A stretch of DNA of 64,000 bases from Kappaphycus alvarezii (Eukaryota; Rhodophyta; Florideophyceae; Gigartinales; Solieriaceae), in assembly GCA_002205965.3 (NCBI GenBank), contig NADL03000004.1, positions 434,001 to 498,000 on the forward strand, in the 5' to 3' direction. The translations under genes were made by a program, and so were the position numbers. Below, piece after piece: positions 1-64,000 of this stretch. Below the pieces are notes generated by a model. It searched no databases and had not been told where the DNA came from. It saw only the letters and a list, made by a program, of their open reading frames with translations. Numbering within the stretch: position 1 is the stretch's first letter; every line of letters starts with the position of its first letter.

Positions 1-475
1 GCTATTTGAGGGTTTCAATTGGAATTCCGAGTTGCGCCGCCCCTGTAAATCTTTGCTATTTTTTTGAGATTTTCTCGATATAGCCCTCGCGTTGTGTACT
101 TGGCCGAAATTTGAAATTACCTAGTAGTCTTTTGTAAATTTTACCAACTGACGAGCACATGGGCGTTTGGAAATAAAATGATTCGAAACGAATCCTGCCA
201 CTTCCGTAAAATGGATTACAGGGAAAGTCTGTGCAACTCCTTTTTCATGCCAGCCTAGCTACTGTATTCCGAGTCCTGTACAGTATCATTTTGCACAAAA
301 TATCCTATCTTTGTACGTGATCTACACTACGGTGGATCCGGCGGTTAGAGTTTCAAATTTTATCATCTCAGTGGATCCCAAACTGGATTACAACTGTAAT
401 GACATTACATACCAAAAATGCTGTACGCGACGTACTGTCAGTGCTACACTTTTTTTCCTGTATAACCGTAGTTGA
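1..475. other. intergenic, no gene seen
   Basis: No convincing coding stretch on either strand. It is AT-rich and contains one CTGTACAGTA-type word near 275, the palindromic word that recurs through the window. A TGA at 473-475 closes the frame just before the LINE-like ORF. Confidence 0.5.
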
Positions 476-1390
476 GGAAACAAGCTGCATTCACCCTCCA
501 ACTGCAGCTCCGTGCTTTGCTCCGCAGATATCGGTCATTCCGAGCCCGGGGTCTTGATCCAACGCCATCTCCGCCCGTACACGCTCCTCCTCCAGCTGAT
601 CCAATCGACCGACGCCCGCACCTTTTGGGAAGATGACCGCCGCAACGCTCAACCTAACCTCTCCGCCCACAGCGCAGCGTCTTCTCAACTCCGCGCCCGC
701 CGCAACTCCCTTCTCTACCCCGCCACCTGCGCTGCCCTCACTGCCCATCCTTCCTCCATTTCTCATGTCAGCAATGATGTCTGGTCTGTAATGCCTCGCC
801 GACACCTGGACCACCCCGTGTTCGAGGATTCGGCCCCGCTGATCCAGTGCCATCTCTGTCACTCTCAAATAGACTCTCGCGGCAACCATGCCCCCATTTG
901 CAAGTGCGGTTTTGGCATTGCGCACCGCCACAACAACGTCCGCAACATGTCCACCAGACATGTATTCAAGCCTGCCGGTCTCGTGTGCCATCAGGAGGTC
1001 CCCTTCCTCCTCTCTGCTACTGCCCGTCGCCCTGCTGATATCTTGCTTCAGCCTCGCCTTTCATTCCATAATATTCCTCCCGACAAACAGACGGTGTATG
1101 GCATCACGGCCCGCTCAATGTTCGTCCCTGGCTCGATACACTATGCAGCGAAGCAGTACGCTGGCGCTGCGGAATCAGATGATGGCGCCAAACTTCGGTC
1201 ACAGGACCGAGTGATGCGTGACGCGCTCCTCCTGCCCAGCGACATGGATCCGTCCCCACATGTCCAGTGGCATTTTGTTCCCCTAGCTTTTCATGCACTT
1301 GATGCCCTCTCTACTCGTCCGCCAGAAATTACCGACCACAGTACTAAACATATCGCGTTTCGGTCTGCGCGCCAACTCAATCATGCATAG
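476..1390 (+). pseudogene. LINE-like reverse transcriptase, carboxyl-terminal fragment
   Basis: Open from 476 (after a TGA) to TAG 1388-1390, about 300 codons, with no clear start, so a 5'-truncated fragment. At about 842-945 it has a Cys/His cluster (CHLCH, then CKCG, then HRHN), followed by a segment resembling the region downstream of the RT domain in LINE-type elements (H/C-rich, RHN-VRN, RPADI, then a YGITARS-like stretch). Near 1270-1312 the WHFVPLAFHAL stretch resembles GWKFAPLAFNSF in the fragments at 8.8 and 38.2 kb, so all belong to one family. It is much more GC-rich than its flanks, which suits transferred or retroposed DNA. No RT catalytic motif is present here. Family assignment is from remembered domain patterns; a different retroelement class is possible. 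Confidence 0.6.
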
Positions 1391-1623
1391 TGCAAAATAT
1401 TGTAGCGCCTCAGTTATGCTGTCTGGTTCAGTATTGCTACTGCTCTTTTTTCTCGCATGCCGGGTCACGGCGGGGTCTTTCTCAACCTGAGCAACCCGTG
1501 ATCCCTCGCATGACATTGTTTGACGACCACCCTAACAAAAATATCGGGCATACCCCCAATACCGATTTCGCTCAGTATACTGTACAATATGTATTGATGC
1601 CAGTTTGATTGATTTCACCTATT

Positions 1624-1644
1624 GCACTGTACAGTATACTGTGC
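1624..1644. repeat. palindrome-like motif, left side of PiggyBac-like element
   Basis: Begins TGCACTGTACAG and ends ATACTGTGCAA. A nearly identical motif lacking the central ACAG lies at 6351-6369, just 3' of the element's coding region. The pair could mark element ends or be copies of a general intergenic motif. Confidence 0.5.
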
Positions 1645-1672
1645 AACAGGAGCTTATAGTGTCTATTGGACC

Positions 1673-1694
1673 GTTGTCCTCATATGAGGACAAC
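1673..1694. repeat. 22-bp perfect palindrome, copy 1
   Basis: Perfect palindrome with core TGTCCTCATATGAGGACA, extended on each side by G-T / A-C. Two more copies lie at 2043-2060 and 2066-2082. Confidence 0.8.
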
Positions 1695-2042
1695 TTTTAG
1701 CCCTTTTTTTCAATACAATTCTTTTTTACCTCAGCGCATTTCTTGTCCCTCCGCATTAGTTCATGAGTGTAGATGGCCGATCAAAACAAACTTTTCAAGA
1801 TTGTTGACCTCGGTTAACCCTAGAGCAATTTTCCCTCACCAGCTTCCGCTCTTCGCAAGAAGTTGTGAAAACGACTACATTTTGGAAGGAAAAATAGTTC
1901 GTATTATCGTGGGGGGGTTTCAGAAACGAGGGCGCACGTACAGTAAAAATTACTGTACTGTAACTTAACATGAAAAAACCTTTTTTCCAGTAAAAATTTC
2001 GGCCTTCCAAAACATTTACCTTTCCAAAAATGTAACGGAAAC

Positions 2043-2060
2043 TGTCCTCATATGAGGACA
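2043..2060. repeat. 18-bp perfect palindrome, copy 2
   Basis: TGTCCTCATATGAGGACA, an exact match to the core of the copy at 1673-1694. Confidence 0.8.
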
Positions 2061-2065
2061 AAGTG

Positions 2066-2082
2066 TGCCTCATATGAGGACA
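2066..2082. repeat. imperfect palindrome, copy 3
   Basis: CCTCATATGAGG core is perfect at 2068-2079; the left arm lacks one base relative to the other copies. It lies 5 bp from copy 2, so the two form a close direct pair, as in paired protein-binding sites. Confidence 0.7.
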
Positions 2083-2430
2083 GAGCATGGTCGTATAGAC
2101 AATAGTAAGGGTATTTTGTCCCTGAGCTAGTTGTAAGCAGACACCCAGAAGGGGAATCCTAGATCCATTTTGTGATCTGGAGATATTATTGCGTTGATCG
2201 AATGTACAATTTCCGGAATCGGCCATCTTATAGCAAGTCATTTTGCTCTTTCGATCCACGTCAACCCATCCCCTCAACGCGACATTGAAGTACAGCTTCC
2301 TGACCACTTTGCTGATCTCAAACCACCTCCAACGCCCTGCTTGGAGCGTCGACAGGTACAGCGAAATCAAATGTTGCCTGTATCTGCTTCTCCAGTCGGA
2401 CACCAACCTCTGAGGACTTGAAATCTGACT

Positions 2431-3978
2431 ATGTCATCACATTCTGCGGTTAGACAAGCCCCCTCTGCTGCAAAAGTAATTCAATCTACCCCAATCCGTG
2501 GAAGTTCAGTTGCAAATGTGGCCAGGTCGTTAGAGCCACAACTGGAGGTGATGGGAGAGGATAATGGGAGAAAACGTGGTTTGGGACACACGCGTGGAGA
2601 TGAAGGAGTAGGAAGGGATCCTGTGGGTCCGAGGGCAAATGTGGGAAGAATTTCTGGTTCAGTAAGAGGTGGTAGTAGTGGGAGCGCTGGAATTCAAAGA
2701 GGTTTGGATGGACCAAGAGGGAGGCCAAGAGGAAGGGAAAGGGGTCGTGTAAGAGGTCGGAGTGGAATACAAGTGAATCTAGATGATCCTAGTTTGGGTT
2801 GGAAGCTTGAGAGTCACTCACTATCTATAATAATGGAGAAATAGTTTGCAAATAATGCAGTTCACAACAGGGCAAGGTTGTTTTGTAATTCAGTTGTCAA
2901 CAAAATGAGATTGGAGTGTCGTATTAGGTATATTGCTCCAACAAGAGGTGGACTAATGGTTTTCTTGATGAATATTGTACTGATGAAGCTCATGAGTTGG
3001 CTAAATGGATGGATAAGCTTGCACAAGAAGGATATACCAGTCATTACGTTGGCAGATATGTATCGCTATGTAGCTGTCCTGCTCTATGCTCACTCATCCA
3101 GCCATAGTCTTGAAAGATCCGTTCAACATTTTAGAAAGTCTGTATTTGTCGTTCCAGCCCTAAAAAGAGTGAGATTTATCGCTTAACATTTAATTGCCTT
3201 CTCACCAACGGGCAGAGGAGGGGTGAAGCAGTGTGGAAGTCACAGCGTGATATAACAAGGCAGCTTTCAGAGTTTGAGACACTTGCTTTCCGAAACACTC
3301 AGGCTATGTTTTTCAATCCCTTGTATTTGTCGGAAAATCTAGATGATGAGCTTTTTGGCACTACAGCGAGTAACTATCAGGTTAACTATTTCTCAACGGA
3401 AGGTTGACACTGAAGGACACTCAGCTGACTCTATCGCATGCGCATTTTTCCGAATAACGTTTGTGTCGAGATTTAGGCGACGGCAAGAGACGCAAGTTGA
3501 AAATGTGAGGAAGATTATGGAGCTTCTCATGGATGATCGAGGCGAAGAGGCGTTGTACGGCATGATTGTTACGGCTGATCTTGGATATGGTAAAGAGGCC
3601 TTTATGTCTCTTCTGTCCCAATTTGCGGTTAGTTCTGTCTTTGTCACGCCAGATAGTCTTTTATCTGTTCCACCCTTTGTTGCATTGTCCAACTTTGATC
3701 CTGGTCTGGAAGATTTAGTTTTGCAACATGGAGATAAGACTAATGCGGATCAAAAAGATCCTATTACAGTAAGAAATGCATCACAGGTAGGAGAGGACGG
3801 AAATGGACCGGCTGTTGCCGGCAATGAAGATATTCTTGGGGAAGTTGCATCACCTAATATTCAAAGGAAAGAAAGGGACAATACTTTCGTAACTGGGAAA
3901 TATACTAAGATGGTTAGGAGAAATGATTTCATTATTGACAATAACACTCTTGTGATGGAGGCATTTATGGCTTCTTAG
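2431..3978 (+). pseudogene. PiggyBac-like transposase, N-terminal and DDE-like part
   Basis: Starts ATG 2431 with a Ser/Gly-rich segment containing a run of Arg-Gly/Arg-Pro repeats (about residues 75-115), a likely DNA- or RNA-binding tail. TAG 2842 interrupts. The next block contains LADMYRYVAVLLYAHSSS. The frame then moves by one base to about 3385 (LSENLDDELFGT, an acidic motif expected near a catalytic Asp) and returns for a block with TEGHSADSIA and IVTADLGYGKEAF, which fits the later catalytic Asp region of DDE_Tnp_1_7 proteins. A hydrophilic tail ends at TAG 3976. Catalytic assignment is inference; the broken frame means no functional product. Confidence 0.55.
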
Positions 3979-5055
3979 TCTTTGCGTACAAGTGTTGGGA
4001 GGTCTACTGGAGAGAGGAAGATGATGGTTGTTGAGGTTCGAGGACATGGGAATAAAATATTTTCAAAGGTTTTGATATTCATGTATACAGTCCCGACGAG
4101 AATTAGAGAGACTCCCATGTCTGGGGTGGCAGTTCCCAAGTTGAATGTAAAAATGGACAATCTTTTGTTTTTTAAACAGCGAAACGATTCCAACGTGTTG
4201 CAGAAGACTGTGGAGAGTTACCTCAAAAATCGATGTTCCATTCTGACTGTCGGTCAGAGATGCGCAGACTGGTTTGTTTTGCGACAGTTCAGAGTAAACA
4301 GGACTAATGTCGGAAGGGTGCTGACCAGTAGTTTGCCGGTTCGTGATCTACTCGGTATTGGAAATCCAGAGAGAGCGTCAAATAGAGATAACTCTCAATG
4401 GCTTGACATTTTCTCGGATAGTTGGTTTTCTTCCAAGGTTTCTACTGAGGCAATGAAAAGGAGAAGCATTTGTGAAGATGCAGCTATCAGCGCATTAAAG
4501 CGTCAAGCAGATTTGGTCGACGTTTTCCATGTGGGAATGTTGGGAAAGAAGGACAAAGACTATTTTGCTTGCTCACCGGATGGTTTTGTGGTCATGACGG
4601 CAGACTAATTGCGTCGTTGGGCTGATGATGACGTTGATGAAAATTCAGATGAGTCCAGTATCTTTATAGCGGGCCTGGAGATCAAGACTCGTGTCGCACC
4701 TAAAAGATTACGGAGTGAAATCATTTTGGCTAGCCCCGATCTACAGAAATGCAGAGTTGGTGATGATATATTGAAGAAGTACGTGCCCGCAGAGCACAGG
4801 GGACAATTTTTGCAAAAGGCCGTTGTTATTAATTGTAAGTACGTTGTTTACTTGGCCGCAGCGGAATCTGGTACTCTTTATTCAGTGATTCAGTGCTTCT
4901 TCGTTTTCCTTTGGAGGCAAGGCAAGAAGGTTGATGTTCTTGAAGAAGTTGCCTTTCCAGTGGTGAAATGGACTCATGCCCAGAATTCATCTATTCCAAG
5001 CTTTGTTGGAAAAGCTTGGAAGAGCCATTTTCCTGTGCGACTTAAGTTTTGGTAG
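3979..5055 (+). pseudogene. PD-(D/E)XK (YqaJ-like) nuclease domain of the PiggyBac-like protein
   Basis: Same frame as the preceding block. The key region runs from about 4400 to 4700: a Glu in SICEDAAISAL, ACSPDGF with the catalytic-type Asp at about 4575, then after TAA 4606 and an acidic linker, GLEIKTR at about 4675-4695. E...D...E-x-K is the active-site pattern of YqaJ/lambda-exonuclease-like enzymes. The block continues to TAG 5053 with a beta-rich stretch (AVVINCKYVVYLA). Known PiggyBac transposases do not need this domain, so it may assist end processing or be a passenger; that is inference. The premature stop lies inside the active site. Confidence 0.55.
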
Positions 5056-6306
5056 GCAGTGAATCTTCATGTGAAGCAAAGAGGCCCCTTTGTACCTCTA
5101 AAGCTTTTCAAGCACGCAACGAAATCTTTCTATTGTATAACAATGGGGGTCGTTGATGGCGCTACGCAATTCAGAGCTAGTATGCGCGCGCCGACAAGCT
5201 ATTTCAAGTGGGAACAAAAGATAGTTTCACAGGTTATAAAGACGCTGGCTATCAACGCATTCATTGGGTACAGAATGTTTTAGCGTCAAGATTTGCTTGA
5301 AACTGACGACTTATTTGCTTCTCTTGACGACTATCGAAACAATTTAAACAAGGTTAAGTGTATCGGGTACTTTATGGAAGAGGCGGCGGAGGAGCTTCTA
5401 ACATATGCTGCCTCTCTTGTGGAGGAAAGCGCTGCAGTGATGGCGGAAAATGTTGCAGATAAGAAGGAATCGAATCGTCTGATCACAACCGCTCATAACT
5501 GGAAAAGAAAAAGGCTCACTTAGCTTAACAGTTCTGATGGGATAAAGCACAGGTTCTTTGTTAATGGCCACTCTCTAGTACAAGAAAAGACCTTCTTATT
5601 CTGTGCATTATGTGGACAAAACAGGCACATGTGGTCTGGACATAGGTCTTCTTATAAGTGCAAGATATGTGGTGTCACACTGTGTCTGAGAACATATGAC
5701 GGACTTCGGAAAAGTTGTTTTAATGTATGGCATGACAGCAAAGTGTTGGATCATAGGAACTGCTCTGGCGGTTCATTCAAGTCTTCGAGTAGCAGAAGTT
5801 CTGGTATGAGCATTAAAGTCTCTTCAAGGCAAAACAGTAGTGTGGATAATGCAAGCAAAGTGGCACAAGAAGAACAAACATTTCATGAACCGAGGATCTC
5901 TTGAGTCAAGGACAAGGTCGCGTAAGGGGCGAAAAACTGTCAGCAGAGATGTGAACGCTGGTGGTGAGCAAGAGGATGATGGGTTGGTTAATAGAAATGG
6001 AGATAAACAGATAGTTTGTGACTCTCCCGCTCCAAGGACTAGAGTGAGAGGTTGTAAGAGCAATGGAAACACCATGGGAATGTTTAATACATCACCTGTT
6101 GATGCATCAGCTCCAGCGACAACGCAGAGAACTGTAGCGGGGCAAACGGTATTTTAAAAGATGCAAATAGAACGGTAGATTTAGATGTTCAGACGACCTT
6201 GCATGCAAGGGTGGAGACACGATCTTCTTCTAGAACGAAGCGAAAGCGAGCTAGAGCGGAGAGAAGTGGAATGGGGACTTCAGCTGACAAGAGACGCAAG
6301 ACTTAG
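5056..6306 (+). pseudogene. PiggyBac-like protein, C-terminal cysteine-rich domain and basic tail
   Basis: Continues in frame across TAG 5281 and TAG 5521. At about 5600-5740 lies CALCGQ, then CKICGVTLC, then RKSCFNVWH, which fits the C-terminal cross-braced zinc domain of PiggyBac transposases (CxxC...CxxC..LC...CF..YH/WH). After TGA 5902 the reading moves to another frame and gives a charged tail with RTKRKRARAE and KRRKT, candidate nuclear localisation signals, ending at TAG 6304-6306. The zinc ligands appear preserved although the gene is broken, so decay may be fairly recent. Confidence 0.6.
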
Positions 6307-6350
6307 AACGTTAGGTTTGTACACTGCTTGGTAAACATTCGCAGTTGCAG

Positions 6351-6369
6351 TGCACTGTATACTGTGCAA
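6351..6369. repeat. palindrome-like motif, right side of PiggyBac-like element
   Basis: TGCACTGTATACTGTGCAA, 45 bp after the coding end. It corresponds to the motif at 1624-1644 minus four central bases. Confidence 0.55.
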
Positions 6370-6444
6370 TAGACGTTTTTGAGGATTCTAAAGCCTCTTC
6401 GGGAAGCAATTTTTCTCAGTCATTAACTCTGAAACTACTAAGCC

Positions 6445-6458
6445 GTTTCATATGAAAC
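6445..6458. repeat. 14-bp perfect palindrome
   Basis: GTTTCATATGAAAC, perfect. It shares the CATATG centre with the three palindromes on the left side of the PiggyBac-like element. Confidence 0.6.
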
Positions 6459-6845
6459 TCTGTGGAACCATAGTCCCAATCCTAGAGATTACGGCCATGG
6501 CCTTAGATTTCGGAAAAACCATCCAAAGATGAACTTTTGTTGCTTCAAAGTTATTGTACTGTATACTGATAAAAAAATCTTGGCACTGGGGATGTAGATG
6601 TGGGGGGTCAGAAATGGCTGGAATAGAACTGATTGACATAAACAGTGGTGCGAAGAATGTTGGAAGCCAATCTTGTGCGGCGCTCATGTAGGGACTGAAC
6701 AATTTGTGACGGGACTGTGCACTTGTGGCCCGCACAGGGGCAAGCCGGGTCTGGCTGAAGGGACCATGAATTACTGCACTGTACCTGGGCCACTGTAAAC
6801 TGCCGGAAATGATTATAGAGCCATCAATTTTTTTAAGCAATTGGA

Positions 6846-7000
6846 CTTCATAGAGGTCAAAATAAACGACAAATCTGTCGAATACTTTTACACTTTGGTA
6901 CTTGCTCTTGTGCCAAAACGATTTTCGATTTGAGTAAAAATATTTTAATTTTTTTTGCCCATTCGGCTACTTCAGGGTCGGAAAAGAGTATAAAGCCACG
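6846..7000. repeat. left terminal inverted repeat of Tc1-type element
   Basis: Pairs in inverted orientation with 8138-8295. Conserved inner block TCAGGGTCGGAA followed by a GTA-AAAG-CACG pattern; conserved outer block CTTTGGTACTTG (about 6893), matching CAAGTAACAAAG at about 8236. Confidence 0.7.
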
Positions 7001-7026
7001 TCTCTTAAAAGACAATAGCATGAAAA

Positions 7027-8025
7027 CTAGTACCCATTTCGCCCCCCTCGCACACTCAGCACCTTGCCACAACGCCGAAGATGCAAATCGACTAATGAAA
7101 CGAAAGTAGAGCGATCAATTTCATGCCAACAACGCTTCACACAATCAACTAACTCAGCCACGGACCCAAACTGCCTCTTCTCCTTTTGAACGCGCCTAGC
7201 AAGAATGGCCAATAGATTTTCTATAGTGTTTAAGTCCGGTGGCCTCTAGGGCCACTCTATTACAGAGACATTGTGTGCAGCAAACCAGTCCTTGGTATGC
7301 TTCAAGTTATGCATCGATGCCCCGTCCTGCTGAAATATCCAGTATGAGTGGTGCTTTTCTGCAGTGAATGGAAGCAAAGAGCTCTCCAGGGTTTCTGTGT
7401 AGACCTTTGAATTCTGTCAACCCGATAAAACTGCCAGTGGCGTCTTTCTAGAGATCGATAACCAAACCCAAACCATTACCTATCCACCCGCATGCTGTCT
7501 GGTAGAGATAATGGCTTTGTTTTTCTTCAAAAAGTGCCAATTCGAAGCCTATTCATCCGGTTCTCCTAAATTTATTTCTTTTACGTCGCTAAAGACCACG
7601 CGACACCACTGGTGGTGATTCCATGTAACATTTTTTTCTGCAAACGGGACCCGCTTTTCCTTGTGCTCCGAAGTCATAGCTTGAGCGCGTAGCATCCGCT
7701 TATACTAAAAAAATCCACTCCCATTTAACATCTGCCGGACTTTTCTGGATAAGATCAGAAGGCTGAGGGCTTTGCGGAGGTCAGATGAGGATTTATCTTG
7801 GTTTGACGCCTCCCTTATGAGCAGTCGGTATGACCTCTCTGTAAATTTTTTCGCACCTCCTCATCTCTTTTTTACGCCATATTGATGCTGAAATCGAATG
7901 TGGTTGCGTACTACGTCTTTAGAGAGATTAATGAGCTCGGCGATTGACCTAATTGACAGTTTCTGACTTTAGAGGACATCAATATGCTGTCGCTCAAACT
8001 CAGTGAGAGTTTTTCCTCGAGTCAT
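7027..8025 (-). pseudogene. Tc1-like transposase, 332 codons with seven in-frame stops
   Basis: One reading frame from ATG 8025 to TAG 7027, the normal length of a Tc1 transposase (about 340 aa). The N-terminus MTRGKTLTEFERQHI leads into a helix-turn-helix-like region. The catalytic triad is visible: Asp in VVFSDVKEINL, Asp in FQQDGASMH, and Glu in PPDLNTIENLL; 34 residues separate the second Asp from the Glu (DD34E). The C-terminus has CGKVLSVRGGRNGY. Seven premature stops (TAA, TGA, TAG x3, TGA, TAG in order) but no frameshift: the copy decayed by point substitution only. It would have cut and pasted DNA at TA sites; now inactive. Confidence 0.85.
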
Positions 8026-8137
8026 GTTGGAAAAAGCTAGCAGGGTACGTAATGCCGTAAGAGCATCGGAGATTACAGCCACATAAGAAATGTTGTGTTT
8101 TAGTCTTTCGGAATGAAGGGAATTTCTTCCCAAATAC

Positions 8138-8295
8138 CGTGCCTTTTTACCGTCTTCCGACCCTGAGATAACCGATTTTGAAATAAACTAAAAGGTTTTT
8201 ATTCGATTTTCAAACCCTTTTGGCGCATGATTCAAGTAACAAAGGGATTACTTTTGAACAGTTTTGTTTTTTAATTTACCATTTTTAAGCCGAGA
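8138..8295. repeat. right terminal inverted repeat of Tc1-type element
   Basis: Inverted partner of 6846-7000. The inner end begins CGTGCCTTTTTACCGTCTTC followed by CGACCCTGA. Confidence 0.7.
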
Positions 8296-8821
8296 TTTTA
8301 AAAATATGTATGGCTTTATAACCATTTACGGCAGCGAACCTTAATGAGAAAGAGATTATAGTTTCCGCCGGACATTGGGTAGCAGTCCCAAAAGGTTGCC
8401 GATGATTTTTTGCTGTAAAGTACACTGGTCGGTAAGAATGAGACCGCAGAGGCTCAATAATTAACGAGTTGAGACGGTCGATGAGGGTGTGCAGAGACAC
8501 AACACAGACCACAAAAATCCTATTCATTGTCAAAGAATGGCTATTGTACGAAGCACGGAAGGACGCCATGAAGACTGATATTGATCTCTGCTTATTACGA
8601 CTTCCCTGTGACGGCATGCTTTTATTTATTCACCCATTCATTTAATAGCTCTTTCCAAATTTGCATTCCGCCTTGTTACATCCTTTCATGTTGCTATCAG
8701 ACGTACAATGTGTTTGGCTTTCTTAATATGTGCTCATAAAGTTTTAAGTGATAATTTCGCGGGCCTTCCAGTTAGCACTCTTCTTAAGAGTAATAGGGAC
8801 CTTGCCAGCAAAGTAGGAGCC
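8296..8821. other. intergenic, no gene seen
   Basis: A 110-codon minus-strand ORF spans 8285-8617 but starts inside the Tc1 terminal repeat and resembles no family I know; treated as chance. Nothing else found. Confidence 0.4.
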
Positions 8822-9082
8822 ACCCCCTATGAAGCGCGCCCAAGACGATCAAAATTGGGATGGAATTTTGTGCGTTTAACCTTCGACTCGCTTGGATCTC
8901 CGTCTGCGACGACTTCAAAGGTAATCGACGAATACGCGGCCGCTATCGTAACCCACGGCCGATGCTCGACGGGAGGAGTGAAGACTCGGCTTTATCAGCG
9001 GCTTAATTCTGCAACTTGTTCCGCTTGTGCTGCGTCTTTAATACAGTATGTCACGCCCCTCAACACGCAGAGTTTAGCCTAA
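8822..9082 (+). pseudogene. LINE-like RT 3'-end fragment (second copy)
   Basis: Encodes GWNFVRLTFDSLGSPSATTS, then KVIDEYAAAI, then GGVKTRLYQRL, ending at TAA 9080-9082. Aligns along its length with 38203-38452 (GWKFAPLAFNSFGSPSATTP...) at roughly 85% nucleotide identity by eye, including shared CAGAGTTTAGCC at the 3' end. It is the extreme C-terminus of the same retroelement family as 476-1390, truncated at its 5' end as expected for LINE insertions. Confidence 0.65.
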
Positions 9083-10106
9083 TTCTTTTAAATTGCTTTG
9101 AATTCAAATAACACTCAAAAAATGAATAAAATCCAGCCAATCAATTCATACAACTTGTAAGGAAGGATGATGTCTTCTCAATAACGCACAAACATCGTAA
9201 CGTAACTCTGACACATCAGTTATTCCCCAGCAATGCATTAAATGTAGCCGAATTAGCCAAACACCATTGGGCACTCGGTGTTTAGGATGCAAACTAGTGT
9301 AAACCGCAATTGACCTTTAGATTTATCCTCATATTTCCTCTTATTTTCCGTGTTTGGTTTTTCGGTTTTCTACTTCAGCCGCAGCAGGCCCGAGCAACTG
9401 CGTGGTGGAAAAGCAGATTAAATAGTAAAAGGTTGCAAATGCATCAAAGCAGCGCCAAAGTACCGCACTTACCTCGGTCGTCGAGGACGTGACTCGGGGT
9501 GTACACAGCGGAGGTCAGTGTATATGTTTGTTTACTTTTCAGACAGACCAGTCGAACCACATTCGCGAATCTGCCTGGTTTTGTCTACTTTGAATTAACA
9601 AAGCCCTACAGTTTTCAGTGTTCTGCTTTTCAGAGGCTCTGCTTGTAGGTTTTTGGGTCTCATCGATCCGTACCGACAGAGAAGCCTCTCCCAGGTGGAG
9701 CAGGTGGTCACTTGAAACAAGGAATTGGGGTGAACGGGTAGGCACTGGATCGTCAGGGTAGGAACTACTGTTTCCATACTATACCCTAGTCCCGACAGAC
9801 AGGGCTGTCTTAGAATTCCTGGGCCCTAGAAGTCGCTTACACGAGGTGAGGTCACACTATGTGAAAAACGGGTACCGGCTGTCAGAGCTGTGGGCCTCGG
9901 AGCCTAGCCGCCCATCACGTTAGAACCAAATCTTTGTATCTCTTCGTGTCGGCCTATCTTTATTTGCTGTGATACTGCGTAGCGAACGGGCCGTGAGAAA
10001 ACACTATAGGGCACTTCTGATATTTGTAGTCTAGGAAGAAGATACGGAACAAATGAAAAGGACGGGAAACTGAAAAAGGAAGAGATTTAAACAAAGCCTA
10101 CGAGTA
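9083..10106. other. intergenic, nothing recognised
   Basis: No long ORF with credible composition. The stretch 9780-10100 is a candidate 5' untranslated/LTR region of the copia-like element that follows, but I could not match it to a second copy downstream. Confidence 0.4.
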
Positions 10107-11520
10107 ATGGATTCAACGGTTGTAAATGGTGCTAGCAGTGCTGACAACCCTTAGTCTTCTGATAGTAGCAATAACCGCGTATTCATGGAAGACGTAACCC
10201 CTGCTGGCCGTAATATTACCGTCGGGGGTTTATAAGCATTCGATTGTTGGAAGCTGATGAGACAATGGTTGGAGCTGCCCTACTGCGTGCTTTCACTGAC
10301 ATGTTCTTACCGTCTGTATTGTTTGGAACAGAACTTCGTTCTCTCCCAGCGCTTCATTCGGAATTGCGAGATTTTCTGGACATGATAGGCGCAAACATGC
10401 AACAACATTCGTCGAGACGTATCATGATGACCCTTGCGAATTATATTTACTAGGACAGCGAGGATAAGACCGCTGCAGTCGAGATTATCAAGGGAATTAT
10501 TGCAGCCGGAAGGCGTAACCCAGTTGTTATACCACGACCGCCGCCTGCTATGGCACAAAAAAACAACCAAAAACAGGGTATGACGGTCGAAAAGCTAGCC
10601 CAGGATGCGGCTATGCGCCTGCGAGATGATGGGGAAAATTTCGCCGGAGACATCGGTGAATGTTGGCAGGTATATGTCGACGAGTACAGGCAGGTCGCAA
10701 CGGACTACAATCTCTCCCCCATCCAAAAGCTCCAATTCTTGCACAATCTGCTCTCGGGGAATTCCAAACAGTATTACCTTGATATTGATGATGGATATGC
10801 AATTTACTTTCAGCAAGCTGTAGACATGGTGTAGCGGGAGTACAACTCGCACATCTGACAGAATAAGGTCAAGAATTACCTCAAATCACTTTGGATGTCC
10901 AAGTTTGTGTCCTATGGTATGGAAATGACGTCAGTGTTGGAAAGAGTATACAAGCGGATAACTAAATTGTCTGCACAGGCCCGAGGTCACACCGGGGCGA
11001 CGCGCACAAGGTATAATTCCAGTCCTCCGCCGTTTTAGGTTACTCCTGGGCAATCGGGCCACTCTCAAGGTTTGCTACAACTCGGCTCAACTTCCAGCAA
11101 ATGTATGGGGAGCTTGAATCACAGCTGCAACTATGCAACTATGCAAGGAGGCGGAGGTCGCCCGGCTGAGAGGTGAGATATTCTCTTGCGGACGGGGTCC
11201 GAAGCTTTCACGTATTGACAATGTCCCCGGTATCCTATTCTTTGACCAGGGGAGATATGGTTGAAACCCGTCGACAATGCGATTCCAAAACCAGAACAGG
11301 GAGAAACATTTCGGCACAAATTACAGAGTCGCCAAGTTCGACCAAATAGCAATCAAAGGGTGCTTTAATTGTGGTGCCAAGGACCATCTGGTCAAGTATT
11401 GAAACAAACCCATGAATTTCGCTAGAGCTGCTGCCAATAAGCTTGGGTACTACGATAAGAAGAGCGCAAGCCCTACTTATCGGACGCATCTCGTCCTCGC
11501 CGAACTTTGTTACCAACTAG
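10107..11520 (+). pseudogene. copia gag with CCHC zinc knuckle
   Basis: Candidate start ATG 10107, frameshift near 10240, then blocks 10244-10453 and 10550-10834 with gag-like helical composition (VEKLAQDAAMRL, YNLSPIQKLQFLHNLL). At 11361-11402 the segment CFNCGAKDHLVKY has the CX2CX4HX4C spacing with the final Cys position replaced by a TGA stop. Several internal stops (TAG 10451, TAG 10832) and frameshifts. Confidence 0.6.
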
Positions 11521-11959
11521 ACTGTGAGTAAGCCGACGAAAACACCGGTGGTTCACTAGAAGAGGTAGGGCACTGCGACAGGGAGATATTTGAAACCTTC
11601 TGTCAAATGTGGAGGCGTAAATCAATCTCAACATGGTGTCCGAGGATACACAGGGGACAAAAAAGCCTACCGCACTAGTACCTAGTGGAAATGAATGCGG
11701 AGATGATGTTGTCACGCTATGCAGCGGACTGAGCAACAACAGGCAGGAGTGTATGATCCGGGATTCCGTTAAGAAAATATTTGACGATGAAAACCTTGAA
11801 TGGGATATTTTTTAAGCACAGGAGGAAGACCAGTTTACGTTGCCTTCGTGGACTTAGGCGCAAAAAATCTCTGTTATTGGAGAGAAACAAGCGATTCCCT
11901 ATTGCAACCAGAGGGGAATGCCACTCTCGCTAAAAGGAGAGACAAGCAGTAAGCGCTAT

Positions 11960-12264
11960 TAGAAGTTTGGTAAGCAATGATTTGTTGGTGTTGGACTCGT
12001 CGAAATTTGTATATCTGCTGGGAATCTTAGTTTCCCTTATTTGATGGCGAGGTAGTTGACGCTGATGTTCCACTACTCATAGGATTGGAATTCCTTGATT
12101 ACGTTGGGGCAACTGTGGAATTGTCGGTTAAAAAAATATCTGGTGGCCGTGAAGAGTGGAAGATACCTTTAGTAAGAAAGAGAGGGAACCTCTACGTCAT
12201 TTGGGACGAAAATGAGCTCACGTACACCACTGAAGAATTAAGAAGAGTACTTAAGTACTTTTAA
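11960..12264 (+). pseudogene. copia aspartic protease remnant
   Basis: A VLDSSKF stretch at about 11990 sits where D-S/T-G is expected; the third residue is not Gly. The segment VVDADVPLLIGLEFLDYVGA (about 12052-12111) fits the flap-to-C-terminal part of copia proteases. Ends at TAA 12262-12264 after ELRRVLKYF. Non-functional. Confidence 0.5.
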
Positions 12265-12415
12265 CACTTGGAGTCCCAGAGGCTTTTCTAAACCCCTAAT
12301 CCTTCGCCGAGCCAACCCTGAGGAATGCAGTAGTGACACTCTCAAATAACTTGAGAACATCGAAAGGAGATGCAATGTATGTCAGCGCCTGTCAGAGGAC
12401 CCCGGTCGTTTCCAC

Positions 12416-13345
12416 GTGACTTTTTCCGAGAAGGACATCTTATTCAGCAGAAAAATTTGTGTAGACTTATTCAGCCTTCATGGGGATACTATTTTCCATA
12501 TCTTTGGCAAAGATGCGAAGTTCGGTGCGGCTGAATTCCTCGCAGGGGGGAGCGTTAAGGATGTCTGGAGGACATATTATGGATTGCGGGCAAGTAATTA
12601 CGTCAGCCATCTAATAGAGATGCAAGCGGACACCGGACCGCAGTTCTGAGCCGCTAAGTTCAAAAGCTTGTGTAAACTTGCAGGCACAAAGCTGACATTG
12701 TCTGGGATTGAAAGCCAAAATGCTATCGGCGTAGGGGAAATTTATCACTCTTATTTGAGCAGTACCTTTAAGAAGACGAAGGCGGATCACCCGAACATAT
12801 AAAAGCACAGGGTCATTGATAATGCTGTGAAGGCCTTGAACGACACGGCAGGGCCTAATGGGCTCTTGCCCACACTACTCGTATTCTACGTTATGCAAAG
12901 GTTTTCTGTAATGCCTACTGAAGTAACTGCCCAAGTCCAACTCATGACAGTCATGGAAAACACTCGGGCGGAGCTTTCCAAAGTGACCGCTAGGAGCCGC
13001 GTCCAGAGAGCTCGGGAGCGCAATGTCCCGACGGCTGTAATGACAGAATTGTCTATCTAGTTTGACGTCCTTGTCTACAGGGAAAGGAAAAGGGAATGGA
13101 AGGGCCCATTCACTGTTATGGACGTCTCTGGGAAGTTATCGCACCTAGATATCAATGGCAAACTCAGGAAATTCTCAATTGATAAGCTAAAGCCTTTCCG
13201 CCGCGACGATCAGACACTGCTGGAGAGTTTCACTACCCTAGCACATGGAAGCCCGGAGAGAACCAACCTGAGAGAAATTTATAGGGCTATGGACGATTCG
13301 CGGGGCTGTTACGACACTAAGTACAAAGCTATGAACTTATTCTAG
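12416..13345 (+). pseudogene. copia integrase core and C-terminal region
   Basis: Blocks 12416-12649, 12650-12800, 12827-13060 and 13118-13345 read in one frame. VDLFSLHGDTIFHIF carries the first catalytic-type Asp, QADTGPQF the second, and SGIESQNAIGVGEIYHSY the Glu region (DD35E pattern). After the core, MTELSI, WKGPFTVMDVSGK and KLRKFSIDKLKPFRR form the C-terminal part seen in this copia group. Stops at 12647, 12799 and 13058 break it. Confidence 0.7.
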
Positions 13346-13365
13346 CCGACGAGTTCTATTACGAC

Positions 13366-14165
13366 ATGAGCCCCTTCATGACAAAAATTGTCCGAACAGA
13401 TGACCAGGAGGCTGGCAGTATGGAATTCCAGCGCGCTAAAGAAAAGGAAACGAATGGGCCTCAATCCCATGGCGTATTTGAGCCCGTACTCTTTGAGGAT
13501 GTCCCAGGTGGTTCCAAGATACTAGGTGGCAGATTTGATTTGCCTCTAAAAGGAGTCGGAAATGCTAAAGAAAAAACGAAATCATGCTACATAGTGCGGG
13601 GTTTCAAGGACTCCGAGAGAGACTTCGTCCTCCACAGCGTAGCAGTGGTGCAGCAGCGATAGACTCGATTAATCGTATATTTTGCGGCAACAAAGCGCTA
13701 TCAAGTCTTCAGTAATTACATATCACAAGCTTACCTGTAGAGCGACCAGCTCCTTAGTCGAGACGTTTATTTGGTCCCCAAGAATAATGAAAGGTAGTAC
13801 TTCGGAGCCACCGATGGGCAAAGACTTAGGATTACTCGACCCTTGTACAACTTTTGTGACTCTCGGGATTACTGGGTCACTACCATCGACAAGTACTTAC
13901 GAGACGAACTCAGATTGGAACCACTTAAGGCTGGCCCATCAGTCTATACATTGAAGGAGCGGGAATCTAGTGAATCCGTCGTATCCGGGTTCTATGTCAA
14001 TGACTCCCTTGGCACAGGAAGTGATCGATTTGGACTTTAATTGAAGGGTCAGTGACCGCTTTGAATCGAAACAAGTGGAATGGGACAACACAGAATTTGA
14101 TGGAGTTCGAATCAAAAGAAAAGTGGATGGAAGTCTCTCTATTTACCAGTAAAAACCGCAGGGTA
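13366..14165 (+). pseudogene. copia reverse transcriptase, N-terminal half
   Basis: Starts in the typical lead-in (MEFQRAKEKE, ILGGRFDLPLKGVG), then CYIVRGFKDSERDF, VFSNYISQAYL (site of the first catalytic Asp, not preserved), RPLYNFCDSRDYW and the polymerase motif position GFYVNDS (family consensus YVDD), which reads YVND: the first Asp is changed. Continues to an SDRFESKQVEW segment at about 14055-14160. Frame moves at about 13660 and 13840. Confidence 0.7.
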
Positions 14166-14689
14166 GGCCTGTACATAAGGCCGCCGTCTACCACGCACGC
14201 CAACAGTAACAGCAAGTCACTTTTACCTGTGAAAAATTCGCTTACGGTAAACTGTCCTCGATTGGTCATCGTTTACGCCTAGGTTTCCCTCTCGCCGCTC
14301 CCATTTTTGGTCATCCCCACTGTATACCGGTCGGGCGCGCTTCTAAAACGGATTACCCTCTACCTTGGTCTGGTGCCGCCATATCTTTTCTCCCTGCGTG
14401 TCCTGTGTTGAGCCTGGTCGTACTTCGGTACCTACGGTTACGATCCTGTGCTATCGATGTTTTCAGTGATCTCTTTACGACTTACCGCGAGCCTGGTTTT
14501 ATCTCAAAATTGGGACAGGGAAAAGTTCTACAGTCGAGCCAGTCTGCATTCATATTTGTTCTTCCTAGTGCAACTCTGTTGCATCTCTGTCCGTTTATTT
14601 TTCATGTTTTTGACCACATTATGGCGCAATTCACGACTCAGCGTAGCCCTCTCCGCAAGATTTCACTTCTTAAGGTCGGCGAAAGACTC
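14166..14689. other. intergenic or decayed copia tail
   Basis: Possible remnants of the copia 3' half or LTR; no RNase H motif could be recognised. ORFs here (14405-14711) have no known domain. Confidence 0.35.
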
Positions 14690-15060
14690 TAGCTGCCTTT
14701 CATTGCCATGAAAAACTCTGCAGAGGACATCAATATGTACTAAATAGGGTTCAAATCAGGAAACTGTGCAGGCTAGGGCATACAATTAACATTCTAATAT
14801 AGAAAGAAGTGTAATTTTGGATTATCTTTGCCTATAGTGGCGTCATACTGCTGAAATTAAGAAGTTAATGAAACATGAAGTTCGTATAATGCAGCAAGTA
14901 TGTTTCCAATGTTGTGCAATGTTTTGATGTGTTCTGCTTTCCATTCATAAAAACCATTTCACAGAATCCAGCCTCACAAAGTGCAGCCAAAACTACCACT
15001 CCATCTTCCATTTTCAGGGATCAGTAGGGTCGCTTTCTCTTAACTAAAAGGGGCCATGAC
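14690..15060 (-). pseudogene. Tc1/mariner transposase remnant, copy 2
   Basis: Reading the minus strand, an AALCEAGFCEMVFMNGK stretch (about 15000-14950) corresponds to the V-W-A-x-S-x-G block before the second catalytic Asp, and PAQFPDLNPI followed by a stop (about 14775-14735) is the SPDLNPIE motif. Several stops and frameshifts. More decayed than, and different in sequence from, the element at 7-8 kb. Confidence 0.55.
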
Positions 15061-18000
15061 AAGGAAATGTGTACCCCTCAAGGCCATGTAAAACTCACTT
15101 TGTTTATTTCAAAATAACACAAAAGCTAAATGCGACAACAACTTGTGCCTTTCCGGAGCCCAATTCTGGCGAACTTTGATATGGCTTGACTACATTAGTA
15201 CGGATCTTGTAAGAGGTTTAAACCTAAATAAAGGCGATACAGACCGTGACTTACGTATGCGGAGACTCTTGACCGGAAGTGACAGTTCCCATTTGATTTT
15301 GGTTGAGGCTGTTAGCGTTTCAAAGCCTTGCAGAAAACAAGTTTTCAGAACCACCCAAGTTCCTGTTTCCTTTTGAGCCTTTTGAAATTCCATTACTTTT
15401 GTAAATTACACACAATATTACCTCAAAAGAGACCGATTCATCCTTCTCGTAATTTATGCGCTCATCAATTTCATTATTTTCAGCTTAATAATCTCTCTCT
15501 TCCCTCTTTCCGTAGAATTTACCCTACTAATACTTTTGGTGCTAAGAAAATATACAAAAACAAAACTTCTTCAAGTATCGGCCAAATTTTGTGATCAAAA
15601 TTTTCAACTTATGGTATTAATTTATTCTAAACCCTGAAATAGTTAGCCAATGTTCTTAGATTTCTTCTTAACTTATAAGATATAAGATATATTAAAAGGA
15701 ATATATTCGGTATTTATTTGAGCAAGTTGAAGACTTTACACCCTTATAATTGCCAATAGGGGGTGTTTTTATTGAATTCTAGACACACTTTATGTGTACT
15801 TTTCTCTCGAAGTTTTTCAAAACGTAAGTGCAAATTGTTGTTTATAGTATTAATATATCTCGTGACTCTTAAATCTCGTGCACAGCTCTGCTTGTGGAAA
15901 TGATGGTAGAGTCAACCCAGATTCGGATCATGCAGTACTGTACATTATAGTACTATCCCGCTAATTGGCTCTCCCGCAAATGGCAAATACCTATAATTGT
16001 CCAATATTTTCAGTGAAAAAGGAGTCTTGGCTGTACTTTTACGTACATATTAGGGTTGGTTACCATCATTCTAATTGGCAGGTTTAAGGCAAATTTCTGG
16101 TCACATATGGTACCTCGCCTCCCTTATTACGCTTCAAATCAAACAAAATCTAGTATATTGTTCTCTGCACAAATTTTACACAACAGAATATTGCATACTG
16201 GCCTTAATCGGATAATCTAAACCCATGTTATGTACTTTACTATTCTATCTGGTGACCAAAAAACGGCCCACCGTTGCCGCGGCATCAGTTTCCGTTTTCC
16301 GGACGGAGCTAGATTAATATAATGCATTTTCAGTTCTGTGCGGTATGAATCTATATGCAAAACAGCCTAGGATTACCCCAAGTGTGATTTCTTCTCAAAA
16401 TGATGTATCGTAACACAAAACTCCTTCCCCGCTTTCGCTAACGGTGAAAAGACTTCAGTAAATTAAATGCATTAATAAATAAAATAAAAAGCTCCCGGAT
16501 GAAGCTGAGAGAAGGCAAATGAAGCAGTTTGGCTTAAGTGAAAAGTGTGAAATAATTCTGCATTGTAGACATTTTTGCTCCAGTGAGATTTATTTAAAGA
16601 ATTTCTAAAGATGCTGATGGGGATAGAATTAAGAAATTTTAGGAGCACAAAAAGCGGTTGCGAGACTAAAATAGGTAGGCCCGTTGCTGGTGCCACCTGA
16701 GCTCATTCATTTCAATTTTTATAGGTATCGAACTGCTATGTGTACTGAGTAGCTACTGTTTGTCAGATCTGGAATGACTTTGGGTAACATTTTAAGCCTT
16801 GAGAATAAGGACGACTGTGTGCAAAAATTTGAGCGATACTTTGACATTTCTGCCACAGTGGAAGCGTTTATAGCAGAGGAGAGTGGTGAAAATGCTGAAA
16901 TGGGTGAAGTTCGTGTTTGGTCTGTATTTCACCTGCTTCAAGTTATATCCATTTTAAAGCAAATGGAATTCTCTTTAATATAGGATATTTCACTCCTCCT
17001 CTCATATGTAAGGTTTATAAATCAAATCTGAGACATGAAAACACCAAGAAAATGGACCCAAAGAAAATTGGTAGCCCTTCTGAGGTCTGATACGTGTATT
17101 AGTCGTGTCCTCAAATACGGCAAATATTTTCCTAGCTATTCGCTGCCAAATTAAGCCGTTATGAATTTCAACCGTTGAATTCAATATGGACAGATAGGGG
17201 ATTGGAATATCATTTACGGGAGATGTGGCCTTAAAATATCATGGCATTGCCTGCGTTTGGGAGCATTGCAAGAGAACTCAATGCAACAAAGAGTATAAGT
17301 TTGAGACTTTTAGGAGGGTAACAAAGATGAACTGCGGAATTTGTTTAGAGATTATTTTTTGCACGCGAAAAAATCAGTAGCAAACTGAAGCGAAATGTGA
17401 ATATTCTTGGACAAGAATTAGGAAATAATTAAATCATTGCCTTAGCGTGAAATTTTAAAACTACTGCAGTTCTACACACTGATACGAAATTGAAATTTTC
17501 GCGGATTTTCTTCATATAAATAGAGCAGTCATGGTTCATTTCCAATTTCCCTAGGTTTTTTTCTGCATAAATATATATAGCTCCTCATCTAAATCACTTT
17601 GGTACAAACTTCCAAGTAAGAGATCTTAACTTTAATGTTGATACTAACTGTCGAAAACTGATGGTTGAAGCAGGGTAGCACTGTATTCTGATGGCATTTG
17701 ACCGTATACAGATCTATAAATTAGACGCAACCATACCAAGCAATCGATGTTGTGTGGCGGGTTCATGTAGTCAAAGGCGCTAAGAAAATATTAAGGTGTA
17801 TTAATGAAAGGTGGGTGGTGAAATTGCACCGAAATATCTCATACGTATCACAAAAATAATTTAGGGGTAGGAATGACATCTTATTATGAATTGAAATTGC
17901 AACTATTGGGTTTCATCAAAATGTGCAGTTCGACTCATTCACTACTAATCCCGCTCTGATTAACTTTTTAATGATTCCAAAGCTTTTGAAGAGTACCGGA

Positions 18001-19926
18001 GAGTATTTGAAACTTAATGTGATCCATTTACATTTCTTGATGAAGCAAAAATATTCATCACAGATGCCAGCTGTACAAATAAAAAAGATGAAATATACGC
18101 TCTACTTAATTATCTATGGAATATTTTACGATCAAAAATTGCAACTTTGCCTCTTCTGGTTTACCAAGAAAAATTTTCGAGATTTACTTTGGACTATATA
18201 TATTTGAGCACCCTTTAAGTCCTCTCTGGCCAAATAATGATCCTCAATTGTCTTGAAATATAATGAAATCTCCATAAAATAATCTAGATAATTTAGATAA
18301 TTCTTATGAACCATTTTAGTTTTTTAATGGTTGCTCCGAAGTTTCACAAGCTGTACTTCTCCCAAATTATTCTTACAGGAGTAAACGGAAGAGTTAATAT
18401 ACTATGTAGTAAAGCCATGATCCAAGTGAATGGCAATTAATAGTCTGGATACTTTACCATGTTTCGCAGTAAACTTTCTAATACTTTTTTTCACATTTAA
18501 AAAGGAAAAGTTCAGAAAGTGCATAGAAATGAATCATCATCAACGCCATAATTGATTCAACGTTCATTTGCAGTAGAAGAAACTTTCTTACTCTTCCCAA
18601 TATCGTGATAATAACTTCAAAACATTCAAGTTTATATTTCTAATCATAATTTAATTAAAATTTACCTCTTCAGTGAAACCTTATAGTCGTGGATTGATGA
18701 ATCGGAAATGACCAATATATTGATGAGAAAAACTTTAGAGATTTTTCATGCCCTGAAACATTAACTCGCCTTATTTCGATATATCTGAATGCAAAAATCG
18801 ATCCAGAGGGTCATTTTCACCCTATGCTTAAAATTAACTGCATTGTTTACTGCTCCTTAAAAATTCAAGAGAGAAAAATAAATAAAATTGGTGTCCGGCT
18901 ACAAAATTTTGTGACGTTTTTTAATGATCTAACAAAGTCTTTTTCACCTCTAATTAATCAATTATGACATTTCGGAACGGTTTAGAACGCCATTTATTGA
19001 TCCAATTGACGTTTTATCGAATTTATTCTCTTCTTATTGTTATAATCCTCTGTTAATTGCAGAGGAAACATATGGGCCGATCATATGCTCGACGGTTGCC
19101 TGAATACTGTTTAAATGGCCTTAACTACGATTAAAGTACTAGTTAAGGATAATTTAGTCCATTAATATGATTATTCTTACTGATGTTCGACCTTTTCGAA
19201 CATTTTTAACATGTGCTGCTTTCTGGTGTAAATTGAACAAATAGATTTTGAAATCACTTGTTCTTTTTATTTGCTTTTAATTACAGTCATTTAACTGTAC
19301 TTTGCCTTCATTGCAGTCGGGGTTTATTTTAACTGGGTAATTTTATGCAACTGAAGCTAAGTGGACGAACTCGACGGCGACTCTTAGCTCATTATAGTCA
19401 CATTCCATTAATTTAGAGACCTTGAGTAAAGCATAAACGAGAAACAGACCTCATTAAGATATGCAGATTCAGAGAATTTTCAGTTTCTTTCTTTTCAATT
19501 GATTTGATGTGATATAATAGTTCCACAGGATGGCGAAAACGCAAAAGGTGTTGTATTGAAGTCCAATTCCTTCTTCGGATAATGCATTTTCCTTCCACTG
19601 CGTACAGATTACGGCTTATATTGAGCTTGGAGTTGATCGAAATACCAAAAAGCTCTCCGGAAAAGAAAATAATACCTGATTTCCATAAAAAAACTAAAGC
19701 CGTCCACATCCAGACGTCCATGGAATTCAGAATTTGCAGTCCAAATTCTCATTATCACGAAAAACTTCGCTCGAGCCTCAATCATGTCTTCAATCTAATA
19801 CTGAAGTATTGAAATAATTGCTCCATCTAGATTGGTCTGAGTTTTGATTTTGTCTTTATTTTCACTGTAATGCTCTTCATCTTAATATTCAGGACGTTAA
19901 TATCTACCAAACTCAAATGAAGTGCG
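15061..19926. other. AT-rich gene-poor stretch
   Basis: No recognisable gene. The ORF 16774-16983 (69 codons from ATG, containing a balanced DDCVQKFERYFDISATVEAF segment) is the most coding-like piece but matches no family I know. The rest is AT-rich with short random ORFs. Confidence 0.4.
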
Positions 19927-20040
19927 TCGGTTCCATTATGGTCAAAAAATAAGGTTGCGGAATATATGATAGGATGGGACCTATCGGTTCCAGTATGGTG
20001 AAAAAAATGAGGTCGCGGAATATGTGATTCGAAGGAGAAT
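19927..20040. repeat. two-unit 57-bp tandem repeat
   Basis: Units 19927-19983 and 19984-20040 both start TCGGTTCCA and share GGTTGCGGAATAT / GGTCGCGGAATAT, with several substitutions between them. Confidence 0.65.
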
Positions 20041-20071
20041 TTTCAAGCTCCAGATACCTTTGAGTTAAGCC

Positions 20072-20107
20072 ATAAATGTTCTTCTCTCAATAAATGTTCT
20101 TCTTTCA
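20072..20107. repeat. two-unit 18-bp tandem repeat
   Basis: ATAAATGTTCTTCTCTCA followed directly by ATAAATGTTCTTCTTTCA, one mismatch. Confidence 0.75.
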
Positions 20108-21088
20108 ATAAATCCCCTTTTTAATTCTATTTTTTCTTACTAAAACCATATTGTGTATAAATTCCATTTCTCCCCATGGGCCCGCGCCTTCCTCATAATA
20201 CCGGTATTTGAATGGTGGATAGGGGACTAAATCACTAATAGAGTATTTCGGGATGAAAAAAGTTTTTACGAGAAGGAGCAGTCCCAGAGAAGAAACTGTC
20301 TCAGCACCAGAGATATCTTGGGCCCCCTTAAAATTACTTAAAGCGATTATTCAATTGAAAATATCAATCCTTATCAGTTCTGTAGACAAAAAATTCTTAT
20401 CACACGCAAATATACATTGAAACATATTTTTTTCATTTTCATCTAGAAATTTTCTCCTAGCGCCAAAGCAAAGCTAAGATAAAATAAAATACTTATTTTA
20501 TGAAATAAAATTATCTGAAGTTAACAAAATAATTCTCTTTAATAATGGTTAACTAATACCAGAAGTTTTTGAACTCTCACTAGATACTGGCTGCCGGCTT
20601 CGCAAGGCTGCAGAATTACCGTGTATCTTTTTATAAATATATTACGTCCCTGTTGTAAGGGATAGCTTCTAAGTCTAGCCAGACTACTGGACGGGACAAA
20701 ACATAGAATTATTTAAGGGTGTAATCTGTCAAGAGACCCTAAATTCGCTACTCGTGTGGCACTTTGAAACACGGGAGCGCAATCTTTTCCTTTCAAAGTG
20801 TCGCTGGTAAATTATCAGAACCCTTTCCTCTCGCAGGCGCGGACTTAGTTCAAATTAAGGATAAGCAAAGGATTTTGTAGGGGGAAAACTGGATGAAAAC
20901 AATGGTATGATTAACATTTACTTATTTCATCAACGAAAATATTGCAATAAGCAACGGAGATATGCTGGGGAAAGATGTTACAAAAAATTCATTACAAAAA
21001 CCGTTATCGTACTTTCATAGTGGAGCTCTTAGGGAAATAACAAAGAAAAGATGAATATCTGATTTTAAAAAGGTCAGAGAGTCCGTGC
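20108..21088. other. AT-rich stretch, nothing recognised
   Basis: No ORF of credible composition and no repeat noted. Confidence 0.4.
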
Positions 21089-21364
21089 AAGAAGCTTATG
21101 TCGATTGCCTGTGAGATCGAACAAATTCCTAAGAACTATATCAGTGCCAGGATAACAGAACTCGTTGACAACTTGGGTGACAGTATCCTTGAGTTTGTAA
21201 ATAGTAGTTAAAAACGATTTGTGACATTTTCTGAAGCATTTAAAGTGGACGCAACGATCTTTAATGAAGTTCTGGTCCCAAGGCTCACCGATTATTTTTG
21301 TCTGTTTTCACCAGGAAGGGTCATCCGCGAACGTCACACTATGAGTGACGCCAAATATGTTTCA
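21089..21364 (+). pseudogene. possible decayed coding remnant, unknown
   Basis: About 92 codons in one frame with a single internal TAA near 21209. The translation has balanced composition unlike the surrounding AT-rich noise (CEIEQIPKNYISARITELVD before the stop, ATIFNEVLVPRLTDYFCLFS after it). No family recognised; it could be part of a transposase. Confidence 0.25.
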
Positions 21365-24300
21365 TAACGAGCAGTAACTTGTATATAATATGTCTAAGCA
21401 GACCTTTAGTCAGTAAGTTTGGTGGTGAACTGGGCAGAAGCATTGTTTTGGCTCTGAAAAAAATTCTTAATGTATTAAAAGTTAAATATTTGTAAGTCTG
21501 TAGATTTTTAAGTTCTCTACAAAGAACCGTAAAATAAAGCACGTAAAAAAGTGAAGTGATTGCTCCAGAAATAAGTCATTGGTCAAAGTATCAAATAAAA
21601 AACAACATTAATATTGGATAACCAGCGCAAATATTAACTTTTTTATGCCTAAATCTCAAACAAAGCAAAAAATTGCCAAAAAAATTAACAGCAATAAATA
21701 ACTCCCAAGACTAATTACTTCAAAAATGATTTCAGGATGATATACTAGAGTAATATTCTTATTTTAAAAAAAGCAAAAACTGCAATAATCAAAATATTTA
21801 GAGTATAAATCGGTGATTAAGATCCACTCCAGTCATTTGCGGCAGCAGTAATATACTTCATGTCAGAATAGAAAACGGTTCTCGCGATACTTTGCGGATA
21901 TATTTCGACGGTTTTCAAGCTGCATTTAGAAATATTTTATCTTTAATTTTGTATTTCGTAGAAACCTTTCACGTCATCCGCTCTTAACGTGTCACATAAC
22001 GTATTCAAATCGTTCGAACAAGACAAAAACGAAATTTAAGATAATTTTCCTGCGTATATTTGAATACGATATCAAGGGTATTACGCATTGTGCTTCTCGC
22101 ATTATATCTAAATAACTCTCGTCAAATCCGTATTATTGAATTCTTACTAATTTCAAAAAAACCTTCATTTCGAAAAGTTTCTCATTTCAACCATATAAGA
22201 AGTGAGTGTCCACTGACTTTCAGGGTTTAAAGCAGTTTATTTACTGTGTTTAACATCTTTAGGAGCATGACTACCTTTATTGCATCAAAAATTGCAAAAT
22301 CTCGACTCAATGAAAAATTGGAAACATTTCCATATTCAATTGCATTATTGGGGGGTCTTAATACTTTTTTTCCCCTCTTTTGCTACAAATATGTTCAATG
22401 AAAGCACCAGTGAGAACGCGAATGCTGTCGTTTTTCTTTCCAGTATCCTTACAAATGGGAAAAGGTCTTTTCTAGTTGTGTTTGAGATCCTGAACGACAA
22501 AATATCAGTCATAAATTAAGGATCTAAATTCTTTTGAGATCTAATAGCTCAACACTGTGATAGATATATGACAAGTGGGGGCTGGTCCCTGACTAATTTG
22601 CTGTGGAAAGTTTCCGTGAACACAAGACACTTTATTGTTTTAGAGCATATTTGTAGGCTAATAAGAGTCATCTCTTTCTGCAATGAGAACGAAAATTCTT
22701 GTTTTGCGAAGAATTTCTTATTTCCTAAATTAAAAATTGGAATCCAGATTCTCTCGTCATTTCATGTGCGGCGCCATTTTACTTGTCTCTCACTTATGAT
22801 ATGAATATTTATTATTATTTTCGCTCCATTTTGTGCACCCCTACAGCGGTGTACAAAATTATAAGTTTTGAGGGAATCTATATTTATTGCCAAAGTACGA
22901 AAGAAAGTATAAGATGATCTCACTTAGGGCATTATCCGTACTTAACATATTACATCAATATGATTATAAAAAAGGTGTCTCAAAGTTTATGATGCCAACT
23001 AATCAGTATTTAAACTTGAACAGAAATATAAAGCTATTTAAAGAGAAAACTTAAATCTTCTTGGATTATTAGGAGAAGTACTTTGTAGTATATCTATTTA
23101 CACGTCTAACCATCCTGTACCTTTTCTACATGGAGCTAACTAGATTCAGATGCAAATTTACATCAATAACGTTCCAACAGTGAAGCACAGTTTTAACTTC
23201 AATAAAAACAGTTTACAGTGTCTCGCATTCATGTAATGTGATTTTTATCTGATGAATAAGCAAGCCAGTCAACTTCAAGCACTAATTCATCCTGTAAACA
23301 TTTGTGATGCTCCTAGACAGATATACTGGAGCCCTGAATTCCCTTAAGGTCAATCAGAAGATGAATTACATCTGAAAGAGAGAAAATATCCTTCAAAATG
23401 TGCAGATAAGATTTGTTCGTCACTTAATCATTTAAAATGACAAACATTCTTTTCTTTGTACCTCAAAATATTCGCTAAACCATAAAATTACCACTTCCGC
23501 TTCCATATTTCTAAAATACATGGGGAAAGCAAAGCTTTCTTTTCAAGTCAATGGTTTACTATCTGGGCTGTTCAAATTAAAATTTTATCATCCGCCCATG
23601 CAATCAGAGAACATTCTTAATACCTCTAGTTAATCCCATCAAACATCGATTTAATTCTATATATTTTGGTCTTCGCCTTCATAGCGTCAGCATTCATGAT
23701 ATTACTATAATTCATGGAAGGAGAAATACTCGTGCAATGGCGAGTCTAATACGATGTGTGGTCCACTTGCACGCAATTCTCGATGTATAAGAACTCCTTT
23801 TTAATTAAAATTTAAACGAAAAGTATCCATTCTTCTTCGTTGCTGAGTTTGGTCCAGTACTCCATTTTTAGGCAGCAATGTTTCCTCTCCGGTATAACAA
23901 AGAGCGTTGAAGTCAATATCAGGTTCCTTTTATTCATTTGAATTTCATATCTATTCAAGTTAATCTGTTTATTGTAGGTACATTTTACCGTTTTATTATA
24001 TGATTTTCTCCTACGACAGGAATATGCCGGTTTATATCTCTAAAAATTATACTGTACCTCTTTCTCAAATCTTTCTGCTGTAATGTTATCAGCACGTCGT
24101 ACTGAGCACGAAAAAGAGGGAAGTTTACTTCACTTTAATATTCTGTTTTCATTTTCACTTTACAGTAGAACTTTTCGATAAAGCCGGGGATATGTCACGA
24201 GGAATAAATAGCCTGTCAGAAAAAAATAAATTGTAAGCCTTTCAGTGATTAGCTATATGCCCTTTTTTGTGTAAATAATGTAACTTATGTCTTAAACTGA

Positions 24301-24775
24301 TAAGGTAGAAAATGACTAACAGAGATGTAGTTATGCTTTCCAACACGAGAACACTACTTTTGACCTCTAAAGAGCCCACCTCTTCAATAATAGTTAGGTT
24401 ACTAGGTAAAATAATCTTGGGACCCCTACCTTACCATCAAAAGCCTCGAACAGCTCCACTCAAGCGCACAATTTCTCTGTGAAATACATTTTCAGCCCAC
24501 TCCGGCGTGGTTGACGATTCCACTGAACATGCCCAGAGTGGTGAAACATTTTTGGCTGATGCAGCCCTGCTCCACCAAAATGAACTGAAAGCCTTTGGAA
24601 ATCATCAATTCGTTGAATAATCTTATGAAAGTAACGGCTCTAAATACCCTAGACTTGATCTTTTTATGAAACGGTGACGCTGTGGCTGTCAATTACATGG
24701 GATTTTGAGATCCCCACTAGTTTATGACGTTGTGATGCTGATTTTACGTCTTTCATATTTGCCAACAATACTCAG
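21365..24775. other. AT-rich stretch, nothing recognised
   Basis: Only short AT-biased ORFs (for example 22280-22519) without domain resemblance. No structural repeat seen. Confidence 0.4.
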
Positions 24776-25033
24776 GGCCGTGATTGGGAGTCTCGGTACG
24801 AGACCAAGGATGTAATTCTCATTCAACTCTGTGCCTTGAAGCATGCTACTACTTGTGATCTAATTGTGATAGTTTTTAACATCAGTGGAATCAAATTCGA
24901 GTGGTTGATGATGTGTTTCACTTTTCTGATTTCCAAGAAGATCTACAAAAAATTAAAACAACTACTACACTACCAAAGCGACCATGACATCGATTTAATC
25001 TCAAAACTGGTGCTCTTTTGCATACTCCAATAG
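24776..25033 (+). pseudogene. possible 3'-5' exonuclease-like exon or remnant
   Basis: Opens just after a good splice-acceptor-like AATACTCAG and reads to TAG 25031-25033. The GRDWESRYETKDVILIQLCA stretch resembles the first block of DEDD-type 3'-5' exonucleases (D-x-E, then a V-LIQL-C strand), though the aligned D-W-E is weak. Downstream residues become Lys/Leu-rich without recognisable motif. No second exon found. Confidence 0.2.
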
Positions 25034-28000
25034 CACCATATGTCACTCATGCCACTTTTCAACCGCCATACCGTCCTTCCGTAAGTTTGGCTGAAGGAAA
25101 AGTTTAGTACAGCATCGATCATAAACTGAAAGGGTTTAAAGAAGAATATTCTGTCTTCTTAACTGTATTCGCTACTTTTTCAGCTGCCATCATCCTGATG
25201 GAATTTCTACTCTAGATAAAGTAAATATATACAATTTTTTCATCATAAAATGATGAAATGCTACCTGTTGAAAAATGTTTCAGGAAATACATCTGTTGGT
25301 GGATGGTTAACAAGTGAGTTGCACTGTTCTCTAAGATAAGGGGTATCAGGAGGCAGCTGTTTTTTTCGCTTAATCGCTACGACAAAGAAGTCGCAGGGAG
25401 GTGTCCTATCTCCGGGAGAGGTTGTGGTCAGAAGTAAGATTGCAAGGGACCTCATCGTCGAGGGAACACACTTCGGGCGTCTTTGCGAGCTTTGGAGAAA
25501 GTAGATCGTAACTATAAATGGCCAGAGAGTTCCTATATTAAGATCTTGCGTTTATATTTGGCTTTAACAAATTAGAACGTTTTATGCTGCCCTCTGCGTC
25601 TTGACGATATACTGGCTTGCCGTTAAGTTTTTAATCATTGGTAACACATTGAAAACTAGCAAGATCAAAATCTACGCCAAGTAAACAGAAGGTACCTCGA
25701 GAAACACAGACGCATCTTTGAGATACGTTTTGGAGCTATTGAGACCGGGAGGTTTCCGGATCGTTTGCCGAAAGCCTAGGTTTTAGGTCTTATAAAATAA
25801 TTGAACTTTTGCACAACAAGATAACCTCTGCAATTAACGCCATACATTTCTTTTGTTTAAAATATTAAAGAAAAATTTTAACAAAGTCAGGAAAAATACC
25901 TTTTTGTGAAATAATTATTTATTCTTTCCTCAGGGGCATCCTTCCGCAAACACTCGGTCTTTGTTGAAATGAACTAATGGAAGAGAAAAAGGGCCAATCT
26001 ATTTCATAGAGTTCACATTGTAAGTACTCCGAAATTTTTTGTATTTTTGCTACCACTTCACAGCTTCCGCGGCGGTCATGTCTAACGTGTATTCCCTGCT
26101 GGCTGCCATTGGGCCGTCCCTGTAAGTAATGTTATTTGGTTTTACCTATAAGTGGAGACTTATCCCGCACAACGCACTAGCGGCATGGATACAACCGAAC
26201 TCATCTTCCGTAACTCACAAAGTCCCCCACTTCACAGTATAATATGTTGTAAATATGTACAAAGGCCCTCTTTATGAAAGACTGAGATATTACAAAACCC
26301 TTGGACATGTGCAACAGTAAATTATTTTAATTTTACTGACTGGCAAAAAATTGGGATGGGAGTATTTGTTCCGTACCTAGAAAATTTAGTTATTTGCGAA
26401 AACACCATGTTCAACAAAACGGCATCTAATCAGATAACAAGTAATGAGATGCAACGAAAATGTAGCTTGATACTGTAATTTGACCTATTTGACAAGTTTT
26501 ATCCAATCTCTACCGCTATACTCCTCCATTTTCAGATAAAAGAGGGAAATATCGGCCCTATGACAATCGGGGCTGTTCTTCTCCCCATCGGTACGAGGAA
26601 CCTCCTCCATCACGCCATTGATGAGACTAGAGAGTTTCTCGCCCCAAAACGGGTGGCATACCAGAATCTCCGCTCTGTCCTAATCCGGGAGCTTATATTG
26701 GCTCTAAACGCACACGTGGTGTCCCGCAGCCTAGAGGGGAAATTTGTTGCCTTTTTTGTAGCATAATGATTAGGTCAGATATCTGTAAGTCTTTTCATAA
26801 GCGAGAGAGGTTAGTAGTGTTACATTACCTCTCGACTGCAGTATAAATACGAAGGGAAGCTTCGCATAGGTACGTCCTGTGAAAGACCATATGCGAAACT
26901 TAGCCATGACGAGCTGGTCGTATCTTTAAGGGGTAATTTTCATCCATATGTAAGTTGACTTGTCGGATAGATTCATTAACATCGATTGTATCATAAGAGT
27001 TAGAAATGGGTGAGCCGGGTCCTGTGTCATCACTGCAAACCGGAATCAAGATGCTCGTGGCCCAATTGTGTTGGTACTGGTGAGTTCAGCCGATTGTCCT
27101 GCACAATATATAGGGGAGGATGGAGGGGAAAACTGGCACTTTCTACACCATTTTGACGTGTCCTACATCATTTGCCCCCGCCTTTTTGTGTGACGTGGTG
27201 CTGATGTGGTTGAAAATGTGTCGTTCAAGCGCTGTCGGGGGGAGTGAAGCTCACAATTTGTACCGGAGGTTGGTCTTGGCTATTGGCGGCGTTCATGAAA
27301 ATAGTTAAGTCCAGCGCGGAGAGCTCGAGTCCGTTGTGTAGATTTTTCGCTATTCTTCTAGTGTATCGACGTCTATCACTTTAAATGGCCTTGTTAAATG
27401 GGTCGATGAACAGGTCGGCGCAGCTGAGCAAGGTTAGCTTTAAAAACATCGTTTCGGTTGCTTATTTATGGTTAGAATCGAGGAAAGAGTGCTAACTGCA
27501 GATTAATCTACACTTTTGTAGGATTCTGTGATGTAATTAAGTTCTTTCGAAAGCTACAAACAGCCAATATCCTGCGCCTATCACATTAAACACGCTGCGA
27601 CTCGAGTTCACTCCTGTGGATTTGCTTCCCGGTGTAGTACATTCGGTTTCGCATGCAGGGTAAATGAGCGATATATTCCCCAGACAGGGCGCGGAATTGA
27701 GTATAGGGGTTTTCCAGTGCCTCTCAAAGCTTAAATAAAGCATAATAACGCTCCTATTTCTACGTCCACGTCCCCCTCATGACCCTCACAAAAGACACAA
27801 CCACCCTAAAAAAGTCTCCACCGAAATCCTGTCGGAGATAGTTTTGCGGTTTAAAATTTCACTTGGACTCGTCAAGTGGTTGTTATCAAGCTTTTTCTGC
27901 GGGATGACTGCACCTACTACTTCAGTCGCGGGTTGATAAATCTTATCCATCAACGCGCTCCTTTTTCTCTAGCATTCTCCTCCCAGATCCACCGTATCCA

Positions 28001-28099
28001 TAATTTCAGTCTCTCCATCTTTTTTTGCGCCAAGCCAACTTTTGAAACGTATGTATCGCTGAACTGTCTCCAAATCGGAAATATATCCAGGTTAGCAAT
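25034..28099. other. AT-rich stretch with isolated higher-GC patches
   Basis: Patches at 26536-26766 and 27000-27310 are open on one or both strands but have no recognised domain. A splice model joining 26078-26121 to 26536 gives an immediate stop. The minus-strand reading of about 27780-28030 (DKIYQPATEVVGAVIPQ, SDRISVETFLGWLC) looks coding-like and may be the distal part of the decayed gene at 28.1-28.7 kb. Confidence 0.35.
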
Positions 28100-28720
28100 A
28101 AGTCAAGTTGAATGCCATGTCTTTCGGCAAAAAAAAATTACCTCTGCCTTGAATCCGTAACGCTTGCGCCTCCCACTGTAGTACTTCTTGCCTTCTTGGA
28201 CATAACTTCTCGGGCGGTTGGCTTCTTAAAACGTAAAAATATTCGAGTAGCGAGCTGTCGATTAATTGCGAGACTTCCTTCCATCCGTTAATAAATCAGC
28301 GAATTTCATTGCGGTTCCAAGTCCACTTCCGTAAATCGTATGCGCAGGCTTGCTCTTACTGTCGATGAACTTCATAATTAGGCGCTGAAATTTTTTAGCA
28401 TTCCTGACAAAAAATCCGAAAGATCCTTGCTAGTATGTCCTAATTTTCATCATGTTTTAAAACAACAAATGCCATAAAAATGTCTTTATCGTCATATATA
28501 GAATTTTGACCGGGATCATTGATGTGGAATCTATCCATTGTTTCAAGAAGCATGTACAAAATCGCATGGAACTCAGTCGCATCGAGACGTTTCATTTCTT
28601 GGATCGAGTTTTCTTCACTGCACTCTTAAAATGCACTCTTAAAATACATTAAAAGATGTTAATTCGAATCTTTTTCATCTCCAATGTCTTCATTGCGTTG
28701 CGTAACAGCATATCTATATA
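28100..28720 (-). pseudogene. decayed protein-coding gene, family unknown
   Basis: The minus strand from about 28720 down gives successive coding-like segments: VTQRNEDIGDEKDSN, then about 62 codons containing MKRLDATEFHAILYMLLETM and YDDKDIFMAFVVLKHDE up to a TAG, then after a frameshift FFVRNAKKFQRLIMKFIDSK and YGSGLGTAMKFADLL, then a third segment with SSLLEYFYVLRSQPPEKLC. Composition and length are well above the local background. I do not recognise the family; a transposon-encoded accessory protein is one possibility, a lost host gene another. Confidence 0.4.
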
Positions 28721-31358
28721 CCTACTCTCGTTCAAAATTAATTGTTGCGAGGTGTTGTGACTATTTTTGAGTAGGTGTATGTCTGGTTTTTGGGTGTTAG
28801 GAGCCGAGGGTAGTTTGCCGGACATGTTGGATGTTGCTGGCTCACTCGTTGGGCTATGTGCAAATTGTGCAGCAGTAAAGTTGCCAGTTTATAGGGAAGA
28901 TGAAGAGTAGTTCTACAATTACTGATATTCATAGTAAATGAATGATTTATAAGTATCCAAATTCTAAACTTCACAAGATACAAACATCTCAAACATTAGA
29001 AAGGTGCGGCAAATAACTGCTTTCGTTTTAAAAAGAAAAAAAATATATCTTTAACTGTACAAATTTAAAGTATTTTGGCTCAAAAAATCTACTGTATGTA
29101 CCTATTTTTATAAAACTCCTTTATAAAACCTAAAAATACACCAAAGACTGATAAAACTTTCATTAAGGTTTACAGAATAATTTTAGTGGTGCAAAAGGAT
29201 AGTAAGGTTCTGGACAGTATACGACTGATCCTAAATGGAACTTAAACCAATATTCAAAATGCTTGTAGAAATATCGGCCCATCCCAAATAAAATTGTTCT
29301 TCTAGAAAATCATAAAATCTAAACAGTAACTTAAGTATACCATTAAGCATAACTTTCTCGTGCGCCAGTTCCTTGTGCTCGCTTAATTTCATACCGAAAG
29401 CCTAAAACTTTGCATGCGTAACAAGGGGGTCCGCAGGATCTTCTAACCTACCCCAGGCCTTGATCAGGAGCTTCGGGATCAACAGCTCGGCGGACCGAAA
29501 ACCTTGATTTACATAACAATTTCCACCATCCCCTACCTGCAGCTGAAAGTCCTTGGAGAACACTCCAGTAAGTAGTATAACAGCAACCGACAGCCGCTTC
29601 ATGTCTTTCTCCTCTACTCACCAGATGGAATACTCATATACAAGACAAATTTCAGTCCACATCCAGTAACGCCACCCGTACCTGATCCATCCTTCCCCTC
29701 CCCCTCACCAGAATCACACAAAAACTCTTCAAACTCCTCTTTCTCCTTCAAACTAAGCAAAGAAACAATTCGGGAGTGTTGAGCTGTAAAAATGGCTGGT
29801 AACAATAGTAAATTGAGACAATAGTGAAACTCATACTTTAATTTTCTCATAACTATCGCGGACTTTAGCTTGTTCTAGCAGACCTGGAAGTTATTCCCAC
29901 CAATATCATGAAGCAGAGGGTCTATTTTTTGACAAAAGCGGCAGTTTCAGGCCGATTGATTTCGCCATCTACCAGCATGGACCTAAGCAAGGCCCTAATT
30001 CACTTAACTGGGTGCGTTTTTTTTAATAAAAGCTGGTAGGGAGCAAATACTTTTGATTCCGACCTTATATATTTAGACTTTCTGCTACTAGAATTTTGCC
30101 CTATTCATCTCAATTCATGAAAGTTCTTTGCACTTTCCGCCAACCATAGTTACATTTTTCGCGCCAAAATTGCTGCCCTTTTTGTGGGGGTTTAGAATCA
30201 CACCTTAAAGTCTCCGTTTCTGCTTTTAATTCTGTTCGAGTGTCAAATAATGCACTTTACAGTCTACAATGCTTTGTACGCCTCACTTGGAGCAGTGGAC
30301 AGTTGGTATGACTTTTGAAATTCCCGTGAATGTTGACGTACTGTAATTTAAACTTTTTTGTGTATAACATTACATTCCCAGGACAGTAACTGTTTTTGAT
30401 TTGCATGCCAAATACAATACTATGCAGAAATTTGTACAATACTGTGCTTTATACTGCATAAATTAATGAAAAGTAGTAGTCTACTACTGTAGATAGCTTA
30501 GTTCAGTACTGCGCAATTCACTGCTAGAATGCGCCTATTGAAAACGGAAGGCAATGCGATTTCTGTGTTACTGGAACTTCCGACCACAACTACATTGAAT
30601 TATACCACAAATAATTTGCTTCCACCTCATAAATAAAGAATATATAGGATATTTACTCCATACTACCTTACATACGTTATAAAAGTAACATTTCCCCTTT
30701 AGAATAGATAATAGAAGTACAAAATTTTAACCGTTGTAAAAATTATCAACCTAAACCCTTCGATAAACGGAAAGCGATCCATTTATCTACAAAGAAGTGA
30801 AAAAACCCTCCCCAGCTACGCGTCAACACGCAACGACACACAGAAAGCTCCACCTCTATAATGTCCCAAAGTGACAGGAAGCACTTGATCCACGCGCACA
30901 CACAAGAGAGTAAAGTCTACTGGACAGCTGTGTGCATCTCTCGATTTACCACATTAAAAAGAGAGTGAAACGCATATTGAGACCATGCAGAACTATGCTG
31001 CATCGGGTATCTTAGCGGATTTTTGTCATAAGCGTTGAGGAGGGGAGGTATGGGAGATTTTTTTCGAATTTTACATGAAGGCATGATAAAGTGATGTGCA
31101 TGGGTCAAGGGGGAGACGTCATCCTAGCGGCGCAGTTGATCCCTTTTGAGTGCAATGTTCCATATCTTTATTGAATGGTACTGGAGGGGTGGAGGTATCA
31201 TAACATGTCGGTACGACGATAGGAGTTTCTCCAAGTGTGGTTGAAGTCTTTACACTGCAGTGTACAAAAATTTTAAGCAGGCCCCGTGTATTACAGCCAT
31301 CCAAGAAAGAAAATATTTGAGTGGGCAACAAAAAAGGTTGGCAAAAACCATGATACTT
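28721..31358. other. AT-rich stretch, nothing recognised
   Basis: Short ORFs only. Several TACAATACTGTG / CAGTACTGCGCAA words near 30430-30520 belong to the recurrent palindromic word set. Confidence 0.4.
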
Positions 31359-31478
31359 GGGAAAAATCATATTTCTGATAAAAAAGTTTAATTTAAACAC
31401 GGCAGGTGGTTTCAAAAAGGGAAAAATCATAGTTCCTGATGAAGAAACTAATTTGAACAGGTCAGACGGGTTCAAGAA
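31359..31478. repeat. two-unit 60-bp tandem repeat
   Basis: Units 31359-31418 and 31419-31478 both begin GGGAAAAATCATA and end with a GGTTTCAAAA / GGGTTCAAGA type sequence. The period is a multiple of three and the minus strand stays open over 31119-31523 (134 codons), though without recognised domain. Confidence 0.65.
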
Positions 31479-31906
31479 TACCGGCATGATGTTCGCAAAG
31501 AGGATAAAATATTGTCCTAGCACCAGAATGGTGGCGATTCCGCTTTGATTTGGGCATGTTTACATATTTTCACGAGTGTTTTCTCGATTATTTGAATGAT
31601 AAGAAGGTGCATGGGAGTTATTTCAAGACATTACAGAACGTCATTTTTCTTATTTTGCAGCCACTAGTCATGGATTTGATTGGTTCCTTCAACAGAAAAA
31701 TACTCTGATCCGTAATTTTCTGATTTTTTGCTGACAAAAATATTACTGTAATGTATTATCCCGCCCGCCCTCCTCAATTAAACCCTATCGCAGACCTGTG
31801 AGGAATCTAAGCCTGTTTTATTGGCAACAATGGGGAGCATTTGATTCCGTTACTTCCCAGAAATTGGCTAATGATGATAAATGGGCCAAAAAGTCACACT
31901 ATTCAA
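31479..31906. other. intergenic, nothing recognised
   Basis: AT-rich, no gene or repeat seen. Confidence 0.4.
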
Positions 31907-32405
31907 AACTAATTTTGTAGCGACTTCAATGTGTTGCTTATACATATTGAAGTGATTAAGTACATTGTAAAATAGGCAAAGTGCGGGCCAGGACTGTTGC
32001 ACTTTCAATGACTGATGCCCCTATGGTCCTGGATACCAGGTCAGGGGCACTTTATATAGACCACGGTAGGGAATTGAATGCACTCTGGGTGAGGTTTGCG
32101 TTTTACCAATGATCTACTTGGGTGCAACATGCGGAGTCATTGAAGACCCCTAAAGTAACTGAAAAACAATTCTCAATGAATTAGGTTTGAATAGGGTGGC
32201 TAATCTCTGCATGTTTCAGGGCGCGACATATTATGGACGCCGCGCACGTCGACCATATTGCATAACTTAGCTTCTGGTTGATCCGGGTCTTCACTCCTCC
32301 CCTTTTTTTCTTGGTGAGCTACTGATACTGTAGTACACCACCGTACGTATTACTAGATTTCAGCTAACAATACACTTGTACATGGCACGTACTAATTGGC
32401 CCCTA
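31907..32405 (-). repeat. inverted-repeat family, copy A1
   Basis: Contains TGTAGCGACTTCAATGTGTT (31916-31935), the reverse complement of the outer end of copy B2 (35688-35709), then GCGGGCCAGGACTGTTGC, then CAGGTCAGGGGCACTTTATA, and after a LINE fragment CTAACAATACACTTGTACAT. All blocks reappear in the same order in copy A2 and inverted in B1 and B2. Confidence 0.65.
32171..32306 (-). pseudogene. LINE-like RT 3'-end fragment (minus-strand copy)
   Basis: The reverse complement reads GGAGTGAAGACCCGG..., translating GGVKTRINQKLSYAIWS, closely matching 38350-38440 (GGVKTRLYQQLSYTIWS). The shared 3' flank includes CACCCTATTCAAACCTAATT. It sits inside repeat copy A1, so it inserted into, or was carried by, that repeat. 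Confidence 0.65.
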
Positions 32406-34211
32406 AAATTACAGTAATGGACTTAATACAGAAGTATTGAGTTCCCACGGGTCTAGGCGAAAGTTTTGCCCAGCAAAAAGATCAGGAGTTCGTGTTCAAT
32501 AATACAGATCCAACACTTGACTAAAATCTTAGCTCAGAGTAAGCACACATCGTACTAATAAATTTTGAATGTCTTCATCAAAAAGGCCTCATCTCTGATT
32601 ACAAAATGACTATTATAAACATAAGAAACATGATACCAAAAAAATTCAAAAAATATTATTGCACGATTTGGAATTATTTCCTTCACTTTCAGGGAAGGTG
32701 TTTCGGAGCCACATGATCGTTTCTTAAGTTGATACGTATTCTTTATTACCTGGTACCAAACAGGAAAGACACCTGTAATTAAAGAAGGGATAGGAAAATT
32801 CACCCACGAAGCATGGGCTCGAAAGTTTAGGTATTTTAATTGGACAAAAGTTTGGACGGAATTTCCGCCGAGACTTTGGAATCAAAATTAATCAAATCTA
32901 CAAATACCTTTTAGTAGTCACTTAAGCCATAACAGTAAAATTTACGCCATTATTAAATTTATAAAAATGCTTATTTTGAAAACTTTAGAGCCACTTATTA
33001 ATCAACATGGAAAACAATATATCAAGGGATTTTTTTGAATTAAAAAATGTATAATATATTCAAATGAGTTTATTACAAACCCCTAAAACGAAACTTTTCA
33101 TCAAAGATCAGGTATGCAAAGAAAAGGCAGTATGAATGCTAATGGCTGATATAGTCTTAAAAATGCGAATGCGGAAAACTAAAATTTTTTTTAAGTCATA
33201 ACAGCTTAATTCGAATAAAAACAAATAGGTAAAATGCGGCACAACATTCGATGTACAAAATTAACAAAAAATATTTTTTGAAGATGTCAGTAGAGAATAA
33301 CTAGGTCATTCATTCTTTTCCATTTTCTTTACAATTTTTAAGACGATTCAGAAAAAATTATAACCTCTTTTTGAAGCGAATAATTATATTTTTGAAGACT
33401 TATTAGCTACTTTATTGGAAATAATCGAAAATAAATAAACCAAACGCCAAAAACTTGATACCTTTACAGTTAAGAACACAAAATAACTTTCGATCGCTTT
33501 TCATTGAATTTTGCCGTCTCAACATTCTTCTCATTCGGTTTGAGTCTTATGGTGGACCATTCAAGTCAGTCTGTGTCTTGTCGAAAAATTTTATTAGCAA
33601 TTCTTCCCGTTCTTTGGAGTAACTTCTTTAATTTATTGCAAAATGGCATCGAATCTAGAAAATAATGCAAAGAGGAACAATTCTAGTTCTATGCTCTCGT
33701 TTGGAGTTTATACACAGTCTTTTTTGATTCCTTTCTCTCTATAAATTATGCACTGAGTATGCAATGTACAGTGTACAATGTAGTTTCTATCGGCATCAGT
33801 TTCAATCACATGTTATATTTTAGACTCCTTCAAATAATCGCTAATTGTGTAAATGGGGGGTTAATTTACTGTGGTGGATATGTGGGTTGGTATCCAGTAA
33901 ATATGTACCGGAGCGTAGATATCGTATCATTGTCAAGCCAATCGCTAGTTTGTAGCATGGTTTCGGATTTTTTTTGTTTTATTAGAAGTCGTTTAGCTTT
34001 TTTCGGAATGGAATTTTTATGGGTTCTAGAACGTAGTTCCAGTGAACCACGGGTGGGAAGCCCGTCTTCGAACGCACGCTTGCATTTTAATGCCATTTTC
34101 CCACACCCTCCAGGTTTGTAGAGTATTCTATACCATTACTCGTAATTTATTGACTCTTTTCAGTATCAACCCATCGTTGATCAAGAAGTCTAGTACTGCA
34201 TTGTTATGATT
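32406..34211. other. AT-rich stretch between repeat copies A1 and B1
   Basis: No gene recognised. A GTACAGTGTACAATG word occurs near 33768. ORF 33759-34121 is AT-rich plus-strand sequence without domain. Confidence 0.4.
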
Positions 34212-34420
34212 CAATTAGTACGTGGAACTTACACGTGTATTGTCAGCAAAGTGCATTAACACGTACAGTCGTATTCTGTAAGCAACGTACCTAGTTTGTA
34301 TTCAGAGCCCCGCAACGGTCTATATAAAGTCCCCTGACCTGGTCCCCAAGGCCAGATAGGCATCGTTGATTGGAAGTACAACAGTCCTGGTCCGTGCTTT
34401 ACAACTTCCGAGTTAAGTTG
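34212..34420 (+). repeat. inverted-repeat family, copy B1
   Basis: Begins TCAATTAGTACGTGGAACTT, contains AGCAACGTACCTAGTTTG and GGTCTATATAAAGT, ends CAACAGTCCTGGTCCGTGCT. Inverted copy of A2 at 34615-34835. Confidence 0.75.
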
Positions 34421-34615
34421 TAGCATAAAATCGATTCTTCGATTTTATGAGATTCCGAGTTAAGTTGTAGCATAAAATCGATTTTACGATTTTAAGATTT
34501 TATGTTACAACCTGAAAATGAAGTTGTAATGCAGGGACCAGAACTGAGAGTAGCACGAGTGAAGTTGTAACATAAAATCGATTTTATGAATTTATGTTAC
34601 AACTTGACAATGAGG
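34400..34615. repeat. palindromic core between B1 and A2
   Basis: Several copies of AAGTTGTAGCATAAAATCGA and its complement; a perfect 18-bp palindrome CATAAAATCGATTTTATG lies at 34571-34588. Together with the flanking inverted copies this could fold into a long cruciform or hairpin. Confidence 0.7.
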
Positions 34616-34835
34616 TTGTGAAGCACGGACCAGGAATGATAGTAGCACAATCACCGATGCCTATCTGGCCTTGGAGACCAGGTCAGGGGCACTTTATATA
34701 GACCTTTGCGGGCTCTAAATGCAAACTAGGTACGTTGCTGACAACATACCACTGTACGTGTACGTGAAAACGCAAAATGCTGACTCTACACGTGTACATG
34801 CCACATACAAATTGAACACTAACATTATCAGAATT
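34615..34835 (-). repeat. inverted-repeat family, copy A2
   Basis: Contains GAAGCACGGACCAGG, GATGCCTATCTGGCCTTGG, CAGGTCAGGGGCACTTTATA and ACACGTGTACATGCCACATA; the reverse complement aligns with B1 and B2 over almost its whole length. Confidence 0.75.
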
Positions 34836-35009
34836 GGGCAGTAGGGAACAGGAGGTGGGTTGGCGCCTTTCGAGAAATTAATTCGGGGAGTCGGGTCCGG
34901 TGCCCAATTGGGCAAGATGGGCAAGGGACCTAAAAAGGGATGCGTCGTTCACATAAGAGGAGGCAGTCCGGGAGTTAAAGAGGAGTAGACAGACAGGGCG
35001 TAGGAAGGA

Positions 35010-35449
35010 ATGATGGACCAATTGGAGCGCGCTTGTGCAGTAGCGAGACAGGCTGTAAAGGGGATGGTGATGGTGTTGCGCCTAGCGAAGAAGATGGATG
35101 AGAAGGTTGAGGCAGTGGTCAATACGGAGGAGGAGAAGTTTGGAGCGCGGGACAAGGAACTACGATAGGCGATGATAATAGCGTTGTATGGAGTCCACAA
35201 CGTGGGAAAGACGCAAGTGTTGGAAGGGGAGTTGGTTGATTGCTGGACCGGACTTGGGAAGGGCTGCGTTCGCGGGAGGAGAAAGAAGCGGTATTCGTCA
35301 GAGAGGTGCGCCGCCGGGCACGAGGATGGTTGACAAGCAAGGTTGGGGTGGACGAGTTGCAGTTCCGAAGGAAGGCCGGGCACACGGGTGCGAAGGGGAA
35401 GGGAAAAACGAGTGGAACAGAGGATGCGGAGGCGGGCGCTACATTTTGA
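35010..35449 (+). pseudogene. decayed small ORF inside the inverted-repeat element
   Basis: From ATG 35010 a GC-richer frame encodes MMDQLERACAVARQAV followed by a Lys/Glu-rich helix, then a TAG at about 35166, continues ALYGVHNVGKTQVLEG, and after a frameshift near 35240 resumes as an Arg/Glu-rich segment (REEKEAVFVREVRRRARGWL) to TGA 35447-35449. It lies between copies A2 and B2, so it is probably the element's own gene. No family recognised; VGKT is too isolated to call a P-loop. Confidence 0.35.
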
Positions 35450-35526
35450 TGTGTTTTGTTTTTTTTTGTTATTGTTGTTGTATTTGTTTGAATTTTTAAT
35501 TTTACGCGAGGTGTGCACAAGGTAGG

Positions 35527-35720
35527 AATGTTAGGATTCAATTAGTACGTGGCATGTACACGTGTATTGTCAGAAAAGTGCATTAGCACGTACAGTAATA
35601 TTCTGTCAGCAACGTACCTAGTTTGCATTTAGAGCCCCGCAAAGGTCTGTATAAAGTGCCCCTGACCTGGTCTTCAAGGCGAGATGTGCAACACAGTGAA
35701 GTCGCTACAGAACTAATTAT
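35527..35720 (+). repeat. inverted-repeat family, copy B2
   Basis: Begins GGATTCAATTAGTACGTGGC, contains AGCAACGTACCTAGTTTG and GCCCCTGACCTGGTC, ends GCAACACAGTGAAGTCGCTA, which is the inverted match of the start of A1. Confidence 0.75.
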
Positions 35721-35864
35721 CACCGGTGCGGCCCCATTCCGGATACAGCACAGTACTGGGCTGCAAATGAATTTTACGAATTGTAATGTCCCACCTTACA
35801 CCGGCACCCCATATTTCAGCATGTAGCCCACTGAACTGTACAGTATGCTTTGATCCCGCACCAA

Positions 35865-37907
35865 TCACAGATATCGAAATGTGTGCGATACAGACAGTTC
35901 AGCATCTTCCTCAACCAGACTTTCTGTGTAGTGAGCCCAAAACGGGGGAAACACAACTGCGTCCCCTGCTTGCAGTATGACCTCAATCGCTTGAGACGCA
36001 CATTTTCCCCAGAAAGATTCAAACACATCAGTTTCCCGCCGCGTCAAATTAACTCTGGCGCGTCTATGCAGCGGATGACTAAGGGGATAAATGCCCATAT
36101 GTTCTAAACAATTGGGCGGAAAAAATATCATTCGCTTCGACCCACTGCGTTGCACCAGAACCGAATAAGAGGCGTCGAAGTGCAGCCCAGAGACTGTTCC
36201 GTGTGTGCTGACCCAAATGCGCTCTTGTTGTGCTATTGCGACAGTGCTCCTCGCTTGTTTAAAAAGTTGTTGACCACTACTCACTCTCGTTTGAATGTAG
36301 ATTTGCTCAGCAATGCTGTCCCCATAGTACAAAGGCTCCAATTCACACCCTTCTCGAAGCCGAGCAATCGCCTCGGTGGTAGGTATGGATCGCAACACGC
36401 TTGGCGGTTGAAACTGTTCAGACTGAATCCATTCGTGCGACCCGCGGCAGAAAATGAAAGTGCTATTTGGCGAAACCCGACACTGCACGGATAGTGTCGT
36501 CTTTTTTAAATTCTCCAAAATCGTTGCAGTGGTTTCCTCTCTTTGATCCCTCGACGATGCGATTCCCCTGAAAACCTTTGGTCTTGATTCCCTCATCAAC
36601 AGCCATTCTAAGGACTGTGAATTTGCATTCAGCCCAGCAAAAGCAACATCAGAGGGTTGCTCGTCAGGAATTCGCCTTTGGATAGCAAACGCAACAAGTG
36701 GTAATTTTGCTTTCCGATAGATTGGCGCTCTTTGCTCGCTCCCTCGTGACAATATTTCGTTCATCCAATATGCAAAATTTTCCGAGAAGAACTCGTAAAC
36801 TTTGCGAACTGAAGATTGCTTTGGAAGAAGGTCTGGAGACGTAGTCGAGTACGGTATTGCGCCGTCAAAAGCCGGAAGAGCAAAATTTCTTTTGATAAAG
36901 AGCTCTTCTACTATCTCCACCATGTTCCTCGCCACCTTGTAACCTTCTTTTAGAAATTCATCCGTTGAGAGCTCTGCAAATCCGCTCTCTGGACTGGCGC
37001 AAGCAATTTGCAGGGCAGCTAGCATAGTACCCGAATACTTTGGGTATGCTAGTGAGCTAAGTCTAAAGCAGGGGACAAGATCTCTGCTATGTTGGAACGT
37101 CACTTCGCTTGCCATGTCGGCAATGGCCCTCAACGACCTCTTGCAAATCCACTGAATAGCATCCACTTGCAGGGAAACATTTTGTGCAGCGGTACCCCTC
37201 TCCATAAGACGAATGAAGGAGCGCTCATCCCTGCGAATATTCATGGCAGTTGAATCGTCAGGCTTAGTTTTGACTTGTTGCCTCCATCTTGCCTCCCTCT
37301 TATCGTAAAGTGCAACAGAATAATTGCAAAGGAGGAAGTCTGTGCCCGATGTTGCGTTCACCGAGTTACTTTCCTGATGGCCCCTATATTGCTCTACGAA
37401 TCGCATGTCTGCTCGCGTAAAACTAAGTTTTCTTCTTGCATAGTTGGAAGCCTCTCGACGTGTTGCGTCCTTTTGCGTTTGCGAAATTGGTCGCTTTGAC
37501 AGTACTATAAGATCCAGATCAGATTTCCCGCCGCAAAGGACATGCCCTGCCGCGACTGAGCCTCGCACAAAAATTGCTACTATATCAGACGAAAAATTTC
37601 TGTCAAGAATGAGTTTGACAACTGGTTGCAGCTTCTCCTTGGTACTTGCAGAGAGTGCGAATGTATTTTCACTTGGAAAAGATCTATTGTGATCCAACTG
37701 AATGATACGACCAAAATCCTTCACGAATCCCTTACTGATTGCCTCTTCCAATGACTTGGCAACGCAAACAGGGCAGTGAGAAGAAACTCTGGGCTGAAAC
37801 GGCGGCTTCGTCCGGAATCTGGGTCCAATTCCCGGAGCTACAAACGATGAGAAAGCGGAGACAACATGGGGCGGCCTTATCCTCGACCGTTTTTGCCTTA
37901 GCGACAT
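35865..37907 (-). CDS. nucleotidyltransferase - JmjC/cupin-8 dioxygenase fusion protein (680 aa)
   Basis: Single uninterrupted frame from ATG 37907. Residues about 105-175 form a Pol-beta-type nucleotidyltransferase core: VRGSVAAG (Gly116-Ser117), then D130-L-D132, with Asp167 in RADMRF as possible third carboxylate. Residues about 210-320 look like the helical partner domain of bacterial nucleotidyltransferases (RSLRAIADMASE, SRDLVPCFRLSS). Residues about 560-680 form a cupin-8/JmjC domain: GLHFDASYSVLVQ supplies His576 and Asp578, FPPFWAHYTESL supplies His659, an HxD...H Fe(II) site for 2-oxoglutarate oxygenases. The middle (345-540) is unassigned. Predicted roles: NMP transfer to a protein, RNA or small molecule plus hydroxylation; substrate unknown. 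The 3' end lies 145 bp from repeat copy B2. The combination is unusual; I know no characterised homologue. Confidence 0.8.
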   Translation of the reverse strand: MSLRQKRSRIRPPHVVSAFSSFVAPGIGPRFRTKPPFQPRVSSHCPVCVAKSLEEAISKGFVKDFGRIIQLDHNRSFPSENTFALSASTKEKLQPVVKLILDRNFSSDIVAIFVRGSVAAGHVLCGGKSDLDLIVLSKRPISQTQKDATRREASNYARRKLSFTRADMRFVEQYRGHQESNSVNATSGTDFLLCNYSVALYDKREARWRQQVKTKPDDSTAMNIRRDERSFIRLMERGTAAQNVSLQVDAIQWICKRSLRAIADMASEVTFQHSRDLVPCFRLSSLAYPKYSGTMLAALQIACASPESGFAELSTDEFLKEGYKVARNMVEIVEELFIKRNFALPAFDGAIPYSTTSPDLLPKQSSVRKVYEFFSENFAYWMNEILSRGSEQRAPIYRKAKLPLVAFAIQRRIPDEQPSDVAFAGLNANSQSLEWLLMRESRPKVFRGIASSRDQREETTATILENLKKTTLSVQCRVSPNSTFIFCRGSHEWIQSEQFQPPSVLRSIPTTEAIARLREGCELEPLYYGDSIAEQIYIQTRVSSGQQLFKQARSTVAIAQQERIWVSTHGTVSGLHFDASYSVLVQRSGSKRMIFFPPNCLEHMGIYPLSHPLHRRARVNLTRRETDVFESFWGKCASQAIEVILQAGDAVVFPPFWAHYTESLVEEDAELSVSHTFRYL

Positions 37908-38122
37908 ATCGGTCTTGGGCTGTCTACCGCTTGAGGTCTTCTGCTACCGAAGACTTATTCTCAATCCAGGGTTTGCAGGTGAAAATCAGAGTAGCATTTC
38001 CTGCGGGGCTGTCTGGAGTGGATTTCCGAGCTCGCTAGCTAGATTCAATGTATTGTACGTACAAAAAGCGCCTTGAGTGCATTACAGATGAAAATATTCC
38101 TTACATTACTTCCATCTGAACG
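37908..38122. promoter_or_regulatory. presumed 5' region of the fusion gene
   Basis: The 215 bp between the ATG (minus strand) and the LINE fragment. Contains one moderately GC-rich part and no recognised element; labelled only by position. Confidence 0.25.
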
Positions 38123-38481
38123 ATGCCAACGTTTTCAACAATTAAGTTCACCACAAAGACACTCGCTTCGCGCACCGTTGCCGATGCAGCGAAAAGACGG
38201 AAAATAGGTGAAGCCTTCTCAGGACGATCCAAATTGGGATGGAAGTTTGCGCCGTTGGCCTTCAACTCGTTTGGATCGCCGTCGGCGACGACGCCGAAGG
38301 TAATCGACGAATACGCGGCCGCTGTCGCAACCCGCCCCGGATGTTGGACGGGAGGAGTGAAGACTCGGCTTTATCAGCAGCTTAGTTATACGATTTGGTC
38401 CACGTTGTGCTGCGTCTGTAATATGTCGTGCCCCATAACGCGCAGAGTTTAGCCACCCTATTCAAACCTAATTCTTTTAGG
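38123..38481 (+). pseudogene. LINE-like RT 3'-end fragment (third copy)
   Basis: Encodes GWKFAPLAFNSFGSPSATTP, KVIDEYAAAVA, GCWTGGVKTRLYQQLSYTIW and ends at TAG 38450-38452; the 3' tail AGCCACCCTATTCAAACCTA matches the minus-strand copy at 32.2 kb. About 85% identical by eye to 8822-9082. 5' truncated. The best preserved copy of this 3' end in the window. Confidence 0.65.
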
Positions 38482-38930
38482 TTTGATGCAGTGGGGTATT
38501 CAGGACTTTGCATGTTGAAACTGCATATATCTGTGGTAAAGTAAAGGCACACTTCACCGCAACTCTCTGCAACACCCACCTGCATCGGCCGTGAAGCGTA
38601 CATACTGCACTTTGTCTTGCGCGCTTCTCCTTTCCAGCTGCGCCATCATGATGACATTGAACAAATAACTCTACGAGTAGATGCGGATAGTTGCCGTACT
38701 ACTTTAAAACAGAGTCTACACTCAGTTTGCTACTCACACAGTAATTACATACTTCCGGAAAGCAATGAAATTTAGAAATCCTTGGGAGTCTAGCCAGTCG
38801 CTCCTAAAGGGAAATCAGCCTGTCATCCCCCTCTTCATAACAGAATGCCTTGGCTCGAATCTGCGACCTCGCTGAAAACTGTCATCGAAATAATCTCAAG
38901 TGACCTTTATTTTAGTCTTCCATATCAAAA
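38482..38930. other. intergenic, upstream of the FabZ-like gene
   Basis: No gene recognised; short ORFs only. Confidence 0.4.
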
Positions 38931-39487
38931 ATGGCCGCCCGTGCATCCGGCCGGATTGTACTATCCGAGGAACGGGTAAAGAAGCTAATTGCGCATCGCG
39001 AGCCCTTCCTTCTCATCCGCCACGCGATCGAAAACGTGGTCGGCGAGCACATCGTTGCAGTCGCGCGACAAAATGCAAAGTTGGACGTACCGATGCCGTT
39101 TCTTATGTTAGAAGGCATGGGACAGACGGGTGCAGTGCTGATCCGACAGGTTTGTAATGCCACTTATCCTAATTTCTGCTGCGTCTGCACTTGCGGAGCA
39201 TATGAGGTTCTAACGAGTAGTATGTGTTGGCTGTGTATTGCTGGACTGTGTACAACGTCCTCCGGTAGATGCCCATGTATGCTGACAAGCGGCTGGTGTC
39301 TTTGGCGGGTTTGAAGAACGTCAGGTGGATGAAGGATAGGGACCGGAAAGGGCAAGTGCTGTATACAGCACGGTTGTCAGGACGCGCGCGGAAACGGTTT
39401 GGTACTGTTAGCGCCCAAGCGCATCGTGATGGGGAGACTTTGTGCGTCGCAGATTTTCTCTTCTCGTTCATTGAAGATGTAGAATAA
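38931..39487 (+). CDS. FabZ-like hotdog-fold (3-hydroxyacyl-ACP dehydratase-like) protein, two exons
   Basis: Exon 1 is 38931-39149 (73 codons), intron 39150-39268 (GTTTGT...GGTAG, 119 bp, phase 0), exon 2 is 39269-39487 (TAA), total 145 aa, the usual FabZ size. LIAHREPFLLI (residues 20-30) matches the FabZ N-terminal motif LLPHRYPFLLV, and FLMLEGMGQTGAVLI (57-71) matches the central helix GVLxxEAxAQ with Glu61 kept; exon 2 supplies LAGLKNVRWMK and the last strands. However, the loop with NEPFFxGHFPG is missing, so the usual catalytic His is absent. Either a divergent ApeP-like dehydratase/thioesterase-type hotdog or a non-catalytic relative. No clear transit peptide; location uncertain. Confidence 0.65.
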
Positions 39488-40374
39488 ACCTGAGCCTGGT
39501 CTTGCGGATTAGTAACCGTTCTGTTGACGCTGCGTAAAGGCTATGAATGAGGGTGCGAAACACGTATCCCATTCGCTTAGCTCAATGACAAGGCGCGTAG
39601 CGGTTACCGGCTAGTTGCAAATCAGCACGGTCAGAATTGTTGCGTTGAGGCTGGACATATGGAATCTGTGGAAGAAACAGCCTACAGTCCAAGGGAAGTA
39701 ATCCGTGGGAGACCTGAAAACGCAGCGCAGGCAAGTCGACTGTATTGCGAGCATCCTTGTCTCTGGTCAAGAGATTATTGTGCCGAGATTGTCGAGCAGC
39801 CATGTTTTTCGAAGGCCGGGACATGGCAAGGGTGATCCCGCAAATCCCAATGCGATCTGGTTAGAACGCGAGGTATCCAGTCATTACGGTACTGGACAAA
39901 GGGGATTCGCTAACTACGCACCGTTTCGAGCTGTTTGAGAATAACTATTCAGTGCGAATGGCGTGGTCCCTAATACTCACCCGAGGAGGATTTTGGATGG
40001 TTGGTAGGACGAACACTTTTCCGATTAAAGCAAGTGTACGGTATATAGTTTGTGGGTGCAATGAAGGATTCTGTTTCGTAAAGAGACGCGTGCGACATGC
40101 TGAAGCGTAAGACGTGCTGAATCCGTGTGATGAACACGCCTGCAGTTTCAAGTGATCTAAAGATCTTCAACATGCAACATTTGTCCGCGCAGATCATCGT
40201 CGCTCTTAGACGGTTACTTGACTGCAGATTGCTTGCACGCGATACCAAGAATTCATACACCCCTAACAAACCTGTTGTAGGTGAACTTTACGTTGCCTGT
40301 CTCAACCGACTGTTTACCTGGATCCCAAAAAGACCGCAACAGCACATACATAGCCTTACAGCCACAGCACACAC
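39488..40374. other. intergenic between FabZ-like and RPL32 genes
   Basis: Several ORFs of 68-118 codons overlap on both strands without recognised domains. A TAGCTCAATGACAAGG stretch at about 39576 vaguely resembles a tRNA A box but no matching B box or stems were found. Confidence 0.4.
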
Positions 40375-40776
40375 CTACTCAGTCTCCTCGGCCTTCACAC
40401 GTGCGCCCGGATTAGTGATTTTGATATCCAGCTCCTTCGCGCGGTCAATGATAGCGATCCTCTTTCGGGACGACACGGCATGAGCAATCTCCGCACAGTA
40501 AGTCCTGTTCTGCATCATGAGGACCTCAAGTTCGTTGACATTGTGAACCAAGAACTTGTACAAACCAGTGGGAAGCATATGTCGGGTCTTCTTGTTAGAC
40601 CCATAGCCGATGTTAGGCATGGAGACCTTTCCACGCCATTTGCGCCTGACACGAGAGTCGATACCCTTTTGCCGACGCCACGATTCCGGAACGCGAATCT
40701 TCGTATCGGACTGATGGCGCTTAAACTTGCGCGTCCTTTTCTTGACGATCTTCAAGGTGTTGAGAGACGTAGGCAT
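40375..40776 (-). CDS. RPL32: 60S ribosomal protein L32 (eL32)
   Basis: 133 aa, intronless in the coding part, ATG 40776, TAA/TAG end at 40375. Family signature present throughout: [14 protein letters not shown] (11-24), [10 protein letters not shown] (38-47), [11 protein letters not shown] (53-63), [15 protein letters not shown] (66-80), [14 protein letters not shown] (93-106), TNPGARV near the end. Normal eL32 length. Component of the cytosolic large subunit, where it sits on the solvent side binding 25S/28S rRNA. The bases before the start (GCTTAG then ATATCACG) could be a splice acceptor, so a 5' UTR intron is possible, as often in ribosomal protein genes. Confidence 0.95.
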
Positions 40777-41575
40777 CGTGATATCTAAGCAAATGTGTCA
40801 TTCAGCAAATCGCAGCATACGTGTTAGTAAAGAGTTGCTGCTTCTGCAGGGACGGAAAAGATCCCGACGACTGCAAAATGATTCGGATGCACAAGACAGA
40901 TTCAACGTGCTGAGCTTCTTTCCATGACCGGGGAACCTGTTGTACGTGTTAAGTTGAACCTGTTGATCCGCGCGTATGATTTGCTGAAAGGATGTAAACG
41001 CCTCAGGGAATGGTACTACGCGCCTCGGCAATGCAGAGGATGCAAGAAAGTCAACATGATCGACTTACCTAAAACGTTCAATTCTGCTGTGTAGGGTGTT
41101 TGAGTGCCTTACCGACGGCCGCTCGTGTCGACGAAGAAAGGGTAGCGGCGTATGCCAAACGTCGACAAGTCGAATGTGCCTGCAGTAGCCAGAATATGTT
41201 AAACTGTCGACGGCGTCCTCCCTAGCAACCCTAATTTGGAGTCTCGAAAAAAACATTCAAAATACTTACTTCGAAGCATTCAGAAAAATAATTTAATTAA
41301 TCAAATATCCCAACCACTTGGTCACACTATTTGATCCTTCAAGCTTTAATCGCTTACAGAAACCAATTCGCGCCAAACTAGGGCCCTGCCTTCCTCAGAG
41401 GAATTAAGACTTCTCCATCACCTTGCCTATGGTTCGTGAATGAGGCCAAGCCATTATACTTAACCTTAAGCCTCGTCAACATCCCCGTTTGCTGCAGCAT
41501 CACATCTACGACCAAGGATTCTACCGCTTTGAACTCGCTACAAGCAGCCCAATCTATCTCATCTTTCAGAAAACA
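40777..41575. promoter_or_regulatory. divergent intergenic region between RPL32 and BDP1
   Basis: 800 bp shared upstream region of two divergently transcribed genes involved in protein synthesis. It may contain a 5' UTR exon of RPL32. No specific site recognised. Confidence 0.35.
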
Positions 41576-42763
41576 ATGGCGTCCACAGACCCCGCAGACT
41601 CTTCGGACCCCGCGCCCACTGTAACAAATGAACCACCGCCGGCCACGCGCCACATGACTCTTACAGAAATCATTTCCGGGGTGAAGCGACGCAGTGGTGC
41701 ATTCCCGATGTCCAGTTCCGAGAAATCCAAGGAGGCTCGCAGTAAACAACGTCGTTCAGACTTTGCTGTCCCGGAGGAAGAGCCGGCCCCTGCCACACCT
41801 CGCCCGTCTACGCCACCTCCACAGGATGAAGAGCCTCCCCAGGATCAGGCGGTCGCTCCGCAAGTCACACTGGATGCTAAGGGCAATATTGTCGTCGATC
41901 CTGATAGTCTCGTAGTTAGTGAAAACACAGCCCGCCCATCGGAAGACGACCACAGGACGGTCACACTTGATAGTGAAGCGCTTGGCACTCGCATTACCAG
42001 CGCGACGTATGGAAAACGTGAATCTGCACACAAATGGAGCGAACAGGAGACCGACAGGTTTTACCAAGCATTGAGGATGTTTGGTACTGATTTTTCGCTA
42101 ATGGAGCGCACATTTCCAAAACGCAGTCGAAGACAACTGAAACTCAAGTTCAAGCGAGAGGAAAAGGAGAATCCGAAGCGGGTGGACGAGACTTTGAATG
42201 CACCCTCACTACCAATCCCTCGAATCATTGCGAATGTCCCCGCATCCGAGGGGTCGCAGGTTACGGCTGGGGACGGCGTCACGAGATCGGCTGGTCAGCA
42301 ACAAGATTCGGGCGATAACGCGGCTATGGGAAGTAAAGGAAACAGCGCGGGAGGGCAAGCAGATGGACAAGACGCTGCCGGAAAAGAAACCAGTGGCGAT
42401 CAAGCTGTCCGGACAGAAGGCCGGGGTGAGGAGGCTCATGAGGGAAACGGTGGTGAAAATGCAGCCATCCCGAAAGAAGCCAGTACAGAGGGTCAGGAAG
42501 GGAATTCGGTTGACAATGTAGCAGTCAAAGAGAAGGGCAACGCAGAGGGCAACGAGGGGAAAGTTATGGGAAAAACGGACGTTGGAACGGAAGGCAGCGG
42601 CGAAGAATGCGCGGGAAACAGGAGTAAACAGGACGCAGGTAATGAAGAGGGTTGCGCGGAGGGAGTGGAGAAAAAGGTTGCGGAGAGTGCGGAGGGCAAA
42701 AAACAAGGTAGCGCCGAGGAAAACGCCGAAAAGAGCAGCGACCGACAGACCGGAAGTGACTAG
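41576..42763 (+). CDS. BDP1: TFIIIB subunit BDP1 (B'' SANT-domain protein)
   Basis: 395 aa from ATG 41576 in context AAACAATGGC; the frame is open 29 codons further upstream, but that part looks like 5' UTR. Residues about 152-209 form the extended SANT domain with the BDP1 signature HKWSEQETDRFYQALRMFGT, DFSLMERTFPKRSRRQLKLK, FKREEKENPKRV. Just upstream, VTLDAKGNIVVDPDSLVV (about 97-114) is also typical of BDP1. The N-terminus is Pro/Ser-rich and the last 190 residues are a low-complexity Gly/Glu/Lys/Ala tract of imperfect repeats (EGNEGK, AEG). BDP1 joins TBP and BRF1 in TFIIIB to recruit RNA polymerase III to tRNA and 5S genes. Ends TAG 42761-42763; no intron seen. Confidence 0.9.
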   Translation: MASTDPADSSDPAPTVTNEPPPATRHMTLTEIISGVKRRSGAFPMSSSEKSKEARSKQRRSDFAVPEEEPAPATPRPSTPPPQDEEPPQDQAVAPQVTLDAKGNIVVDPDSLVVSENTARPSEDDHRTVTLDSEALGTRITSATYGKRESAHKWSEQETDRFYQALRMFGTDFSLMERTFPKRSRRQLKLKFKREEKENPKRVDETLNAPSLPIPRIIANVPASEGSQVTAGDGVTRSAGQQQDSGDNAAMGSKGNSAGGQADGQDAAGKETSGDQAVRTEGRGEEAHEGNGGENAAIPKEASTEGQEGNSVDNVAVKEKGNAEGNEGKVMGKTDVGTEGSGEECAGNRSKQDAGNEEGCAEGVEKKVAESAEGKKQGSAEENAEKSSDRQTGSD

Positions 42764-43149
42764 GGAAGTTTGATCACAACAAATTTTGTTGTGCTCAACT
42801 CCTAGAATGGGACGCAGGCTTTCGCTGGAAAGAGAGCTTGAAATGCAATCGCGAGGAATCGGGACTGGGATAAGCAAGCAAAAATGGATGGGTTTGAGAA
42901 AGGGAAGAGGGCAACGGCGATGTTATTCTTCAGGGATCATCACGGATCCTGACAAATCTTGAGGTTTAAAAAATAGTGTGGATAGTTTTATACTGTACAT
43001 TTTGTGGCTTCTGACAAACTGTTTTGTCGAACAATCGCTTTCCAATCGTTGCTAATGATCTCCAAAGGGTGTACAGAAATCAACTGGACCAGAAAAATTG
43101 CCCAACTCGTTTCAGCCTCAATTGAGATAGCCAGCAGCCACTTCATAAA
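42764..43149. other. intergenic BDP1 - fibrillin
   Basis: No gene recognised. An ATACTGTACATT word lies near 42990, about 160 bp 5' of the fibrillin leader. Confidence 0.4.
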
Positions 43150-43897
43150 ATGAAACCGTTCACAGCATTCCTCTCCCTCACTTCGGCCCATATCCCCGGC
43201 CCCTTTCCACAGGTACCAACCGCAGCATCCGCGGCCTTGAACCCACACTTCCCAAACAACGACATGCAGCATCCAGGCATGTCCAAACCCCTCGCTGCTC
43301 AGCCCAAACATCCGGAGTAGCGCAACTTCGCCAGGAAATTAAAAGTCTTGTCGGGGTGGATCGAGGCATTTTCGGTCTGGAAGATTCGGACCGCGCCTCA
43401 CTTGATTCGCTAATACGCACGGTAGAAGCAGAGACGCCAGTGTCGGAACCAACTGCTAAAAACGCAAAGGTTGCTCATGGGTCTTGGCGGTTGATCTATA
43501 CAAATTGGAAATTTTGGGACAGAGGCGCATCAAGTTGGCGATTGCGACATCTCGCAAGTCGGGATTGGTCAAGCTGGGTGATATTTTTCAGATTATTGAC
43601 GCGGAGAAAAGGGAAAGTCGAAACGTTGTGGAGTTTGAAGTGATGGGGAGGGTGAGGGGTACCTTTTCTATCGATGCTGAGTACGAGGTGGAGAGTGCCG
43701 TGAGAGTAAACGTCATGAAAAAGGGTGCGCGATTGGAACCGGAGAGGTTGGAGATGATGTTGGGGGAAAACGTGGGACTCTTGACCGATATATTTAATCC
43801 GGAGGGATGGTTGGACATTACATATATCGATGAAGGACTGCGGATTGGGAGGGATGGCAAAGGGAGAGTATTCGTTTTAGAACGGATACAGCATTGA
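43150..43897 (+). CDS. plastid-lipid-associated protein / fibrillin (PAP) family, frame-disrupted
   Basis: Frame with LVGVDRGIFGLEDSDR, SLDSLIRTVEAETPVSEPTA and GSWRLIYTN matches the PAP_fibrillin N-terminal half; the other half (LGQRRIKLAIATSRKSGLVK, FQIIDAEK, LDITYIDEGLRIGRDG, VFVLERI) is in the next frame and ends TGA 43895-43897. The join falls at about 43502-43508, where one T appears missing from an AAATTTGG run. A leader starting MKPFTAFLSLTSAHIPG at ATG 43150 lies in a third frame; it could join through a short intron (candidate 43213-43334, GT...AG) or another indel. Phe at position 4 suits a red algal plastid targeting signal. Fibrillins bind lipids in plastoglobules and thylakoids. 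Start and structure are uncertain; family call is firm. Confidence 0.75.
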
Positions 43898-44237
43898 TGC
43901 AAACTTCTCTACTCACGCTCAGTCGCTTCACTCATGTGACGGGGCCTCTGCCGTGCAGCATCCGTCGCCAATTTGCGTCTTTTTCGTCTGTAAAGAGTAA
44001 TCCAGCATGTCCCAATGCACGGATATCTGTAAAGACCGTAGCAAAGAGTTGCGGCCGGATTCTCTACAACAGTGTGCAAGTAGTCTCACTTGCTATGAGA
44101 ATTTTGCTCTCGCAGGAGAGAAACTACATGAGTTTATACAACTCGCAACCTCATTCGCCATCTAATCAATTATACAATTTCGAATCTCAAGTGAACAACA
44201 TTTGTTGCGGAAGGCATGCCATCCCAGTGCTTATCAA
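43898..44237. other. intergenic fibrillin - riboflavin kinase, with small ORF
   Basis: A 114-codon ORF (ATG 43897 to 44241) overlaps the fibrillin stop and starts MQTSLLTLSRFTHVTG with an Arg/Ser-rich, presequence-like beginning, but then has no recognisable domain and is not in frame with the next gene. Probably chance. Confidence 0.3.
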
Positions 44238-44855
44238 ATGAGGAACCCAGCCTTTGCCCGACCCTTTGTCTTAAAGTCCGCCCGCCAAATTTCAACATCA
44301 CTCCATCCCCACCTGCTCTGTCGTCGATTCCCATCTCAAACCCCCTCCCGCTCCCTCCAAATGGTCGGTAACGAATTCTCTTCTATCGATCAGATTGACT
44401 GGCTTCCAGAACCCATCACTGTCTCTGGCAGGGTACAACGTGGTTTCGGTCGCGGTTCACGCGATCTAGGCACGCCGACCGCCAATCTTCCCGGCACCCT
44501 TCTCGATGATGTTCCCCAAGCTCACCGCGACGGCGTGTATCTCGGCTTTGGTCGCGTACCAAAGTACGGTACTCAAGTGGTAAAAATGGTTGCCAATCTC
44601 GGTCGCAATATCACATATGGTGATGTCGAAAAGCGCGTTCTAGAGGCATACCTCATGTCTGATATCTTTGACCAAGAGTTTTACGGCGAAGAAATGCGTC
44701 TGTGTATTATTGGGTATATGCGCCCCGAGCTCAAGCTTAACTCTTTGGACGAGTTAATCGCTCATATCAAGAACGATGTCGATATTTCGAGTGCAGCACT
44801 GGACTTACCGACGGCACTTCCATTCCGATCGCACCCATCATTAGTCGCGCCTTAA
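44238..44855 (+). CDS. riboflavin kinase (ATP:riboflavin 5'-phosphotransferase)
   Basis: 205 aa from ATG 44238; an internal ATG at residue 42 (MVGNEFSSID) would give the bare catalytic domain, so residues 1-41 (Arg/Ser/His-rich, no acidic residue) may be an organelle presequence or the second start may be used. Flavokinase motifs: GRVQRGFGRGSRDLGTPTAN with PTAN at 80-83 (Mg-ATP site), YLGFGRV (101-107), MVANLGRN, Glu136 in VLEAYLM (position of the catalytic Glu), FDQEFYGEEMRL, and the C-terminal SLDELIAHIKND. Converts riboflavin to FMN. A monofunctional eukaryotic type with no FAD synthetase or phosphatase domain attached. No intron; stop TAA at 44855. Confidence 0.9.
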   Translation: MRNPAFARPFVLKSARQISTSLHPHLLCRRFPSQTPSRSLQMVGNEFSSIDQIDWLPEPITVSGRVQRGFGRGSRDLGTPTANLPGTLLDDVPQAHRDGVYLGFGRVPKYGTQVVKMVANLGRNITYGDVEKRVLEAYLMSDIFDQEFYGEEMRLCIIGYMRPELKLNSLDELIAHIKNDVDISSAALDLPTALPFRSHPSLVAP

Positions 44856-45116
44856 AGCATTGGACAACGGTATCACGCTTCTGCGTGTCATTTCTAGATG
44901 ACACGAGTTTATTCAACGCACCATATTTGCGGAATACGTATGCTTTCACATGAAGTGATCTTTCCCCTTTAAAGAACAGCGCGGCACCCACTGCCTACAT
45001 CACCCGGTCCTCAGGAGGAACAGCGTATACCCTAATCTAAATATTAACGGGCCCGTTCTCTACTGACAACTGCCGTTGCAAAACTGCCTAAGATTGTTTT
45101 TGACGGTCCATAAGCT
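44856..45116. terminator. convergent 3' intergenic region
   Basis: 260 bp between the 3' ends of riboflavin kinase (+) and the mitochondrial carrier (-). It must hold both transcript ends; no specific poly(A) signal is distinctive. Confidence 0.3.
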
Positions 45117-46076
45117 TTATGCTAGACGAAATCGCAGTGCACAATGTCTTCTTCGCCTCGCACAAACTGTCACTCTGGTTCCTCTCCCGCCAATCCTGAC
45201 CATACCATTCGGCTTACTCACGGCAACTCCCCCCTCAGTTTTCCCCTGCAGTACGGTGTCCCCTCCCCTACCCTTGAACCCCAGCACCCAAGCCTTGCAT
45301 ACTTCGTAACTTGAAAAGCCAATTGCGGCAAACAGGGCGGCCCATATAACCCTAGGCCTCGTGCCAACGTACAATCCCGCAACGCCCTCTGTTCTGACAA
45401 CAGCCAGCATGGCCCTCCAAACACCAGTGCCCTCTGCGATCCCACCAGTGGCCAACCGTGTCTTGACAACATCAAATGGGGTCGAACATGCACTTGCAAT
45501 TGCCCCCGACAAAGCGCCCGCAACCACAAAGTGCAGTCGATTAGTTGCAGCATCACGACATCCCAACTGTTTCAAAAGCAACTTGATTTCCTCATACATG
45601 GCAAAGCGAATCATGGTAGACGGAATATTGCGCAACAAAGTAGCCTGATAGCCACGATAAAGGCCTGCAAAGCCCGAGGTACGAATAACAGCAGCGGCAG
45701 CTGCGAAGAAGCGACCACGGTGTAACCCAGCTTGCATGCGTTGTTTAACGACCTCCTTGGGAACAAACAAGACACTCGAAGCGAGATTACCACAGGAAGC
45801 GGAAATCGCGGTAAGGGGTATGCGGGATTGAAGTGAATTCCATGCGGAAGGGAAGGAGGCCTTCAAGTAGGATTTGACAAGCTCGTAGACGCCGAAATAG
45901 AGGGCGGATGAAAGGGCGGAACCGACTAGGGCGGGGGTAAGCCTGCGTAAAGGGCGAGAGGACCGCGGGATTGGATGATTGTGCGAAATGCAGGGGTGAC
46001 GCCTTGGTAGATTGGGGCTGGTTTGACGGAGGGTCTTGATGGTGTCCAATGGGTGAAGAAGGGTGTTGGTGAACAT
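45117..46076 (-). CDS. mitochondrial carrier family protein (SAM-carrier-like), frame-disrupted
   Basis: The frame ATG 46076 to 45117 (319 aa) has three carrier signatures: HPLDTIKTL (8-16), VPKEVVKQRM (105-114) and TPFDVVKTRL (199-208), with FRFAMYEEIK-type helix ends; PKEVVKQR is characteristic of S-adenosylmethionine carriers. Two problems. First, helix 1 starts upstream (LALAGALAG, 46077-46105) where no in-frame ATG exists; ATG 46189 is in another frame across a GGGGT microsatellite. Second, residues about 21-45 are out of frame: the neighbouring frame gives YQGVTPAFRTIIQSRGPLAL, the expected loop, implying compensating base losses near 46011-46017 and 45939-45942. The C-terminus (Arg-rich) is longer than usual. 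Would exchange metabolites across the inner mitochondrial or plastid membrane. Confidence 0.75.
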   Translation of the reverse strand: MFTNTLLHPLDTIKTLRQTSPNLPRRHPCISHNHPIPRSSRPLRRLTPALVGSALSSALYFGVYELVKSYLKASFPSAWNSLQSRIPLTAISASCGNLASSVLFVPKEVVKQRMQAGLHRGRFFAAAAAVIRTSGFAGLYRGYQATLLRNIPSTMIRFAMYEEIKLLLKQLGCRDAATNRLHFVVAGALSGAIASACSTPFDVVKTRLATGGIAEGTGVWRAMLAVVRTEGVAGLYVGTRPRVIWAALFAAIGFSSYEVCKAWVLGFKGRGGDTVLQGKTEGGVAVSKPNGMVRIGGRGTRVTVCARRRRHCALRFRLA

Positions 46077-46136
46077 GCCTGCTAGGGCGCCTGCTAGGGC
46101 GAGACGGAGATTGCGGTGTGGGGGTAGCGGGGTTGG

Positions 46137-46172
46137 GGTTGGGGTGGGGTGGGGTGGGGTGGGGTGGGGGTG
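46137..46172. repeat. (GGGGT)n microsatellite at the carrier gene 5' end
   Basis: Seven or so consecutive GGGGT/GGGGGT units following two GGGGTT-like units. On the carrier's strand it would encode a Pro/Thr/His-rich stretch; unit-number change (5 bp) alters the frame between ATG 46189 and the carrier. Confidence 0.85.
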
Positions 46173-46558
46173 GGTCGAGGAGTTGGCATCGTGGATCGAG
46201 GGGATTTGTGGCGAGGACGGGGATGGGAGAAGGAGAATGGAGAGAGGGTATCGGGGGGTGGGGCTCGGTAGCTAGAGGGAAGACCCTTGGGCGTCGGGCG
46301 AAAGCGTAGGATACAGCACACTGTACTGTACAGTACACTGTACAGTAGTTGGTCAAGGAGAGTGAGGAATCGTTTTGGTTGATTGTGCACATTTGAGTTG
46401 TGCTCCATTCGCTGAGAGCGGCGCCAAATATCTCAAGAGGTACAGTATGAAAATCTGAAAACCTGTCATCCCTAAAATCCACACACTCAACTTTCATCTC
46501 CAAATAACAAACGCCCCAGTTCCCCTCAACCTCCGCTCATACGTACCCCAATTCGCTC
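46173..46558. promoter_or_regulatory. upstream region of the carrier gene with TACTGTACAGTA palindrome
   Basis: Carries a perfect 12-bp palindrome TACTGTACAGTA at 46324-46335 followed by CACTGTACAGTAG, about 140 bp upstream of ATG 46189. No function known; the same word occurs upstream of other genes here. The FKBP gene ends at 46559, so this is also its 3' flank. Confidence 0.4.
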
Positions 46559-47227
46559 TTAACCCGGCCCCCGCACCTTTTTCAGCTCCACATCAATGAC
46601 CAAATCCCCCCCCTTCTTGAACCGTCTCGCGTTCAAAACAGTCGCAAACAATCGTCTCCTGTCCCCAAAATCCTTCGGTAGCGGTCCCTTCACCTCATCC
46701 ACATACCCAAATTCCGCGGGAATGACCAACCGTCGTTTACCCCCTTCCCTCATACCCATCACCCCCAATTCGAATCCCTCAATCAACCCTCCCTTCCCCA
46801 ACTCCACCACCTCCTCCCCAGCATCCTCCCTCTGAATAGGCCACCCATACCTATCCGCAAGTCGTCCCGTCCACCGTACTGTCAACCTACTACCCACACT
46901 CGCCACACGCCCGCTTCCCACACGAAAATCACAGATTTCCACACCCGTACATGAAGGCCTAGAATCCGGGCACGGTAAACGATGGTAAGCCAGCGGCCTA
47001 GTGGATTCCAACCCCTTTGTTTCAAAAGCTGACACACCCCCTGCGTCGCAAAATACCGCTGCAGCGAATGAAAATGACATCAGCCGCAGTGTCACCCGAC
47101 GTGGGAGATACGCACCCGATGGACGGGTTACAGTCGCATTTGCTTGCGAATGCGCAACGGTTAACCATGGGGAGGGGTTCTTGTTACAGGTCGGCGGCAC
47201 AGGCGATGCGCCGATGAATGCATGCAT
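46559..47227 (-). CDS. FKBP-type peptidyl-prolyl cis-trans isomerase, probably thylakoid lumen
   Basis: 222 aa from ATG 47227, intronless. The FKBP domain occupies about 98-218: GSRLTVRWTGRL (112-123), GLIEGFELGVMGMREGGKRR (147-166), VIPAEFGY (168-175), and the closing strand DLVIDVELKKV. The active-site loop has PLPKDFGDRRR instead of the canonical IPP segment, as in several divergent plant lumen FKBPs, so isomerase activity is unsure. The first 97 residues are extra: Ser/Thr/Arg-rich, then a hydrophobic segment RLMSFSFAAAVFC (48-60), then GVSAFET, the shape of a bipartite plastid/lumen signal. Catalyses or chaperones proline isomerisation in photosystem assembly (inference). A GTGCTGTACTGTATAC word lies about 200 bp upstream. 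Confidence 0.85.
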   Translation of the reverse strand: MHAFIGASPVPPTCNKNPSPWLTVAHSQANATVTRPSGAYLPRRVTLRLMSFSFAAAVFCDAGGVSAFETKGLESTRPLAYHRLPCPDSRPSCTGVEICDFRVGSGRVASVGSRLTVRWTGRLADRYGWPIQREDAGEEVVELGKGGLIEGFELGVMGMREGGKRRLVIPAEFGYVDEVKGPLPKDFGDRRRLFATVLNARRFKKGGDLVIDVELKKVRGPG

Positions 47228-48609
47228 GGTGTGGTGAAAAAGGCGTGCCGCGATGGATGTGTCGTATCAGCGGTAATCGCCATGTCAGCCGTGCATCAAC
47301 GGAGATCGTACAATTTGTACGATGCCCGGAAAACCACACAACTCATAGTTCAATTACAGTGTAAAGTTTCACTATGAGGCGTGCCTGCCCGCCCGGCGTG
47401 GACAGGAAAGGGGAGGTATCTTACAGTGCTGTACTGTATACTTTGTTTTTATTTTATCCTGTACAGGTAATTACTTTACTACTCTTTCCTGAAGCAAAGG
47501 GGGGGAATTGGGTTAAATTGGGTTTACTTGAATGTGTTGGTATACGTAATTTTCCTGCTAAGAGCAATCGCAGACTAGGACTACTGTAAAAAGGGTAATC
47601 ACTTACTGTACATACCCTCAGAACGGAGGTTCTCTGGAATACACTGTTTTCACAATTTCAAGTTGCGGCCTAAGTCTCGCTCAAAACTCCTTCCAACAAA
47701 CAACTGGCGTTATAATGACGAGCGAACAATGTTCGCTCGTCACGCGGCGAGACTCGTCCAGAATTGGGTTGGTTTACTGTGACTAATGGAAAGGTTGGGA
47801 GTCCTCTGTACTTGTAATGAAGCAAAGTACAATACTGTATGTGGCACAACGATACCATAGGTCTGGAGCGGTGATTGCCTCTACTTGAATCTTGAAGAGG
47901 AATGACGCTTTATTGTTTGAAGACAAGTCCGCACTACACATGACCTCGGATTCTGCTAGACGGACGACTCCGGGCAATGGCTGAACCAATTGCCCACTCA
48001 AGCGAGAAAGGGACCGGAAGAAAACTCCACCACTTGAACCGAAGATTCAGGAGGCTTAAAAAACTCCCGCTGTAAGCACAGAGGCTTACAGATAGAGACG
48101 GCGACGACAACGGCGAGAACATCGGACGAGCGAGCTTGACGACAAGCCATATCATACCATGAATCTTCTTCCTCAGATTCAGTCGCACCGTTCAGTTTTG
48201 AAAGTAGATCTTGATGCGACACCTCGTATGTAATGTATTGCGCGTGTGAGGGCGTGCGTTGACAATCACTTTTGTCGTGATAACAGAGCCCGTTTGTTTT
48301 CGAGTTGACCGCTTGGATGTGCTCAACTAAGGAACCGTCCAATGAAAACTCCCGCGTGCGCACGAGGAACCGAAAAAGGCTTTTTCTGTCTAGTATTTTG
48401 CATTCCAGTCTGTCTGACGACTGTGCAAAGATATTACGTAAGCACGTACTTCACTTCACCCTGATTGGCTATTAGCGATATGAATGAACTGGCTGTGGAA
48501 GCAGCCTGTTTAGCACTGCATAGATTAGAAGGGCAGGTGCGCCTGCGATCCTCCAGGGGAGAGAAAAAGGAATAATGGCCGTTGACGGAGGACCCTCTCT
48601 AATGGAAGC
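47228..48609. other. intergenic, upstream of FKBP gene to gypsy insertion
   Basis: Contains CTGTACTGTATACT (about 47430) and TACTGTACAT (47606) words. A 121-codon minus-strand ORF (47998-48363) has an acidic SEEEDSWYDMACRQARSS segment but starts with GTG and matches no family. The last bases, ATCAC at 48610-48614, are the gypsy target duplication. Confidence 0.4.
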
Positions 48610-48614
48610 ATCAC

Positions 48615-48843
48615 TGTGAGCTCGACGTGTACAGTTGTACACGTGTGTGCTCTCTTTGTTTCTGGTCCACCAATTTGCAACGGACTTTTATTTGCTGGGG
48701 AATATAAGAACTGGAGTGGTCTCAGGGAGAGAGAAGAGAAAAAAGAGAGTGGCAGAGTAAAGACGGGAACTCTGTTTTGTTGTGATTCGTCTCCACATTG
48801 CGTCTGGGAACGCTGAGAAAAGCGGACAAGTACACTGCTTTCA
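48615..48843 (+). repeat. 5' LTR of the Ty3/gypsy element (229 bp)
   Basis: Starts TGTGAGCTCG and ends CTGCTTTCA (TG...CA). Contains a 9-bp inverted repeat ACGTGTACA / TGTACACGT at 48625-48644 and a CACGTG box (48640-48645); TATAAG at about 48704 could be the TATA element of the U3 promoter. Confidence 0.9.
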
Positions 48844-48844
48844 T

Positions 48845-48862
48845 TGGTACTTCTGTCGAGGG
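48845..48862 (+). promoter_or_regulatory. candidate primer binding site
   Basis: TGGTACTTCTGTCGAGGG begins one base after the 5' LTR; the leading TGG complements a tRNA CCA end. Which tRNA is not known without a tRNA search. Confidence 0.6.
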
Positions 48863-48894
48863 TCGATTTTGCGGATGTCTCGATTCCAACTAGG

Positions 48895-49784
48895 ATGAGT
48901 GAAAGCACCCTGGTATTCGATGGGTCAAATGGGCCTGACATCGACAACTTTCTGTTCTACTTCGAGAACGTGGTGAGAGAAGAGGGATCTCAGGAAGAGA
49001 AGGCTCGTTCTCTTATCAAATACCTTCGAGGAGATGCGTTCCAGTTCTTCTACAAGAAGACCCACGTTTCACAGTTGAGAAGGCTCTGTCATTGCGTTTC
49101 AAAGGAGGAAACATTGCCGAGTTTGTCAAGAAAGCCGATGAGGCTTATGAAGCCGCTGGGTTTTCGGAAGATCAAAAGTTCTTCTTCCTCAACAAGGCTA
49201 CCGTTGAGGATGAAACTTTGCGTTTGTTTGTTTTTTTGCATGCACCTGCGTCGTATTCAGAGCTGGTACTACCGATGAAGCAGTATCAGGAGTCAAGTGA
49301 ACGTTTCGGGTAAGCACTTCCATCTCTAGCGCCGAAGCACGTCTTGCTTCGTGACCCTGTCATAACAGGGGAAGTGCGGAATTTTGAGAGGGAGAATGAG
49401 GAGGACAAGATTGATGCCTTAGCCTCTCAACTAGCAGAATTGTCTCTACTTGTGAAAAAGGGCGGGTCGAGCGCAGGAAGCTCCATAGGACAGAGTAATG
49501 CTAACCGCGTCGGTGCTGGAATAGGAAGCGAGATTCCTCGTTGCCGCTACTGTGGCAAAACCGGTCATGATGAGAGAAGTTGTTGGAGGAAGGATCGAGA
49601 AGAACGTCTTTCAAAGACGTGCCAGAATTGCGGTAAGAGTGGGCATGATGAGGACGATTGTTGGACAAAGAAGAGGAGTGAGGAAGCCCAAAGGTCAAGG
49701 AAGATGGAAGGGTCGAATGTTACGGTCATACACGAAGACGAGTCGGTTGCCGCCGTCCGTAGGGAAGGAATGGTGAGCCGTTAA
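48895..49784 (+). pseudogene. gypsy Gag with two CCHC zinc knuckles
   Basis: ATG 48895 (MSESTLVFDGSNGP) leads into a capsid-like region (IDNFLFYFENVVREEG, SLIKYLRGDAFQFFY); a one-base shift near 49060 moves to the frame with VEKALSLRFKGGNIAEF and another near 49312-49344 to the nucleocapsid part. Two zinc knuckles, CRYCGKTGHDERSC (about 49540-49581) and CQNCGKSGHDEDDC (about 49621-49662), have exact CX2CX4HX4C spacing. Ends at TAA 49782-49784. Confidence 0.85.
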
Positions 49785-49795
49785 CGAAGAGAACG

Positions 49796-50555
49796 ATGAC
49801 AGACCGGGAGGATCCGATGGGGATCAGCAGAATCATCAACGTGCCAAGACAGGACCCCGCCATGAAGGAGCCCAAGAATAATGCCAAGAAAAAAAGGGCC
49901 AAGAAGAAAACAGGTAAGGGCATTGGTAGCAAGAGTCTGGAGGGCTTCGTGGAGAGGTACGATGTGGAAGCAGGCTTTGCCCAAGCGAATGCAGGAGTAT
50001 CATTTGGACAGATCCTCAGGGGTGACCTGAGGGATGCCGACAAGGTTCTGCGAAAGTTGTTGAAGTCCAGAGCTGGAAGAGTATCCGTTGTGAATGAGCT
50101 GTTGGAGGAGAGTTCTGATGAAGAGGGAGTCCTTCCTGGCCAAGGTGTAAATCATGAAGTCCTAGGTGCGGGCCACACTGCAGGCCCTTCGAATCGTCAG
50201 GGCTGGTCTTGCTACCAGCGAGACGGAAGGGCGAAGATTGCGCATGGTATCCGTGAAAGTGTACGGAAGTCAAGTCAAGGCTCTCTTGGATACTGGGGCA
50301 TTACCTAACATCATGTCGCGTAATTTGTGTGAAGAACTTCACCTGAATCCGACTGAGACGGCGCGGCGGATCAAAGTTGCGAACGGTGCGATGGCAAGGG
50401 TCCTCAGTGAAGTCAGCGGGGCTTCGGTCACTTTTGATACGTTGACAGTCCCGCTCTCATTCCTAGTGTTGGATGATTCTCCTTTTGACCTGATCATTGG
50501 AACCCCGCCATGGAGGCCCTGGGTGCGCGCATTGATTTGCCGCGGCTGTCGGTAA
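49796..50555 (+). pseudogene. gypsy linker and aspartic protease
   Basis: A basic Lys-rich linker (49860-49930) is followed after a frame change by VKVYGSQVKALLDTGALPNI (about 50253-50312) with the retropepsin active site DTG, then LVLDDSPFDLIIGTPPW, the conserved C-terminal I-G motif. The frame changes again at about 50515. Confidence 0.75.
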
Positions 50556-51274
50556 CGTTCAACATTGGTGGCGAGGGAGGAATCTCGGTCACACTGCCGT
50601 TGCATGCTGAAGGGGTTGACGAAGTGGGTGACGAGGAAGCAGAATTCACAACATCCTCAGAAGATGAGGGACACACGGATGATGAACGCGCCCAGGACGA
50701 AGACGAGTCGAGTGACGAGGAGAATGGTCTGAATGGGACGGGCGAACAGGATGGCTCTAGCCGCAATGGGCAAGAAGAGAGGGGCCGCGAAGTTTCCGAA
50801 GATGGCAGTGCAAGGAGTCGTCGTGTCGGTCAGGGAGCTCATGTTACAGCCATTGCGTCTGATGAAGAAGACTCAGATGATGAGTGCGTGATATGCGTGA
50901 AGGAAATCGGTGCTGAGGAAGCGCAAGAGTCCGAACGAGAAATTGTTGAGAGTAAAGGAGGCGAAGGACATGAAGAGCGAGGGGAATGGAATGGAGCCCG
51001 AGAGAGGCTACAGGACATTGAGGAATTCGCTGATCTCGATGATGAGAAAGCCGGAGTGCTCGCGCGTGCTCTGTCCTCGATGCCGGAGAGAGAGCAGAGG
51101 GAAGTGACGAGGATGCTCCTGGAGGGGGAGAAGGTTGTCGCGTGGAGCGTGCACGACATAACTCCCGGAAAGGTCCCTTTCACGCATTCCTTTGAGCTCG
51201 ATGATGAGTCGCCGATTTGTGAGCCAGTGCGGCGGGTTCACCCAAGTATAACCAAGTCATCCGGGAAGAAGTAA
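50510..51274 (+). pseudogene. gypsy acidic linker between protease and RT
   Basis: About 250 codons dominated by Asp/Glu/Ser (DDERAQDEDESSDEENG), then FTHSFELDDESPICEPVRRV, which is the conserved lead-in just before RT in gypsy polyproteins. The long acidic spacer is unusual in length. Confidence 0.65.
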
Positions 51275-52714
51275 GTCGAATGTTGGATGCTGGTATCATC
51301 CGGCCCTCTCAGTCACCATAGGGTTTTGGTGTTGTGATAGCGAAGAAGAAGGGAGGTGAGCATCGCTTCTGCGTGGATTTTCGTCCGTTGAACCGCAGGA
51401 TGAAGGCCGATAAATGGCCGATACCAAACATAGAGGAGTTGATCGACGAGATGCAGGGGTGCTCGCTGTTCACCACGCTTGACTTGTTCACAGGTTATTG
51501 GAACATCCGGCTCGATGAATCCGTAAGAAATGACGACCTTCAGATGAAAGTATGGGGCTTACTGTTCTGTAGTGATGCCATTCGGGGTGAAGAATGGACT
51601 GCTTGTTTCCAGAGGGTGGCCACAATTTTGTTTGGGGGCCTTCCATTCGTTATTGTGTACGTAGATGACATCGTAGTTTAAGTCCAAGACGTGGGAAGAG
51701 CATGTGAGTCACATAAGGGTGGTGCTTAGCCGTTTGAGGGTTGGATTGAAATTGAAGTTAAAGAAATGCGTCTTCGGAGCGCGGGAAGTCGAGATTTTAG
51801 GCCACTTGGTTGGCGGATCGAGCGTACGCACCGACCCAAGCAAGATTGCGGCGATATCCAATGCGCCGAGCCCGAAGTCGAAGAAGGAATTGAGGTCGTT
51901 CTTGGGAATGACTTCGTATTACAGAAGATTCATTAGAGGGCTCGCACACATTGCGTCCACTCTTCATGAGCTGACAAGTCCCAAGGAGGAGTTTTCGTGG
52001 TCTGATGTGGCCGAGAAGGCCTTCATGGAGCTCAAGAAAGTTATGACGTCGCCCTCTGTCCTCATGCTACCTGATCCCGAGAAGCCATTCGTAGTTTACA
52101 CGGATGCTTCAAAGGCGGCGGTGGGTGCGGTCTTGCTCCAGAAAAATGAGCAGGGGCGTGAGCATCCGATCCATTTGCAAGAAGAACATTACAAGCCAGA
52201 GAGGAATTGCAGCACATTTGAGCGGGAAGCATTAGCGGTCATATTTGGTTTGAAGAAGTTCCGTCCCTACCTACTTGGCTCCCCCTTCGTTCTTTTCTCT
52301 GATCATCAAGCCCTGCGATCGACGTTCTCCAAAAAGGATTTGCACGGAAGGTTGGCGAGGTGGCTGGACGCGATGGCTGAATTTGAGTTCGAGGTTCGTT
52401 ACCGTCCCGGAGCTCAGAATGCAACTGCAGATTTTCTGTCGAGGTCAGAAGAGGGAGATGTGGGGGAGGAGGCGGACTTTTCACGTGAGCTCGAAGATTA
52501 CCTGAAAGGGGGAGAGATCGTGGCCACATTGGATGTCACAGAACAAGGGGGTACGTTTGAAGATAGCTTGGAAGCCGTGCGGAGATTCCTCAATATGGGA
52601 GGGGGAACAGTCTCGTCAAAAAGACATAGGCGTCAGGCCAAGGCCTTTTTAGTCTCTCGCTCCGTCTTGTTTCGAAGGACAAGGAATGGCCTGCGAGTCG
52701 CGTCCCTCCGATAG
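51275..52714 (+). pseudogene. gypsy reverse transcriptase and RNase H
   Basis: RT: VVIAKKKGGEHRFCVDFRPL, TTLDLFTGYWNI (catalytic Asp), and FVIVYVDDIVV with the YVDD box at about 51658-51672; a TAG interrupts at about 51320 where Trp is expected, and the frame slips at about 51570-51610 and just after YVDD (TAA 51679). RNase H in 51704-52714: PFVVYTDASKAAVGAVLLQK, TFEREALAVIFGLKKFRPYL, FSDHQAL and NATADFLSR, with the catalytic Asp, Glu, Asp positions present. Confidence 0.9.
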
Positions 52715-53802
52715 AAGCCCGCAGGAAGATATTGGAAGCAGCCCACGATTTGGTTGGTCATTGGGATGTTGGAGTGACGAAGCAATTCGTGCGGGATAGG
52801 TTCTGGTGGCCAACGGTGGTCCCAGATGTTACCCACTTCGTTCGGTCCTGTAACGAGTGCCAAAAGGCCGCTCCCGCAAAAACCTACATGACCCGCTTGC
52901 GGCAACCAGTGACCAGCTTGTTAGAAGTGTTTTCCCTCGACTTTGCTGGTCCATTTAAGGAAACCAGAAGCGGGAATAGATTCATACTCATCGGTGTAGA
53001 ACAACTCAGCAGCTGGCCGGTAGTGCCGGCAACGAGGCATGAGACTTGTGAGGAAGCTTTGGCATTCGTGGAGAGGGAGATAGTTTGAGTGTTCGAAAGT
53101 CCGCGTACCATCGTAACAGATAATGGCCCGGCTTTCACAGCATCTGCTTTTGGGAACTTTTTGAAAGAGAATAGAATTGCCTGGAAGCCTGTAAGTGCTT
53201 ACGCACCACAGGCGAACGGGAGGGCGGAGAGGATGGTCGGGACGATGAAGGAAGCAATTGCCAAGGTAGCGTGGACAACCGGTCGCGACTGGGATGAGGA
53301 AATCCCGAAGATAGTAGCGGTATACTGAGCGAGGAATGGAAGAAACGGGTTGTCCACGTTCTATTTGATGTTTGGAAAGGAGCCCAGGTGGAGGTTGAAA
53401 GATGTTCCAATGTTAGACGACGGCCCGGGAACCGGAGGAGCAGAACCAAGGGTGGTCGAGTTGGTCGAGGGTTTTGGGCGCAGATTCGGGCGAGAAAAGA
53501 CGGAGCAGGATGGGCACGAGCCCCTTTCACACAACCAGTTATGTGTGGGCGATTCCGTCTTGCTGCGGAAAACGACACAGAAGGTGGGTTTGGAGCCCAT
53601 ATGGCTAGGCCCGTTCACGATCGCAAAAGAAACGCATCCGACGTATTACTTGAGTGGTGATGGGCGGAAAAGAACAAGGCGCAGGATACATGCTCGGAGA
53701 TTGAAGTTGTATGTGCGAAAGAGTGACGTTGTTGATGGTGCGAGGTTTAGTAAGCAGTCTGTAACAGCTGCTGTGGCGCTGTCTGATGAGAAAAGCATGT
53801 GA
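52715..53802 (+). pseudogene. gypsy integrase
   Basis: The zinc-binding region HDLVGHWDVG...CNECQKA at about 52740-52870, then the catalytic core: VFSLDFAGPFKE (Asp), IVTDNGPAFTASAFGNF (Asp) and ANGRAERMVGTMKE (Glu). TGA 53086 and TGA 53326 both fall where Trp is usual, consistent with TGG to TGA change. The C-terminal part (LCVGDSVLLRK, LEPIWLGPFTIAKE) resembles the GPY/F region; no chromodomain. Ends TGA 53800-53802. Confidence 0.85.
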
Positions 53803-54535
53803 CGGGAGCGATGTCTAGCCGTCGCATGACATACAGTTGCGCGGCTGTGGCGGTCAGTTGGTGCCGGAACCAAAGGGGTAATTGACGGAGGAAGGTGACG
53901 TCGCGGGCGAGGCCGATGTGAGCGTAGTTGGGGGGTTGTCAAGGTTGAGAGGAGAGGGGCCGGAAGTGGGGAAGGGCAGGCGCGTAACTGGGAGTACAGG
54001 GTTGGAAAAACTTGAGACGGGGTGGAAGGGAAGCGGAGTCGGTTTGATGGAGCACCTTGGTTTCTCCAAGGTTCGGATTGAAATTTATTGTGGAGTTTTT
54101 CTGGACAGTCTCAAATTGATGCAGACAAGTAATACATCTAGGGGATGATTTGGTTGCTGCTGACTGGCTCGGGAGGCCCACTGAAATCTTGACGCGTTGC
54201 AAAAGATGCGGAGGGGCCCCAATGCACCCCCCCCGAAAGGGGGAGGCTCCCTTCCGCCCGCCCCCCCATCTGAAAGTACGACCGCAACGTCCCCAACGCC
54301 AACATATTGACTCCCCTACCCAACTATTTGGCTGAGCGGATATCTGAAGAGGCGTCATTCTCGATAATTGTGTTATTTATACCAAACAGGTGAGAAAGGG
54401 TCGGTCGCGGGTTCGAATTCCGATGGGTGCGCTTGATTTGTTTTTTGGCATGTTATATATATTTTTTTTGTTTGTGTGTTTGATTTGATTGTTTTGATTG
54501 CTGTGAGGGCACAGCATTTTCTAATCAAGGGGTGA
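53803..54535 (+). other. long 3' non-coding part of the gypsy element
   Basis: 730 bp between integrase and 3' LTR without a recognised gene. It contains a C8/G5 hairpin-like run (CCCCCCCCGAAAGGGGG at about 54229-54245) and a tRNA-like sequence (54322-54431). AAGGGGTGA just before the LTR is a weak polypurine tract. Confidence 0.6.
54322..54431 (+). tRNA. tRNA-like sequence with A and B boxes inside the gypsy element
   Basis: TGGCTGAGCGG at 54329-54339 fits the eukaryotic A box of Leu/Ser-type tRNAs, and GGTTCGAATTC at 54410-54420 fits the B box; a T6 run at 54441-54446 would terminate Pol III. The A-B distance suits a class II tRNA with long variable arm or short intron. The T arm pairs over four positions, but the acceptor stem pairs poorly (about four base pairs at an odd offset), and no clear anticodon arm was found. 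Probably a decayed tRNA or a SINE-type promoter, not a working tRNA gene. Confidence 0.35.
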
Positions 54536-54765
54536 TGTGAGCTCGACGTGTACAGTTGTACACGTGTGTGCTCTCTTATTTTCTGGTCCACCAATTTGCA
54601 ACGGACTTTTATTTGCTGGGGATTATAAGAACTGGAGTGGTCTCGGGGAGAGGGAAGAGAAAAAAGAGAGTGGCAGAGTAAAGACGGGAACTCTGTTTTG
54701 TTGTGATTCTTCTCCACATTGCGTCTGGGAACGCTGAGAAAAGCGGACAAGTACAGCTGCTTTCA
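54536..54765 (+). repeat. 3' LTR of the Ty3/gypsy element (230 bp)
   Basis: TGTGAGCTCG...GCTGCTTTCA; same order of features as the 5' LTR with six substitutions and one inserted base. Confidence 0.9.
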
Positions 54766-54899
54766 ATCACATTGACCGACAAACTCAGAAAACCTTTCCC
54801 GCGAAAAACTTTTGAGACGGACAGTTTTCGTTGTTTTTTCTGCTTTCTCTTTATTGTAATTGTTGCAAGTCCACCTCATATATATACTACTACGTAATC

Positions 54900-54960
54900 A
54901 TGAAGCGTTACGGATTGACTCCTGCCAAGCTTGCGCGTCAACTCAATGAGGAAGAGCGAA
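54900..54960 (+). CDS. possible first exon of an unknown gene
   Basis: ATG 54900 (context AATCATGAAG) encodes MKRYGLTPAKLARQLNEEER before a GTGAGT donor-like sequence at 54961; unspliced it stops after 28 codons. Composition looks coding. No downstream exon was identified, since decayed copia begins at about 55.1 kb. The gypsy element sits 130 bp upstream. Confidence 0.2.
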
Positions 54961-55099
54961 GTGAGTTGAAATTTCTTGGGATATAATTATTTTGCATATG
55001 ATTGCGTGGGGACGAAATTAACGCCTAGCTCGGGACTTGCAAGTGCATCAGCAATGTTACAAACCGTTACGAAGGATACATGACACGCCACCTCGAGAA

Positions 55100-55318
55100 T
55101 CAGCTAACGTCACAAACTCCCAACCAAGACTGATGGCTCTCGAACTGCTCTCCGAGTAGTGCTCTGGTTAACGAGTCCGAGCGATTATCAGCTGATGTAG
55201 TGTGTAAAATCTTGAAGAACCCTTCATCAATCGAGTCACGTATAATGTGGTACCTAATGCTCACCTGTTTTACTTTTCCCAAGCCCTGAATGTCCTCAGT
55301 CCACGAAATGACTCCCAA
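55100..55318 (-). pseudogene. copia RNase H, C-terminal part (copy 2)
   Basis: KVKQVSIRYHIIRDSIDEGF and FKILHTTSADNRSDSLTRAL match the K-H-I-D-I-R-x-H-x-I-R-D ... N-x-A-D-x-L-T-K end of copia RNase H. Followed by QFESHQSWLGV and a stop. Confidence 0.75.
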
Positions 55319-55803
55319 ACTGTCTTGAAATATTACGGTAGGTCCCTTTTGAGAATTGCCTACCTGCTTTAGAACTGTACGAATCTACCTAACGTCTTGT
55401 AGGCATGATGAAAACGCTCCAAATTCGACTTCAGATGTAGACAGCCCAATAGATGACTGCAATTTCTAAGAACATAGTGTAATACCGTAGTTACAAGACA
55501 GCATATATCCAACACATGAACGTTGGTTCGCATGATCGCGCGCCCAGTCAGTATCGCACCACGCTTTTAGGTCAGAGGTTCCAGAGGCACTATGTAGATG
55601 TAACGAATAGTTCGCAGTTGCCGAAATATAGCGTATTACGTGCTGTAGAGTGTGCTAGTGCTCCAGACCGGGGTTCGCTTGGTACTTCCCCAGCATAAAA
55701 ACGGCAACGGAAAGATCAGGACTGGTCACAGTATACAGGTAGAGCAACGCCTCTAGGAGTTTTCGTTACGGCTCATGTGCCGTGAAAGCAATTTAATTTT
55801 CCA

Positions 55804-56618
55804 TCAGTGTTCTCTTACAATTATGCAAGGGATGTGATAAAGGCAGGGGCGAACGAGTTGGCTTACAAATTTACGTGCAAGCGGATGCAATAACCATCTG
55901 AGCATATGCACTCTGGGAAATATACAGTCTGTTTGTTTTCGAACGACATCGATGCCGAGGAGGTACGAGCACAGTTCAAGGTCTGTAACAGTAAATAGTT
56001 TCTGAGCTATTCCTTTGCAACTTTTCACTGCATCTTTCGGTCCTAACTTGAGAAAGTCTTCCATATTCATAATGATCTAGACGGTGAACGTTCTTGGAAG
56101 AACAAAGAGACAGTCCGATAATTTCGAACGACAAAAATGCTACGTTCTATAGACTTAGAGAAGTGCTGCTACCACAATTTTAAAGCTTTTTGAATCCCGT
56201 ATAGTGATTTAACCAAGCGTAGGAGTATTCCATCACCTTCATCGATATCAGGAATATTCGGAATCCGTATCCAGATCGGGTTCGACTTAGGTACTGTTGC
56301 CTGCAAAAATGCACCTACCATGTCAACTTGCCCGATATCCCAGTTCTTGGCGACCGCAATGGAGAGTGAATCTTTAACAAGATCAATAAACGCTACAGGA
56401 GCGTATAATTCAGTATGATTGGTAGACTGGTCTTTTAGATTGCCGCGCGCAACCAAACTTTCCTTAAAGCGCACAGGGCGGCCAGATGCGTCTCTCCTAA
56501 CCCGAAGAATAACTACGGACGGTAACGGACGGGTATTTGGTGGCAGTGATCCAGGCTCCCAAGTGCGGTTCTTAGCCAACGAATTAAATTCCTCCTTAAT
56601 TGCAGCTTTCCTTTCCAA
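55804..56618 (-). pseudogene. copia reverse transcriptase (copy 2)
   Basis: 56618-56169 has the N-terminal half: FNSLAKNRTWEPGSLPP, SLVARGNLKDQS, ELYAPVAFIDL and VDMVGAFLQA, with the first catalytic Asp at VDM. 56070-55804 has the thumb-side part: LFTVTDLELCSYLLGIDVVR (TDLE-x-x-x-YLLGI). The polymerase YVDD block between them is lost in an unreadable 100 bp. Confidence 0.75.
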
Positions 56619-57068
56619 ACATTCCGGTGAATCAAGGGCCTCATGAAGAGATGGCTTATCGCCAGTTGTAATAAAAAGAGGTAGAGCGGCGTGAGAATCT
56701 GAACGGCTCGGTTAGGCGAAAGTTGTAGCGCGTAGTGCTTGACTGCGTTCCGTTGTCGTCCGTTACACCTTTCGTCTCTTCGAAGAAGTCCATATTCGAG
56801 TTTTTTCTCCCGCTCTGTACGTACTCGGAATGGCACAGATGTACGTAATTGGATCGTTAATCTCATCCGTGCAGCTGTTCTTCGAATCAGAATTGGCTAG
56901 GGCGTGGTCTTTCCCAGAATCGGCCGGCTTGTCCTGAGTATAGGTGTCAATTTTGACCTTGTCCTCATCATACGTTTCGGAACGCTCCTTTGCACGAATG
57001 CTTAGTGAGACAGGAAATTATAGCCCCATAATCCGAACGCTTTGGGTGCGAAGAGTGCCTGCACACGG

Positions 57069-57845
57069 TTATATATTGTACGCCGCCCTTACTTGGTGCC
57101 GTAGCAGTATTACATCATGTACCTGCGGTCTAAATACAGGTATTTTCTTCCAACTAGGACGAAACAGTACGCAACAGACAAATTGGTGGAGATGCGGAAC
57201 GTACGGAGAGGTATGATCAAATACCGCTTCGTACGGGACAATCTTCGTCCATGAAAGTGGCACCGCATTTCGAGCGTCTATAACGTGCTGTATGGCGTAG
57301 TGCCAAAAACGAAGGGGTATATTTGCCTCAACAAGACAAGTGCGCGCTATGGTTGCTGTTACCGAGTGTGTGCGTTATGCTAGTCTACTCAATTCCGGTG
57401 CGGACGGCAAGATAACTGAAACGTCCACTCCCTTGGCCTCCAAGGTAGAAACGGCACGCTTAAATTCAGATCTCTCGTATGTGTGGAGCCCGGTGGTTTT
57501 TTCAGACTGTTTTTCCAAACGTATGATAAACAGCAACAGTAGGTCGGACGCATCGGAGTTCGAGGCATGGGACAAATATAGGTGAACCTACTGTATTTAT
57601 CAATCACAGTTAGAAAATAGCTATGAACTGCAATCTACAGTACATCCACTTGGCATTTTGTGTCGCAGAGCGCACGACCACCTTTTCGAGCGGACGTAAC
57701 GGTACCGGCGAAACGACGACGGTTTTTCCCCTTGACTCATTCCACGCAGTCCACATGTCTTTCTACCGACCGCGCTAGCAATCCATCCGAAACATGCCAC
57801 ATCACTGCTCTTAACAGAAGAGCGTGACCAAATTATTTGTGCCAA
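57069..57845 (-). pseudogene. copia integrase (copy 2)
   Basis: MIDKYSRFTYICPM (about 57607-57566) is the V-D-x-x-S-R-F-x-x-x-x-x-M core segment with the first catalytic Asp; a PLSWTKIVPYEAVF then VHDVILLRHQ stretch (57263-57069) is the region after the core (P-x-x-x-WT-x-x-x-P-x-E and H-D-x-I-L-L-G-Y). Frame changes between blocks. Confidence 0.6.
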
Positions 57846-57901
57846 AAGTGGTATTCATCCGAGAAAAGTTCCTTCTTTCTGTCACACACGTGGTACTCTG
57901 T

Positions 57902-58264
57902 TTAATTTAGCTGCGCCTTGGACGTTTCCGTTTCCTTCGAAGTCATTTCCTCTGAATTCGAATCGTTGTCTAAAGCGGTGCTAGCGAGATGTGACTCGGC
58001 GACGGCCATCATGCTAGAGATTTGGACTCTCTCAGAACTGGACGGTCCGGAAGGTATACGCTTTTGGTAATCCCCTATGTAGTACAGTCCGTCTCCATTC
58101 TGTGTTGCGTGCCCTAAGATGCAGCATTTTCCATCTGGGTCAAAAAGCAGATCCTTGTCGGGTAGAAACAGAGTGGCAAGATTCTTGCGCGCAAGCGCTG
58201 GAATTGAAAGTAGACTCATATAAAATTTAGAGGCAACTAGAGTCTCCGACAAAAATATAACCAT
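57902..58264 (-). pseudogene. copia protease / pre-integrase region (copy 2)
   Basis: SLLSIPALARKNLATLFLPD then FDPDGKCCILGHATQNGDGL and YYIGDYQKR correspond to the segment after the protease active site (N-L-I-S-V-x-x-L ... G-L-Y). Active site itself not seen. Confidence 0.5.
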
Positions 58265-58583
58265 TCACGCGGTTTCATTGGTAAATTACCGAAAGTTCCG
58301 GGTACTCATTAACTAAGCCACTACTGTGAAATCGTCTGCCAAACTGATCTTGACATCACAGTAAGTTGTAAACTGTGCGCGATAGGTATGTGCGTGGTGG
58401 TCCCGCTGTCGAGTATGAGGAGGTCCGTAATACCTGCATCAACTCGCATCCAATTCGGACGTTCCATGGCAACACAGAAATTTTTCTTATCATTGACGTG
58501 AAACTGTCTGTTTCCGCGCGTCTTGCCATTTCTTGTGACCTTGCCGTTCTACGTTGAGGGTACAGTCAACGCTGAGGGTACAT

Positions 58584-58847
58584 TCATCGCATTCGAAATG
58601 GCGTCGGCCGAGATGTCAAGCTTGTTTTCGGATTTAGAGGGTTACGAGAACATCTGTCGATAGTATGTCCCTCTTTTGCGCATATCGAGCAGCTGTAGGT
58701 CGCAAGTGCCGCGCGATCTGAACTGGCTTTGGTTAGTGACATCCTTTCTTCGATGAGGCGACCGTTTTTGTCCTCCCAGTTGGTGTCTTGCTCAGAGAAA
58801 GTCATAATGGTGGCAGTAATAGGGGCACACCCCTTCCTTCCCAACAT
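58584..58847 (-). pseudogene. copia gag zinc-knuckle segment (copy 2)
   Basis: CSICAKEGHTIDRC is an exact CX2CX4HX4C knuckle. The segment upstream (LTKASSDRAALA) is typical of the gag C-terminus. The capsid part is missing, cut at the junction with copy 3. Confidence 0.7.
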
Positions 58848-58869
58848 GTCCCCGTCAGACGCCCTTTAA

Positions 58870-59600
58870 AACGTGAGATTTCAACCATTGACAAGCTCCA
58901 AATATCCTACTTGGTCTGTCCTAGCCCTAGAACACCTTCGCCGAGAAGGATTGCTAGAGTCTTTAATAGATGAGACTCCTGACGTCTACATCGCTAGTAC
59001 CACAGCAGTCAGTCGATTAAACTTTAACGGCCGCAAGGTAAGATCGCACATTGTTCTTCACCTCGGCACAGAGGCAATCACGAACGTCACGCAGTTATTG
59101 ATGTCTGAAGCCGCAACCAAAGGAGTCTGGGAAAAGCCCAGAGTAACTTAAAAAGGCGACAAAATTCAAGCTAAGCTGAACCTCGAAGCACAGTTGTACA
59201 ATCTTTCGTGCGACTGGAACAAAGATATCGATAAAATTTTAGCCGTTTCTTCGTTGAACTTGTCGCTTTTTGAGTCGTCTAAGAAGAATTGGACAAAGTT
59301 GGACCTTTTCTTCGCTCATAGTCCGAATATTTCTCCACTCTCGCAAGTATCGCTAGTGCTATGAAGTGTAGCTTCCACCAGCTCGCCGATGAGATCAAAA
59401 TCAAATGTTGATCGCAGATCTCGAAATTCGAACAAGAACTTGTCTGACCGTAAAAAGGAGAAGAATATCAATCCAGGAACTCGCAAGGCATTTGAGAAGA
59501 AAAATAACAGCACTAAAATGTTTTTTTTATTACTGTCACAATACGGGCCGCATGATGAAGGACTGCAGCAAACTTCAACGAGACCGTGCATGGAGAGGTT
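58870..59600 (+). pseudogene. copia gag with zinc knuckle (copy 3)
   Basis: VRFQPLTSSKYPTWSVLALE (58870 on) is the F-x-x-L-x-x-S-N-Y-x-x-W start of copia gag; TEAITNVTQLLMSEAATKGV and VWEKPRVT continue it to a TAA. Then QAKLNLEAQLYNLS on the same strand. The knuckle near 59511-59560 reads CHNTGRMMKDC after CFFYY, with one expected spacing altered by a frameshift. An Arg/Gly-rich stretch (about 59590-59680) follows in mixed frames. Confidence 0.7.
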
Positions 59601-59899
59601 GAAGACGTGGTCGTAGTGGCCGTGGCCGTGGTTTTGGTAGAGGACATGGAAGAGGAGGATATCATCATGGGAAGAGGCACTACAAAAATACTCAGCCTCT
59701 TTGAAAATTTCAGGAAACGCCGGTCCCTGACAATCAGCGGCCGCACCAATACGACAATAATGGAAATAATATCAAGCAAGGTGGAAGATTTGCGCCATCA
59801 AGCTCGGCGGATCACAGAAGCCAAGTAAGCAGGGGCTAGCAGACTCACAGAGTTATTACAAAGGCAATCGGCTTCTCATCCAAGAAAAGGAAGAACCGC

Positions 59900-60166
59900 A
59901 TCAAGTCGTCAGATGTTTTGATCGATTCTGCAGTAAATGAAGTTTTCGTTTGGGATCTATCAGTTTTCAAGACTTACTCAAAGACCTCTCGAACTACCGC
60001 TGAAATGTTCGAGGGAGAATCTAGAATCGCTGTACAGGGTACCTTGTCTATCCAAATCGGAAAAAGGACTGTCGACTTCTTGGCTCAGCAAAAATCCGAC
60101 CTCAACGAAAAACTGATGTCGATGTCCAAGCTGAAGAAGAAAGTGTATCAGATTCTTTTTGACTAA
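59900..60166 (+). pseudogene. copia aspartic protease (copy 3)
   Basis: MIDSAVNEVFVWDLSVFKTY: the ID-S-A/G-x-x-x-x-x active site with D-S-A in place of D-S-G, then the FEGESRIAVQGTLSIQI strand pattern. Ends TAA 60164-60166. Confidence 0.65.
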
Positions 60167-60609
60167 GGCGGTGATTTGATGGACTCACTGTCATTGAAAA
60201 GGAGATTGGGGAGATTGTGCTCAGATGGCCATAAATTAACCGGGCCCACCTACTCCCAAATAGGTTCAAGAAATTTCCGGTCCCAATGAAGACAGAACAG
60301 AAGAGCAAAGCACTAATTTTGCATGAAAGACTTGCTCAAATCAAAAAGAAGAGGCTCATCGCTGCGTCAGCCGCTGGACTTGGGATCCTTGTACTCTGGC
60401 GTCTCCGCCACGACGCTTGATCGAGGAAGTGAAATAAATTCTCTCCCAAACATTCCAAGTGAATCTGCTGGGCCCCCTCCCCCCCTTTATCGGTTAGGAA
60501 CTCTCGAGGGCCCCGCCAGGATTATATGTAAGCTAACAAAAATACATCGAGAAATTCGCAGTATCCGTCGACCTTGCTCATTTCAAGCCACAACCAACCC
60601 TGGTAGTAC

Positions 60610-61363
60610 GTACCGCTGACTTCTCCGCTATTCACGAAAAAGATTTCCGGCTGGCCCCCTCTGACCACGCCCGGTACCGCTCTTTAGTTGGTGATGTAAT
60701 GTATGCAGCTGTATGCACACGTGTGGTTATCGCCTTCGCTGCCTCATTGTTAGCAAGACAAGTGAATTCACCTGCTGTACGTCGTCTTTTTCTTGCTAGA
60801 AGGCTATTGAGATACCTGATCGGCACGAAGGGAGTGGTCCTGATTTATCCTCCAAGCCCCCCGACTACGCGAAGCATATTCGGACTCAGGTTGGGCCGTA
60901 TGTAAGGAAACACGCAAGTCTACCTCTAGCATCTTCGCCACATTAAGCTCCGCCGCTATATCTTGGTCGTCAAAGCTTCAGCGCCTTTCGCTCAGCTCTG
61001 CAGAATCATAATACATTTAAATGTCATCTTGCGCAAAGACCGCCAAATGGCTTAGTGGTTTATTTTCAGAGATGCTCGAAAACGAGCCGATACAGAATGA
61101 AAAAAACTTTACCAGGTCTTTATCAACTCAGACAGCACAGTCGCTCTCTCGCTATCGTCAAATTAGCAAGTCTCGGAACGCAGCAAGCACATAGAGATAA
61201 AGATTCATCATGTTCGGGTTCTTCATCAAAACAATTTTATCGATATTGCACATATCCACACACTGGACCATCTCGCAGACATATTGATATGGAAAAATGC
61301 CGCACAGCAACGAAACTACCTGTCAACCATTTCATCTCGTACAAGCCAAAACAGAACTAAGGA
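60610..61363 (+). pseudogene. copia RNase H (copy 3)
   Basis: KDFRLAPSDHARYRSLVGDV (about 60640), VMYAAVCTRVVIAFAASLLA, then RRLLRYLIGTKGVVLIYP is the Y-R-x-x-V-G-x-L-x-Y-x-x-x-x-T-R-P-D-I-x-x-A block; downstream AVCKETRKSTSSIFATLSSA is W-A-x-x-x-x-x-R-x-S-T-x-G. The reading frame changes at about 60900. Tail VNHFISYKPKQN and TAA at about 61360. Confidence 0.75.
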
Positions 61364-62699
61364 GGTAAGATTGTTATCTTAGTTATCGTCACATTATGAG
61401 TGATACATCTTTTTTATTTTAATGATTATGCTGTTAAAAATTTTTTGTTTTTGAAGTCGAACGAGTGCGCAAGTGACGGAAATCGGTGGCTGCACTTCCC
61501 TTTTCCCCAAAAGGCGAGAAGTTTTTGTCCCTCGTGGTTTTAATTGTCGTAGGGATTTAATGGAGTTTCACCCATCGAGCCACCACCTCTTGATTGGTGA
61601 AGAAGCCGCAGAGCAATGCGCAGGATACCGGGCACGTCCTAAGGAGCTGCGCTATGTGTCTGGAAAACATGCAGTAGAGATGCTATCGATCTCGAAAATG
61701 CAAGAGTAGGACATCGGGATGTATTGATCTGCGTTGCGAAGAAGCCGTCACAGATGCTTTAACACTGAAGAGTTGTATCTACTATCAACACGCGAAGAAT
61801 TCATGAAAGTTAAATAAGTACATACAGACAACCTAATGCTGTTTTCATTTGGTTTCCCGAGGATCCGATAAGGTACAAAGAAGCCGTATGATGTACGCCG
61901 GGTTACTGTTCCGAACACTCCATCACCACATCATGCAGGTAAAGGAATAATCTACTCCTGTACTGAAGCGCGAAATCACAACAGCCACGTGTAAGACACA
62001 TCACAATTATGTCCCATAAATGGCGACACACATTGCCTGAATGGAATTGTAAAGAATTTTTTGACAAGTCAAGCGAGGACAAAAACGTAACAGGAACTCC
62101 ATACATGTTCACGCTAACACATCTGCTAACGCCCATTAGCATTTTTCGTGGTCAGACTTCCAGCTCACGACACCACCCCCGTATACCGGGAACGTGGTTT
62201 AGTTAAATAACAATAACGTCGGAGCAAAGAGATTGCCCGTATACTATTAACAATTAGCGTCGGTTCGAATAACATCACATCGCATCATGACAGACCCGAC
62301 AAGAGTAGCAAGAGACAAAATTGGAATAAAATTTGATGATATGGTTGATGAAGCCACCCCCTTTACCTCGGCCGAGACACCCAGAGGCTTAGGGGGTGGC
62401 ATCAGTTGAAAGTTTGAACAAGAATGATGTTGATAATCGGAACGCGACGCGATCCATTTCCATTTCCAACCTTGAGCTTGATCTTGAGTTCACCGTTGAC
62501 CTTTCTGTATGCCCTATCCCTTCAAAAACAACCAAGAAAACCCTCTACCCATTCCTTGCAGTAAACCCTACGTTTAGTAGAGATGCAAAAGAGGGAACTC
62601 ACGGGAGGGATGGCACGGGCTCGCGAGCATGCAAATTGGTGCTGCATGGTGTGGGAGATCACAATTCAAGCTGGGACGGAATGCGAGTTGAAAACTAGC
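61364..62699. other. intergenic, nothing firm
   Basis: ORFs 61473-61709 and 62396-62698 have no recognised domain. Several short open segments near 62.28-62.4 kb (MTDPTRVARDKIGIKF) look coding-like but stop quickly. Confidence 0.35.
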
Positions 62700-62932
62700 A
62701 TGGCCAACACGCATTCGCAGGATGTTTGCAGACTTGTTCGGGATAACCGCAAACTCGCTGCTTGCTTATTAGTCTGGACCGGATGAAGAGGGCTGCTTGA
62801 TTGATAAGGTTGGGATAGAGACAATGCTGGTCGATGATGATGGACTCAAGATCTTGGAAATGGAAGGCGATGCGTGCGATGCGTGCGGTGCGAGCGCGAA
62901 TGTCACCGAGGTACAGGGGTGGACGTCATAAT
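62700..62932 (+). pseudogene. possible decayed coding segment, unknown
   Basis: One frame gives MFADLFGITANSLLAY, TAG, then SGPDEEGCLIDKVGIETMLV and DDDGLKILEMEGDACDACGA before a stop. Acidic, balanced composition with a CDAC pair, suggesting a genuine old coding region. Family unknown. Confidence 0.25.
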
Positions 62933-63848
62933 ACGTCATCAAACTTTTGCGATTATCATCACTGCAACACGGATGCGTGGTTGGAAAACTGTTTTGATGC
63001 GAATGTGTTCGTCTAAGCGGAGGATTACAGCGTTGTTCCGACTACTTTTGTCAACTTTTGTTATGACCTCAGTTCCTTGGCTTTGTTGTGTGCGCAAGTA
63101 CTTTCTCTTCAGTACATGCTGCAAAAGATTCTTGTTGCCTCTTTGCCTTGTTTCATGGTCATTTGTATTGGGAACTATGATTTCCATCTATCGATGGAAC
63201 TGATTGGCCTTAACTCATTTTGCCTGTGCGCGCTGCAGATTTGAGATAGGGTTGAATGAGTTGTTACTGTGAGTTTCAATTGCAGTTACGGGACTGAACC
63301 CCGGTGCAGTCGATGCGGCTTCTTCCTTTCTTTTTGGACATTGGATGGTTCACCATTGCAAACGTGTGCAAGGTACCTACGCTCCATGGAGTCTCTTTAG
63401 CGACTTCATCGCGATGCGGATGTGTAACACTATTCGACAACGGTGCTTTGTCTAAAGAAGGCTTCTTCGCATGCTGGTGGTACTACATCCATGTCACGCC
63501 CCCATATGATCTGGTTCCAGGGCCTCCGCTGCATGTTGGCCGAAACAGATGGCGCGGCTTCTTCGAGATTGACCGGTAACTCGCGTATGGCGCAGTGCGT
63601 CTTCTTCACCGACAGATGGTGGCGACTCCACGGATAGCGACTCCGTAAAAAATCCTGCAGTAGCGATGAGTAAAACTACTTTAGGAGAAAACCTCTCGCA
63701 TCTGAGGAAAAGGTACGACTAACTACGTGCGTCACGTGCCTTATTGCGCTTCGCTAAATTTTGGTACGCAAAAAAGTTTTAAGACATTTTCAACATAACA
63801 CACAAGTGATTTACTTCGTAAATTGTACTAAGATATCATTCTTACCCC
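62933..63848. other. intergenic, nothing recognised
   Basis: ORFs of 60-109 codons on both strands without domain resemblance. Confidence 0.4.
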
Positions 63849-64000
63849 TTAGTTTTTCTTGGGTTTGTGTAGCATGAAGCGGTTGATCAGGTAGTAAAAT
63901 TGGGGTGCAGAAAAGGACTTGGTTAACATGTATGTGAGCTGTTTGGAGGTCGAGATATGAGAGACGGAAACTATCCCTCTGCGATGGAGGTCCCGGATGT
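63849..64000 (-). CDS. Ty1/copia RNase H C-terminus, runs off the window (copy 4)
   Basis: Minus strand from the window edge: IRDLHRRGIVSVSHISTSKQ, then LTYMLTKSFSAPQFYYLINR and FMLHKPKKN, stop TAA 63851-63849. This is the H-x-I-R-D ... Q-x-A-D-x-L-T-K-x-L end of copia RNase H and is uninterrupted here. The tail resembles copy 3 (NHFISYKPKQN), so the two belong to one subfamily. The rest lies beyond 64000. Confidence 0.7.
   Translation of the reverse strand, partial: IRDLHRRGIVSVSHISTSKQLTYMLTKSFSAPQFYYLINRFMLHKPKKN

What the first reader, a model, noticed from the sequence alone, without database searches (positions are those of the whole stretch)
35865..37907. Nucleotidyltransferase fused to a JmjC/cupin-8 oxygenase
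One intact 680-codon frame joins a Pol-beta-type nucleotidyltransferase (GS at 116-117, D-L-D at 130-132) plus its helical partner domain to a C-terminal HxD...H dioxygenase domain (His576, Asp578, His659). The NTase half resembles bacterial stand-alone proteins, so a bacterial gene may have been captured and fused. Retained catalytic residues at both ends and no stops suggest an active bifunctional enzyme of undescribed substrate. Domain motifs are seen; family names are from knowledge; bifunctionality is inference.
Basis: partly seen in the sequence, partly recalled or inferred. Interest (0 to 1): 0.75.

Follow-up and report, generated by a model that had tools for sequence, protein, structure and literature searches.

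The report
Red-algal nucleotidyltransferase–oxygenase fusion protein
A red alga carries one intact gene that joins a distant relative of bacterial nucleotide-transferring enzymes to an iron-dependent oxygenase of the FIH/JmjC kind, in one possibly organelle-bound protein whose substrate is unknown.

Summary
Window 37907–35865 (-) is one intact 680-codon frame. The C-terminal half (440–673) matches Cupin_8/JmjC (Pfam E 2.5e-16; FIH E ~5e-11), with H576, D578, H659 and K591 in FIH's iron and 2-oxoglutarate positions; only its C-terminal part matches in every search. The N-terminal half is a distant Pol-beta nucleotidyltransferase: below Pfam's cut-off, but best of 10,000 targets (E 3e-5) against a profile of 90 bacterial stand-alone proteins, with G116-S117, D130, D132 and D167 kept. 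Its helical partner is collinear and predicted helical, but not significant by sequence. The first 53 residues lack acidic residues (44 of 20,000 shuffles), as in organelle presequences. A second, diverged genomic copy (97% identical, pN/pS 0.26) indicates purifying selection in both halves; its one-base deletions look more like assembly errors than decay. No other gene like the N-terminal half was found in this genome, and no match seen covered both halves; other eukaryotes could not be searched. Recent bacterial capture is not supported. Likely a real two-domain enzyme; bifunctionality, targeting and substrate are inference.

The parts
35865..37907 (-). CDS, 680 codons, NTase-Cupin_8 fusion protein (P0001)
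   Evidence: purifying selection between two genomic copies
37749..37907 (-). residues 1-53: basic N-terminal extension without acidic residues, possible organelle presequence
   Evidence: 10 K/R, 0 D/E; leading acid-free run of this length in 44 of 20,000 shuffles. Targeting itself not tested, no predictor run.
37383..37652 (-). residues 86-175: Pol-beta-type nucleotidyltransferase core
   Evidence: bacterial-family profile E 3.1e-5 in 10,000 targets, aligned at 100-169; NCBIfam ANT_3pp_Ic E 9e-4, far below its cut-off; AF2 ten-residue blocks of pLDDT 70-88 over residues about 90-169
37512..37520 (-). D130-L131-D132, metal-binding carboxylates of the NTase (role recalled)
   Evidence: invariant in 57 of 57 rows of A3 and 8 of 8 rows of A1, this protein included
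37407..37409 (-). D167, possible third carboxylate of the NTase (role recalled)
   Evidence: invariant in 57 of 57 rows of A3; not kept in L018 (Streptomyces) or, by eye, in L019 (Niallia)
36873..37382 (-). residues 176-345: helical partner domain of the NTase
   Evidence: AF2 helices, blocks of pLDDT 61-89 over residues about 230-309; collinear with bacterial proteins; not significant on its own by sequence
36591..36872 (-). residues 346-439: linker of unknown fold
   Evidence: open frame; 2 nonsynonymous and 2 synonymous changes between copies over 346-440, too few to test; AF2 mostly below pLDDT 50
35868..36590 (-). residues 440-680: Cupin_8 / JmjC Fe(II)/2-oxoglutarate oxygenase domain
   Evidence: Pfam PF13621 E 2.5e-16 whole protein, 6.1e-17 domain alone; FIH E about 5e-11, JMJD5 E 7e-5. 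The N-terminal part of the profile (12-120) aligns only.
36174..36182 (-). H576-F577-D578, iron ligands (HxD)
   Evidence: aligned to FIH H199/D201
35931..35933 (-). H659, third iron ligand
   Evidence: aligned to FIH H279

Best explanation
A genuine single-gene fusion. The chain probably starts with an organelle presequence, followed by a Pol-beta-type nucleotidyltransferase (ANT/AadA-like core plus helical substrate-binding bundle), a linker, and an FIH/JMJD5-like Fe(II)/2-oxoglutarate hydroxylase. The N-terminal half should bind NTP and metal ions through D130/D132(/D167) and pass a nucleotidyl group to a hydroxyl or amine of an unknown acceptor. The C-terminal half should hydroxylate a protein or small molecule with O2 and 2-oxoglutarate. 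Fusion suggests that both act on one substrate or pathway, perhaps in sequence. Shown: frame, domains, residues, purifying selection in both halves. Inferred: catalysis of both halves, coupling, targeting.
For: Frame far beyond chance. Cupin_8 over its cut-off with the HxD...H triad and K591 at FIH K214's place. NTase profile hit ranks first of 10,000. A search of the whole 336-Mb genome with a Vibrio stand-alone NTase returned one match, this gene (weak, E 0.19). G116, S117, D130, D132, D167 invariant over the 57 rows of A3. Between two genomic copies: 26 nonsynonymous against 30 synonymous changes, neutral p 9e-7; p 0.004 for residues 1-345 and 1e-4 for 441-680 separately, with the whole gene's ratio of sites used for both.
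Against: No activity, transcript or protein data. NTase below Pfam's gathering score. Helical domain not significant alone. Whole-chain AF2 unusable (pLDDT 34); NTase model pLDDT 56 and no Foldseek match at E<=0.001. The bacterial family's 'VNGD' and 'WGYWLKHH' stretches are not clearly kept. D167 is missing in two bacterial relatives. The N-terminal part of the Cupin_8 profile aligns in one of three searches. The second copy carries 12 one-base deletions and a 2-base insertion in the CDS.
Confidence: 0.55

Rival explanations
1. Only the oxygenase half is catalytic; the NTase-like half is a degenerate binding or dimerisation domain.
For: NTase family motifs beyond the core are eroded; Pfam score below cut-off; the helical domain is diverged beyond detection.
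Against: G116-S117, D130, D132 and D167 all kept, unlike what decay of an active site would give; changes between the two copies in residues 1-345 show purifying selection.
Confidence: 0.25
2. Two neighbouring genes or transcripts read as one frame (gene-model artefact).
For: No transcript could be checked; the linker has too few changes to test coding; promoters between the halves were not searched for.
Against: No stop or frame change over 680 codons; in the second copy none of the 668 compared codons became a stop by substitution.
Confidence: 0.06
3. A bacterial NTase gene was captured recently and fused to an algal oxygenase.
For: The NTase relatives found are bacterial and stand-alone; no other gene of this NTase family was found in the alga.
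Against: Identity about 17-25%; GC3 of the NTase segments (0.40-0.48) is like the rest of the gene (0.41-0.48); no close donor in 398 genomes of one phylum. Other phyla and eukaryotes could not be searched. An ancient transfer is not excluded.
Confidence: 0.08
4. The gene is decaying: the second copy is already a pseudogene and this one may follow.
For: 12 one-base deletions and a 2-base insertion in the CDS of the C679 copy; 5 of the 12 deletions do not lie at a run of three or more equal bases.
Against: One-base deletions exceed insertions 47 to 10 over the whole block of about 11.5 kb, in other genes and between genes too, and are not enriched in this gene (p about 0.27): assembly error is likelier. 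Substitutions favour codon position 3 (14, 9, 33), with no stop by substitution.
Confidence: 0.06

Closest known systems
Bacterial stand-alone 'nucleotidyltransferase domain-containing protein' family (e.g. Vibrio WP_152471065.1, Azotobacter WP_198868263.1)
   Same: GS...SDLD core, an Asp at the KIDxD position, same order of core and helical bundle
   Different: bacterial ones are about 240-275 aa, with no oxygenase domain; identity about 17-25%; the alga lacks clear WGYWLKHH and VNGD stretches
Aminoglycoside/lincosamide nucleotidyltransferases ANT(3'')/ANT(9), ANT-3,9, LinB
   Same: core motif and two-domain plan; among the top weak profile and fold matches
   Different: scores far below family cut-offs (18.8 bits against 545 for ANT_3pp_Ic); no reason to claim drug modification
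FIH (HIF1AN) and JMJD5 Cupin_8/JmjC hydroxylases
   Same: HxD...H iron triad, Lys at the 2OG carboxylate position, 'hP..r' stretch between strands
   Different: the chain ends six residues after the FIH alignment, without FIH's C-terminal dimerisation helices (recalled); S582 and S674 in place of FIH N205 and N294; N-terminal NTase fusion
HEPN-MNT toxin-antitoxin proteins
   Different: Z in the range the tool calls common; partner genes were not searched for

Membership tests
Pfam PF13621 Cupin_8 / JmjC Fe(II)/2OG oxygenases | score above Pfam's curated cut-off | tested here: met
   60.8 bits against 27.4, profile 12-242 of 252; 62.8 bits for the domain alone, profile 120-242
Pfam PF13621 Cupin_8 / JmjC Fe(II)/2OG oxygenases | HxD...H iron triad and basic 2OG-binding residue | tested here: met
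   H576, D578, H659, K591 in the FIH alignment
Pfam PF13621 Cupin_8 / JmjC Fe(II)/2OG oxygenases | 2OG-dependent hydroxylase activity | not testable with these tools
   needs an assay
FIH (asparaginyl hydroxylase) | C-terminal helical dimerisation domain (recalled) | tested here: not met
   only 6 residues follow the last aligned column, 674
Pol-beta-type nucleotidyltransferase superfamily | hG[GS]...[SD]Dx[DE] motif plus a third carboxylate (motif recalled) | tested here: met
   G116-S117, D130, D132, D167; 57 of 57 rows of A3; D167 absent in L018 and L019
Pol-beta-type nucleotidyltransferase superfamily | significant profile match | tested here: met
   E 3.1e-5 in 10,000 targets with a 90-sequence profile; but Pfam NTP_transf_2 below cut-off
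Pol-beta-type nucleotidyltransferase superfamily | fold of the core | tested here: inconclusive
Bacterial stand-alone NTase family of P0002 | collinear helical C-terminal domain | tested here: inconclusive
   collinear in MAFFT alignments; no better than shuffles alone
Aminoglycoside nucleotidyltransferase ANT(3'')/ANT(9) | NCBIfam curated cut-off | tested here: not met
   18.8 against 545 bits; 12.2 against 340 bits

The most novel reading that the evidence does not exclude
A two-step organellar enzyme in which the FIH-like half puts a hydroxyl on a protein or metabolite and the ANT-like half then caps that hydroxyl with a nucleotide (or the reverse order): an oxygen-dependent 'hydroxylate-then-nucleotidylate' modification that I know of from no call and no recalled work.
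Probability: 0.12. Interest if true: 0.75.

Novelty: new variant of a known kind. Interest (0 to 1): 0.42.

Why it matters
Both domains are known kinds, but no match seen in the bacterial, phage and plasmid searches covered both, and four paper searches for the pairing held no paper. Fused enzymes often act on linked reactions, so the fusion offers a testable lead to the substrates of an uncharacterised bacterial NTase family and of algal FIH-like oxygenases. It is a curiosity of red-algal biochemistry rather than a new kind of system.

Tried and rejected
Rejected: chance ORF; aminoglycoside-resistance gene (one search scores far below cut-offs); phage origin (one weak cupin-only hit among 50,697 phage records; single-protein pattern scans of viral contigs with either half found no relative, though the bacterial NTase family does occur in 4 viral contigs); contamination by a bacterium (the gene sits in a 1.2-Mb contig, near Myb, riboflavin kinase, mitochondrial carrier, FKBP and retroelement frames, and in a diverged second block).

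Dropped before counts: L101 and L104 (match length not a multiple of three) from the 84 loci; codons with gaps or stops from the substitution counts; 28 of the 84 loci left out of A3; 94 of the 174 relatives were not kept by the tool. Two of the 84 bacterial loci have 171 and 187 open codons upstream of the match; not examined.

Full report
WHAT IS THERE. The finding's coordinates are right. On the minus strand, 37907 to 35865 is one frame of 680 codons from ATG to TGA, open for only 12 codons before the ATG. In 60 first-order Markov simulations of window 34001-54000 the longest stop-free run was 274 codons, against 692 observed.

SOURCE. The window is G000:C4:434001-498000; G000 has 336,021,096 bases in 884 contigs. 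A table in PMC7073580 (passages seen) lists Kappaphycus alvarezii, a red alga, at 336,721,358 bp, far above the other red algae in that passage. Neighbouring frames are eukaryotic: Myb DNA-binding protein, riboflavin kinase, mitochondrial carrier, FKBP, and a reverse transcriptase/RNase H frame.

C-TERMINAL HALF. Residues 440-673 match Pfam Cupin_8 at E 2.5e-16 (60.8 bits, cut-off 27.4; profile 12-242 of 252). With the domain alone, and in the genome search, only profile 120-242 aligned, so the N-terminal part of the domain is less certain. The best solved relatives are FIH at E about 5e-11 and JMJD5 at 7e-5; C2orf60 (TYW5, name recalled) is at 0.19. In the printed FIH alignment H576, D578 and H659 fall on FIH H199, D201 and H279, and K591 on K214; FIH T196, N205 and N294 fall on S573, S582 and S674 (residue roles recalled). 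The chain ends six residues after the last aligned column, so FIH's C-terminal dimerisation helices (recalled) are missing: it may work like such a hydroxylase but is not an FIH.

N-TERMINAL HALF. Pfam alone does not establish it: NTP_transf_2 scores 15.4 bits on the whole protein and 17.8 on the domain, cut-off 21. The NCBIfam lead was ANT_3pp_Ic, E 9e-4 over residues 85-152 but 18.8 bits against a cut-off of 545. A weak plasmid hit (E 0.1) led to a 255-aa Vibrio protein, and from it to a bacterial family: 67 plasmid records at E<=1, 20 of them covering 80% of the query, with ANT(9) and ANT(3'') genes among the weakest of the 60 listed; 174 stretches in genome contigs, of which 80 were kept; and 4 in viral contigs. 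I built a profile from 90 sequences (82 of the 84 loci plus 8 plasmid proteins). Among 10,000 targets (the protein, its reversal and 9,998 shuffles) the protein ranked first, E 3.1e-5 against 0.13 for the best shuffle, aligned at residues 100-169. A core-only profile gave E 4.8e-6 for residues 1-350. hhalign gave probability 88%, E 2.9e-6 over 43 columns. Conversely, a search of the whole 336-Mb genome with the Vibrio protein returned one match, this gene, at a weak E of 0.19.

A SECOND COPY. The own-genome search found a second copy on C679. Fourteen collinear, inverted blocks above 700 bits link the window (2 to 64000, with gaps, the largest 1544-9257 and 47464-54765) to C679 at about 1328-1391 kb: 94% identity over window 35718-47463, and 81-91% in the other blocks. 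In the CDS the copies are 97.2% identical, with 14, 9 and 33 substitutions at codon positions 1, 2 and 3 (13, 9, 34 in another alignment), 26 nonsynonymous and 30 synonymous changes (pN/pS 0.26), neutral p 9e-7; separately p 0.004 for residues 1-345 and 1e-4 for 441-680, while the linker has only 2 and 2 changes. So both halves have been under purifying selection. The C679 copy also has twelve 1-base deletions and one 2-base insertion, but the surrounding block of about 11.5 kb has 47 one-base deletions and 10 insertions, in other genes too, with no enrichment here (p about 0.27). Seven of the twelve deletions lie at runs of three or more equal bases, where 35% of positions do. Uncorrected read errors explain this better than decay; raw reads would decide.

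HOW ALONE IS IT? In this genome the Cupin_8 search gave 15 matches; in the frames over the midpoints of the ten loci returned, only this gene's frame holds an NTase-like motif. Other exons were not examined, some of the ten are pieces of one gene, and the C679 copy was not among the matches. NTP_transf_2 gave six matches that I read as poly(A)/uridylyl-type polymerases; this gene was not among them. In 398 genomes of the phylum of G001 (the genome of L071, Roseococcus; Pseudomonadota by recall) the NTase half gave 3 hits at E<=0.01, one a stand-alone relative (L116); in 200 of that phylum the whole protein gave 4 hits at E<=1e-6, all oxygenase only. No match seen covered both halves. Other bacterial phyla could not be used as centres, and no other eukaryotic genome could be searched.

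MECHANISM. Residues 1-53 hold ten K/R and no D/E; a leading acid-free run that long occurred in 44 of 20,000 shuffles, which fits an organelle presequence, though no predictor was run. The best reading is an organellar protein whose NTase half binds NTP and metal and transfers a nucleotidyl group, and whose oxygenase half hydroxylates with O2 and 2-oxoglutarate. That both act on one substrate is inference from fusion; hydroxylation followed by nucleotidylation is the boldest form.

VERDICT. A real, selected gene with a domain pairing not met in the searches made here. Recent bacterial capture is not supported. Known kinds of domain, new combination as far as tested, unknown substrate: moderate interest.

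Noticed in passing
window 2-64000 vs G000:C679 about 1328-1391 kb: Fourteen collinear, inverted blocks (94% in the gene block, 81-91% elsewhere) pair the window with C679; other genes are also doubled (Cupin_8 loci C620/C460/C619 and C1/C467; NTP_transf loci C38/C710 and C61/C585). The assembly seems to hold diverged haplotypes or subgenomes.
   Followed up: partly
window 47464-54765: About 7.3 kb with an RT/RNase H frame (51677-52714) faces only about 1.2 kb in the C679 counterpart: likely a retroelement insertion in one copy.
   Followed up: no
window 38931-39311 (+): Frame that reads by eye like the start of a FabZ-type dehydratase, divergent from the fusion gene; Pfam gave no match to this piece.
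   Followed up: no
G000:C679 about 1339909-1351606: One-base deletions outnumber one-base insertions 47 to 10 relative to the window: sign of an unpolished contig.
   Followed up: partly
L021 1300-1358 (-): On a Duffyella plasmid a CDS annotated 'cupin domain-containing protein' lies beside the stand-alone NTase gene, on the other strand.
   Followed up: no
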